Shown here: positions 1 to 45,707 of the stretch, one piece after another
How positions within the stretch are numbered: position 1 is the first letter of the stretch
Layout of the letters: each line of letters begins with the position of its first letter
DNA from: a virus
DNA length: 45,707 nucleotides
Virus record (IMG/VR): IMGVR_UViG_3300009149_000064
Span: 1-45,707 of that record
Strand: one strand, 5' to 3'
Position numbers and translations under genes: made by a program
Notes under the pieces: generated by a model
The model's database searches: none
Seen by the model: the letters and a program-made list of their open reading frames with translations, nothing else
Told to the model about the DNA's origin: nothing

Positions 1-1
1 A

Positions 2-304
2 AATATCTGCAATCATTGTGGCGGAAGAGGAGAGGTGGATTGGATTGATAATATGACAGGTAATCCATCTCCTCGTCCCCCAGATGAAGAATTCAAAAAT
101 AGGATAGCAATGCAGAATGTTCAGATGTTAATGGCTGAAATTAAAACTATAATGTATACTGTAGGAATTCAGGCAACGGTGACTGTGGAACAAAGTATTG
201 CTCACACTCACTACGCTCCACCCTATACTTCAATACCTGGTAGATATGGAAATCATAATCATATGGCATCTGAAGTAAAAAGAAATATATTATTAACAAG
301 TTAA
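2..304 (+). CDS. Partial conserved phage protein with CxxCxGxG zinc motif (5' end outside window)
   Basis: The reading frame is open to the left edge, so this is the C-terminal part of a longer gene. A GTG at 35 could be read as a start, but the in-frame codons before it encode C-N-H-C-G-G-R-G-E-V, a DnaJ-type CxxCxGxG zinc-binding motif, followed directly by D-W-I-D-N. That places the motif inside the protein and argues against the GTG. The rest (about 90 residues) is hydrophilic with an acidic helix and a His/Tyr-rich tail. I recall similar C-x-x-C-x-G-x-G-x-V-D-W-I segments in proteins of T4-related phages, without known function. The following queD gene starts 10 bases after the stop, so the two are probably co-transcribed. 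Confidence 0.6.
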   Translation, partial: NICNHCGGRGEVDWIDNMTGNPSPRPPDEEFKNRIAMQNVQMLMAEIKTIMYTVGIQATVTVEQSIAHTHYAPPYTSIPGRYGNHNHMASEVKRNILLTS

Positions 305-313
305 GGAGTCATT

Positions 314-736
314 ATGTATAAAATTGAAAAAAGTTTTACATTGCCTATTGGACATAGATTAAGTAAACATAAAGGTCGTTGTTTTTCACTTCATGGTCAT
401 AATTTTACTGTGCTAGTTGGAGTCAAAGCTGAATTGCTTAATGAGAATGATATGGTTATAGATTTTTCAGAACTTAGCTCTATAGTAAATGGGTTTCTTG
501 ATGGTTTAGATCATTGTACACTTCTAAATGAAACAGATTTTGAAATTGCTGAACATCTAAGAAAAATAGGGACAAATGTTCTTTTAATGGGACACGATCC
601 AACAGCAGAGAAATTATCTGAAAGATTTTATAAGAATATCAAATATGAATTAGAAGCACGACACCCGCTTGTCAAAATAGATTATGTAACAGTATATGAA
701 AATGAAAAGTCCAAGGCAACATATATAGAGGAATAA
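314..736 (+). CDS. queD: 6-pyruvoyl-tetrahydropterin synthase / 6-carboxytetrahydropterin synthase (QueD-like)
   Basis: This 140-residue protein has the full active-site pattern of the PTPS/QueD family. Zinc ligands are His14 and the H-G-H pair His27/His29, the catalytic Cys is Cys23, the D-H dyad is Asp66-His67 in L-D-H, a P-T-A-E segment is at 96-99, and the conserved C-terminal Glu is Glu129 in V-Y-E. Length matches the bacterial QueD family. QueD converts 7,8-dihydroneopterin triphosphate to 6-carboxytetrahydropterin, the second step toward preQ0 and 7-deazaguanine derivatives. FolE2, which makes its substrate, is encoded at 23978. The start has AAGGAG at a normal distance. Phages often use this pathway for DNA base modification, but no QueE, QueC or DpdA is visible here, so the end product is unknown. 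Confidence 0.93.
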   Translation: MYKIEKSFTLPIGHRLSKHKGRCFSLHGHNFTVLVGVKAELLNENDMVIDFSELSSIVNGFLDGLDHCTLLNETDFEIAEHLRKIGTNVLLMGHDPTAEKLSERFYKNIKYELEARHPLVKIDYVTVYENEKSKATYIEE

Positions 737-737
737 A

Positions 738-2141
738 ATGGAAATTATTAAAAGACGTTCTGGGATCTTAATTCCAAAAAGTCTTCAATACGATTCTGCT
801 TATATACAAGTGAAAGAAGCATTGGAGAGGCGAGTTAAATCCTACAATACTTCCGCTTATACATTTTATATATTCTATGTGGAATCAGAAAAGTTTCTTT
901 TGATACCAAGGCATTTCCCAATTAAAACGTATTTTTGGAGTTTATTAATTGATGACTACAGGCATGAGGGTAAGCCCATTAAGATTAAACATACCATTAC
1001 CCCAAGAGGTGAATCTCAACAGAAGGCAATCGACCATTTAATGAACAACGAAAGTGCCATTTTACAACTTGATCCTGGTGTTGGAAAAACAGTCATCACA
1101 ATATATATGATTGCAGAACGAAAAGTAAAATCTCTTATCTTAGTTCATCGTGATTCTCTCGCAGAGCAATGGAGAAACAGATTTTTACAATTTACAAATT
1201 TGAAAGATGATGATATAGCAAGACTGACAAGTGCAACATTTGAAACTGACCTAGAACAATCTATCATAATTGCAACAACTCAAACCTTTTTATCATTATT
1301 AAAGAGAAAGAGAAAAGAGTTCTTGACATCATTAGACAAAGCAAATGTTGGTGTTTTCGTTGCCGATGAAGTTCATACATCAGTCGGAGCACCAACATTT
1401 TCAGAGTGCTCAATTCACATGCCATCAAAATATACATATGGTTTAAGTGCAACTCCATATCGACATGATGGCAATGAAGATATCATTCGGTTTCATCTTG
1501 GAGAAATATTTGAAGACGATGATGCAACTGGAACTATGAAAGCAAAAGTTACAGCAATCCTTCTGGATTATGAGATAGATACACCACGCAGGTATCAGTA
1601 TATTCGCTGGGGAGGGTCGTTCCAACGAGCACGCTATCTTAATATGCTTATTAAATCACAACCTCTTAAACGAGTCGTGAGGGGGTTATTAACCCGTTTA
1701 AGTGACCAAAGGGACTTAATCTGTATGGTTGAAAGGATTAAATATATTGATGACCTTTATAACTGGCTACCATCAAATGATAAATCAAAGTTTTGTGCCA
1801 ACGGAGGGTTGGAGACATTAAAGTATAAAACGACATTTGCAACACCCGGAAAATGTAGAGATGGTATTGATGCACCCTGGAAAGATTGTTTAATCATGAC
1901 TTCTCCAATTTCAAATATCAAACAATTGACTGGAAGAATCACAAGGAAAATTAAGAATAAAAAGACTCCATCAGTAATTGATCTTATTGATTATGGTTGT
2001 ACTGACATGAGTAACACATTCTATAAAAGGAATGATTTTTATAAAGAGAGAGAATGGGAAACTCAATATCTATTATTTAAAGATGATAAACTATTAAGTA
2101 TTGATGAAGGGATTGCAATAGATATAATAAAGGGGAAATAG
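738..2141 (+). CDS. uvsW: SF2 DNA helicase, UvsW-like
   Basis: This 467-residue protein has a helicase superfamily 2 core. Walker A is G-V-G-K-T with Lys117, motif II is D-E-V-H at 210-213, motif III is S-A-T near 237, and motif VI is Q-L-T-G-R-I-T-R-K at about 396-404. About 90 residues precede the core, as in T4 UvsW, which unwinds branched DNA and D-loops and drives fork regression. Gp47 and gp46 homologs downstream make a recombination and replication-restart role likely. The start lies one base after the queD stop, with GAGGAATAAA upstream. The last base of the stop is the first base of the next gene's GTG. A different SF2 role cannot be excluded, but the T4-like context favours UvsW. 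Confidence 0.85.
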   Translation: MEIIKRRSGILIPKSLQYDSAYIQVKEALERRVKSYNTSAYTFYIFYVESEKFLLIPRHFPIKTYFWSLLIDDYRHEGKPIKIKHTITPRGESQQKAIDHLMNNESAILQLDPGVGKTVITIYMIAERKVKSLILVHRDSLAEQWRNRFLQFTNLKDDDIARLTSATFETDLEQSIIIATTQTFLSLLKRKRKEFLTSLDKANVGVFVADEVHTSVGAPTFSECSIHMPSKYTYGLSATPYRHDGNEDIIRFHLGEIFEDDDATGTMKAKVTAILLDYEIDTPRRYQYIRWGGSFQRARYLNMLIKSQPLKRVVRGLLTRLSDQRDLICMVERIKYIDDLYNWLPSNDKSKFCANGGLETLKYKTTFATPGKCRDGIDAPWKDCLIMTSPISNIKQLTGRITRKIKNKKTPSVIDLIDYGCTDMSNTFYKRNDFYKEREWETQYLLFKDDKLLSIDEGIAIDIIKGK

Positions 2142-2488
2142 TGAAACTAAAAACAGATTTTGTAACTAATAGCAGTTCAACTGCATTTATTATTACAAAC
2201 ACAAGTGGTATCAAAAAAACATTGGTGGACTTTGTTAAAGAAAATCCACAGTTGCTTGAAATGTTTTTAAGACAATATGATTGGTATGAAACGGAATCTA
2301 GATACAATAAGAAAAATATGATCAAATCAGCAAAAGATAATAATATAGAGTTTAAACCAGGGCATCCAACATATTCAATTTTTGGTGATGAGGACGGAAC
2401 TTTAATTGGCCATGTGTTTGATTACATTCTTCGTGAGGGAGGAAGTTCAAAAAGTTTCACATGGAGATTTTGTGAGTATTTGAGGTAA
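2141..2488 (+). CDS. Small protein with N-terminal TDFVTNSSS tag (copy 1)
   Basis: This 115-residue protein starts with GTG directly at the helicase stop, preceded by AAGGGG. Its first 18 residues follow M-K-L-K-T-D-F-V-T-N-S-S-S-T-A-F-I-I, a block shared almost exactly with the products at 2493, 2933 and 7718. The rest (acidic and aromatic, with no recognisable domain) does not resemble them. I recall the same start in many uncharacterised bacterial proteins; its function is not known to me. The hydroxyl-rich block is not a normal signal peptide because it lacks a hydrophobic core. It could be a recognition, processing or assembly tag. Function unknown. Confidence 0.75.
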   Translation: MKLKTDFVTNSSSTAFIITNTSGIKKTLVDFVKENPQLLEMFLRQYDWYETESRYNKKNMIKSAKDNNIEFKPGHPTYSIFGDEDGTLIGHVFDYILREGGSSKSFTWRFCEYLR

Positions 2489-2492
2489 ACAA

Positions 2493-2795
2493 ATGAAACT
2501 AAAAGTAGATTTTGTAACTAATAGTTCATCCGCGTCGTTTGTAATATTGAAAGAACGTCTAAGTGGTTGTCAAATTGATCTTCTTCATGATCATTTAGAG
2601 ATCGGATTACTTATTGCAAAACATGAAGGGATAGAATTATATGTTGGAGGAAGATGGGGTAAAAGAGGGGCATGGAATATTACAGAAAGTGAAACAACTA
2701 TTGAAGGATGGACATCAATGGATAATTTTGACATGTTATGGTATTTTAAAAAAATTGGGATTAGAAGGGAGGATGTCGACTATGACCATAGTTAG
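2493..2795 (+). CDS. Small protein with N-terminal VDFVTNSSS tag (copy 2)
   Basis: A 100-residue protein four bases after copy 1. Its N-terminus is M-K-L-K-V-D-F-V-T-N-S-S-S-A-S-F-V-I, the same tag with conservative changes. After the tag the sequence diverges completely: a leucine-rich stretch, then a G-rich, W-rich C-terminal half (G-G-R-W-G-K-R-G-A-W) that suggests a small beta-rich fold. The upstream Shine-Dalgarno site is weak (GAGGTAAACAA), so translation may be coupled to copy 1. No known domain was recognised. Confidence 0.72.
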   Translation: MKLKVDFVTNSSSASFVILKERLSGCQIDLLHDHLEIGLLIAKHEGIELYVGGRWGKRGAWNITESETTIEGWTSMDNFDMLWYFKKIGIRREDVDYDHS

Positions 2796-2964
2796 AAAGA
2801 AAATATCAGAATATGAACTAAGTCCCTGTATTATATGTCTAGTTAAAGTAACATGTACAAGAAATCTTGATGATAAAAGTGTATGTAAAGACTATGTTGA
2901 TTTTGTGGTTGCTGAGGTAGAGAGGTGTTTAGATGAAAGTAAAGACAGACTTCGTAACAAATAG
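2782..2964 (+). CDS. Cys-containing 60-residue protein, unknown
   Basis: This short frame fills the gap between two tagged genes. I chose the ATG at 2782 because GGGAGG at 2767-2772 is 9 bases upstream. Two earlier in-frame ATGs (2641 and 2773) have no usable ribosome site or sit too close to it. It overlaps the preceding gene by 14 bases and the next by 32. The product has C-x-x-C-x5-C spacing near residues 15-25 and two more Cys later, which could bind a metal. Small proteins of this Cys pattern occur in T4-related phages without a known role. The double overlap lowers confidence. Confidence 0.5.
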   Translation: MTIVRKKISEYELSPCIICLVKVTCTRNLDDKSVCKDYVDFVVAEVERCLDESKDRLRNK

Positions 2965-3373
2965 TTCATCAACAGCTTATATAGTTTTTATTCCAAATCA
3001 ATATTATCCACATAAATCTGAAATACTTGGAGCATATAATACAATTTCAGATAATATATCTGAGACTCCCTTATGTGTACAAGATGAGTTAGATAAACTT
3101 GTTGATGAAGTGGAAATGATGTTTGAAGAATTAAAGGAAACCAATGAAGGAATTTATCCTTATGATGGTTATGGAGATGTTACTTGGGAAGCATGGAGCA
3201 CTTGTTTACATATATGTGAAAATCACGACTTTGTTCTTGAGTATGTAGATATTCCCAGCGACAATGGAAATGTTATAAAAGGAATTCCAGAAGAAAGAAT
3301 TTGGAAAGTCTTATCAAATAGTATTGATTTAACTGGTATATTAAAAGACTTTATTAAAAAGGAGAAGCCATAA
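2933..3373 (+). CDS. Small protein with N-terminal TDFVTNSSS tag (copy 3)
   Basis: A 146-residue protein whose first 18 residues are M-K-V-K-T-D-F-V-T-N-S-S-S-T-A-Y-I-V, the third copy of the tag. The body is acidic, rich in Glu/Asp and aromatic residues, and resembles the other copies only in the tag. The start overlaps the preceding small gene by 32 bases. The stop TAATGG contains the start of gp47, so this gene sits inside the recombination operon. The codons for the tag differ at synonymous positions from the other copies (for example FVTN is TTCGTAACAAAT here and TTTGTAACTAAT in copy 1), indicating selection on the protein sequence rather than a recent duplication. Confidence 0.75.
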   Translation: MKVKTDFVTNSSSTAYIVFIPNQYYPHKSEILGAYNTISDNISETPLCVQDELDKLVDEVEMMFEELKETNEGIYPYDGYGDVTWEAWSTCLHICENHDFVLEYVDIPSDNGNVIKGIPEERIWKVLSNSIDLTGILKDFIKKEKP

Positions 3374-4407
3374 TGGAATTTGCATTTATCGCAGACATTC
3401 ATTTTTCAAGATATGGTCAGGATAAAATTGAAGATGAGTTTAATCTACCAGAGCGATTGCATAGTATAAAAACTGCATTGTATGAAGTAACTCAATATTG
3501 TAAAGAAAATGGAATTCATTCTGTTGTAATTGGTGGGGATACTCTTCATGGAAAATCTGTAATATATGCAATCGCTCAAGACTTAATGTTAGATTTCTTT
3601 GAAGATCATCCGGATCTTGACTTTTATGTTATTGACGGAAATCATGATTTATCGGGAAAGTCTGAAACTGCAGTCTCGGCTCTTCGTCCTTTAGACAACG
3701 TAAGCAATGTAACTTGGATAGGTCATAAAGATTTTAGTTTTCATCTAAAATCTCCCGGTGTAGATATTATGTTTATTCCCTACTCACATATGACTCCTAT
3801 GGTTGTAAAAGCAAATACTGCTAAAATACTAATTTCACATTTTGGTTTGAATGAAGGAGTTTTAAATTCAGGATTAAGTATTGTTTCAGACGTTGCTTTA
3901 AAAGATCTTATTGGACGATATGAATTAGTTTTGCTCGGTCATTATCATAAACCCCAAGAAATAATTACAAAGGATCTTAGACTCTATTATGTAGGTTCAT
4001 TGATTCAATTAGATTGGGGCGAGAAAGGTGATGAAAAAAGATTTTTAATTATTAATTCAGATACCCTGGATGTTCAAAGCATTCCGTTAACTCAGTACAA
4101 AAAACATATTGAATTTGAATTAACATCTGATAATAAAGACGAAGTGTTTGAACTTGCCAGACAAGCAAAACAAGATGGGGATCATATCAAAGTAATAATG
4201 AAAGAAAAAGTTGATCTTACATCGGTTGCCGGCGAGTTTAATGTAATTGATAAAACTGAACAAGATATTACTGATAGGGGAATCTCATCTTCAATGTCTC
4301 GAGATGATATACTCAAAAGATATTTAGAAATAAAGCAAATACCAAAAGATCAAATAGAAGAATACTTCAAAATAGGAAGTGATTTAATTAATTCATGTGA
4401 AATATAA
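3373..4407 (+). CDS. 47: Recombination nuclease subunit gp47-like (SbcD/Mre11 family)
   Basis: This 344-residue protein is a calcineurin-like metallophosphoesterase of the SbcD/Mre11 type. Motif I is D-I-H (Asp8, His10), motif II is G-G-D with Asp56, motif III is G-N-H-D at 89-92, H156 lies in S-H-F-G, and G-H-Y-H is at 189-192. Length matches T4 gp47 (about 340). In T4, gp47 with the gp46 ATPase resects DNA ends to make 3' single-strand tails for recombination. The gp46 homolog lies at 5292, separated only by an HNH endonuclease gene. The start overlaps the stop of the tagged gene (TAATGG), so the genes are probably translationally coupled. Confidence 0.93.
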   Translation: MEFAFIADIHFSRYGQDKIEDEFNLPERLHSIKTALYEVTQYCKENGIHSVVIGGDTLHGKSVIYAIAQDLMLDFFEDHPDLDFYVIDGNHDLSGKSETAVSALRPLDNVSNVTWIGHKDFSFHLKSPGVDIMFIPYSHMTPMVVKANTAKILISHFGLNEGVLNSGLSIVSDVALKDLIGRYELVLLGHYHKPQEIITKDLRLYYVGSLIQLDWGEKGDEKRFLIINSDTLDVQSIPLTQYKKHIEFELTSDNKDEVFELARQAKQDGDHIKVIMKEKVDLTSVAGEFNVIDKTEQDITDRGISSSMSRDDILKRYLEIKQIPKDQIEEYFKIGSDLINSCEI

Positions 4408-4416
4408 GGAGGAAGG

Positions 4417-5280
4417 GTGGCGATTTTATGTGAGTATGGTTGTGGTCAAGAAGCAAAATTTCAATTTAAAAATGGTAAATGGTGTTGTAGTAAAAATGTA
4501 TCGCTATGTCAATATATAAAAGATAAAATAGGCAATCGAAATAAAGATAAGGTTTTATCTGAAGAACATAAAAAGAAAATATCTAGATCCCACAAAGGAA
4601 AAAAAGCATCATCTAAAACTAGATTAAAAATGAGTTTAGCAAAAAAAGGAAAACGACACCCCAATTTTAAAAGAAAATTATCTTCTCAAACTAAAAGTAA
4701 GATAAGTGTAGCAACAATAGCAGAAAAAAATCATAGTTACTGGAAGAAAAAATATACAGATAATAATATTCCTTTATATATTACATATGCTAACCAACTT
4801 ACAATTGAAGAACGCCCAAAGAGAGATAAGAAGGATAAAAATATCTTAACAGTTTTGTGTAATCAGTGTAAAAAAAGATTTATTCCTGATGTTAAGAGTA
4901 TTAGAAATCGTGTCAGATCAATAAAAGGAACTTCAGATGGAGAGTGTAGAATATATTGTTCTGATATATGTAAACAAAAATGTTCTGTTTTTAACAGATC
5001 AAAATACCCAAAATATTATATACCAGATTATTCAAGAGAAGTTCAACCTGAACTACGTCAGATGAGATTTGAAATTGATGATTATACTTGCCAAAAATGT
5101 AAAAAACATCAAGATGAATTAGAAGTTGAACTTCATTGTCACCACATAGAAGGAATTAGATGGGAGCCGCTTGAATCTGCTGATCTTGACAAAGTTATTA
5201 CTTATTGTAAAAATTGTCATGAGGAAACCCACCAAATAGAAGGATGCGGTTATAATGATATGAAATGTAATAATAAATAA
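4417..5280 (+). CDS. HNH homing endonuclease with NUMOD3-like repeats
   Basis: This 287-residue protein combines an N-terminal Cys-rich finger (about residues 5-32), Lys-rich NUMOD3-like DNA-binding repeats (about 47-95, with H-K-K-K-I-S and K-G-K-K elements), a central CxxC pair and a C-terminal HNH nuclease. In the nuclease, Cys225/Cys228 and Cys264/Cys267 form the zinc knuckles, H-C-H-H at 240-243 supplies the catalytic His, and C-H-E-E-T-H ends the fold. The GTG start follows AAGGAGG at only four bases. The nearby ATG at 4428 is out of frame and meets an immediate stop. The gene sits between gp47 and gp46, a typical place for a free-standing homing endonuclease. Confidence 0.88.
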   Translation: MAILCEYGCGQEAKFQFKNGKWCCSKNVSLCQYIKDKIGNRNKDKVLSEEHKKKISRSHKGKKASSKTRLKMSLAKKGKRHPNFKRKLSSQTKSKISVATIAEKNHSYWKKKYTDNNIPLYITYANQLTIEERPKRDKKDKNILTVLCNQCKKRFIPDVKSIRNRVRSIKGTSDGECRIYCSDICKQKCSVFNRSKYPKYYIPDYSREVQPELRQMRFEIDDYTCQKCKKHQDELEVELHCHHIEGIRWEPLESADLDKVITYCKNCHEETHQIEGCGYNDMKCNNK

Positions 5281-5291
5281 AGGAGAATATA

Positions 5292-7484
5292 ATGCGGGAT
5301 GTTCAATTTCAAGAAGTAGGAATGGAAAATTTTGGACCATATATTGATCCCATGTTATTACCATTTCCAAATAATAAATTAACTTTATTAACAGGTCCAA
5401 ATGGTATTGGAAAAACTATGTCGTTAGATGCCATCCCTTTTTCTCTATATGGGATTACAAGTAAGAAAGCAAAAGGAGACGATGTTGTTAATAACATAGT
5501 TGGAAAAAATTGTAAGACGTGGGTCAAATTTAAAATTAATGAGGATCAATATACTGTTACCCGCTATCATAAATATACAAAGTTGGGGAATACAGTAATC
5601 CTCAATCAGAATGGAGTTGATACAAAAAAGGGGCATAGAGAAGTGTTGCCTGAACTTGAAAGATTGCTCTGTTCTCAAAAAGCATTCATGAATACATTAA
5701 TGTTTGGGCAAAAGGTAAAAGATTTCTTTACAGATCTTGTGGATTCTGATAAAAAGGAAATATTCAGAAAGATTCTTGGGCTTGAGCAATACATTATGTA
5801 TTATAAACAAGCAGATAAGAAACTAAAAGAACTTGAAGACGCCATTGATGAATTGCAAAAACGCTTGGGTATTGATGAAGGGTTACTTGAAGATGCAGTA
5901 TTGCAAATTCAACTTCTTTCAAACGCCAGGATAAAATTCTTTGAAGAGCAGAAGAAAAGTATAGACTTGTTAAAGGAATCACTTAATGATAATGAAAGAT
6001 TGTTAAGAACTTTAGAAATTGATTCAGATCATCTTAAGACACAAGTTGATCCAAATATAGAAAATACTATTCAAAAATTAACTCAAGTTCAGGGTGCGAT
6101 TGCTGTTTTAGAAAAAGATACTTCTGTAAAACTCCAAGAACTACAACATCATAAAGAAAGAAAAAAGATGGAGTTAGAAGCAACGGCTAATAAAAATAAA
6201 GTAGAAATTAAAGATCATGTAAACACCATTCAACTTGACCTTCAAAACAAAGAAGCAGAGTTAAAAACAGCTTTAAATGATTTTGTTACATCAAATCAAA
6301 AAGATAGACATGAACTCGAATTACAAATTGAAAAACTTGCATCCGCAAATATCGGTTTGGAGGATAGAATTTCTGAAATAAATCATAATGTCCTTGAGAA
6401 AGATCTTTCAACATGCCCGACTTGTGAACAAGATGTAACAGATAAAGTCGTAGATAAACTTATTATGAAGGTGAAAAAGTATCAATCTGAAATTGAAGAA
6501 AATCAAACTATTGCTTCTGAGGTAAGAGAAAAAGAACTTGTTATTAGAAAACATTTAACTTCAACATCTGATATGTTCCATGATAAAATTGCCGATGTAA
6601 AATCAGAAATAAAAATGGTAACATTAAATCAAGAACTGGAATCTAGAACTCTTGATGCAAGATTGCAAAAAGCAATTACCAAAGTTAATGAGGCAGCGGC
6701 TTTTCAAAAGGATAAAGTAAATCAGGAACATTCTAAAAATAAACAAGATTTAGAAGAAGAAGAAGAAAGACTTGCCAATGAAAAGCAAGCCCAAGAGAAA
6801 GAGTTGGAAAAGATCGCAGAGATGGGTACGAAGATTGCTACTTTATCTCAAAAAATTGATTCTATTAATAGTCAAATAGAATATAAAGAAAGTGAATTAT
6901 ACGATGAAACACAATTCAACTCATATATCAAAAAAGAAAGACAATTAACAATTGCTATCGAAAAGAATCAACAACTAGTCACACAGCTGTCAAAGAAAAT
7001 TCTGATACATAAATTTTGGAAGACTGGGTATTCATCATCTGGTATCCCTTCAATGTTAATTGATGACTCGATTCCTTTCATGAATAAAAAAATAACTGAG
7101 TATTTAGATCTGCTGACAAATGGTCGATATATAGTTTCATTTGATACATTGGATGAAACAAAAGCAGGAGACTTCAGAGATAAAATTTCAGTTAGAGTTA
7201 TTGACACACAAACAAAAGCAAATTCAAGGGTTCAGTTATCCGGCGGACAAACAAGAATTATTGATATTGCTACAATTTTGACTCTTGGAGATTTACAATC
7301 AAACTTACAAGATGTGAAATTTAATATCTTATTGTTTGATGAAATATTCGATGCGTTAGATTATGAAAATGCAACGTATGTTTCAAAAGTTTTGAATAAG
7401 TTGAAGATGGATAAATCAATTTATGTTATATCTCATCAACATGAGGATCATCTTGAAGCTGATGAGACATTAACTATGAGGTGA
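5292..7484 (+). CDS. 46: Recombination ATPase subunit gp46-like (SbcC/Rad50 family)
   Basis: This 730-residue protein has the Rad50/SbcC layout. Walker A is G-P-N-G-I-G-K-T at 35-42. Two long coiled-coil arms flank a zinc hook C-P-T-C at 375-378. The ABC signature is L-S-G-G-Q at 649-653, and Walker B is L-F-D-E with Asp683/Glu684, followed by a D-loop (A-L-D) and a C-terminal S-H switch. It is longer than T4 gp46 (about 560), mainly through extended arms. With gp47 it should form the end-processing complex. AAGGAG precedes the ATG. The next gene starts three bases after the stop. Confidence 0.94.
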   Translation: MRDVQFQEVGMENFGPYIDPMLLPFPNNKLTLLTGPNGIGKTMSLDAIPFSLYGITSKKAKGDDVVNNIVGKNCKTWVKFKINEDQYTVTRYHKYTKLGNTVILNQNGVDTKKGHREVLPELERLLCSQKAFMNTLMFGQKVKDFFTDLVDSDKKEIFRKILGLEQYIMYYKQADKKLKELEDAIDELQKRLGIDEGLLEDAVLQIQLLSNARIKFFEEQKKSIDLLKESLNDNERLLRTLEIDSDHLKTQVDPNIENTIQKLTQVQGAIAVLEKDTSVKLQELQHHKERKKMELEATANKNKVEIKDHVNTIQLDLQNKEAELKTALNDFVTSNQKDRHELELQIEKLASANIGLEDRISEINHNVLEKDLSTCPTCEQDVTDKVVDKLIMKVKKYQSEIEENQTIASEVREKELVIRKHLTSTSDMFHDKIADVKSEIKMVTLNQELESRTLDARLQKAITKVNEAAAFQKDKVNQEHSKNKQDLEEEEERLANEKQAQEKELEKIAEMGTKIATLSQKIDSINSQIEYKESELYDETQFNSYIKKERQLTIAIEKNQQLVTQLSKKILIHKFWKTGYSSSGIPSMLIDDSIPFMNKKITEYLDLLTNGRYIVSFDTLDETKAGDFRDKISVRVIDTQTKANSRVQLSGGQTRIIDIATILTLGDLQSNLQDVKFNILLFDEIFDALDYENATYVSKVLNKLKMDKSIYVISHQHEDHLEADETLTMR

Positions 7485-7487
7485 AAT

Positions 7488-7721
7488 ATGTATTTACTAG
7501 AATCAATGATTGATATGGGATTACCAAAAGGAAAAATCTGGCCAAGTGATCTTCATAGACAACTTGCTGTGAGTATCCTTATTGGAAATCCTAATGTTAG
7601 AACTATGGATTCATTACAAGAATCTATAGAAATTATATTTAAAATACCCAAAGATGAAATTCCAACTTTAACATATGAAAATCTTATTAATTATGGATTT
7701 AATGCTGGGGTATATGTATGA
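7488..7721 (+). CDS. Small protein of unknown function (77 aa)
   Basis: A 77-residue, mostly helical-looking protein directly after gp46. Its stop overlaps the next start as ATGA, which indicates translational coupling with the tagged gene at 7718. It has no cysteines, membrane segment or motif that I recognise. Position and spacing support a real gene rather than a chance frame. Confidence 0.65.
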   Translation: MYLLESMIDMGLPKGKIWPSDLHRQLAVSILIGNPNVRTMDSLQESIEIIFKIPKDEIPTLTYENLINYGFNAGVYV

Positions 7722-8104
7722 AAATTAAAACGGATTTTGTAACAAACAGTTCATCAACCGCATATATTATTTTAGATTCAGGCGCCAATCCAATGGATTT
7801 GGGAACTATCTTGTGGCAAGAAGGTCTTAGTAGTTCAGATATAGATTATGATGAAACTTTTACTAAAGACCAAATAAATGAATTTAAAACATTTCATAAT
7901 TATGGCATAGAGTTGGATTGGGTTGAAAATGTTATGGGTCCAAAGGTCGGTAGGTTAAGCGAATTGGGGTATAATACTGCCTTAACTCATCTGGGTGAAG
8001 GTCGTACCGTTCATTTTCTAGTAATAGAAAGAAGTTATGATATATACCAACTTGTTGATAAAGTACCTCAACTACAAATAATATATGTTGATGGAGATTA
8101 CTAA
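7718..8104 (+). CDS. Small protein with N-terminal TDFVTNSSS tag (copy 4)
   Basis: A 128-residue protein that begins M-K-I-K-T-D-F-V-T-N-S-S-S-T-A-Y-I-I, the fourth copy of the tag and separated by about 4.3 kb from the other three. The body is acidic and unlike the other copies. Its start overlaps the preceding stop (ATGA), and its stop shares one base with the start of the broken HNH gene. Recurrence at a second location, with different synonymous codons, shows that the tag is maintained on unrelated bodies. Function unknown. Confidence 0.75.
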   Translation: MKIKTDFVTNSSSTAYIILDSGANPMDLGTILWQEGLSSSDIDYDETFTKDQINEFKTFHNYGIELDWVENVMGPKVGRLSELGYNTALTHLGEGRTVHFLVIERSYDIYQLVDKVPQLQIIYVDGDY

Positions 8105-8657
8105 TGAGCAATCAATGTAAATGTGGTTGTGGTGAGATTGTTAATATTGGAAAAGAATATATTAGAGGCCATAATTCCCGTGGAAGGTTATATCGAAAAA
8201 ATTTATGTTATGAAAAAGAATATATTAAAAAAAGATTTGAGTCTAATTTTAAAATAGGTGAATTAGACTCATGTTGGGAATGGATGGGTTCAAAATCTGT
8301 CGAAGGTTTGGAGGGTTCTCCTGTTGTTGGTCTGGTAAACAAAAAATATATCCCGCCCACAGATTTGCATATATTTTATATGTTGATGAAAATATACCAG
8401 ATGAATTATTAGTTTGTCATAAATGTAATAATAAAACATGTGTAAATTCCAATCATCTATATGCTGGAACCAATCAAGACAATATGAATGATTTAAAAGA
8501 AGCTGGCACTTTAGCAGGTGAAAATAATCCAAATTATGGAGTTAAATGCTCAGATGAAAAAAGAAGAAAACTCAGCGAATCTAATTCTAAAGCTTGGGAA
8601 GATCCCAAAATTAGAGAAAAATATATCAAAGCATTTAATAAAAGGAAATCAATATGA
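8104..8657 (+). pseudogene. HNH endonuclease gene broken by a one-base deletion
   Basis: Two overlapping frames together encode one HNH endonuclease. The first frame gives a Cys-rich N-terminus and the HNH lead-in S-C-W-E-W-M-G-S-K. The second gives Y-P-A-H-R-F-A-Y, L-V-C-H-K-C, C-V-N-S-N-H-L and a basic C-terminal tail. The expected link, G-Y-G-x-F-S, is recovered if one base is restored near 8308 (GGTTTGGAGGGTTC would need one more base between GGT and GGA). The second frame alone, from 8271, lacks a plausible start. A sequencing error or programmed frameshift could also explain this. The second frame ends in an ATGA overlap with the radical SAM gene. Confidence 0.75.
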
Positions 8658-9736
8658 GCAAAATTAGAATTGTAAATTGGTTATTAACAAGACGTTGTAA
8701 TCTTAAATGTGGATATTGTGCTATAGTTAAAAATTATAAAAATAAACCCCCTGAATATCCAGATATGGATTACTATCATAAAAATGAGATGTCAACAGAA
8801 TATATAATTAATTGTTTAAAATTATTCAAGAAACATAATCCTGAAATCTTCAACATCTTTTATGGCGGCGAACCCATGTTACGGAAAGATCTACCAGAAA
8901 TAATAAATTTCTGTAATGAGAATGATATTCACTATACAATAATAAGCAATAATGTAACTGAAATTCAACCTTTAATAAAAACTCTTTTTGAAAAGACTAA
9001 CTATATCCAAGGGTTTACAAGTTCAGTTGATCCGATTTTCGATGTGAAGTTAGATAATAGAAAATCGCCTGCTATTAAAACTGAATTTGGTAGAAAATAT
9101 GATAAAAGCACTGGCTTGAAAAGCGTTTGGGGGATGGCACGATTAATAGAAATGAAGCATAATATTAAAGATGTTGTAGCTGAAATAACTGTAATGAAAG
9201 CTAGTATTCACAACCTATTTGCTTTAGTTCAACATCTTAGTGATGAAGGTATTAATAGTGATGTAACATTTATTGACATTGCTAAAAATCCATATTATGA
9301 TTTCTCAAATATCACAGATGAAAAACTTCTGGTCAGTCAAGAAGAAGCTAAAGATCAAATTGATATGCTTTTAAAAAGCGATTTGAATATCCATATGAAA
9401 GATAAATTGTTACCTAAAATTTACGAAGCATTACCATCAAATATGGATTGCGGTATTGAAAAGAATTTACATAATATTACAATTGATGCTGATGGTTCGA
9501 TTAGATTATGTCTTCGTATACGAGGTACTGTGACTCCAAGACATGTCATGGCGCACGAGATATTTACAAAAGATGATATTAATAAAATCTCGCCTTTTGC
9601 TCATATATGTATTACGACAGATAAAAAAATGTATTGTGAGTTATGTAATCATACTTGTCATTTAATGAGTCAAATTATTGATTCTGAAGAATTAGAAATA
9701 AAAGAGTTAGTTCATCTAGATATACGGGAGGAGTAA
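8654..9736 (+). CDS. Radical SAM protein with Cys-rich C-terminal (SPASM/twitch-like) domain
   Basis: This 360-residue protein has the canonical 4Fe-4S motif C-x3-C-x2-C at Cys15, Cys19 and Cys22, followed by the family G-G-E-P element (Y-G-G-E-P) in the SAM-binding core. The C-terminal third holds further cysteines: Cys266, Cys286, Cys319, and Cys328/Cys331/Cys335. This pattern suggests auxiliary iron-sulfur clusters of the SPASM or twitch type, common in enzymes that modify peptides. It is not QueE: it is much longer, with an ordinary CX3CX2C motif and extra cysteines. Its substrate is unknown. It lies a few hundred bases downstream of a tagged small protein, which may be a coincidence. Confidence 0.85.
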   Translation: MSKIRIVNWLLTRRCNLKCGYCAIVKNYKNKPPEYPDMDYYHKNEMSTEYIINCLKLFKKHNPEIFNIFYGGEPMLRKDLPEIINFCNENDIHYTIISNNVTEIQPLIKTLFEKTNYIQGFTSSVDPIFDVKLDNRKSPAIKTEFGRKYDKSTGLKSVWGMARLIEMKHNIKDVVAEITVMKASIHNLFALVQHLSDEGINSDVTFIDIAKNPYYDFSNITDEKLLVSQEEAKDQIDMLLKSDLNIHMKDKLLPKIYEALPSNMDCGIEKNLHNITIDADGSIRLCLRIRGTVTPRHVMAHEIFTKDDINKISPFAHICITTDKKMYCELCNHTCHLMSQIIDSEELEIKELVHLDIREE

Positions 9737-9739
9737 ATC

Positions 9740-10066
9740 ATGCCTGAAAAGAAAGATAAGACAGATTCTGATATTATAGTATCTGCTGTCATGTTCTGGA
9801 AAAAGATATATGATGAAAAAGATGTTATTATAAAGTTTGTAAAGAAGGATGGGTCAGATAGAACCATGAGATGCACTCTTGACTTTGATAAAATTCCAAG
9901 AAGAGATCATCCCAAAAAAGTCAACATCGAACAAATTTTGAAGTTGATTCAAAAAAATAAGATCATGCATGTTTATGACTTGGAAAAGAAGGGGTGGAGA
10001 TCTGTTCCGTTTGAACGAGTTGATTGGTTAGACACTAGAGACAGACGATACTATGTGAAAAAATAA
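9740..10066 (+). CDS. Conserved small phage protein, SH3-like (DUF2693-like)
   Basis: A 108-residue protein with the pattern K-D-G-S-x-R-T-M-R-C-T-L-D-F followed by Y-D-L-E-K-K-G-W-R-S-V-P-F-E-R-V. I recall this kind of small beta-barrel protein from T4-related phages (DUF2693-like), where no function is established. GGGAGGAG lies just upstream of the start. It opens the run of genes leading into the ubiquitin-like cluster. Confidence 0.6.
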   Translation: MPEKKDKTDSDIIVSAVMFWKKIYDEKDVIIKFVKKDGSDRTMRCTLDFDKIPRRDHPKKVNIEQILKLIQKNKIMHVYDLEKKGWRSVPFERVDWLDTRDRRYYVKK

Positions 10067-10078
10067 GGAGGGTAATTC

Positions 10079-10438
10079 GTGGGAATTTTAAAAGAATTGC
10101 TTAACGAACTCAAAGAAGATAATGACACAGATAAGATTAGACAAATATGTGATCAGCTTGCTGAAGAAGAAAAGAAAAACATACAAAATGATACGATCAT
10201 TCCAAAGGGACCTAACATATTCTTATCGTTAGAAGTTCCTGGAAGGATGCGAAATGAAATTGCATTTCTTACATTGGAGAGAGAAAGTGAGGATAAATAC
10301 CTCTTGGTTCTTTACACTATTATAAAAAGATCTGGTTCGAGAATGAAGAGGCAAAAGGTTTGGGAGGTTGATGATCACCGACCAGAGAAAATTTTAACTG
10401 AATATGCGAAACAATACAAATTTTTAAGAGGTGAATAA
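10079..10438 (+). CDS. Protein of unknown function (119 aa)
   Basis: The GTG start has GGAGGG about seven bases upstream. The N-terminal half is helical and charged (L-L-N-E-L-K-E-D-N). The C-terminal half looks like a beta-sheet with basic segments (I-I-K-R-S-G-S-R-M-K-R-Q-K-V-W). No domain was recognised. The stop overlaps the next start (TAATG), so it is translated together with the 873-residue protein that begins the Ubl cluster. Confidence 0.65.
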   Translation: MGILKELLNELKEDNDTDKIRQICDQLAEEEKKNIQNDTIIPKGPNIFLSLEVPGRMRNEIAFLTLERESEDKYLLVLYTIIKRSGSRMKRQKVWEVDDHRPEKILTEYAKQYKFLRGE

Positions 10439-13059
10439 TGATAGTGAATGAAATAAGAATTAATCAAGAATTTACCCAATTAACAGAATCAGTTTATGAA
10501 AAAGATTTAAAAAGTAAATCTAGTCCCCGAGTCAGAAAACACCATACGGACACCAAACATTATCTAAAAAAGATAAGCAGCAGATTCAATCAAACAAATT
10601 TTCTTATGCCTCCAAATTGTCGTTATATAGAAAGATTCGGAAACGGAGGGCATCTTGTTGTAGTTGAAGAACCACCTGCTTTAAGAACTATTAAAACTGA
10701 ATGGGGTGGATTGCAATCGGAATTTGAAAGATTAGAAAAAAAGGGAAAAACAAAAGAATGGGAAATTGACAAAAAAATATATTTTGGCCCTGGTGTAAGA
10801 TATCCTTATCGCTTCCATCTTGCTTTTCCCTATGTTATCTTCATCAAAGCATTTGATGAATTTAATAATCTTCTTGCAGGTCAGGTATATTTAAGAATTG
10901 CACGTCTAACTGGACTATCTGATTACCTTATGCGAATGCCCCTTATGAATATATCTGATACTCAATATATCTGTTATGGAGATAGAGCTGCTTCAAATCG
11001 ATCTTTAGATGCAGCTCTTGCAGATATTATCATGAAATTTTGGTCTGGATCTTTTAATGGAGATTATACATATAATCATTTTGCGTATAAGAACGTGCCC
11101 TATGTTAATACGCATATTGAGTGGCAATATCATTCTCAAACAGATCCGATGTTTATTTATAATGTTGATTGGATCCGTATGCCATATAATTTAGGAGAAG
11201 CTATTTCAAGATTTAAATGTGATCATAAGTTGATAACTTCGACTAATTTGGCTTATACAGAGTTGTCAAAAATATTTGCACAACCAATGGACACAGGTAA
11301 AAAAGAAAAAATTTCTGGTCTAAGAAAGGCGAAATATCAAAACTTATTCTATGATGTTGCGCAAGGTATGTATTTAGATGATCAGTTTTTTATTCATGTA
11401 GGAGATTCCATTAAATTAAAAAATGGAAAAATGGCATATGTTGATTCCTTTATAAGTTTTAGTGGATCATCAGACATAAAGTATATCCAATTTAAAACCG
11501 AAACGGGAATAAATCTATTATTAAAATATACCCCCGAAAGCAAAGCCGCAGCATATCTATTAGCAGCTTTCAAAAAGGAAAGGTACGCTGAAAGTGGAAC
11601 TCTCGCTAACGGTGTTGTAATCAAAGAAGGTAATATTGTTATAGTTGACACGCCTGGTACATCATCTAGACAACTGTATAAACATGTAAACTACATCCGA
11701 AAAACTAGAGATGGAATCACAGAAGCTAAACTTGGCAATGACTTCTATATTCTGGAGAATCTTAAAGGAAAACTTTTCAATGTAGATAAACCAGAGTTCG
11801 ATGGAATTAAATTAAAGAAAAACACTGACTATATTCTGATGACTACTACTACTAAAGTTGCTCGCCATAGAGGATATAAAGTAAAATACGATGGGCTTGA
11901 TGTTGACATTAACGGTTCTTTGGCATTCTCTTTCAAAGATGTATATCGTAAAGCAGGTCCAATCAAGATTAAATATGATCCAGTTGGAAAAACTCCAACT
12001 TCTATGTATAGATTGTTTGAAATGGATAGTGTTAGATCTATGGCTCCAATATTTAGAATTGGAAGGTCCCTTGTTACCGCAAGACAAGAAGGAGATTCAT
12101 CCGCAATATGTAAAACAGGTTATGCATGGGGAACACCAGAGGGAATCATTACTGAGTACAATGCTAGAATGAGAAAAGTACATATTGATCAAATAGTTAA
12201 ACATTGTCTATTCGATAACGGAAGTAGATTCCGTATTGAAAGTTTTGATCTAGATGTAGAATTTACTATTGGAGATAAAGTTGTAGTGGCTGATTGGGAA
12301 AATCCAATTAACACTCTTATTGTCAAAACAATTCAAGGATTTAAAGTCGACAAAGATTATGGTACATTAGACTTTATATTGGCAGATAAAAATGATAATC
12401 TGACCACTGTTAAATATATTGATACAGGCGATTCAAGTAATGTGATGATTGGAAAAATTAGGAAGATTGTTAATAAGTTTGGTAAGCTTTCAGCAGGAAT
12501 TAAAATTATTGCTAACGAAAGTTCTATATCAAACTTTCCAAAGAAAGATATCAATATCATTATTGGATTTATTACAGATACTGGGGGAGAAGAACCTCTG
12601 GTATTATGCTCCAATGGTTGCACATTATGGTATAGTGACGTAATTGACAATTTCAAGAAAGTTACTATGAAATCTCGAAATTGGAAAAAGCTCGCACATG
12701 CTCCGATTGATGTTCAAAAAATAAAGTTCCAACCAGGCGATATAATCATGAGTAATGGAGATTATAAAACTCGAAGCGGCTGGCTGGTATGGACATCTGG
12801 AGTGGGTATGCATAAGGTATCTAATTGTGTCAATCTACATAAATATCCAGACCATTATCATCTTGATGGATATATAAAGTCACAGTCATTCCTTGACTGT
12901 ATACCAAACCCAAGAATGCCAGCAAAAGCTATTAGCGATGTTGGAATTGTCAAAGGTTGGCCAAACTTCCATGGTCTATTTACATCAACCAATCTTGTAG
13001 AATTTAGTTTTATTAAAGACGAAAGGAGTATATTATATGTTTCCGATCCACGTAAATGA
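10438..13059 (+). CDS. Large protein with PRTRC protein B-like N-terminal region and beta-barrel repeats
   Basis: This 873-residue protein has an N-terminal region (about 50-260) with the order M-P-P-N-C, a hydrophobic strand, then P-L-M-N-I-S-D-T-x-Y-I-C-Y-G (Cys179) and F-W-S-G-S-F. This resembles the N-V-x-D-G-x-I-C-x-G ... F-x-S-x-F pattern I associate with PRTRC system protein B. The remaining 600 residues look like repeated small beta barrels, each opening with a hydrophobic G-D-x-I/V turn (I-G-D-K-V-V-V, Q-P-G-D-I-I-M and others), as in KOW/SH3-like domains. The next gene, a PRTRC A-like JAB protease, begins 23 bases before this stop. The long C-terminal extension is unusual for PRTRC B. 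The family call is recall-based and should be tested by profile search. Confidence 0.5.
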   Translation: MIVNEIRINQEFTQLTESVYEKDLKSKSSPRVRKHHTDTKHYLKKISSRFNQTNFLMPPNCRYIERFGNGGHLVVVEEPPALRTIKTEWGGLQSEFERLEKKGKTKEWEIDKKIYFGPGVRYPYRFHLAFPYVIFIKAFDEFNNLLAGQVYLRIARLTGLSDYLMRMPLMNISDTQYICYGDRAASNRSLDAALADIIMKFWSGSFNGDYTYNHFAYKNVPYVNTHIEWQYHSQTDPMFIYNVDWIRMPYNLGEAISRFKCDHKLITSTNLAYTELSKIFAQPMDTGKKEKISGLRKAKYQNLFYDVAQGMYLDDQFFIHVGDSIKLKNGKMAYVDSFISFSGSSDIKYIQFKTETGINLLLKYTPESKAAAYLLAAFKKERYAESGTLANGVVIKEGNIVIVDTPGTSSRQLYKHVNYIRKTRDGITEAKLGNDFYILENLKGKLFNVDKPEFDGIKLKKNTDYILMTTTTKVARHRGYKVKYDGLDVDINGSLAFSFKDVYRKAGPIKIKYDPVGKTPTSMYRLFEMDSVRSMAPIFRIGRSLVTARQEGDSSAICKTGYAWGTPEGIITEYNARMRKVHIDQIVKHCLFDNGSRFRIESFDLDVEFTIGDKVVVADWENPINTLIVKTIQGFKVDKDYGTLDFILADKNDNLTTVKYIDTGDSSNVMIGKIRKIVNKFGKLSAGIKIIANESSISNFPKKDINIIIGFITDTGGEEPLVLCSNGCTLWYSDVIDNFKKVTMKSRNWKKLAHAPIDVQKIKFQPGDIIMSNGDYKTRSGWLVWTSGVGMHKVSNCVNLHKYPDHYHLDGYIKSQSFLDCIPNPRMPAKAISDVGIVKGWPNFHGLFTSTNLVEFSFIKDERSILYVSDPRK

Positions 13060-14668
13060 TGGACAAAATGAATTACCCAAAGATGATATATTTTACGTTG
13101 TTGCAAAAGATGGAATATATATAAAGAAAACATTGGGAATAATGGACAGTTTAGTTCCTGTTAAAAATATCTCTACATTACAAGGGATTGAGTCAGCAGC
13201 TAGAATGAACATTAAGAAACTTCCTGGAGGGCAGTTTGCTAAAATTATAGCATTCTTCAAAGAAGTTCATAAAGAGCATAGATCAGAAGCTATTGTATTG
13301 CTATTTTATAATGAAGCAACTAGAGTTTATAGAGTTGTACCTCCAGCACAGAAAGTATCTAGTGCAGCATTAGATTATGATCGTGGATTGTCTTTAGAAG
13401 GGTGGACAATGATTGGTGATATTCATAGCCATGCTAGTATGTCTGCTTTTCACTCAGGAACAGATCATGATGATGAACTATCATTTGATGGTCTTCATAT
13501 AACAATTGGCAATCTCGGGGATGAACATGTAAGTATATCTGCGTCCATTGTTTCAAACGGTCATAGAGTTATTGTTCAACCAGAGGAATATGTAAGTCGT
13601 TTGATCAGAACTAAAGATATAGATGAAGTCAACACAAAACCAACTCGTCAAGTATATAAATACTGTCCAACGTCAAAGAAGATGGTTATTGATGAGGTTG
13701 CTTCATCTAGATTTGGAGTAACAACATATCGAACTCTTGATAAACGATTTACAGTTGCCGTTGGAAAGAAGCATTTTAAAGTCCCCAAAGGTTGGATGGA
13801 GATGGTTACATATCAAGCGTATTCATGGCATGGTCATGGTTATAGTTATGGTTATGGAACTCATCATCAGAAAAACCAACGCACCATTAATAAACATTGG
13901 GGACAAACGGGGAATCAGTGGGGATATAATTTTAACCCCGGTCTATGGGATAGAAATAAAACGAAAAAGGAGCTAGTTGAACAACAACTAAAATTATTAG
14001 AAGCTCCCACCGCGTCGGTTTCAGATGAAAATGATATTGACGATGTTATACCATGCACATCATGTAAATTTAAAGATTTTAAACTTCTTGTAGAAACGAA
14101 TGAAATAGAAGAAGAAGACTATTATAAGTGTGTGACATGTGATAGTGTATGGCTTGAGAGTGCGCTCATTGACGGTGAAAAATGTCCAATTTGTGTTACT
14201 GGAGATTTTCTATTTATTTATGATGAAGATGAAGATCAACAGTACCTAACAAATGAATATATCCCAGCCGATGAGCACGATCATCTATTTGTAAAAGATG
14301 ATCCTATTGAGGTAAAGTCCGATTTTGTAAAATGTGGTCAATGCGGTGAGACTTTTCATATGTATTCTGGAGAGTCAAAGTGCCCATTTTGTTTCGCAAT
14401 ACTAGGACCCAAACCACCTCCGCCTGGTGGTGTGAAAGAAAGTGTCCAAGAAACAGATATGGAAACCCAGATGAAGTCGGACTCAGGAGAGTTTTTAGGA
14501 GAGGATACAGAAGCTATACGGAAAGCAGCAAAAGAAGAGATTGATAATATTCTTGTTGAGAAAATCCCAGATCCTGCTGAAACACATCACCCTCTCCCCG
14601 AAACTTCATCGCCTGCATTTACTACAGTGCGGGAGATGTTTAATCGAGTATTTAACAAAAGAGAGTAA
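13037..14668 (+). CDS. JAB/JAMM metalloprotease (PRTRC A-like) with C-terminal zinc ribbons
   Basis: This 543-residue protein contains an exact JAMM site: Glu84, then H-S-H with His130/His132, seven residues, S140-x-x-D143. JAMM enzymes cut isopeptide bonds or mature ubiquitin-like proteins. Residues about 255-305 are rich in His, Tyr, Gly and Trp and probably disordered. Residues about 338-455 hold C-x-x-C pairs (C-T-S-C, C-V-T-C, C-P-I-C, C-G-Q-C, C-P-F-C) consistent with two zinc-ribbon or RING-like modules, beyond what PRTRC A normally carries. GAAAGGAG lies 8 bases before the start. E1 and Ubl genes follow, supporting a role as Ubl hydrolase. Confidence 0.85.
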   Translation: MFPIHVNDGQNELPKDDIFYVVAKDGIYIKKTLGIMDSLVPVKNISTLQGIESAARMNIKKLPGGQFAKIIAFFKEVHKEHRSEAIVLLFYNEATRVYRVVPPAQKVSSAALDYDRGLSLEGWTMIGDIHSHASMSAFHSGTDHDDELSFDGLHITIGNLGDEHVSISASIVSNGHRVIVQPEEYVSRLIRTKDIDEVNTKPTRQVYKYCPTSKKMVIDEVASSRFGVTTYRTLDKRFTVAVGKKHFKVPKGWMEMVTYQAYSWHGHGYSYGYGTHHQKNQRTINKHWGQTGNQWGYNFNPGLWDRNKTKKELVEQQLKLLEAPTASVSDENDIDDVIPCTSCKFKDFKLLVETNEIEEEDYYKCVTCDSVWLESALIDGEKCPICVTGDFLFIYDEDEDQQYLTNEYIPADEHDHLFVKDDPIEVKSDFVKCGQCGETFHMYSGESKCPFCFAILGPKPPPPGGVKESVQETDMETQMKSDSGEFLGEDTEAIRKAAKEEIDNILVEKIPDPAETHHPLPETSSPAFTTVREMFNRVFNKRE

Positions 14669-14674
14669 ATTGTT

Positions 14675-15358
14675 ATGATAAATGTTGAAATTGTTGTTAT
14701 TGGTCTTGGAGGAATTGGTTCTATACTGGTAGAAAGATTATGCCGATTCCTCAACTATTCAAACGATCTGAAAGCTGCTGTTATTCTTGTAGATGGAGAT
14801 TCTTATGAAACTAAAAACTATGAAAGACAAGAATTTGCTCAGATCGGCAAAAAGGCGGAAGTTAAAGAGATAGAACTTATGACAAAATACTCTCGTATAG
14901 AATTTGATGCCTTTCCTGCCTTCATAAATGAAACAAACACAGCTGAAATTATTAAGGAAGGCAATGTTGTATTTCTATGTGTAGATAATCACAAATCCAG
15001 AATGATTGTATCGAATTACTGTAAAAATTTAAATAATGTTACTTTAATATCTGGCGGGAATGAATTTACTGATGGGAATGTACAGACATATGTAAGACGA
15101 GATGGAAAAGATCTTACTCCCGATCTGTGCAAATATCACCCAGAAATTGCAAATCCTGATGATAAGTTACCTGAGGAAATGAGTTGCGAAGAATTAGCTG
15201 AATCTGATCCTCAACTGTATTTCACTAATCTAGGAGCTGCAACACTAATGTGTTGGGCATTTTATAACTCAGTTATAAAAGCGAATTACGAACGTTCGGA
15301 AACTTACTTTGACATTCTAACTATGAATACAAATTCAAAAATTAGAGTTGTCAGGTAA
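14675..15358 (+). CDS. E1-like ThiF/MoeB-family adenylyltransferase (first copy)
   Basis: This 227-residue protein has the E1/ThiF Rossmann core. The nucleotide loop is G10-x-G-x-x-G15, acidic residues Asp40 and Asp42 end strand 2, E-T-K-N-Y-E-R-Q (45-52) is the adenylation Arg-Gln motif, and V-D-N-x-K-S-R (103-109) contains the expected Asp104. Proteins of this family adenylate the C-terminal glycine of a Ubl, some then forming a thioester. It is short for a full E1 and resembles PRTRC ThiF proteins. It starts six bases after the JAB stop and precedes the Ubl gene, the standard order for Ubl activation genes. Confidence 0.87.
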   Translation: MINVEIVVIGLGGIGSILVERLCRFLNYSNDLKAAVILVDGDSYETKNYERQEFAQIGKKAEVKEIELMTKYSRIEFDAFPAFINETNTAEIIKEGNVVFLCVDNHKSRMIVSNYCKNLNNVTLISGGNEFTDGNVQTYVRRDGKDLTPDLCKYHPEIANPDDKLPEEMSCEELAESDPQLYFTNLGAATLMCWAFYNSVIKANYERSETYFDILTMNTNSKIRVVR

Positions 15359-15389
15359 AAAAATTCATTTCAAAGGAGAAAAAGTAATT

Positions 15390-15869
15390 ATGGCTAGTAA
15401 AAAATTCACGCGTGCAGAACTCGATGGTATGACAGCACTAAGATTGAAAGAAATGTGTGTTTACGAATTGGACCTTCCGGGTCTGACCAAGAAACCCAAA
15501 GAAACTGTCATTCAAGCGATTCTGGCAAAACATGGAACACCTGCTTCTCGGGCGGCTGTTGCACCGAAAGCGAAAACAATAGCTCCACTAAGTGGGCTTG
15601 AGTTCTCGGGACATAGTGTAATGACCAAACCTGGAGCAGCTTTTGGTCAACGAACATCCACCACTATTAATGTTTCATGTGGTGCTTCTTCTGGTAACTT
15701 CCCAGTTGCCGGTCGAACTGTAAAACAAGTTGGAGAATTTCTCCGCGAAGTTCTAAATGTAGATCAACTATCTACCGGTCTTGTAAATGGTAGAGAAGTT
15801 GGTGCCGATTATATCCTCAAAGAAGGGGATACTCTGGAATTCCTGAAACCAGCAGGAAAAAAGGGATAA
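15390..15869 (+). CDS. Ubiquitin-like beta-grasp protein with SAP-like N-terminus (PRTRC C-like)
   Basis: The ATG at 15390 is preferred over one 42 bases upstream because AAAGGAG lies at 15372-15378. The 159-residue product has an N-terminal SAP/HeH-like helical unit (about 8-46, with L-K-E-M-C ... L-T-K-K-P-K-E-T-V-I), a proline/alanine-rich linker, and a C-terminal beta-grasp domain (about 90-159) of the ThiS/MoaD/PRTRC C type: F-P-V-A-G-R-T-V, L-V-N-G-R-E-V, L-K-E-G-D-T-L-E-F. It ends P-A-G-K-K-G, a single exposed C-terminal glycine suited to adenylation without trimming. A transcription terminator follows at 15881. The SAP-like unit suggests DNA or protein binding. Confidence 0.78.
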   Translation: MASKKFTRAELDGMTALRLKEMCVYELDLPGLTKKPKETVIQAILAKHGTPASRAAVAPKAKTIAPLSGLEFSGHSVMTKPGAAFGQRTSTTINVSCGASSGNFPVAGRTVKQVGEFLREVLNVDQLSTGLVNGREVGADYILKEGDTLEFLKPAGKKG

Positions 15870-15880
15870 TCAATCTCGAA

Positions 15881-15915
15881 AAAATGGGGGACCTCATTTG
15901 GGGTTCCCCCATTTT
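15881..15915 (+). terminator. Strong stem-loop terminator between the Ubl gene and second E1 gene
   Basis: A perfect 10-bp stem pairs AAAATGGGGG (15881-15890) with CCCCCATTTT (15906-15915) and extends inward by about three more pairs with a bulge. A short T run is part of the 3' arm. The downstream T tract is short (TTTTAAAAAG), so termination may be partial. It lies 11 bases after the Ubl stop. Confidence 0.75.
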
Positions 15916-15943
15916 AAAAAGAACCGAAAGGAGAAAATATGAC

Positions 15944-16804
15944 GTGGTATATAAAACAATAACTGTAATTGGATTAGGAACCCTTGGAGGGTTCGTAACT
16001 GATGCTATTTCAAATCTAGAAGAAGTTGAAAAACTCATAGTTATAGACCACGATATAGTTGAAACAAAGAATCTTAAAAACTCTATATACAGGCAAATAG
16101 ATGTCGGCTTATCGAAAACTGAAGCATTAAAAGATATAATTTTATCAAAGAATCTGAATAAAAATGTGGATATAAAAAGCGAAAAATACATTGAAGGAGA
16201 AATGACACTACCAAAAAGTGACCTAGTTCTTGATTGTAGAGATATTACTTACGATCGGAATACTGAAATTGATTCAAGATTGTATATTTCGTCTAGATAT
16301 CTAATAGTAGATTGTCGTAAAAATGTTACATACGCAAATAGAAGAGTTGGCAAATATATTGTTGAACTAACCAAAGATGATTTAAGATATGCAGCATCAA
16401 TTATATCAATGACTATACACAGTGGTACGGTTACATCTTTATTACGAAGTCGATCTGTACAAAAATATGAACTAGATTATGTAAAGCATATTGATAATTA
16501 TAAATGTGATATAGTATATGAGGATCTGGTCGATGAAGAAAAATTTGTAAATCTTCCTGACAAGATTCTTCCAATTCTTGAATTAAATAAAGAGTCAGAG
16601 TTAAATGTATTTTTAGGAAGCAAAGTTCTTCCAATAACTGAAAGAATAATACCAAAAAATACATTACAAACAAGTGGGGATGTAATTTTAAATTTAGCAT
16701 CCGTGGCTACTAGTCAATGTGACTTTAATAATTTTGTAGTTTCATTATTTCAGGAAAACAACCAGGTGTTTGTTGAATTGATTCCGGAAACAGGGGCAGC
16801 ATAA
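15944..16804 (+). CDS. E1-like ThiF-family protein (second copy)
   Basis: The long frame could be opened at an ATG at 15884, but that ATG lies inside the terminator stem. GTG at 15944 is better: AAAGGAG at 15927-15933 is 10 bases upstream, and the protein then starts M-V-Y-K-T-I-T-V-I-G, aligning with the first E1 copy. The 286-residue product has G10-x-G-x-x-G15, Asp35/Asp37, E-T-K-N-L (40-44), R50-Q51 and L-D-C-R-D (96-100). Unlike the first copy, Cys98 follows the acidic residue in the strand that contacts the adenylate. The C-terminal part (about 180-286) has no recognised domain. The stop overlaps the E2-like gene (TAATG). Confidence 0.82.
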   Translation: MVYKTITVIGLGTLGGFVTDAISNLEEVEKLIVIDHDIVETKNLKNSIYRQIDVGLSKTEALKDIILSKNLNKNVDIKSEKYIEGEMTLPKSDLVLDCRDITYDRNTEIDSRLYISSRYLIVDCRKNVTYANRRVGKYIVELTKDDLRYAASIISMTIHSGTVTSLLRSRSVQKYELDYVKHIDNYKCDIVYEDLVDEEKFVNLPDKILPILELNKESELNVFLGSKVLPITERIIPKNTLQTSGDVILNLASVATSQCDFNNFVVSLFQENNQVFVELIPETGAA

Positions 16805-17142
16805 TGGTTATAAAAGATATTTTTATTCCAGGAGTATTTGTCCCAAATAAACTAATTTTCAAAAATGAAATTCATGAGATTTCAGATTTAAGAAAAAAGT
16901 TTGTGATCAGAGGATACACCATTAAAACTGTGAATAATAAAATTGATATGGTTATTATAAAAAATCCACATCCAAATTCAGATCCAAACACAGGAGAATT
17001 TTGTATTCCTCAATCCCTAAGAAAACATGAGGTAAATGAGAAAACTAAAAAGATAATTGAAATTATGATATGTTGTTTTGATTTAGATGACTGTTACTTT
17101 ACACCTTGGGATGAAATAAAATATAGAAAGCAAGAGGTATAA
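16804..17142 (+). CDS. Candidate E2-like (UBC-fold) protein
   Basis: This 112-residue protein contains P-H-P-N (55-58) and then T-G-E-F-C-I-P (63-69), with Cys67. This matches the H-P-N ... G-x-I-C-L arrangement around the active-site cysteine of ubiquitin-conjugating enzymes. Predicted beta strands precede it, and a helix plus P-W-D-E-I follow, in an E2-like order. It is short against the usual 140-150 residues, so the N-terminal helix may be reduced. The start overlaps the second E1 stop (TAATG). A structural protein with a chance motif is possible, but the motif and neighbours together favour E2. Catalysis is not shown. Confidence 0.5.
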   Translation: MVIKDIFIPGVFVPNKLIFKNEIHEISDLRKKFVIRGYTIKTVNNKIDMVIIKNPHPNSDPNTGEFCIPQSLRKHEVNEKTKKIIEIMICCFDLDDCYFTPWDEIKYRKQEV

Positions 17143-17144
17143 AA

Positions 17145-17360
17145 ATGACAGAAGAAAATGAAAAAATGACAAAAGAAAAACTTCAACAAAACTTTGAAGA
17201 AGCCATTGATGATCTGGGTGATGCAACAAAAAAAGTAGCAGGAAAAGTATTCAATGGAATGGTTGCACGAACCGTTGAAGTGTTTTCTGAGTTGTTGGAT
17301 AAACAAAAGGTTATCATAAAAGATAAAATAAAAAGGGGGAAGGATGGCAAAAAAGAATAA
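17145..17360 (+). CDS. Small helical protein, unknown (71 aa)
   Basis: A Lys/Glu-rich, probably all-helical 71-residue protein that begins three bases after the E2-like stop. An amphipathic central helix (D-A-T-K-K-V-A-G-K-V-F) is the main visible feature. It overlaps the next gene by 17 bases. It could be an accessory subunit of the Ubl or RNA polymerase gene groups; nothing in the sequence decides between them. Confidence 0.6.
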   Translation: MTEENEKMTKEKLQQNFEEAIDDLGDATKKVAGKVFNGMVARTVEVFSELLDKQKVIIKDKIKRGKDGKKE

Positions 17361-17571
17361 CCCCGATGAAACAGAAGTTACATATTCAATAGAGGAAATA
17401 ATTGAAAATATTGTAGAAGAAAAAATGGGCAAACTTGTAAAAAATGACATTAAAGCACTTGCAAGAGAACTGATGCCTCATCTTGATCAAATAATTGCAA
17501 ACAAAATCAAAGAACATTTTTATCAAATAGGAAATTTCCTAGCAGAAAAATTTAAAGAATCAGGAGAATAA
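17344..17571 (+). CDS. Small helical protein, unknown (75 aa)
   Basis: A 75-residue acidic-helical protein overlapping the previous small gene by 17 bases, with GGGGGAAGG directly upstream of the ATG. Predicted amphipathic helices (S-I-E-E-I-I-E-N-I-V-E-E-K and later) suggest a coiled coil or small partner protein. It ends five bases before the RNA polymerase beta-prime gene, so co-expression with that subunit is likely. I do not recognise the family. Confidence 0.6.
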   Translation: MAKKNNPDETEVTYSIEEIIENIVEEKMGKLVKNDIKALARELMPHLDQIIANKIKEHFYQIGNFLAEKFKESGE

Positions 17572-17576
17572 AACAT

Positions 17577-20285
17577 ATGCCAAAGATATTGGATTATAAC
17601 TCATTTTGTGAAAATCTAGACGAAGTGACGTCTCTAAAAACATTTGGAAAAAAGAAGTTCCACCCAGACGGGTTATTCTCTGAACAGATTTTTGGGCCAG
17701 TCAAAAATTATACATGTCAATGTGGGAGATACTATGGAATCTCACAGACAGGAGATAACTGTGATACTTGTAAAGTAGATATTGTAAATAGCGATGCAAG
17801 ACGAAAACGATTTGCAAAAATTACAATTCCAGTGTCCGTTGTTAACCCAGTGTTCTATGATCTCATTGTCGAACTTGGCGGAAAAAATTTAAAGAAAGCT
17901 ATAGATACTCTTATGCGAAATGAGAAAAGCGTCTTATATAAATCCCAGGATGACTATATGGTTACAGTAAATCCAGAAGAGACTGTTCCAAAAGGTGCTG
18001 AAGTTTGGGAACGTGCTGACGCTATTCGTGAATTGGTTACGGGTATTGCTCAAGACATGATCGAAGAAGGTGTTGAAGGGTGGGATCTTGTTATAGAAAA
18101 GATTGACAATTTATTAATTAATCAAATAATTGTCCTTCCGCCAGACTTAAGACCAACATCAAAAAGTTCTGGAAAAAGTAAGCAATTAATGGATAAAATA
18201 AATAGATATTATATTCAAATACTAACGAAGAAAGAAATAATGAGAGAAACCATCATTGATATTTATAAAGATAAAGCTCTCTACTATACTTATTTCAAAC
18301 AACTTCAAAAAGATGTTAATGAGTTATACACTAGGATACTAGAAAAGATAGCAAAGAAAGAAGGATTAATCAGAGGAAATATTTTGGGGAAAAGAATTGA
18401 TTTTTCTGGACGTGCAGTTATTACGCCAGATCCGACATTGGCATTAGATGAGTGTAAATTACCATACCTTATGGTATTAGAAATTTATAAACTTCCAATC
18501 GCTAAAAGAATTTTAGAGCTTGGTAAATTTAAATTATTAAATCGTGCAATTGACTTTGTAGATGATTGTATTGATAGCCAATCACCAGTGTTATACAATG
18601 TATGTACTGATATTACAGCTGATAAATACTGCATACTAAACAGACAACCATCTCTCCATAAATTAAGCATGCTTGCGTTTAAGATAAAGATAACATTAGA
18701 TCAGGTTATTAAAATACATCCATTATCTTGTCCTCCATTTAATGCAGATTTTGATGGAGATCAAATGGCTGTATATATACCAATTACTGAGGAATGTGAA
18801 AAAGAAGTCGAAGAAAGACTTTCAATTAAACAAAATCTTAGCAGTCCTGCAAATGAAAGTTTAACAACAACACCATCCCAAGATATTATTTTGGGAATTT
18901 ATTATTTAACATCACCAGAATTTGCTGGAGAAAAAGAGAAAGAAAAAGTTAAAGGTAAGTTGATTCATTGGGGGCAAGCAGAGTTTAATAAACAATTGCC
19001 TGAGGACTATCCGCTAATTACAGAAATCGTTCAGGAGAAGGTTCTTCTAAGAATTCTAAATGATATTAAAAATAGATATTCAAGTGATATAGTGATGAAC
19101 GTATTAGATAAGATAAAACTAATAGGTTTTAAATATGCAACTTTATTTGGTTGCACAATGTCTTTAAAAGATTGTTATGTACCAGAAGCAGCAAAACTTA
19201 AAGAAGCATTATATGCTCCAGGAAGTACAAGAGAACAATTAGAAGCTCTCTCTGATAAATCATTAATTGAAGAAATAAAAAAGAAATTCAAATATTCCTA
19301 TATGATTGAATCAGGGGCGAGAGGAAGTTGGGATCAAGTCAAACAGATGATTCTGACAAGAGGTTTTATCTCAAACTTTGATGGAGAAATATTACCATAC
19401 CCAATTAAAAACTCATTGATTGATGGGTTAACTGAAGAAGAGTTTTTCTTTTCTACATATGGTTGCCGTAAGGGGCTTCTTGATGTTGCTTTGAATACTG
19501 GAACATCTGGATATCTATCAAGAAAACTAATTTTCACATGCGCAAACTTACAAATTGATGAAGATCTAGAAGATTGTGGTACTAAAGATCTTCTAGAAGT
19601 TCATGTTACTACAAAACGGAAAGCGAGAATGTTGATTAACAAGTACCATCTTGTTAACGATGAACTCCAACAAATTACATTGGAAAATTATAGAGAGTTT
19701 ATTGACAAAGATGTTTTTATTCGGAGTCCAATTCTTTGTAAAAATCCAAAGATCTGTCATATATGTTATGGCAATCTGTATAAAAATCTTAATAGTCGTT
19801 TCATTGGAATTCTTGCAGCACAAACCCTTGGAGAAAGAGGTACCCAACTTGTATTGAGAACTTTTCATACATCTGGTTCAGCTGTCATTAAGGGTGAGGA
19901 TCATCAAGATGAATCAATGAAACAACGAGATATTATTGGGGATCTTGCTTCAGTTTCAACATTATTACATAAATTTAAGGGAAAAACATATACAAATTTA
20001 GTTTCAGAATTATTCGATGTGTATGATAAAGATATATACCATGTTCACTTTGAATGTGTGGTAGCACAACTAATGTGGAAAAACCATACAAAGTGGAGAT
20101 TATTGCCGGACAGAGAAAAAGTTTCTCCTGACTTCTATTCTATTCAGAGCGTGCCAAATCAAGAGAGCTGGATTTTAGCTATGGCATTTTCAAATCCGAA
20201 AAGAGCAATCTTGCAAGGTATCTTGTATGAAGGTCGCTATTCAGGGGTAATAGATAAAATTCTAAAAGGAGAAAAAATAAGATGA
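17577..20285 (+). CDS. RNA polymerase beta-prime subunit, single-chain, compact
   Basis: This 902-residue protein is a complete but compact beta-prime homolog. The N-terminal zinc site is C-x-C (47, 49) and C-x-x-C (62, 65). G-K-R-I-D-F-S-G-R-A-V precedes the catalytic loop N-A-D-F-D-G-D-Q-M at 389-397 (Asp391/393/395 bind magnesium). The bridge helix/trigger loop region carries S-G-A-R-G-S and a G-C-R-K-G-L segment. The second zinc site is Cys667, 721, 727, 730, close to bacterial spacing. A-A-Q-T-L-G-E-R-G-T-Q and G-D-L-A-S-V mark the C-terminal regions, which are shortened against the roughly 1400 residues of E. coli beta-prime. Its stop overlaps the next gene (ATGA). No alpha or sigma homolog is recognised in the window. 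Confidence 0.95.
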   Translation: MPKILDYNSFCENLDEVTSLKTFGKKKFHPDGLFSEQIFGPVKNYTCQCGRYYGISQTGDNCDTCKVDIVNSDARRKRFAKITIPVSVVNPVFYDLIVELGGKNLKKAIDTLMRNEKSVLYKSQDDYMVTVNPEETVPKGAEVWERADAIRELVTGIAQDMIEEGVEGWDLVIEKIDNLLINQIIVLPPDLRPTSKSSGKSKQLMDKINRYYIQILTKKEIMRETIIDIYKDKALYYTYFKQLQKDVNELYTRILEKIAKKEGLIRGNILGKRIDFSGRAVITPDPTLALDECKLPYLMVLEIYKLPIAKRILELGKFKLLNRAIDFVDDCIDSQSPVLYNVCTDITADKYCILNRQPSLHKLSMLAFKIKITLDQVIKIHPLSCPPFNADFDGDQMAVYIPITEECEKEVEERLSIKQNLSSPANESLTTTPSQDIILGIYYLTSPEFAGEKEKEKVKGKLIHWGQAEFNKQLPEDYPLITEIVQEKVLLRILNDIKNRYSSDIVMNVLDKIKLIGFKYATLFGCTMSLKDCYVPEAAKLKEALYAPGSTREQLEALSDKSLIEEIKKKFKYSYMIESGARGSWDQVKQMILTRGFISNFDGEILPYPIKNSLIDGLTEEEFFFSTYGCRKGLLDVALNTGTSGYLSRKLIFTCANLQIDEDLEDCGTKDLLEVHVTTKRKARMLINKYHLVNDELQQITLENYREFIDKDVFIRSPILCKNPKICHICYGNLYKNLNSRFIGILAAQTLGERGTQLVLRTFHTSGSAVIKGEDHQDESMKQRDIIGDLASVSTLLHKFKGKTYTNLVSELFDVYDKDIYHVHFECVVAQLMWKNHTKWRLLPDREKVSPDFYSIQSVPNQESWILAMAFSNPKRAILQGILYEGRYSGVIDKILKGEKIR

Positions 20286-20473
20286 GAGATCCAGAAAGAA
20301 TTGAACCAATGCTAGCGTTAATTCGTGAAATCTGGACTAAACATCCAGATTTACGATTAACGCAATTGATTATGAACGCTCTACAGATTAATAAAGATCC
20401 CTATTATATAGAGGATGATGTTTTACAAAAAGGTTTAGAAAAAGTTAAAAAATTGCTTGTTAGGGAGGAATAA
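20282..20473 (+). CDS. DUF1040/YihD-like small protein
   Basis: A 63-residue protein beginning M-R-D-P-E-R-I-E and containing P-D-L-R-L-T-Q-L and Y-I-E-D-D, the order I know from the bacterial DUF1040/YihD family of unknown function. It is coupled to beta-prime by an ATGA overlap and ends three bases before beta, so it is transcribed inside the RNA polymerase operon. Its placement suggests an accessory role in the polymerase, which is inference only. Confidence 0.7.
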   Translation: MRDPERIEPMLALIREIWTKHPDLRLTQLIMNALQINKDPYYIEDDVLQKGLEKVKKLLVREE

Positions 20474-20476
20474 AAC

Positions 20477-23473
20477 TTGAACATAATTAATCCTACTTTT
20501 AAAATTCAAGATGAAGAGTTTAATCTCTTCACACTAAGACAGAAAGACTTTGAACAGATTTTACCACTAGTTCGTGAAATAGTTAAACCAGTTGAAGAAA
20601 TAGGATTTGATATTGTTGAAGTAGACTTGAAAGATTCTCGTTTCTCATCAGGAGAATTGTCTAAAACAATAAAACAAACCTTAGTTATTAAGTTTCAAAA
20701 AGGAAGCTCAAATATTGATTTGAGCCTTTTTATTCCAAAGTTAGTCGATCAAAATTACATAATGATAAATGGTAAGAAAAAGATACCTCTATTTCAACTG
20801 TTTGATATTCCTGTAGTAACAAGGGGAGAAAGTATTAAAATCAGAACCAACGTCGCCACAATAATGGTGTACAAAGATCGAGAAGAACCATCAATCAGAA
20901 TAAGTTTCTTGGGTAAAAAAGTTCCCCTTTCCCTTATCTTATGTGCTTACTATAGTATGGAAGAGGTTAAACAAAAGTTTGAACTTGATCTTCCCATTGA
21001 TGAAAATTCAGATGTGTTTTATGAGTTGTTGCGTTATGATTTAAAAACTACTCTGGATGAATCAATAGGTCATACTCAAGATGATTTTATTGTTGAACTT
21101 GGTCGAACATACTCAAAGTACAATGCAAAATCAAAAGGCGAAGATATTTTATACGCTATTGATTTAATTCCTAAAGTTGATGTGCTTACAGCAAAGTTCT
21201 TTCAAACAGGATCTCTGTTAGAAGAAATCCTTTATGCTATTCAGACAGTAGACATTGATGATACTTTGTTTACAAATAAAAGAGTTAGATGTTTTGAATA
21301 TATAGTTGCAGCAAAAATTTCAAAGATCATTTTTGATTTGTGTTTTGCTAACAGAACAGCTCGTCAACCAAAGTTCAATATCAACTCAACTCAAATATTA
21401 TCAGAGTGTAATGTGTCAGATATTATACAATTTGATTTCTCAATAAATCCAATTGAAGAATTGACAAAACTATCAAGAATCAGTCTATTAGGTCCAGGTG
21501 GATTCAAGAGAGAAAATATTCCAAAACATTTAAGAGATATTTGTCCAACAATGTTTGGTCGTATTTGTCCTGTTGATACTCCAGATAGAGATAATTGTGG
21601 AGTATTACAAAATCTTATTCCGAATGTTCATTTGGATCAAGATTTAAAATTCACGGAAGAATATTGCGAAAAGCAACCAATATCAATACCAGTTTCTATG
21701 ACTCCATTTTTGAAGCATGATGACCAAACTAGATTACAAATGGCGTCATCACAAATGCGTCAATCAATTATGTTAAAAGACTTTGACTCACCCCTAATAG
21801 GTTCGGGATGTGAAGGTCTATATACAGATTATACACAATTTGTCAAACGAGCAAAACATAATGGGGAAGTAGTTCATATTGATAAAGAATATTTGATAGT
21901 CATGTACAGCAATGGCGAACCAGATATTTTCAACATTGCTTATCGAAAAATTTACGTTGAGCATATGGATTTTATGAATCTCTATGTAAAACCTGGCGAT
22001 AAATTTAAAGCAGGAGATATCTTAGCAGAAAGTAATTTTTGTAAAGATGGAAAAGTGAATATTGGTAAAAACCTTCTTACTGGTGTCATGGTATATTATG
22101 GAAACAACTATGAGGATGGTATCGTCATTTCAGACAGATTGGTTAATGACGATATATTTACATCTGTACATTATAAAGATTTGTCATTTACATTAACTCC
22201 AGATAAAGTTCTTTTATCTTTAGATGATAATATTTATAAACCATTACCAGATGAATTAGAAACTACCAAAGCAGGGAATCCATATGCCATTATTAAAAAG
22301 TTAAATTCAGAAGATCTATATTCAGTATTTTCTAATCCTGTTAGACTGGATGCTAAAAAGAATTTTATAATTTCAGAAGTTAATCTATATGCAAATGCAT
22401 GGAATGAAGAAATTCCAGAGTTTAAACAATGGATAGAAAAGCGTCTTGTTGAGCAGCTAGACAAACAAACATACCTACAAAAAATTATTAAAAATACTTT
22501 TGATAAAGAACATGCTACACGGTTAATTAGAGAAAACGGTCTTGATAAATTTTCTCTTGATAAAAAATATAAATACAAACGTGAACGTATTAACGGTATA
22601 CAGATTGAGATGTATGGAGTTCATTTCCGAAAGATAAAGGTCGGAGATAAAATAGCAAACAGACATGGAAACAAAGGTGTTATTTCACGAATTGTTCCAC
22701 ATGAGAAAATGCCACAGACAGAAGATGGAAGACATCTTGATATTTGTATTAACCCACTTGGTATTATATCTCGAATGAATATTGGACAATTATATGAAAT
22801 GCATTTAGCAATGTCAGTTCAAGATTTAAAATTCGCTTTAATGAAAATGTTAGAAAAAAATAAAACTCAAAAAGAAATGAGAAAATACTTGCTTGGATAT
22901 ATTAAAATTATTGACAAGACAACTGATCAATGGTACTATACTCAATTCGTTGAACAACTGCCAAAAGAGATTGATCTTGACTTTATTAAAGAGTTAACAA
23001 TAATCCAACCTCCATTTGAATCATGTAGATTAGCAGAGGTTGAAGCAGCGCTAACATATACAAACATAAAATTCAAGCAGAAAATATATGATCCTTTATC
23101 AAAAGTCCATATCATAAATGAAATTGCAACAGGGTTAATCTACTTTTTCAGAATGGTTCATATTGCAGAGGAAAAACTAGCAGCTCGTGGTATTGGAGCA
23201 TATGCTAGACGTACATTACAACCATTGGGAGGAAGGAAGAATAAAGGTGGACAGCGATGTGGTGAAATGGAGTCTGCATGTCTAATAGGACATGATGCCT
23301 CACATAACTTATTCGAGTTCTTCACAACCAAATCAGACTGTATTGATTTAAAAAATAATTACATACGGAACTTTATTGAACCAAGCTTTACTGATTATTT
23401 AAGCGATATAGTTCCTGAGTCAGTTAAACTTCTAAACTCATATCTAACTGTTATAGGAGTTGATCAGAAATGA
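20477..23473 (+). CDS. RNA polymerase beta subunit, single-chain, compact
   Basis: This 998-residue protein begins with TTG behind GGGAGGAA. It contains L-S-R-I-S-L-L-G-P-G-G-F and G-R-I-C-P-V-D-T-P (rifampicin-region homology), Y-G-N-N-Y-E-D-G-I-V-I-S, and V-G-D-K-I-A-N-R-H-G-N-K-G near 722-735 with the universally conserved lysines. The C-terminal P-L-G-G-R and G-G-Q-R-C-G-E-M-E (about 924-932) interact with beta-prime in bacterial enzymes. It is shorter than E. coli beta (about 1340) but continuous, unlike the split subunits of phiKZ-type phages. The next gene overlaps by ATGA. Confidence 0.95.
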   Translation: MNIINPTFKIQDEEFNLFTLRQKDFEQILPLVREIVKPVEEIGFDIVEVDLKDSRFSSGELSKTIKQTLVIKFQKGSSNIDLSLFIPKLVDQNYIMINGKKKIPLFQLFDIPVVTRGESIKIRTNVATIMVYKDREEPSIRISFLGKKVPLSLILCAYYSMEEVKQKFELDLPIDENSDVFYELLRYDLKTTLDESIGHTQDDFIVELGRTYSKYNAKSKGEDILYAIDLIPKVDVLTAKFFQTGSLLEEILYAIQTVDIDDTLFTNKRVRCFEYIVAAKISKIIFDLCFANRTARQPKFNINSTQILSECNVSDIIQFDFSINPIEELTKLSRISLLGPGGFKRENIPKHLRDICPTMFGRICPVDTPDRDNCGVLQNLIPNVHLDQDLKFTEEYCEKQPISIPVSMTPFLKHDDQTRLQMASSQMRQSIMLKDFDSPLIGSGCEGLYTDYTQFVKRAKHNGEVVHIDKEYLIVMYSNGEPDIFNIAYRKIYVEHMDFMNLYVKPGDKFKAGDILAESNFCKDGKVNIGKNLLTGVMVYYGNNYEDGIVISDRLVNDDIFTSVHYKDLSFTLTPDKVLLSLDDNIYKPLPDELETTKAGNPYAIIKKLNSEDLYSVFSNPVRLDAKKNFIISEVNLYANAWNEEIPEFKQWIEKRLVEQLDKQTYLQKIIKNTFDKEHATRLIRENGLDKFSLDKKYKYKRERINGIQIEMYGVHFRKIKVGDKIANRHGNKGVISRIVPHEKMPQTEDGRHLDICINPLGIISRMNIGQLYEMHLAMSVQDLKFALMKMLEKNKTQKEMRKYLLGYIKIIDKTTDQWYYTQFVEQLPKEIDLDFIKELTIIQPPFESCRLAEVEAALTYTNIKFKQKIYDPLSKVHIINEIATGLIYFFRMVHIAEEKLAARGIGAYARRTLQPLGGRKNKGGQRCGEMESACLIGHDASHNLFEFFTTKSDCIDLKNNYIRNFIEPSFTDYLSDIVPESVKLLNSYLTVIGVDQK

Positions 23474-23691
23474 GCACTTATGGATGGTATATAAACGCAA
23501 CATCTACGTGGTCAAGCTCCACAGATTTTGAGAGACAAGCTAAGAAAGTAAAGTCAGATATAGAAAAATTACAGCAAAATTTAGAAGCACAGATACAGGA
23601 ACAAGGAAAGAGTGTGAAGTTCCCTCCATTAGATATAAAAAAAGAGGAGGAAAAACCAATTTTCTTTGATCCAGAGGAATTAGACTTATGA
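23470..23691 (+). CDS. Small protein, unknown (73 aa)
   Basis: A 73-residue protein joined to the beta gene by an ATGA overlap and to the next by another. It has a short aromatic/Ser-Thr-rich N-terminus (Y-G-W-Y-I-N-A-T-S-T-W), a predicted coiled helix about 20-50 and an acidic tail. No domain was recognised. Tight coupling on both sides supports a real gene in the polymerase operon. Confidence 0.62.
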   Translation: MSTYGWYINATSTWSSSTDFERQAKKVKSDIEKLQQNLEAQIQEQGKSVKFPPLDIKKEEEKPIFFDPEELDL

Positions 23692-23963
23692 CAAAGTTAA
23701 GAAAATTATGCTGTCGTATATGCGGTGAAGAAATCAGGTTTACATATGAAAGACCCAACTCATCTTTTTCAATTATAAATGGAAAGTTGGCAGCTGATTA
23801 TAATAATTTCATGACTGGTCCTGATCTTGTTGCTCATTGTGGAAATGATAAAGAACATGACATTTATCCACAACCACATGATAATATCTCAATCGAAGAT
23901 TTTGATAAATGGTTAAATAATGTTGAAGAATATTTCAGAGAAAAAGTATTAGAATGGCTATAA
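23688..23963 (+). CDS. Zinc-ribbon-like small protein (91 aa)
   Basis: A 91-residue protein with an N-terminal C-C-R-I-C-G-E-E pair and a later H-C-G-N-D-K-E-H, compatible with a small zinc-binding fold, followed by a helical C-terminus. The start overlaps the previous stop by ATGA. Small zinc proteins beside RNA polymerase genes can be transcription factors, but no specific homology is visible. Confidence 0.6.
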   Translation: MTKLRKLCCRICGEEIRFTYERPNSSFSIINGKLAADYNNFMTGPDLVAHCGNDKEHDIYPQPHDNISIEDFDKWLNNVEEYFREKVLEWL

Positions 23964-23977
23964 AGGGGGAAAATTTA

Positions 23978-24820
23978 ATGGAGTGTTTACCAGATATACA
24001 ATGTACAGAACCAAATATCTCTATCCCCATTAAACAAGTTGGTGTCGAAAACGTTGAGGTTCCTTTTAGTTTAGAATTTAAAACAGGAGGATTTTGCCAA
24101 TTAAATGCTAATGTATCAATGAGAACAAATCTCGATAAAGATACAAAGGGAATCTCAATGTCTAGACTCCTTCTTACGTTAAAACCATATTTAGATTTAC
24201 CATTAAAACACAAACTTATTAAACAAATACTCGAAGATTTAAAAGAGAATATTGGTAGTGAAGCCAGTTTTATGAAGTTTGATTTTCGCATGCCAATCAT
24301 AAGAAAATCAATTACATCAGATAACGAATTTCCAATATATTATAAATGTAGATTTGAAGGACAGCTTTACGGTTCCGAGTTTAGATTTTATCAAGGAATT
24401 GTAATTCAATATGCATCATACTGTCCTTGTTCAGCAGAGCTTTGTGGTCATTTATCTGATAATGCCAGCAAAGGATATCCACACAACCAAAGATCATATG
24501 CCGACATTTTAGTTGAAGTGAGGGAACCCAATTACGTTTGGCTTGAAGATATTATACAAACAGTTGAAACAAATATTAAAACCCTTCCATACCCAGTAAT
24601 AAAAAGAGTTGATGAGCAGGAGATTGCTAGAGTAGCAGCAGAAAATCCATTGTTTGTCGAAGATGCAATAAGATTGATTTCAAGTTCATTAAATGGTATG
24701 TCTGTTTTACATGACTGGATTGTCAAATGTAGACATGAAGAATCGATCCATACATCTGAAGCAATTGCCATCAATTGGAAGGGGGTAGAAGGAGGATTTA
24801 ATGGAAGGAGATATTTATGA
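23978..24820 (+). CDS. folE2: GTP cyclohydrolase IB (FolE2/MptA family)
   Basis: The ATG at 23978 (after AAAGGGGG) is preferred over 23954. The 280-residue protein has the FolE2 pattern: M-S-R-L at 61-64, the metal-binding C-P-C-S at 149-152, and H-N-Q-R-S at 169-173. FolE2 converts GTP to 7,8-dihydroneopterin triphosphate with zinc or other metals and is unrelated in sequence to FolE type I. The product is the substrate of QueD (encoded at 314), so the two genes, about 23 kb apart, cover the first steps of the queuosine/7-deazaguanine route. The next gene overlaps by ATGA. Confidence 0.92.
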   Translation: MECLPDIQCTEPNISIPIKQVGVENVEVPFSLEFKTGGFCQLNANVSMRTNLDKDTKGISMSRLLLTLKPYLDLPLKHKLIKQILEDLKENIGSEASFMKFDFRMPIIRKSITSDNEFPIYYKCRFEGQLYGSEFRFYQGIVIQYASYCPCSAELCGHLSDNASKGYPHNQRSYADILVEVREPNYVWLEDIIQTVETNIKTLPYPVIKRVDEQEIARVAAENPLFVEDAIRLISSSLNGMSVLHDWIVKCRHEESIHTSEAIAINWKGVEGGFNGRRYL

Positions 24821-25530
24821 TTAATGTTGCTATTTCATATGGCTTCAGTGAGGATAATAGATACAGACTTAAAACTATCCCGACAGAAATTCAGTTAGCT
24901 CTATATAAATATAAGCTCTATAAGGATAATCGAGATTTCATTTTAAATACTCTAAAGGATAATGGTACAAAAGTTAGAGCAGTACACCTACCACTCGATA
25001 CTATGTACACACCCCACGAAAAGATTTTGGAAATGATAAGCGATCTCTTTGAAGCAACTGGATGTGAAAATTTTGTAGTACATCCCAATAACGGTATTGA
25101 TACGTTTCTATCATATGTGGGCAGATGGGCGACTCCAAAAAACATGTGTGTTGAAACATTTGGTTGGAGAAAAAAGAAAGTTTACAGAAGTCCATTAGAA
25201 ATCATTGATGCATGTAAAAAATATGGAGATGTATTTAATAATGTGTGGATGGTTATTGACACATCTCATCTAGAAGACGTATGGTTTGATCATAAAATTA
25301 TGCCATACTTATTACGATACACTAAAGTTATTCATCTCTCAAATAGATCAAAAGAGTTTGGACAACATCTTCCGTTTAATAGTTCAAAAGGAGAATTAAA
25401 TTTAGTTTCTTATGTGAGAGATTTGAAGTATAGATATAAGTGGAGTGGAGATATTGTGCTTGAGTATATGCCAGAATATCATGATAGATTAATAAAAAAT
25501 TGCTATTATGTAAAAAAGTTATTGGAGTAA
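24817..25530 (+). CDS. TIM-barrel protein of the xylose isomerase/AP endonuclease 2 type
   Basis: This 237-residue protein has a TIM-barrel look: strands ending in V-A-I-S-Y, V-R-A-V-H-L-P, F-V-V-H-P, M-C-V-E-T-F-G, V-I-D-T-S-H-L, V-I-H-L-S-N and I-V-L-E-Y. The His/Glu/Asp residues at strand ends match the metal sites of xylose isomerase-like and endonuclease IV-like proteins. It overlaps FolE2 by ATGA and may act in the same pathway or in DNA repair. The exact substrate cannot be read from sequence. Confidence 0.7.
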   Translation: MINVAISYGFSEDNRYRLKTIPTEIQLALYKYKLYKDNRDFILNTLKDNGTKVRAVHLPLDTMYTPHEKILEMISDLFEATGCENFVVHPNNGIDTFLSYVGRWATPKNMCVETFGWRKKKVYRSPLEIIDACKKYGDVFNNVWMVIDTSHLEDVWFDHKIMPYLLRYTKVIHLSNRSKEFGQHLPFNSSKGELNLVSYVRDLKYRYKWSGDIVLEYMPEYHDRLIKNCYYVKKLLE

Positions 25531-25535
25531 AAATA

Positions 25536-26099
25536 ATGGATATAATTCCTTGGGAAAAATCTGAACATCATGGTTTTTATACAAGTACTTGGGGAAGGGG
25601 ACGCCATCGAAAGTTAACATATCCACGTACAGTTGAGTACTTAGATGACGATACCAAACAATATTGGAGAAAAGGGGATATTATAAAATTCGATAATGGT
25701 CGTAAAATACCATGGAAACAGACATGGGAATCATGGTTTTTGTTTAAAGACGACTGGTTAGCAACATTACCCTGGAATGGTATAACCCCAAAATATGCCG
25801 AAGAACAATATGCGGTTATCGCCGGTCGATATAGAATTGTGAAAAATAAAAGGGGATGTATATATAAAGATTACGGTGTTGTTATAATGATGATAACTGG
25901 TCCAAAGAAAGGACATATGCGAAAGTATTATCTTCGCAGACCATTTGAACATGTTTGTAAATTCCCATATAATAATAAACCTCCCCGAATATCTATGGAG
26001 TTGATAGATTCATTTATGGAACATTATGAAGATTCAAATGAATCTCGAAATGCATTTTTAGAATGTTTGTACAAAAAAATTAAAGGAGATATAACCTGA
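25536..26099 (+). CDS. Protein of unknown function (187 aa)
   Basis: The ATG at 25536 (GGAG eight bases upstream) is preferred over 25500, which lies inside the previous gene. The product is rich in Trp, Tyr, Lys and Arg, with basic beta-like stretches (K-R-G-C-I-Y-K-D-Y-G-V-V) that could bind nucleic acid. No known domain was seen. Confidence 0.6.
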   Translation: MDIIPWEKSEHHGFYTSTWGRGRHRKLTYPRTVEYLDDDTKQYWRKGDIIKFDNGRKIPWKQTWESWFLFKDDWLATLPWNGITPKYAEEQYAVIAGRYRIVKNKRGCIYKDYGVVIMMITGPKKGHMRKYYLRRPFEHVCKFPYNNKPPRISMELIDSFMEHYEDSNESRNAFLECLYKKIKGDIT

Positions 26100-26102
26100 T
26101 AT

Positions 26103-26441
26103 ATGCATAACTTGTATCAAAAAGAAAGAGACTATGAACGGCATGTCTTTGGAGAATACTCCCAAGACAAATCCCTAAATTTCGCAAGTTTTCTAATATT
26201 TCTTGAGCAATATATAAAGAAAGCTAAGAAAGCATACTGTGGGAAATGGGATGATGAGTTACCACCATGGTTAAAGATGTGTGATGAATTTGAAAACCAT
26301 GGAGTTGCCCCAACAAAAGCATATGAAGAAATTATAAAAGTGATGGCTCTCGCAGGAGCAGCGCTTGAAACATACGCAGTTATTGATTCTAGCAAGTGGA
26401 GGGAACATCCAGAAAGAGATGCCCTCAAGTGGAAAGACTAA
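26103..26441 (+). CDS. Conserved helical phage protein (112 aa)
   Basis: A 112-residue, helix-rich protein with Y-Q-K-E-R-D-Y-E-R, W-D-D-E-L-P-P-W-L-K and A-L-A-G-A-A-L-E-T. I recall similar proteins in T4-related and marine phages, without an established role. AAAGGAG precedes it by about 13 bases. Its Glu- and Asp-bearing helices could form a small metal-binding bundle, as in MazG-type pyrophosphatases, but this is speculative. Confidence 0.62.
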   Translation: MHNLYQKERDYERHVFGEYSQDKSLNFASFLIFLEQYIKKAKKAYCGKWDDELPPWLKMCDEFENHGVAPTKAYEEIIKVMALAGAALETYAVIDSSKWREHPERDALKWKD

Positions 26442-26466
26442 AAAAAAGAAAAGGAGTATTAAACTA

Positions 26467-27198
26467 ATGAACGAAAACTTAACCCAAATGGTAAAAGATA
26501 CAACTCCAAAAGAGGATATTATCTTTTCAGAATCCAATTTGGATCTTCCGGCTACAGAAGATACAGAAGCAATAGAGGAAATCAACATTGTTAATATCAT
26601 ATCTTTATTTGAATGGTTCAATTTAAATTCTGATAGATTTGATAATATCAATCAAGTAAAGGTTTCAATCAGAGGAGTTAATCCATCCAAGACTCTTATT
26701 ATGGCAGTGAAAGATGGTACTGGAGAAAAAGATGAAGAAGGAAATGATCAAAGAGATCTTAGAGTCTTTGAAAATTCTGATACACATCCGGTATTAAATC
26801 TTCCAGGATTGGATATGCAAATTTATAATAATGGGTTTAGAATCCTCCATGAATATAATGGGGTCTTCATCAAATGCTATGGAATCCGTACAGGATTGAT
26901 AGTAACATTTTGTAATGAAATTGAAGGAAGATTAATTCCTTTCTCTATTGTAAGAGTCAAGAAGAAAGACACAGATCTTGAAATTCCAGCTAATGCTATA
27001 GAAGCAGTTAGTGCAAAACTGTTACAAAATGCTGATACAGAAGCTCTTCAACTTCTTTACAGACAAAGTACAAAAGTGATAGATCAGTTTACTACAAATA
27101 GAAGCGTGGTTGATTGGTTAACTACAAAACAAAATGAGGTAACCGACATTAACCATCATCTTCAGATTGATAATGTAATAATTGATATCTTGAAATAA
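26467..27198 (+). CDS. Protein of unknown function (243 aa)
   Basis: The ATG at 26467 is chosen because AAGGAG (26451-26456) precedes it; the frame is open farther upstream to 26365 within the previous gene. The product is acidic at the N-terminus and alternates beta-like and helical segments. I do not recognise it. A structured intergenic stretch follows its stop. Confidence 0.62.
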   Translation: MNENLTQMVKDTTPKEDIIFSESNLDLPATEDTEAIEEINIVNIISLFEWFNLNSDRFDNINQVKVSIRGVNPSKTLIMAVKDGTGEKDEEGNDQRDLRVFENSDTHPVLNLPGLDMQIYNNGFRILHEYNGVFIKCYGIRTGLIVTFCNEIEGRLIPFSIVRVKKKDTDLEIPANAIEAVSAKLLQNADTEALQLLYRQSTKVIDQFTTNRSVVDWLTTKQNEVTDINHHLQIDNVIIDILK

Positions 27199-27308
27199 GG
27201 AGTTTGGGGGCGAACCCGAGAGAAACAATCAAACTAAAACCTAGTCGCCAACGAGAGCGACTCATAACATTTTCTTGCTCTCTCTCTTAGTAACCCCCAT
27301 ATTTCACT
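27199..27308 (+). ncRNA. Candidate structured RNA in the 110-base gap before 27309
   Basis: The gap holds several complementary arms. AGTTTG (27201-27206) can pair with CAAACT (27230-27235). GGG (27208-27210) can pair with CCC (27215-27217) across a CGAA loop. AGTCGC (27243-27248) pairs with GCGACT (27257-27262). A GAGAGA run near 27218 faces a TCTCTCTC run near 27280, and GGGGG near 27206 can also pair with CCCCC at about 27293-27297. The GGGGG block therefore has two possible partners, a pattern seen in regulatory RNAs. The downstream gene has no clear Shine-Dalgarno site. No known Rfam family was recognised, and transcription is unproven. Confidence 0.4.
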
Positions 27309-28040
27309 ATGAAAATAAATCAAAACACAAAGTTAGTTTTAAGAGATCTGTATCTTTATGATATTGAAGCATGTCATTATACAATCATGCAAAAGTTGGG
27401 TCTTGACTTATCACATATTGACCGAAAAGATAAAACTGAAAGAAATATTCAAATCGGTAAAATGATGAGAAAAAATCCACGCTTGACATCTTTATTAAGA
27501 AATACAACTCGTTCTGTAATAGACGAGTTTATACATATAAATGGAATCACAGATGATGATATTATCTTAAGACAATACGATGGTATAATCTTAACAAAAA
27601 CACTTCAATATACAGATACTAAACATATACCACTAAACATTCGTAAACATTTTCAACTATTTATCTCATCAATCGACAGACAGAAATACATCGCCTTGAC
27701 AAACAAAGGAAAAATAATAATCAAAGGGGTTCCATTCAGATATGATAAAATGGATAATGTTTATGAATCAATTTGTAAAATCAATTATATGAGAAAAGAA
27801 TCAATATTCAGAAATCTACAAAGGATCAAAGATGATCTTATTAAATCAAAAGATCCAAAGTTGTTTGCTATTCCATCTAGAGATAATAAGTTTAATATAT
27901 TTCTTAAGGAATATGGGCAACTCGAAGTATCAAAGGCGGCACTCAAAATTATGGATTCTGATGATATAGACAAAGAGAGGTATTTCAAATTTTATATTGA
28001 ACCCTTTACTAAAAGTATTGTGGTTGAATTTGTTAGGTAA
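27309..28040 (+). CDS. Unknown protein with faint family-B polymerase palm features (243 aa)
   Basis: A 243-residue protein with Y-D-I-E-A-C-H-Y-T-I-M near the N-terminus, which resembles motif A of family B DNA polymerases (D-x-x-x-x-Y-x-x-I/M). It also has R-Q-Y-D-G-I-I-L, a possible motif C relic, and Y-I-A-L-T-N-K-G-K-I-I-I-K-G-V, like the K-K-x-Y ... K-G segment before the thumb. If correct, this is a reduced or derived palm domain, not a complete polymerase; exonuclease motifs are absent. A chance resemblance is possible. No Shine-Dalgarno site precedes the ATG; the upstream gap contains a possible structured RNA. Confidence 0.5.
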   Translation: MKINQNTKLVLRDLYLYDIEACHYTIMQKLGLDLSHIDRKDKTERNIQIGKMMRKNPRLTSLLRNTTRSVIDEFIHINGITDDDIILRQYDGIILTKTLQYTDTKHIPLNIRKHFQLFISSIDRQKYIALTNKGKIIIKGVPFRYDKMDNVYESICKINYMRKESIFRNLQRIKDDLIKSKDPKLFAIPSRDNKFNIFLKEYGQLEVSKAALKIMDSDDIDKERYFKFYIEPFTKSIVVEFVR

Positions 28041-28053
28041 AGCGAGGTAAAAA

Positions 28054-28668
28054 ATGAACATATTAAATATTGCAGCAGGAAAACAAAAACCATTAGGAAT
28101 TCCATCTTCTAGTTCTTTTGCTGACAGAGTGGGTAGGCACATTGTTAATGTTGATACTAGTTATCTTGGTGCAGACTTTGCTGGAGATGTTGCAAAAACA
28201 ATTAAAGAAAAAAGATTAAGTTTGGGAGATGTTTATGAATGGTACTGTTGTCATGATATATTTGACTTCATGGAACGAACAACTATTATGTTTGATCAAG
28301 TTGTAATATATAGATTCCTTGAACATGTATCATTTACTCAAGTCAATTATTTTATTTATTTAGTATCCACAGTTATAAAAAAGGGAGGAATTGTTGATAT
28401 TATAGTTCCAAACTATAACAAATTAGCTTACATGCTTTTAGACGATGATCCTTATTCTGATAAAAACTTTGAAGCAACCAACATTCTTTTAACAACTGAA
28501 CTTCTTAATGAACCATCATCGCCGCATGCTTCTATTTGGTCTCCACTACGAGCATTGTATTTTTGGGAACTCGAAGGAAGATTCGAAGTACCCGAAGAAC
28601 ACATCAAACCTACTTTCAAATTTGATGGTCGGGATATTTATTTAAGATTCTTCGCAAAGAGGATTTAA
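28054..28668 (+). CDS. SAM-dependent methyltransferase-like protein
   Basis: This 204-residue protein begins with I-L-N-I-A-A-G-K-Q-K-P (a possible SAM-binding motif I), later Y-R-F-L-E-H-V and G-G-I-V-D-I-I-V-P-N-Y (post-motif strands of class I methyltransferases). The core glycine-rich loop is atypical, so SAM binding needs proof. Related proteins occur in T4-like phages with unknown targets. GAGG precedes the start. Confidence 0.5.
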   Translation: MNILNIAAGKQKPLGIPSSSSFADRVGRHIVNVDTSYLGADFAGDVAKTIKEKRLSLGDVYEWYCCHDIFDFMERTTIMFDQVVIYRFLEHVSFTQVNYFIYLVSTVIKKGGIVDIIVPNYNKLAYMLLDDDPYSDKNFEATNILLTTELLNEPSSPHASIWSPLRALYFWELEGRFEVPEEHIKPTFKFDGRDIYLRFFAKRI

Positions 28669-28669
28669 A

Positions 28670-29008
28670 ATGGCTTTGGATCCTCAATACGGTCCCGCAC
28701 ATACTCATTCAGCATATCCTGGTTATGGCGGAAGTATAAACAAAATGCAGAGGGCGGATACGGTGTTAAGTATAGAACGTGATGGTTCAATACATATTCT
28801 AAAAAGTAGACGTGATGGAATTACAGGTTTAAAATCTTTGGGTACAGTAGTAGATCTTATGTCTCACATGTTAGCTTCTTCTGTATTCAATGGAAATTTA
28901 GAGATGTTTCAAGAAGGTTTAAAAATTCAATTGGTTGAAGCAATATCAAAAGTTCTTATAAAGGAAGGTGGTGAAAAAATTGAGAACTCCGTTCAGAGAA
29001 AGATCTGA
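28670..29008 (+). CDS. Protein of unknown function (112 aa)
   Basis: A 112-residue protein with a Pro/Gly/Tyr/His-rich N-terminus (about 1-24) and a helical C-terminus. It starts two bases after the methyltransferase-like gene and overlaps the next gene by 38 bases. No domain was recognised. Confidence 0.6.
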   Translation: MALDPQYGPAHTHSAYPGYGGSINKMQRADTVLSIERDGSIHILKSRRDGITGLKSLGTVVDLMSHMLASSVFNGNLEMFQEGLKIQLVEAISKVLIKEGGEKIENSVQRKI

Positions 29009-29894
29009 TGAAATGGGATTCGAACCAGCAGCAGCATACAAAGGACTATATAAATACTCAGATAGATATGGAGAAGTTATTTATAGACAACTATGTACAG
29101 TAGTAACAGATAGTATGGATGAAACAGATGGTCAAGTTATTCCGTTACTCGGTATATTCACTAAACCTCCAGAAAATTTAGGTTATAAATATTGTGGTTA
29201 TGTATCAGATTTTTATCAGTTTATTGGAAACGACGTATTAAATCAACAGATACGTCAAGCAATTCAAGAAGTCGGTATGCCAATTTTGACTGAAAATACA
29301 ATCATGGCTTATGATCTAACAAGAATGAGAAACGAAATTATAATTCAAAGCAGTCAACATGTTCCTGCAGCAGGGGATATTTTACCTGTTATGATTGTAA
29401 ACAATAGCTACAATGGAACTAAAGCAGCTAGTGTTGCTTTTGGAATTGCATCACATATTAATAATAATCATGCTGTGTTTTCTTTCAGTCTTGGAGAAAT
29501 GCGTCAGGTTCATATTGTAAATTCAAGTACAGAAATGTCATCTGTCGTTTCATCTTATATGGAAGTATTTACAGAACACATTACTGACATGATTACGGAA
29601 AGTTTCCAAAGTCAACTGACAGAACAACAGATGTTTGCTACTCTTGATGTAATTGAAAGTCTTGGAAAACAAAGACGTAAAGATGTCTCAAGATTCTTAC
29701 AGGAATTAAACCCAAGCTCTGAGGGGGAAACTATTCCCTTGCCTTCAGCATGGCAAATGTTTTTAGCGATTGTTAGATATAGTAGTTTCGAACCAAATCT
29801 TAATATGAAAAGAATGTTAGAGAATGCTGCAGAGAGTGTTCTTGTTATTCCGACACGGATGTATGAGGTCTTAGAAAGACTTTATACATCATAG
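28971..29894 (+). CDS. Conserved phage protein, possibly DUF932-like (307 aa)
   Basis: GTG at 28971, five bases after AAGGA (28961-28965), is the likely start; GTG at 28968 is also possible. The 307-residue product contains G-D-I-L-P-V-M-I-V-N-N-S-Y-N-G-T-K-A, which resembles the N-S-x-D/N-G element of DUF932 phage/plasmid proteins, and a helical C-terminal half. DUF932 proteins have no clear function. A terminator follows, closing this transcription unit. Confidence 0.55.
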   Translation: MKKLRTPFRERSDEMGFEPAAAYKGLYKYSDRYGEVIYRQLCTVVTDSMDETDGQVIPLLGIFTKPPENLGYKYCGYVSDFYQFIGNDVLNQQIRQAIQEVGMPILTENTIMAYDLTRMRNEIIIQSSQHVPAAGDILPVMIVNNSYNGTKAASVAFGIASHINNNHAVFSFSLGEMRQVHIVNSSTEMSSVVSSYMEVFTEHITDMITESFQSQLTEQQMFATLDVIESLGKQRRKDVSRFLQELNPSSEGETIPLPSAWQMFLAIVRYSSFEPNLNMKRMLENAAESVLVIPTRMYEVLERLYTS

Positions 29895-29898
29895 TTTA

Positions 29899-29928
29899 AA
29901 ATGGGGGCTAATAAGACCCTCATTTTTT
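29899..29928 (+). terminator. Rho-independent terminator
   Basis: An eight-pair stem (AATGGGGG against ACCCTCATT, one G-T pair) around a short loop is followed by a T run at 29922-29927. It lies just after the stop of the 307-residue protein and before the tail/terminase block. Confidence 0.75.
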
Positions 29929-29969
29929 GCTAATTTTTTTGGAACAAAAAAATAAAGGATGGAGATTGA

Positions 29970-31253
29970 ATGCCAGAACCAAAAGCATATTATCAACAAG
30001 ATAGATTATATAAGTTGATAGTGAAAATTAAAGATTTAGATTATTCAAATGATTTGATAGCCGTAGATTTTGCATCGTCTCTTTCCACAGCATATCAAGT
30101 TGTTGATTTAACATTTTCTATTGATCCAAATGATGTTATTATTGGAGAAATTTTTGGTGGAGAACCAATAAAACTATCAATTACTTTACAACGACAAGCA
30201 ACATTTCCAGGACCTAGATTGGATATTGAACTGATGTACGTTAAATCTGAATTTATGCTAACTGAAAAAACTGCAGCTTCAACTGTGGGAACGATGTCCA
30301 TAAAAGATAGAGCCCCATTAACAATAACAACAGTTGCTAGAAAACCATACACGACCATGACAACTTTGGTTAATGATGTTTTTATTGGAACAAGTGTGAG
30401 AAGTATTTTAACATCTTTAGCATCTAAAGTTAATGCTACATTAAAGTTTGATTCTGATGGTGAAAATACAGAAGCAATTGATCAAGTTTGTATTCCACCA
30501 ACAACATTTTATAAAATTATAAAAGAATATAATAGAATGAATGAAGATGTTTTTGATGGATTCTTGGATCAACGATTCGGATTATTTATGGGAACGCCCG
30601 GTGTATTTTGTCAATATGATAATATTGTATATGTAAAAAATCTAACATCAAAATTAAAGAAAAGTCAGACATTTACTGTATATCAGTTAGCATCGGGAAC
30701 ATCCAAAGAGATGCAAAAGAAAATATTTGACGGGGTTTCTAAAGGCGATATATTCTATACTTACGACACAATCAGTACTGACTATTCTGGAAATGCAAAA
30801 TTTGCACAATTAGCTACGGATATTAATCATATCGTAAGACCAGATAATACAATCTCAAAAATAATTACACAAGACTTAGAAACTGTAGCAAAAACATATT
30901 CTCTATTTTACAGTCAAAACAATACAAATCTTTATATTGATGAAGCAGCAAAGCGAAAAAAATATTACAATGAAGATACAGGGTATAATTCAAGTCCAAC
31001 TCTTTTTAACTCAAGATTTGGAAGACTATTATCTGATCTTTCAAGTGTAAGTTTAAATCTTGAAAGAAATCTTCCTGTGCTTAATTTAATTAATGTTGGA
31101 GAATGTGTTAAATTTAAACCTCAAACTATAGAGTATAATGACCTAGAAGGGAAATATATATTATGGAGTTCACTTATAAGATTTAGAAGACCCGCTGGTA
31201 GTTGGGAAACAACAGCAACTATTAACCTTGCTAGAACCAACAAAAAGAATTAA
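29970..31253 (+). CDS. Tail/baseplate structural protein, possibly hub-like (427 aa)
   Basis: This 427-residue protein is beta-rich and starts the morphogenesis region. Its C-terminal G-K-Y-I-L-W-S-S ... F-R-R-P-A-G-S-W-E-T-T-A-T-I-N-L-A-R resembles the closing strands of phage hub or gpD-type proteins (T4 gp27-like). The overall match is weak and I do not claim gp27. GGATGGAG precedes the ATG. The preceding gap holds a terminator; the following 220 bases hold no large gene. Confidence 0.45.
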   Translation: MPEPKAYYQQDRLYKLIVKIKDLDYSNDLIAVDFASSLSTAYQVVDLTFSIDPNDVIIGEIFGGEPIKLSITLQRQATFPGPRLDIELMYVKSEFMLTEKTAASTVGTMSIKDRAPLTITTVARKPYTTMTTLVNDVFIGTSVRSILTSLASKVNATLKFDSDGENTEAIDQVCIPPTTFYKIIKEYNRMNEDVFDGFLDQRFGLFMGTPGVFCQYDNIVYVKNLTSKLKKSQTFTVYQLASGTSKEMQKKIFDGVSKGDIFYTYDTISTDYSGNAKFAQLATDINHIVRPDNTISKIITQDLETVAKTYSLFYSQNNTNLYIDEAAKRKKYYNEDTGYNSSPTLFNSRFGRLLSDLSSVSLNLERNLPVLNLINVGECVKFKPQTIEYNDLEGKYILWSSLIRFRRPAGSWETTATINLARTNKKN

Positions 31254-31473
31254 TGGGGAAACCCCCACTAACTTCTTTGCCTCCACGATTACTTACAACG
31301 ACAGCAAGGGTAAAACATTTTTGGAGAGTATAACTCTCAAATAAGAATGCTTCATTATTTACCTCCTTCTAAGTTTAGTTTTTAAAAAAAATCTAAATTC
31401 CCATTTCACTAATTAATATATATAGTAACTAGAACTCTTCCCATATTTAGAACAAAAAACAAAGGAGTATAGT
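31254..31473. other. 220-base intergenic region before the terminase gene
   Basis: A TGGGG/CCCCA hairpin (31254-31267) follows the upstream stop and may terminate transcription from either side. On the plus strand the terminase ribosome site AAAGGAG lies at 31461-31467. ACCTCC at 31361 is complementary to such a site and, on the minus strand, forms AAGGAGG before a 20-codon frame. The AT-rich segment around 31412-31428 could hold a promoter, but no phage consensus is known here. Confidence 0.5.
31293..31355 (-). CDS. Possible 20-residue micro-ORF on the minus strand
   Basis: On the minus strand, AGAAGGAGGT stands about six bases before ATG at 31355, and the frame runs 20 codons to TAA at 31293-31295. 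The product is basic and hydrophobic (V-I-L-S-K-N-V-L-P-L-L-S-L). The strong ribosome site is the only positive evidence. Alternatively the same bases act on the plus strand as an anti-ribosome-site element. Expression is unproven. Confidence 0.25.
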   Translation of the reverse strand: MKHSYLRVILSKNVLPLLSL

Positions 31474-33114
31474 ATGACTACAAAATTGCAGGGATTGGCA
31501 GATAAATACATCACTGAGTATCTAAGATGTAAATCAGACTTTGACTATTTCTGCCGAAGGTACATCCTGATTGAAGTTCCTGGCAAAGATATACACCTAA
31601 CACCATATCGAAAACAAGTAGAATTGATCAATTTAATCGAAATAAAACGATATGTCTTGGTTTTAAAGAGTCGCCAAATTGGAATTTCAACAATCATACA
31701 AGCATACTCTGCCTGGCTTACGATTTTCTTTGATAATGCTGTTATAGGAATTATCTCAAAAGATGGGAAAGAAGCTACTGACTTTGCAAGAGCTATTCGT
31801 GGAATGGTTGAAAAACTTCCAGAATGGATGAAACCTCCAAGAGGTCCTTTGGGAAGGGGGTTTGCGAAGAGAACAGAACAATCATTTATTTTAACTAATG
31901 GATCAAAAGTATTTGCTTCACCTGTTAATCCAAATGCCCCAGACAAAACTCTTCGTGGTAAGGCAATTACTTTCTTGGTTATTGATGAGGCAGCATTTGT
32001 TCATCATATTGATACAGCTTGGACTTCACTTGTTCCTGCTTTATCAACAAATCAGATGCAAGCAAAGAAAGCAAATGTTCCTTATGGTACAGTTGTTCTA
32101 TCTACACCAAACAAAACTGTTGGTATTGGTGAATGGTATTTTAAAAGATACTCAAAGGCAGTTGATAGAGATGACATATTCGAACCATTTGTAATTCATT
32201 GGAAAATGATTCCTGAATTAGCAGAAGATGCTGATTGGTATAAAACTCAATGTAGACTATTTGATAATGACCAAAGAAAAATAGCGCAGGAATTAGAGCT
32301 GAAATTCTTACCAGCAGAAGGATCATTCTTCGATCCAGAAACAGTTGAGAAAGTTCAAGATGCTGTTCAGAAACCGATAGAAAGATTAAGAATTTTCAAT
32401 GGAGAAATCTGGAGATTTGCAAATCCAATTCAAGGAAAATATTATATAATGGGTGTGGATACTGCACCTGAGCATGGAGAAGATAAATCAGCTATTACTG
32501 TTTGGGATTATAGTACTATGGAACAAGTTTCAGAGTATCGTGGAAAATGTAAAGTCCTTGATTATGTGAAAGTGGTGAAAGTAATGGCAGCACAATATCC
32601 CGGATTAATCGTTGTAGAATCAAACTCATATGGAAATCAAGTTGTTGAACAATTAAACAATAGTGAGTTTTCACATATGGTATATAAAGAAAAACGAGGC
32701 AAGCAAACAATATTACCTGGCCTTTCAACAAATTCAAAAACAAGACCTTTAATGATTGATGCACTATATTCATATATTAGTCAATTTCCAGAGTCTGTAA
32801 AATCAGAAAGATTGGCATTAGAGATAGCTGGATTGGTTACAAAAACTAGCGGAAGAGTTGAAGCAGATACAGGATGTCATGATGACTTAGTATTAGCTAC
32901 ATCAGTTTGTATGTATGTACGAAAATATGATCCACCCCTACTAATTGACTCACAAGAACATTCTGCAATCACTGCTGATATGGCTAGTATTATAGCAGGC
33001 AATGTTTCTATTCCTCTAGATCATTCAAACGAAGGTATTATGAGACACGTTAAAGACAATATGAACGAAATGGAAGGATTCGTTGATATTCTTAGTTTAT
33101 ATAATCAAAATTAA
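31474..33114 (+). CDS. 17: Terminase large subunit, T4 gp17-like
   Basis: This 546-residue protein has a deviant Walker A, K-S-R-Q-I-G-I-S-T at 65-73, where the lysine precedes the loop as in some other phage terminases. Walker B is L-V-I-D-E with Asp171/Glu172. The C-terminal nuclease domain has G-V-D-T-A (Asp329), V-V-E-S-N and C-H-D-D-L (Asp470/Asp471), the RNase H-like acidic triad. It packages DNA into the prohead by ATP hydrolysis and cuts the concatemer. AAAGGAG lies six bases upstream. No small terminase gene is recognised nearby. Confidence 0.93.
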   Translation: MTTKLQGLADKYITEYLRCKSDFDYFCRRYILIEVPGKDIHLTPYRKQVELINLIEIKRYVLVLKSRQIGISTIIQAYSAWLTIFFDNAVIGIISKDGKEATDFARAIRGMVEKLPEWMKPPRGPLGRGFAKRTEQSFILTNGSKVFASPVNPNAPDKTLRGKAITFLVIDEAAFVHHIDTAWTSLVPALSTNQMQAKKANVPYGTVVLSTPNKTVGIGEWYFKRYSKAVDRDDIFEPFVIHWKMIPELAEDADWYKTQCRLFDNDQRKIAQELELKFLPAEGSFFDPETVEKVQDAVQKPIERLRIFNGEIWRFANPIQGKYYIMGVDTAPEHGEDKSAITVWDYSTMEQVSEYRGKCKVLDYVKVVKVMAAQYPGLIVVESNSYGNQVVEQLNNSEFSHMVYKEKRGKQTILPGLSTNSKTRPLMIDALYSYISQFPESVKSERLALEIAGLVTKTSGRVEADTGCHDDLVLATSVCMYVRKYDPPLLIDSQEHSAITADMASIIAGNVSIPLDHSNEGIMRHVKDNMNEMEGFVDILSLYNQN

Positions 33115-33123
33115 GGAGTTATT

Positions 33124-34059
33124 ATGGACTTATCAAATTTTGTGTGGGATGATCCAGATACAACAAACCAAGATGTTAGTGAAGTATTCGCTCTTCCAAT
33201 TGGACTAAAACCAGTTGCTAAATTAGATACTACTATTTTATATTCTTCTGCAAGATTAGAACAAACTTTTATTAAGGCTCTAAGTAAAAGCAGCAGAACA
33301 CAAGGAGCTATAAGTAAATTTGTAACTCTTACAACAGATAAGAAAAAAATAATTCCATGTTTTATTACAAAAGGTATGCCAGGATTTATTGGTTGGAAAA
33401 TATTTGCTCCATCTAGCGTTAAAAGTATTATGGGATTTTATATGCCCAAAACAGATAAAATTTATGTATTAATATCAAACAACGTTAATATGTTTGGGCA
33501 TGTTTCTAATAACTTTCTGGCAGAGCTGACTGTCCATGAATGTATGCATATGCTAGCAAATAAACTTAAAACAGGATTTATAAATCTATATTCAAATGAA
33601 ATTACAACATACTATACGATACTGTGGTCAAAAATATTTAATTTTGACCCCAAAGAGTTACCACCTGCAAAAGTTAAACCCATAATACTTTTTCTAAGTA
33701 AAATAGAAGCAGCAAGTGGTAAGGTATCCAATGCTGATTTAGTTAATTATCATACAATGTTAAAGAAAACTTTAAAAGGTATAAGTAAACTAGACTCGAC
33801 TCAATTCGAGAAAATGTTGAATGATTATATTGTAATAATCAAAATATATACTACTAACGTGAGTGCTTTTTTTCAATCAATACGACAATTTATTCATATC
33901 TTATCTCCAATGTATGGAACTTATAAAGAAGCGTTTGCTTTGACAAATCTAACAACAATTTGTATTCAAGAACTTTTATATCCTTCTGAAATTATTGCAA
34001 TATTATCTGAGGATAGACGTCATATAAAAAAATCTCTACAAGGGATAATGAAGTTATAA
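33124..34059 (+). CDS. HExxH protein, putative zinc metalloprotease in the morphogenesis region
   Basis: This 311-residue protein has H-E-C-M-H at 138-142, with a downstream Glu at 159 (N-E-I-T-T) that fits the gluzincin third ligand. The N-terminus contains beta strands and the C-terminal half is helical. It could be a head maturation or assembly protease, or an enzyme acting on host envelope, but neither is shown. T4-type prohead protease is unrelated in sequence. AAGGAG precedes the start. Confidence 0.65.
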   Translation: MDLSNFVWDDPDTTNQDVSEVFALPIGLKPVAKLDTTILYSSARLEQTFIKALSKSSRTQGAISKFVTLTTDKKKIIPCFITKGMPGFIGWKIFAPSSVKSIMGFYMPKTDKIYVLISNNVNMFGHVSNNFLAELTVHECMHMLANKLKTGFINLYSNEITTYYTILWSKIFNFDPKELPPAKVKPIILFLSKIEAASGKVSNADLVNYHTMLKKTLKGISKLDSTQFEKMLNDYIVIIKIYTTNVSAFFQSIRQFIHILSPMYGTYKEAFALTNLTTICIQELLYPSEIIAILSEDRRHIKKSLQGIMKL

Positions 34060-34070
34060 GGGGTTAATAG

Positions 34071-37000
34071 ATGGCCAAGAAAGAAAAACTGACACCTGGC
34101 ACTGATGTATTAAAAGAAGGCGCTTCCCAACTAGCCAGTGATAGAGCTAAACGCATCAGTAGTCTCCACAGATCAGTTGATGATCTCGTTCAAGACCAAA
34201 ACAAAAAGAGATTACAAGTTTCAAATGAGATCAGTTCGTTAACAAAAGAACAACAGAAATTAATGATGCAACTTGATATGGAAAGAAGTCAGTTTACAAG
34301 TGAAACAGCATCAGCATATTCAGGGGTTATCAAGGGATTAGGTAATACAATAAAACAACTATCTCTCGGTGTTAAAAATATTACTGTAGATACTGCTCAT
34401 GCATCATCACAAGCAATTAGCCAATATGGTAAAGCGATTAGCGAAGACATCAATGTAAATAAAACCAATACAATTGCTATGGCTCTTTCAAGAGCTACTC
34501 CATTGTTTGGTTATTTTGCTGCCAAGTTTGTAGAGACTGATGTCTTTAGAGATGCAGCAAGCAAAATCAAAAGTAAACTTGGAAGTGCTGTATCAGCTGG
34601 TCTATCAAAAGCTGGTGAGTCTGCTGCTGGTATATTTAAGAAAGGAAAAAAAGCAAAAGAAGAACACGGAATTCCAAAACTTCAGTCTGGTGGTTTCATT
34701 AAAGAAGGCGGTATGGTTCAAGTTCATGCCGCAGAAGTTATTACTCCAATTGATAAATTATTAGCAAACATGGATGAAGCCAAAAGTAAAGAGATTGCTA
34801 TGAGATTGGGTGCCAACTTACAAATAATGGCACAAACTATGAATAGAATGGAAACAGTTGTTGTTGAAAGAGATAAAACTCAAAAAAGTATAATATCTAC
34901 ATTCATTGATGAATTCCATAGAGCGAGAGACCCAAGGCGAGAAGATTGGCAAACAAGAATGCTTAAAGCTATATTAGAATTAAAAGTTGCAACGATAGGT
35001 ACAGCATCACAGTTGAGAATTGCATGGCAACGAACTCTTCTTCAACATCCTTCATTTAGAGCTATGTTGATGTTCGGGCAAACAATGAAGACCGTTCTGT
35101 CTGCTCCATGGAAAATGCTTTTTGGAATTAGGGGCGGATATGTATCAGAGGTTAGAGCAGCGACTAGAACAAGCAATGTATATATGAAAATGGTAAATCT
35201 TCTATCAATTCTATATACAGGAACTATGACAAGATTAGATAGAATTGCTCTTTTTACTAAAGCATCCGCAGAAGTTGCAGTTGGGCAATCAATAAGAGTC
35301 GGAACAGCTCTAACTTATACATGGTTTGATAAGATTCGTGAAAGAATGACAAGTAGGAGTATCCAATCAACAGGCGCTGCAGCGTTTGATGCAGTTATTG
35401 ATAATCTTGGTTTAGACAGACGAGCTCTGAAAGAAGCGGGAGTTACATCTCTTAGTGATATGTTTGGAATTGGAGTAATAGCAAAAGTCTTCAGATCTAT
35501 GGGTGTTACAAAAGAGAATCTTTCTGATCTTATGAAATACGACAAAAGAAAAGATGCACTTAAACAAGAAGCTGACACATTAAAAAAGAAAGCTGAGGAA
35601 GCAAAAACAAGAGGTGCAGGATTTTTTGGTGGAATGATGGGAAGAGCAAAAGATTATAAAGGAAAAGTAAAAGATAAAGCTTCTAGTATAGCAGAGAGCC
35701 TGGACACCTTAGTCAAACTTAAAAAAGATCAAGAAGAAAGAGAAGGTCCACACTCACCTAGTATGGCTGACAACATAAAGAAAACTGCACAAGCAACTGT
35801 ATCAAGTGTAAAAGAAAGATTCAAAACTGAAAGAAAAAAATTAAACCTTTTAGAAAAAATTAAAGTCAAAAGTTCGCAAACAACTGATTATCTTAAAGGC
35901 ATGGGTCAAAAACTCAAAAAATGGGGAAAGAGAATTGGAGGATGGATCCCTATTATTTTTCAAGCAATTATTAGTCTTCTTGGAAAAGGTTTTAAAAAAG
36001 GAGCAATGTTAGCGCATGGAGGAATGAGCGCTGCTGGAACTGCAATAGGAGCTGGGACCTCTTATGGATTTAGAGGACTAGGGAAAGTTGCTACTAAATT
36101 GAAATTGGGAAAAGTTGCTAAATTTGGCGGAAAAGTGGCAGGAAGAGCAGCCGGAATATTTACAGGTATTGCGATGGGCGGTTGGGATGCAGTCAGTGCT
36201 ATGAGGCACCCAGAAGAATTTGCTCAAAGCAGAATGATTTCTGGATTTGCTGCATTCTTAGGAGGAAAAGAAGGAGGATTTGCAGGGGCAAAACGTGGTG
36301 TACTGAAAGGAGGTGCGATTGGATTAGGAATTGGAGGGCCAATTGGTGGCGCTATCGGAGCAATAGCTGGAGGAATACTTGGATTTGTTGGAGGAAAAAA
36401 TCTTGCTGGAGTAATAAGAACAGAAGTAGATGCTATCAAAGATATGGTATCAGGAATTTGGAGAGTTGTAAAATATCCATTTAAAATTATAATAGAAGGT
36501 GTAAAAATTCTTTGGGTTTTAACAAAACATCTATATAAAAGATTGGATAACTGGTTATCAGGACCTGGATTCATTGGATATATATGGAGTATGATTAAGG
36601 GAGTATTTGGTTGGATACGTGACAAAATAGTATATGCGGTAGAATGGTGGAAAAGTCTTTTTAATGTAAAAAAAATACAAGAAGTGTTGATGATGTTCAT
36701 GCACCCATTTTCTGGCATAGTAACGGCAGTGAAAATGTTAGGTTCATGGATAGATAAAACAGTTTCTAACATACCAATTATTGGAAAACTGTATAAACTA
36801 TCTAAGAAATCTGTAGGTAAAATTGACAGTATGACTCTAGCAAAAGATTTGGACGAAGCGTTAGACAAAACTCTTCCAAAGCCAATAACAGTACCATCTA
36901 AATATAATTTAGATACTATACCAAAAGAAAGGATGCCACAAACTTCTGACTATCTTGCTGCTATTGCTGAAAAACACGCAAAACGAAGAGCAGCTGAACA

Positions 37001-37232
37001 AGAAATGGCTTCAAACATATCTAAAAAACAGACTGAAGACTTGAAAAAAGCTATGGAAGAAGGAGATAAAAATCAAAGACAAACGATGATAGCAACATCA
37101 AATTCTGTGATTAGTTCAAACGCACAAACGGTTACAAACATAAGTCAAGGTGGTGGAAATGGACCGCCTCATCAAGGATTCTCAACTGGTGGTGGATATG
37201 CAGCAAACACAACAATGGCAAATAACACTTAA
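34071..37232 (+). CDS. Tape measure-like tail protein (1053 aa)
   Basis: This 1053-residue protein has N-terminal helical segments, the tape-measure signature Q-S-G-G-F-I-K-E-G-G ... V-H-A-A-E-V-I-T-P at about 205-227, charged coiled coils, and a long glycine/alanine/isoleucine-rich hydrophobic stretch near 745-785 that is likely to cross or enter a membrane. Tail-length proteins show this mix. It stands after the HExxH gene and before the baseplate/tube protein. If it sets tail length, its size predicts a tail of roughly 150 nm at 1.5 angstrom per residue (family rule, not measured here). Confidence 0.75.
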   Translation: MAKKEKLTPGTDVLKEGASQLASDRAKRISSLHRSVDDLVQDQNKKRLQVSNEISSLTKEQQKLMMQLDMERSQFTSETASAYSGVIKGLGNTIKQLSLGVKNITVDTAHASSQAISQYGKAISEDINVNKTNTIAMALSRATPLFGYFAAKFVETDVFRDAASKIKSKLGSAVSAGLSKAGESAAGIFKKGKKAKEEHGIPKLQSGGFIKEGGMVQVHAAEVITPIDKLLANMDEAKSKEIAMRLGANLQIMAQTMNRMETVVVERDKTQKSIISTFIDEFHRARDPRREDWQTRMLKAILELKVATIGTASQLRIAWQRTLLQHPSFRAMLMFGQTMKTVLSAPWKMLFGIRGGYVSEVRAATRTSNVYMKMVNLLSILYTGTMTRLDRIALFTKASAEVAVGQSIRVGTALTYTWFDKIRERMTSRSIQSTGAAAFDAVIDNLGLDRRALKEAGVTSLSDMFGIGVIAKVFRSMGVTKENLSDLMKYDKRKDALKQEADTLKKKAEEAKTRGAGFFGGMMGRAKDYKGKVKDKASSIAESLDTLVKLKKDQEEREGPHSPSMADNIKKTAQATVSSVKERFKTERKKLNLLEKIKVKSSQTTDYLKGMGQKLKKWGKRIGGWIPIIFQAIISLLGKGFKKGAMLAHGGMSAAGTAIGAGTSYGFRGLGKVATKLKLGKVAKFGGKVAGRAAGIFTGIAMGGWDAVSAMRHPEEFAQSRMISGFAAFLGGKEGGFAGAKRGVLKGGAIGLGIGGPIGGAIGAIAGGILGFVGGKNLAGVIRTEVDAIKDMVSGIWRVVKYPFKIIIEGVKILWVLTKHLYKRLDNWLSGPGFIGYIWSMIKGVFGWIRDKIVYAVEWWKSLFNVKKIQEVLMMFMHPFSGIVTAVKMLGSWIDKTVSNIPIIGKLYKLSKKSVGKIDSMTLAKDLDEALDKTLPKPITVPSKYNLDTIPKERMPQTSDYLAAIAEKHAKRRAAEQEMASNISKKQTEDLKKAMEEGDKNQRQTMIATSNSVISSNAQTVTNISQGGGNGPPHQGFSTGGGYAANTTMANNT

Positions 37233-37247
37233 CAATAAGGAGATAAA

Positions 37248-38534
37248 ATGGCTGAAGAAGTAACGAAATTAGATCCATTCAAAGGTATATATGGATTACC
37301 ACCTAAAAGTCATGTGAGCGATGATATGATTATTAATAGTATGCCAACGATGGAAATTTATCCTGGCACACCTTATTTCTCAGAAGGATTATCTTTATTT
37401 AGAGTTAATACAAATTGGCCCGCATATCATGCTCTTCTTGCTAGTCAGGGATTTTCAACACCCACCGGACCAATCAAACTAGCTTTTATTGCTGATAACT
37501 TTCCAACAGATACATTTACAAATGATTATGGAGAAACTTTTTTACAAAAATTTACAGACGTGGCTTCACAAGGATTGGCTGAAATAGTACAAATGACTGG
37601 ACAAAGAAGGGGAACAGATGCTTTAAAAGAGATGGGGAAATTTGGAGCATCGGCAGGAAAAGATATAGGCGGAGTTATAGGGAAAATAATAGAGAGTGCA
37701 GGCGGAGGAGTCTCTTCTGCGGGAACAGGATTAGAGAAGCTAATAGCCGGAGGTGAAGGTACAGAAGGTGTTAGAGGAATGATGGGAAATGCTGGCACTA
37801 TCCTTAATAAAATGGTTGCTGGTCATAGAGTTGACTTTCCAATGATATGGAGAAATAGCGGTTTTACTCCATCATATACAGCAACAGTAAGATTATACAA
37901 TCCAAATCCATCTAGCGAGACATCTACAAATCAATATATCATTGGTCCTCTAGCTGTTATTTTATGTCTTGGTCTGCCACAAAGTGATGATGGGCTAACA
38001 TATAATTGGCCATTCTTTCATAGAATAGTAGCAAAGGGTATTTATGATCTTAATCCAGCAATGATTACAAACATCACAGTTATCAAAGGAGGAGATCAAC
38101 AACAAATAGCGTATAATCAACGTCTTGGAATTGTTGATGTTAGAATTGATATTGGAAGTTTATATACAAGTATGTTAGCCGAGGGAAAAGGAGTACAAGC
38201 TACAAATCGACCTACATTAAGAAAATACCTTAATTCTCTTAAACAAACTGACACAACATTATATCAAACAAGAGAGCAGATGAGAACGCAAGGTAGACTT
38301 ATTTCTGGAGCAAACAGAGAAGGTGAGGTAATTCGTGTTGCTTCTTCAGCGAGTGAAGAAAGACAAAGACTGATAGCTAAAAATGATGCTGTAAGAAGAA
38401 GACTTCCCCCAACAGTTTCACAGATAGTACAATCAACTAGAGTTCCAACATCAGTAGTTGCTACGGAAGCAATCCTTATAGCAGAAACGCCACCAGACTT
38501 TTTGGCTGATGATGATCTAGGTGTGATTGTTTAA
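37248..38534 (+). CDS. Baseplate/tail tube-associated protein, gp48/gp54-like
   Basis: This 428-residue protein contains F-P-M-I-W-R-N-S-G-F-T-P-S-Y, then V-R-L-Y-N-P-N-P and I-I-G-P-L-A-V-I-L, the layout I associate with T4 gp48/gp54-type proteins that cap the baseplate and start the tail tube. Residues about 115-180 are Gly/Ala-rich. AAGGAG precedes it. Its stop overlaps by four bases the stop of the convergent minus-strand gene. Confidence 0.5.
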   Translation: MAEEVTKLDPFKGIYGLPPKSHVSDDMIINSMPTMEIYPGTPYFSEGLSLFRVNTNWPAYHALLASQGFSTPTGPIKLAFIADNFPTDTFTNDYGETFLQKFTDVASQGLAEIVQMTGQRRGTDALKEMGKFGASAGKDIGGVIGKIIESAGGGVSSAGTGLEKLIAGGEGTEGVRGMMGNAGTILNKMVAGHRVDFPMIWRNSGFTPSYTATVRLYNPNPSSETSTNQYIIGPLAVILCLGLPQSDDGLTYNWPFFHRIVAKGIYDLNPAMITNITVIKGGDQQQIAYNQRLGIVDVRIDIGSLYTSMLAEGKGVQATNRPTLRKYLNSLKQTDTTLYQTREQMRTQGRLISGANREGEVIRVASSASEERQRLIAKNDAVRRRLPPTVSQIVQSTRVPTSVVATEAILIAETPPDFLADDDLGVIV

Positions 38535-39643
38535 CATACGGAATTTCTTAATATGATAGTTAAATAGTAGGCAAGATATAAATTGATTAAAAATTGTGTT
38601 TGAGAGGTAACGCTGTAATACTGTTTGGTATAACCGAACTCATCAATTAACTTCAGAAGAAGTAAATTAACTTGTTGTTTAAAATAAATTCTCATTCTAG
38701 TTCTCTTCAATGACATTAGTTGTCGTACATAAGTATGATAATCTTTCCCGCATAATGATTTAGCACTTTTCAAATCTTTAATAAATAATTTTAAAATAAG
38801 TCTTATATCATCAGAGTATTTTGTATTGTTTAATTTACCAACAATTTGTGTAGCAAGAGACGAACTTATCTTAACCAACCTTCTTGCTTCTTCTTGAGCT
38901 TTATGATCGACATATCTATAAACAGTAATTTTCTTTGTAACATCATCAATGACTTTATTTGCTTTTTCTCCTGACTGTTTTTGATATGCATTTTCATCAT
39001 CTTCATCGGGTAACTCTTCAGTTTTAATTCCCTGTCCTTCTTCATTCGCTCTATAATATGTTTGAGCAAAACTCTTTATACTTTGAGATACTCTATGACG
39101 ACTCTCCTGCATAAATGAAGAAATCGAATCTAAATCTCCATTTCTCAATCCCCTCGTCCATTTTTTAATCATTTGTTGTGCCATAAAATATAATGCATTA
39201 GGGATAGTTTTCTCTCTAGCAAACAAGTGAGTTTTAGTTAGGATTTCAAGCGCATACTTAAAAGTATCATCGTTGCAATACTTAAAATGTTTATGCATAA
39301 GATTAGCATAGTGCCGAACAACGTAAAAAATCATTAAATATTGATATGTAGTTTTGTCTCTTTTTTTAAGAAAATACTCTATTAGAAAAACATAAAAGTT
39401 AGCAAGTGGTTGTGTCTGAGTTGCAAATTTTGCTTCCTTTCTTCCTTTCCACCTTCTCTTTGTAAACTCTCTTATATCTTTTTCAGTTAATCCAGACAAT
39501 TTTAAATACTCATAATAATACTTTTTTAGATCCGGATAATAACATGGTTCAGCCAACGAACTTAAAGTTTTTGCTACAACTTTAGCCGTAAGAGACTTTA
39601 TTTGAGCGTCTTTTATTTTAGCTTTTTTTAGTAATTGTTCCAT
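38531..39643 (-). CDS. Conserved virion-module protein, unknown (370 aa)
   Basis: A 370-residue, helix-rich, lysine/tyrosine-rich protein at the 3' end of the minus-strand baseplate block, next to the gp6-like gene. A low-complexity acidic linker (about 205-225) separates two helical halves. No domain or membrane segment was clear. It ends tail-to-tail with the plus-strand block, with a 4-base overlap of stops and no terminator visible. Its start is six bases after the gp6-like stop. Confidence 0.6.
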   Translation of the reverse strand: MEQLLKKAKIKDAQIKSLTAKVVAKTLSSLAEPCYYPDLKKYYYEYLKLSGLTEKDIREFTKRRWKGRKEAKFATQTQPLANFYVFLIEYFLKKRDKTTYQYLMIFYVVRHYANLMHKHFKYCNDDTFKYALEILTKTHLFAREKTIPNALYFMAQQMIKKWTRGLRNGDLDSISSFMQESRHRVSQSIKSFAQTYYRANEEGQGIKTEELPDEDDENAYQKQSGEKANKVIDDVTKKITVYRYVDHKAQEEARRLVKISSSLATQIVGKLNNTKYSDDIRLILKLFIKDLKSAKSLCGKDYHTYVRQLMSLKRTRMRIYFKQQVNLLLLKLIDEFGYTKQYYSVTSQTQFLINLYLAYYLTIILRNSVC

Positions 39644-39649
39644 ATTTTA

Positions 39650-42130
39650 TTATGCCACCCTAACTGTAATATCTTCTTCTCTAAAGAATACATACTCAGG
39701 ACCATATCGTAGCAATTGATCTTCTGTTAAATTTTTCAATTCAAAATTAAAGAATATACTTGTTTCGGGTTTTTTCAAACGACAATGACTAACACCTTCG
39801 ATCCCCTGAACTACATCAATAATTTCTGATCTATATATAGTTGTATTAGTTCCAAACCTACCTTCAAACGCCTCAAAAAGAGTTTCACGAACAGTATTAA
39901 CGAATGACGCAAGAGTCCCGCTGAAGGTCGCAGATCTAAATACCTCAACTTCAATCTGTAATGGAATTGTATAAATTGGTAGAGGGATCCATCCTCGTTC
40001 AGAATAAATATAATTTTCTCCCTCATCGGTAACGTATGTAATTGTATCAGCAACAGGTTCTTGATAAACAAAAGTCAAAGCTGTAGAGTCAGTACATTTT
40101 ATAATATCATCTTGTTGCGGATCATTCCCCTCACATGGAGAATATATAAATCTATCATTCTCATTACAACTTGTCGGGACTGTTTCCACAAGATCCACAA
40201 CTGGTACCATTGTAGGTTCATTAAGAAGCATATTAGACAGAATTCCATCTGTATTTGTAAACTTAATATTTGTAAAGTCAGTTAACATTCTAGCATCAGT
40301 TAAATCCATTGAAGAAAGTAATGTCTGTAAAACTTCTAACTCAAAATCTCTTTGATTAATACTATCATAATACTCTTTCTCAATTACAGGGACATCAAAT
40401 ACAATTATCGCTGTACTATCATCCTGAACATTTGATCTCATAAACGTACTTAAATCAGCCCTGAATGTAATTTTATTGGAATATGTGGCTACTGGATTTC
40501 CGCCAGGTTCTGAAATTGTAATATTATAAGTTTGTTCGCCAAGAGGAATATTTGTGTATGGATCAAACGTATAGACAAAATATCCGCTCGTTGAATCATT
40601 AGCCATTGGATATAAAATTCCACTTGATTCAATCTCCATCTCACATGTTGCTAAATCAGCATCTACTTCTGTTGATTTATAATGTAATGTAAATGTTCCT
40701 TCGGTTCCACTTCTCTCAACCTCAAGAAGATCAGCATAAATATCATATGTAGAAACATAACTTGTTTCAAGCGCTGGAACAACTTCTAATGCTAAAACTA
40801 TATATTCATAAATACCAACTGTATTATTAGTATCAACAGTAATATCGAACAATGTATAATACCAACTATCTCCAATTTGAATTAACGTATCTCTATCAAT
40901 TCTGGTCTGAGATGAAGGAATTGTAAACACAGCATTCCTAGTTGGAACTAAATTGTCAATTTCTGTAACACCAGTACCGAACACAAGACCGCTGAATAAT
41001 TCAATTTCATTTACTTGAAGATCCGATCTTTTTAATACAGGTAATGAGTTTTGAGCAATTGGACTATTTGGAACAATAACATTAATATTTTTATAATCAT
41101 TTTCAGTAACTAATCTATGTAAAGCTGTAAGTGATGCAATTGAATTACTTCTTATTTCTTCTAAAGATTCTTCATCACTACCACCAAAAGCAGGAGAAGC
41201 ATTGATAACATCATAAGAAACAACTTGATTAGTACCAGCCAATGTTGTAACATAAATACTTTGTCCACTTCTTATTGACCCTGCAATAACATTTCCATCT
41301 TCACCTTTGGTTATTTCAGTTGTTACTAAAACCGATGAACCAGGCGTTGGTTGAACTCCAATCAATCCATTACCAAAAGTCAACCTACGACCTGTGTCTG
41401 TTCGTCTTGAGACATACCCTGTATCTGTTGCGCTCATAAGAAACAAACTTGGAAACTCTGTCCATATTGTATAACCCGCGCTTCCTGGCGCTTTTATTTC
41501 AACTACAAGACCTGCAACTTCACCATCAACTAATACATCTAAAGTTACAAATTGATATTCTTGCACATCATTATCAATTTGATATTCTTGAACTACTTCT
41601 TTCACTTGAAGCAATGGAAGAACAAAACTAAAATCTTCAGTCGTTACGTCAACCGGTAAATTAAATTTTTTATTACCTTCGACAACTTCAATTGCTACAC
41701 TTGCGTTACCTGTTACTGTTATCGTGGTTGTATAATAAGTTCTGAACTCGACTTCCCCATCAGCTGTAAAAACAAAACTGTCAGGTATTGAAAATACAGT
41801 TAATAGATCATCAAATCCAAAAGGTATAGTTATTAGAACATTACCTGCGGCAGGAGTAGCTTCTCTTGTATCATAACCAAGAAACGCTGAAAGATTTAGA
41901 ATTGATTCTGGGAGTTGTGCTTTTGTAAGGAAGAATTCCCTATAAGCTGAAATTTGATAGAATAATAAGTTTCCTGTTAGCGTTGAAACTGTATCAATCA
42001 TGAAAGAAAGGAATGACGATTTCGTTAGATCTACATTCTCCAATTCTAAATACGCTTGAACTTGCGCTGCTATCTGTTCTCTAATACTATCTCTAGACAG
42101 ATATATTTGACTTGATAATGAATCAGTCAT
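39650..42130 (-). CDS. 6: Baseplate wedge protein, gp6/J-like
   Basis: This 826-residue protein belongs to the baseplate J/gp6 group. The N-terminus is helical, the central domain is beta-rich, and A-F-G-G-S-D-E-E-S-L-E-E-I-R followed by A-L-H-R-L-V-T-E-N-D-Y (about 312-345) is the family hallmark. It is longer than T4 gp6 (about 660) by an added C-terminal beta region. It should form the wedge ring that holds the tail fibres. Its start lies ten bases after the stop of the preceding structural gene. Confidence 0.85.
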   Translation of the reverse strand: MTDSLSSQIYLSRDSIREQIAAQVQAYLELENVDLTKSSFLSFMIDTVSTLTGNLLFYQISAYREFFLTKAQLPESILNLSAFLGYDTREATPAAGNVLITIPFGFDDLLTVFSIPDSFVFTADGEVEFRTYYTTTITVTGNASVAIEVVEGNKKFNLPVDVTTEDFSFVLPLLQVKEVVQEYQIDNDVQEYQFVTLDVLVDGEVAGLVVEIKAPGSAGYTIWTEFPSLFLMSATDTGYVSRRTDTGRRLTFGNGLIGVQPTPGSSVLVTTEITKGEDGNVIAGSIRSGQSIYVTTLAGTNQVVSYDVINASPAFGGSDEESLEEIRSNSIASLTALHRLVTENDYKNINVIVPNSPIAQNSLPVLKRSDLQVNEIELFSGLVFGTGVTEIDNLVPTRNAVFTIPSSQTRIDRDTLIQIGDSWYYTLFDITVDTNNTVGIYEYIVLALEVVPALETSYVSTYDIYADLLEVERSGTEGTFTLHYKSTEVDADLATCEMEIESSGILYPMANDSTSGYFVYTFDPYTNIPLGEQTYNITISEPGGNPVATYSNKITFRADLSTFMRSNVQDDSTAIIVFDVPVIEKEYYDSINQRDFELEVLQTLLSSMDLTDARMLTDFTNIKFTNTDGILSNMLLNEPTMVPVVDLVETVPTSCNENDRFIYSPCEGNDPQQDDIIKCTDSTALTFVYQEPVADTITYVTDEGENYIYSERGWIPLPIYTIPLQIEVEVFRSATFSGTLASFVNTVRETLFEAFEGRFGTNTTIYRSEIIDVVQGIEGVSHCRLKKPETSIFFNFELKNLTEDQLLRYGPEYVFFREEDITVRVA

Positions 42131-42140
42131 CCTTTATCTC

Positions 42141-42812
42141 CTAACAAACTAAAGGATCTCTTGGCGGATAATAGAATCCAACTCTACTATCAAATAAACC
42201 CTTTAATATTTTTCTAAGATTTGAATCTTTATATAATAATCTGCTCATAAATTGTGAGTCTGCTAGCGTGTGTATGTTTTTATCATATTCAACAAACGAA
42301 TATATATTTTCAACTTGAGCATCAACAGATGGAAGAGTTTCGCTTTGAAATACCTGACATTTTATCTTCCAAAAACGCTTATCTGTATTTGGATGAATTT
42401 CAACACCTGATACAATATATAGGGGGTATGTGTCATTAGTAGGTCTTAAAAATTCTTGCTCTAATTTAATAATATCATTTGGATATGGTTTGAAATTATA
42501 TGAGCTTGGAAAAACAAATGTTACTTCAGTATCTTTATTGTATCCGAACTCTTGACCATCAAATTGAACATTTATGTCCTCAGTATAATAGATTGGGAGA
42601 AGCAAAATTTTATTTCGTTTAATTCCGGTTAAAGTTCCCACTTGTTCGTATGCACCACCCATAATATCTTCATCTTCCCAAATTGTGTCATCAATATTTA
42701 AATTATAATATGTAACTAAAAACGATATGACATGTTTACTATAATATTCATATACTAAATTTTGATACTCATGAATATAGTCATAAATACGTGAGTAATG
42801 TTGTATCGTCAT
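42141..42812 (-). CDS. Virion structural protein, unknown (223 aa)
   Basis: A 223-residue protein with G-G-A-Y-E-Q-V-G, then K-I-L-L-L-P-I-Y and F-L-R-P-T-N-D, the pattern of structural proteins that recur beside gp6 and gp25 in large T4-related phages. It is mostly beta-rich with a helical N-terminus. No activity is known. The upstream gene's stop abuts its start. Confidence 0.6.
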   Translation of the reverse strand: MTIQHYSRIYDYIHEYQNLVYEYYSKHVISFLVTYYNLNIDDTIWEDEDIMGGAYEQVGTLTGIKRNKILLLPIYYTEDINVQFDGQEFGYNKDTEVTFVFPSSYNFKPYPNDIIKLEQEFLRPTNDTYPLYIVSGVEIHPNTDKRFWKIKCQVFQSETLPSVDAQVENIYSFVEYDKNIHTLADSQFMSRLLYKDSNLRKILKGLFDSRVGFYYPPRDPLVC

Positions 42813-43960
42813 TATTTTTTCAATCCTTGTTTTCTGTTTATCTCTTGAGCTTTTCTAACTTCAGCTCTCAGCAACCCTTCAAATTTTATTTTTGCTTCAA
42901 CCTCTCTCTGTTTCCAATCTTCTAATAATTTATATACTTTCTTTTTACATTTAATTGGATCTTTTGCTTTGTTGCATGTCCCCAAACTTTTATTTAAAAT
43001 ACCAACGACATATTTTGCTGACTCATATGAGCACCTACCATAACAAACATTTCTCGGATATTTGTTTTGTTGAACACACTTGGTCATACAAGTAAAACTA
43101 TATTTTTTTACTAGATAATTAATTAAATCATTGAAGAATGGAATGGGGACAATCCACAGTCCCATATATAAAATTTGTCGTGCTAGCTTTTCTTTCTTTG
43201 GATCAATCTTAGGTGGCTCAATATTATATTCATCTTCTTTTAATATATCATGATAAAGTTCTATATGATTTCTAAAGCTTATTTTTTCTCTTATTGCAGA
43301 ATTTTCAGATATCATTTTAATAAGATGTGTTTTAGGTATTTGATAGCTAGCAGCAAGTTGTTGTGCTTTCTTAGCAGCTGCTTTTCTAGCTTTTAATTCT
43401 GTACCAAGTTTGGCTTGACTTAGTTTAATCATAAGAGACTGCAAACGTCTTGACCATTTAATGTATTCTTTTTGAAGAGCCTTTTCACATTTAGTAGCAT
43501 TCTCAAATTGAGAACACTTACTCATTTCAGAACGAATCTCATTTACGATACGTCTTGCCCCTTCAACTTTACACTCAGCTTTACAGATTTTTTTCGCAGT
43601 TGAAAGTGGAAACTTTTTAATACATGCTAAGTTACATGTATCTGTTGCTTTTCTATAAAGATATAAAATAAACATAGCAGTAGGAGGTCCTGCTAACATC
43701 GATGTTCCATAAACCATTCCAGCAATAGCAGCAATACCATATTTTAAAAATTTTGAAAACTTTCCTTCAAAATCTCTAATACTTTCAGTAACCGTAAGAG
43801 ATATAACTTCTTCATAAGTCAACTCAGTAACCATATCACATAATCTAAGATGTTCTTTGAATGTAAGTTTGTCTTTTATAAGTTGACTATCTAGAGCAAT
43901 ATCAAGCAAATATTGTCTCCCGACTTCTTTAAGTATTTTTCTATCTTGTTCTGTAATCAT
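42812..43960 (-). CDS. Membrane-anchored protein with duplicated twin CX3C cysteine module
   Basis: This 382-residue protein has a hydrophobic segment at about 72-101 and two copies of the same cysteine pattern. The first is C109-x3-C113-x12-C126-x3-C130-x18-C149-x8-C158. The second, near residues 290-340, is C-x3-C-x10-C-x3-C-x18-C-x8-C. The matching x18 and x8 spacings indicate an internal duplication. The twin CX3C arrangement resembles disulfide-linked helical hairpins (as in small Tim proteins), though no homology is claimed. A virion or envelope role is inferred from its place between gp25-like and gp6-like genes. Confidence 0.65.
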   Translation of the reverse strand: MITEQDRKILKEVGRQYLLDIALDSQLIKDKLTFKEHLRLCDMVTELTYEEVISLTVTESIRDFEGKFSKFLKYGIAAIAGMVYGTSMLAGPPTAMFILYLYRKATDTCNLACIKKFPLSTAKKICKAECKVEGARRIVNEIRSEMSKCSQFENATKCEKALQKEYIKWSRRLQSLMIKLSQAKLGTELKARKAAAKKAQQLAASYQIPKTHLIKMISENSAIREKISFRNHIELYHDILKEDEYNIEPPKIDPKKEKLARQILYMGLWIVPIPFFNDLINYLVKKYSFTCMTKCVQQNKYPRNVCYGRCSYESAKYVVGILNKSLGTCNKAKDPIKCKKKVYKLLEDWKQREVEAKIKFEGLLRAEVRKAQEINRKQGLKK

Positions 43961-43963
43961 TTT

Positions 43964-44407
43964 TTATGTCCCCGATGATGTATCAAAAAACTTAAAATAC
44001 GCTTCTTCGTCAATAACCACTTCTAACTGCCCAGTCTCTCCCTCATATCTAACATCAACAGATATGTTAAACCCTTTACGACTTGGAAGAATGGTTACTT
44101 CAATGCCTTCAATTGATGCTCGATCATCATATTTTAATAGCGTATCAATCACCTCAGTTTTTATTCTTTCTAATGTGTCGTCATCAGCAGGTTCAAAAAT
44201 AAGTTTGTAAATATCGCTGCCGTATTCCGGATCAAATTGATAACTTCTTCTTGGAGTAATTAATATGTTATTCCAAGAAGAAAGAATAACTTCAAGATCA
44301 GAGATTCTTCTAAAATCTCCATAGCTTGCAATTACCGATTGATAATCTGCAAGTTTAGAATTAGATCCAGCAACACTTTGATTAAATCTACTAAGTAGAT
44401 CAGCCAT
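43964..44407 (-). CDS. 25: Baseplate wedge protein, gp25-like
   Basis: This 147-residue protein matches the gp25/lysozyme-like fold family of contractile tails, with Y-G-S-D-I, F-E-P-A-D and the closing beta strands F-N-I-S-V-D-V-R-Y. T4 gp25 joins the wedge to the sheath and is found in all contractile tail systems. It starts 11 bases downstream of the 63-residue gene's stop and is followed at once by the twin-CX3C gene. Confidence 0.85.
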   Translation of the reverse strand: MADLLSRFNQSVAGSNSKLADYQSVIASYGDFRRISDLEVILSSWNNILITPRRSYQFDPEYGSDIYKLIFEPADDDTLERIKTEVIDTLLKYDDRASIEGIEVTILPSRKGFNISVDVRYEGETGQLEVVIDEEAYFKFFDTSSGT

Positions 44408-44418
44408 AATTTACCCCA

Positions 44419-44610
44419 TTATTTTTTTGTTTCTTCCTCAATACGCTTTTGTTTTTCTTCTTCTAATCTAGACTTCCACTTCATATAATCTTGAAATCTC
44501 TTGAAAGGCATCATACAAACTTCTATATATGATTGTTTACTCATTTCCATACATGCATATATGGTTTCATTAATTTCATCTTTATAATCTACCAATTCAC
44601 TATGCTTCAT
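44419..44610 (-). CDS. Small helical protein in the baseplate block (63 aa)
   Basis: A 63-residue, strongly helical, charged protein with two cysteines 12 residues apart. It overlaps the end of the gp26-like gene by 11 bases and precedes the gp25-like gene. T4 has small assembly factors at a similar place, but no sequence match is visible. Function unknown. Confidence 0.6.
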   Translation of the reverse strand: MKHSELVDYKDEINETIYACMEMSKQSYIEVCMMPFKRFQDYMKWKSRLEEEKQKRIEEETKK

Positions 44611-45391
44611 ACAGTGAACGAAAAAAGCTGTCCACCAAATCTATATCGAACTCATCTTCCTTACCACAAGAAGAACAATAACTCTTCATCTTTAGTTCAA
44701 CACCATACTTACCAAAAGCTTGTTCGTACGCTTTAAATATTACTCGTTTATCTTTAGCTGGTAAAGATAAATAAGCATCCATAATATCAATTCGATCTGA
44801 ATAAACTTTGGGTTCAGTCTTTTCTTCAATATCTTGCTCAAAACTATCAAGAATTAAAGTTTCGGTAATAATCTCTAATGAAGTTCCTGGTCTGTTAGCT
44901 AAATTTTTAATAGCCATCATTTCATCAACCAAAGTTGGTTGTTTAACAACTGCGGTAACTCCAGTAGATATTGGTAATTTAACTTTAAGTTTTGCAGATA
45001 GAACATCATTTTTTGGATAACTATTAAAATTGAATGTGCTTGACGCTTGTACGGTTACTTGGTACTCCTTTGCACATACAGTACATCTAACTTCGTAATT
45101 TCGGATCTCTTCATAAGTTATATGATATAAGCCATATAGTAAAGCATCTCTATCTTTTAAAGTAATATTCTTAAGAAACGTATCTAAACTATCAATTTCT
45201 TTTGGCATCTTAACAAGTGACTGAAATAAACAAGAGTTTAAATGCTCAGCTATTTTTGTCGGTGTTACAAGACTTCCTTTAAGTCTTTCTTCTTCCTGAA
45301 CGGTTAAAGATCTTAAAGTGAATGACTTCTTTGTCTGTGGAGTAATAACTTCATACTCCGGATACTTCGTTTGAAAACCTGTGAATGTCAT
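44600..45391 (-). CDS. 26: Baseplate hub assembly protein, gp26-like (T4_baseplate family)
   Basis: This 263-residue protein has a helical N-terminus with an L-R-S-L-T element, a C-x-x-C pair near 104-107 (C-T-V-C) and a second one near 240 (C-S-S-C-G), with E-F-D-I-D near the end. This is the layout of the T4 gp26/gp51-type hub assembly family, in which paired cysteines bind a metal. Its place upstream of gp25 repeats the T4-like order. GGAAAGGAGAT is the upstream ribosome site. Confidence 0.65.
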   Translation of the reverse strand: MTFTGFQTKYPEYEVITPQTKKSFTLRSLTVQEEERLKGSLVTPTKIAEHLNSCLFQSLVKMPKEIDSLDTFLKNITLKDRDALLYGLYHITYEEIRNYEVRCTVCAKEYQVTVQASSTFNFNSYPKNDVLSAKLKVKLPISTGVTAVVKQPTLVDEMMAIKNLANRPGTSLEIITETLILDSFEQDIEEKTEPKVYSDRIDIMDAYLSLPAKDKRVIFKAYEQAFGKYGVELKMKSYCSSCGKEDEFDIDLVDSFFRSLYEA

Positions 45392-45446
45392 TAGTTCTAT
45401 CTCCTTTCCTTTCGGATCTATTTAGTTATTCTTGGTATTCTTTATA

Positions 45447-45707
45447 TTATTTAGCGTAACCTTGAATATCTTTGGCTTTCTGTGTAAATTTAGCTGCTTT
45501 AGCAGTTTTACCTGCTGCTTGTGCTTTAGCTGCTTTCATCTTCGCTCTACCTGCTTTAATAGCTGCATCACGTTTAGCAATACAGTTATCTTTACACGCA
45601 TTGGCTTTCGAGAATATAGTTATGCGCCCACACTTTGCAGCACATTGCCCAAACAATCTTTGAATTCCTCCAAATAAGAATGTCTTTTCTCTATCTGTAA
45701 ACTCTTC
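45447..45707 (-). CDS. Partial protein with twin CX3C cysteines (5' end outside window)
   Basis: The frame is open to the right edge: the in-frame codons before the possible TTG start encode E-E-F-T-D-R-E-K-T-F-L-F-G, so this is the C-terminal end of a longer gene. It contains C-x3-C-x11-C-x3-C, the same pattern as in the protein at 42812-43960, followed by an Ala/Lys-rich helical tail. The two proteins probably share a fold. Function unknown. Confidence 0.6.
   Translation of the reverse strand, partial: EEFTDREKTFLFGGIQRLFGQCAAKCGRITIFSKANACKDNCIAKRDAAIKAGRAKMKAAKAQAAGKTAKAAKFTQKAKDIQGYAK

Follow-up and report, generated by a model that had tools for sequence, protein, structure and literature searches.

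Prokaryotic ubiquitin-like systems, tail-assembly genes for ubiquitin-like proteins (Ubl) and JAB proteases apart, have been known chiefly from host metabolism, from anti-phage defence by the host and from plasmids, and the bacterial Bil and Bub systems contain Ubl, E1, E2 and JAB components. PRTRC clusters (NCBIfam TIGR03735-TIGR03737), which probably correspond to operon class 6d of Iyer et al. 2006 (PMC1779556), carry genes in the order B-A-ThiF, encoding a Prok-E2_D-like protein (B), a JAB protein (A) and a ThiF protein; no tested function for these clusters was found in the literature, and no open-access paper was found that links PRTRC with 'ubiquitin-like'. Type II CBASS contains Cap2/Cap3, an E1-E2 fusion and a JAB protease, and its conjugated protein ends in a C-terminal Gly or Ala (PMC10097602). 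The tail-assembly clusters of Lambda and T1 pair a Ubl (TAPI) with a JAB protease (TAPK) and are described without E1 or E2 (Iyer et al. 2006). The mReC phages (Weinheimer and Aylward 2020, PMC7481178) are large tailed phages in IMG/VR with full-length RNA polymerase beta and beta' and baseplate wedge genes; the main text of that paper is silent on ubiquitin, ThiF and PRTRC, and a jumbo-phage review mentions neither JAB nor ThiF.

The locus described here has the same B-A-ThiF order within a larger set. The window, which is the whole stretch of DNA analysed, comprises 45,707 nt (positions 1-45,707 of IMG/VR record IMGVR_UViG_3300009149_000064) and is a myovirus fragment. Six adjacent genes had been predicted at 10438-17142, directly before RNA polymerase genes; the positions and strand of all six were confirmed, and full-length beta' and beta genes lie immediately downstream. 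Comparison with homologues places the Ubl start at ATG 15390, not TTG 15348, and the E1b start at GTG 15944, not ATG 15884. The features, in order, are:

8654-10438, + strand: conserved upstream genes, a possible extension of the cluster (radical SAM 8654-9736, WYL_2 9740-10066, o119 10079-10438)
10438-13059, + strand: B, 873 aa; N-terminal ~310 aa Prok-E2_D/PRTRC_B-like, candidate transfer Cys179 in PLMNISDTQYIC-YG; remaining ~560 aa without assigned function
13037-14668, + strand: JAB/JAMM metalloprotease that may process the Ubl and remove it from conjugates; CxxC zinc-ribbon-type region at the C-terminus
14675-15358, + strand: E1a, canonical ThiF/PRTRC_ThiF-like activating enzyme (GxGGxG, NxxRQ, K60, D104; candidate thioester Cys171)
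15390-15869, + strand: Ubl; Rho_N domain at the N-terminus, joined by a linker to a C-terminal beta-grasp; tail LEFLKPAGKKG
15881-15915, + strand: GC-rich, terminator-like hairpin directly after the Ubl gene, between two modules
15944-16804, + strand: E1b; E1-like core (~residues 1-180) without the ATP-phosphate Arg, and a C-terminal ~80-aa bb-a-bb domain ending ELIPETGAA
16804-17142, + strand: small E2-like protein, HPN(56-58)-x8-Cys67
17577-20285, + strand: RNA polymerase beta' (context), with tblastn matches to annotated phage and cellular beta'; directly 3' of the cluster in relatives
20477-23473, + strand: RNA polymerase beta (context), consistently adjoining beta' in related loci

The locus was compared with 60 related RNA-polymerase loci that have enough upstream sequence. 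All six genes are kept in the same order in 54 of these, so the set is not a chance association, and the catalytic signatures of its proteins are kept although identity is only 20-30%. The carriers are uncultured tailed phages of large size, and in this clade the set is near-universal, colinear and slowly evolving and is a core trait; the related contigs are fragments, and a module missing from one contig may lie elsewhere in its genome. The upstream radical SAM gene (Radical_SAM, 2.3e-10) is found in 53/60 loci, and together with the WYL_2 gene (WYL_2, 4e-8) and o119 it could possibly extend the cluster. Searches by tblastn against cultured phages returned no significant relatives of the small E2, E1b, B or Ubl, and pattern-seeded searches of GTDB contigs returned no cellular relatives of the small E2 or E1a. 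The clade resembles mReC phages in consisting of large tailed phages, in full-length beta and beta', in presence in IMG/VR and in baseplate wedge genes. Markers of the mReC clade are MCP PF07068, TerL PF03237 and full-length beta and beta'; in the window, itself a fragment, TerL is recognised by PHROG only, and neither PF07068 nor PF03237 was found in the ten window proteins scanned.

The PRTRC B-like character predicted for the first gene is borne out by its homologues, 8/9 of which match Prok-E2_D (Pfam, best 3.1e-6), and by profile-profile alignment (hhalign) to plasmid PRTRC_B (7.9e-5), KLEB27-3 gp196 (1.3e-5) and Arash gp248 (3.3e-5); the window's own copy has no match in Pfam and none to PRTRC_B in NCBIfam. 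Plasmid PRTRC_B, which matches Prok-E2_D at 3.9e-54, is ~240 aa long, compared with 873 aa here. N171 and C179 of the phage protein, spaced as N171-x7-C179, are present in 46/46 sequences. B itself is thus E2-like, which gives the cluster two E2 candidates, B and the small HPN...C protein. The JAB protein matches PRTRC_A (2.3e-12) and Prok-JAB (1.5e-6), the latter also in all 30 homologues, and the perfect JAMM pattern read from the window proved invariant in those 30 (E...HxHx7SxxD: E84, H130, H132, S140, D143), as did C340 and C343 of the CxxC region. One NCBIfam TFS match (1.7e-4) had raised a TFIIS-like zinc ribbon on this protein; because the homologues' Pfam matches scatter over many zinc-ribbon types, the region was dropped as a specific link to RNA polymerase.

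Two E1/ThiF proteins had been predicted, and both match true E1/ThiF families rather than only unrelated Rossmann enzymes (ThiF, 4.8e-20 for E1a and 4.9e-11 for E1b). E1a also aligns with plasmid PRTRC_ThiF (hhalign, 3e-9), and its ATP-site residues (GxGGxG, NxxRQ, Lys, Asp) and conserved Cys are present in 47-48 of 48 sequences. The beta-grasp Ubl ending in Gly is likewise upheld at the sequence level. Homologues match Rho_N (36/45), TGS (31/45) and ThiS (22/45), the TGS and ThiS matches of the window copy lying below gathering cut-offs; hmmscan gave no Prok_Ub match, and hhalign to PRTRC_C/Prok_Ub gave an E-value of 8.3e-5 with an alignment that reaches the GxKG tail. This tail is present in 58/60 homologues and resembles the GAKG or GTKG ending of plasmid PRTRC_C. 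Residues extend beyond its Gly in 20/60, usually as one Cys, a terminal Gly-Cys being encoded by 15/60, and a 207-kb relative carries two complete Ubls head to tail. These extended and two-Ubl forms imply that some Ubls are precursors or tandem proteins that would require cleavage after GxKG. In another relative Ubl and E1b are apparently fused, with the tail of the Ubl missing, which a deletion may explain.

In the comparison with PRTRC families, the B-A-ThiF order and Prok-E2_D in B homologues agree, and the equivalog cut-offs are not reached (PRTRC_A 46.9 vs 101.8 bits, PRTRC_ThiF 37.8 vs 144.75). The window proteins are homologous to PRTRC proteins and lie outside its equivalogs. The phage set also differs from PRTRC in that the Ubl has a Rho_N domain and sits after ThiF, in the additional E1b and HPN...C E2, and in its place beside RNA polymerase genes.

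E1b has the fold of an E1, and its AlphaFold2 (AF2) model (pLDDT 88.5) matches UBA5, ThiF, MoeB and Cap2 in the PDB; none of 45 sequences keeps the Arg of NxxRQ. E1b may therefore be unable to adenylate, since this Arg contacts ATP. Its ETGAA tail is near-invariant, with Ala as the last residue in 44/45, comparable to the Ala ending known from CBASS. Homology of its C-terminal domain to the Ubl was considered and set aside, there being no sequence signal above column shuffles and none in the PDB; its AF2 topology is what suggests a beta-grasp-like fold. In the small protein the HPN-x8-C spacing lies within the 8-10 residues that separate HPN from the catalytic Cys in E2s. Both HPN and C67 are kept without exception across the 44 homologues aligned, of which some carry insertions, and one divergent relative has HAN...C. 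No significant family match was found by sequence, and a profile match to a solved E2 aligns exactly on HPN...C at a non-significant E-value of 0.3. Its AF2 model (pLDDT 93.8) is a beta-meander with helices and is without the usual N-terminal E2 helix; the top Foldseek matches in PDB and BFVD are E2 enzymes (prob 0.75 and 0.72), with a best E-value of 0.14 and TM < 0.45. The fold match is weak (E > 0.1). No direct homology of this protein to PRTRC_B was detected.

The cluster is composed of two separable modules, a PRTRC-like B-JAB-E1a-Ubl module and an E1b-E2 module. The latter stands without the rest on a 92-kb contig (L134), where no E1a or Ubl was detected, and the former stands without E1b-E2 in another relative (L142). 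The hairpin between them (86-nt stretch, dG -27.6 kcal/mol, z -3.2) has a visible counterpart just 3' of the Ubl stop in most homologues and was not listed by a simple terminator scan. Partial mirror-tree correlations, which can also reflect shared recombination, are 0.60 for E1b-E2, 0.45 for B-JAB and 0.33 for Ubl-B, and are -0.03 for Ubl-E1b, -0.04 for Ubl-E2 and about zero for E1b-E1a. For Ubl-E1a the value is 0.06, again close to zero, which may stem from the very low variability of E1a.

In comparison with other systems, the phage set has the E1-E2-JAB logic of CBASS and differs from type II CBASS in encoding E1 and E2 as separate genes, in possessing a true beta-grasp Ubl and in being viral, not host-encoded; no CBASS-type CD-NTase was found among the neighbouring genes scanned. 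Compared by description only, it differs from Bil and Bub in being phage-borne, in its PRTRC-type core and in having two E1s as well as two E2-like proteins. It shares a phage-encoded Ubl and JAB protease with the Lambda and T1 clusters and, unlike them, is a complete set that lies apart from tail genes.

The locus probably encodes a ubiquitin-like conjugation system that is a core trait of its clade. The original prediction of a phage-borne conjugation cluster stands in its PRTRC-like core and had not included B as a second E2 candidate, the Arg loss and extra domain of E1b, the two modules, the clade-wide conservation or the precursor and tandem Ubls; the two-module structure and an E1b without Arg and with a ubiquitin-sized C-terminal domain are new here. 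The evidence above supports what the domains are, the conservation of catalytic residues and the division into modules; all the catalytic steps, and the sequence in which the tag is passed on, are what we infer from here. Where the Ubl precursor is extended or tandem, the JAB protease would cut it after GxKG; E1a would adenylate the terminal Gly and take it as a thioester on Cys171; the tag would move to Cys179 of B and then to the target, which the long C-terminal part of B may choose; and the JAB protease would later take the tag off. E1b and the small protein would form a second, partly independent E1-E2 arm. The targets would most likely be phage proteins of transcription or the virion, given the RNA polymerase neighbourhood and the Rho_N domain of the Ubl. 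On the same grounds RNA polymerase or transcription factors in particular are possible targets, a narrower reading to be held with some doubt, as the link of the system to RNA polymerase is one of gene position only. It is somewhat unlikely that all of this amounts to two parallel cascades acting on phage transcription or virion proteins, a PRTRC-like one served by its own Rho_N-Ubl, and another, more compact, in which E1b passes its own ubiquitin-sized modifier domain (tail ETGAA) to the dedicated HPN...C E2.

Other readings bear on the second arm or on the whole system. E1b and its partner may be an MccB-like pair that modifies a peptide or small molecule, or E1b may be a pseudo-E1 that heterodimerises with E1a for the same Ubl, a possible if doubtful reading. 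Besides UBA5, E1b is similar to MccB and PaaA, and its missing canonical Arg is also lacking in the non-catalytic halves of heterodimeric E1s; against this, the pair occurs on the 92-kb contig apart from E1a and Ubl, E1b has residual co-variation of about zero with both, and the HPN...C motif of its partner is typical of E2s. The system could alternatively tag or untag host proteins, such as the host polymerase or immune proteins, and so oppose or mimic the bacterial Ubl systems that act in anti-phage defence (PMC10097602); this is unlikely for a set that is near-universal, colinear and slowly evolving, unlike the typically patchy anti-defence genes.

Matches of the E1s and Ubl to ThiF, MoeB and ThiS families would also suit sulfur-carrier or cofactor chemistry, in which a Ubl like ThiS, MoaD or CysO is thiocarboxylated by E1a, the JAMM protease frees the product as Mec+ does from CysO-Cys, and no protein is tagged. 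The terminal Gly-Cys of 15/60 Ubls recalls the CysO-cysteine adduct. This reading is nonetheless quite unlikely, as two E2-like proteins with a conserved Cys are not needed for sulfur transfer, head-to-tail Ubls and non-Cys extensions better fit protein-tag processing, and the cluster-neighbour genes scanned (part of the window ORFs) yielded no rhodanese, cysteine synthase or ThiG/MoaE-like gene. Very unlikely is an accessory role in genome maintenance or segregation, as assumed for plasmid PRTRC clusters, reused by phages with tagging incidental: the B-JAB-ThiF order and families match those clusters, but scans of the neighbouring genes gave no match to PRTRC ParB, E or F, the plasmid clusters examined yielded neither E1b nor the small E2, and the constant placement is beside RNA polymerase genes.

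On the preferred reading of a conjugation system, the virus itself seems to depend on a ubiquitin-style tagging machine that has its own tag, a pair each of activating and of transfer enzymes, and a protease that takes the tag off. A complete, near-universal set with precursor and tandem tags in a large-phage clade suggests that the viruses' own programme uses reversible protein tagging. E1b and its E2, a pair that can stand apart, may represent a minimal E1-E2 system and so help to trace how ubiquitin cascades arose. Simpler PRTRC-like sets, in which B-like, JAB and ThiF genes are neighbours, occur in the cultured Vibrio phage D69, Salmonella phage Arash and Bacillus phage KLEB27-3 (partial); no homologue of E1b or the small E2 was detected in any cultured phage. 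D69 and Arash make PRTRC-like function directly testable. The Arash proteome was set aside as evidence for virion localisation, as it lists 116 proteins with implausible coverages. Arash has an unannotated 66-aa ORF ending TGTKG, and a D69 protein contains three repeats that all end TGTKG.

The 45.7-kb window, a virus record of IMG/VR, carries terminase, baseplate wedge, T4-type baseplate and SbcC-like genes and is therefore a fragment of a myovirus. All six adjacent genes that the original prediction had assigned to a ubiquitin-like (Ubl) conjugation cluster are present in it, with starts revised by comparison with homologues to 15390 (Ubl) and to a GTG at 15944 (E1b):

10438-13059, plus strand, B
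13037-14668, plus strand, JAB
14675-15358, plus strand, E1a
15390-15869, plus strand, Ubl
15944-16804, plus strand, E1b
16804-17142, plus strand, small HPN...C protein (candidate E2, called E2 below)

The analysis establishes which domains the cluster encodes, which of its residues are conserved and how its genes are ordered. JAB matches the Prok-JAB and PRTRC_A families and E1a matches ThiF and PRTRC_ThiF, whereas E1b matches ThiF with only a marginal PRTRC_ThiF match (E 0.05), and so belongs to another E1 lineage than E1a. The window's B alone matches no family; Prok-E2_D, the Pfam family of plasmid PRTRC_B, was found in eight of nine B homologues, and N171-x7-C179 of B, with both residues present in 46/46 sequences, falls on the PRTRC_B motif N-x7-C (hhalign). 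Among 45 Ubl homologues, the N-terminal part matches Rho_N in 36 and the C-terminal part matches TGS in 31 and ThiS in 22, and a profile match aligns Ubl to PRTRC_C up to and including the GxKG tail.

The small HPN...C protein matches no sequence family significantly, with UQ_con reached at 0.006 by 1/44 homologues. Its HPN...C is invariant, and the top PDB and BFVD matches of its AF2 model (pLDDT 93.8) are E2 enzymes, at weak E-values. Proteins of ~210 aa with H-x-N ... E-(L/I)-C-I patterns occupy the E2 position in two divergent loci (L059:12098-12709 and L068:11965-12609) and are possibly, from their sequences, strongly diverged E2-like proteins; the same loci carry a tandem duplication of the B gene (L059:4318-8759 and L068:3961-8695).

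E1b (AF2 pLDDT 88.5) has an E1-type core related to UBA5, ThiF, MoeB, MccB and Cap2, and the E1 ATP-site Arg is missing from 45/45 sequences. The modelled C-terminal domain (~205-286; helix, two strands, helix, two strands, tail) has a topology compatible with a small beta-grasp, a reading for which sequence comparison gave no support. The tail ends in TGAA or TGGA in most sequences, with a final Ala in 44/45, and in CBASS a C-terminal Ala can serve Ubl-like conjugation (PMC10097602).

GxKG is the C-terminal end of 38 of 60 distinct Ubls, while 20 have extra residues (a single Cys in 15) and two deviate. A 207-kb contig (L192) encodes two full Ubls fused at the junction GRKG-ADET, and the copies differ in DNA, so this is not a collapsed assembly. 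Two cultured phages carry related genes:

L013:8624-9415, Vibrio phage D69, annotated hypothetical; three tandem PRTRC_C-like units plus a 5-aa extension
L012:107-307, Salmonella phage Arash, unannotated 66-aa ORF ending RRTGTKG, in a different frame from annotated gp251 (102-320)

The D69 protein has 263 aa, with TGTKG at the end of each of its three repeats and INYSK as the extension. Its gene lies upstream of genes for PRTRC-like B, JAB and ThiF proteins and, judged on sequence, it is a poly-Ubl in a cultured phage. The Arash ORF resembles the D69 repeat units and is probably the real Ubl gene. Extended and tandem Ubls imply a cut behind GxKG, for which the neighbouring JAB would be the simplest agent.

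The evidence divides the cluster into two modules, B-JAB-E1a-Ubl and E1b-E2. A stable hairpin lies 3' of the Ubl gene in the window (dG -27.6, z -3.2), most homologues have a comparable one just 3' of the Ubl stop, and the Ubl-E1b gap ranges from 15 to 1,074 bases. Among contigs that are fragments, L134 has E1b and E2 without B, JAB, E1a and Ubl, L142 has the converse, and L151 has distant E1b-like and E2-like genes. After RNA polymerase, radical SAM and WYL_2 distances were regressed out, residual distances correlated for E1b-E2 (0.60), B-JAB (0.45) and Ubl-B (0.33), and those of Ubl were uncorrelated with E1b or E2. Adjacent JAB-E1a (0.11) and E1a-Ubl (0.06) scored low, and thus gene adjacency by itself is not the source of the signal.

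A working Ubl conjugation system is the best reading of the cluster, for which we infer adenylation, thioesters, transfer and targets: Ubl would be matured by JAB, activated by E1a and transferred by B, JAB would also remove the tag, and E1b-E2 would form a second arm. The constant RNA polymerase neighbourhood and the Rho_N domain suggest, from position only, transcription-related targets. Bacterial operon class 6d (Ubl, JAB, E1, E2) and phage TAPI-JAB pairs have been described (Iyer et al. 2006, PMC1779556); by matching taxa and components, an equation made here, class 6d probably corresponds to PRTRC clusters. The mReC phages (PMC7481178), compared by description, are similar to those of the window, and the main text of that paper does not mention the cluster; the literature covered was open-access, and an earlier description may exist elsewhere.

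Seed searches gave overlapping sets of loci on uncultured contigs of up to 312 kb (E2 10, E1a 54, RNA polymerase beta' 80, E1b 42, Ubl 68). All six genes occur in 54 of the 60 beta' loci with >8 kb upstream, a sample biased towards close relatives, as loci were ranked on how closely their beta' resembles that of the window. Pattern-seeded searches of GTDB contigs yielded no cellular relatives of E2 or E1a, and tblastn against cultured phages gave no significant match for E2, E1b or B. A distant Ubl-JAB-E1a set lies at L273:5992-9512, with RNA polymerase beta' undetected in 12 kb of sequence. Additional short ORFs immediately before B (L050:6129-6491 and L064:6220-6546) match the Ubl model weakly, probably through its Rho_N part.

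Most relatives retain radical SAM, WYL_2 and o119 genes (8654-10438) upstream of the cluster, with radical SAM found at 53/60 loci, and these genes may be part of its functional unit. Two overlapping ORFs in different frames (8104-8657) resemble a single HNH-type endonuclease gene that either a frameshift or an error in the sequence has split. Two small conserved ORFs (o71 and o75; 17145-17571) separate the E2 gene from RNA polymerase beta' in many relatives.
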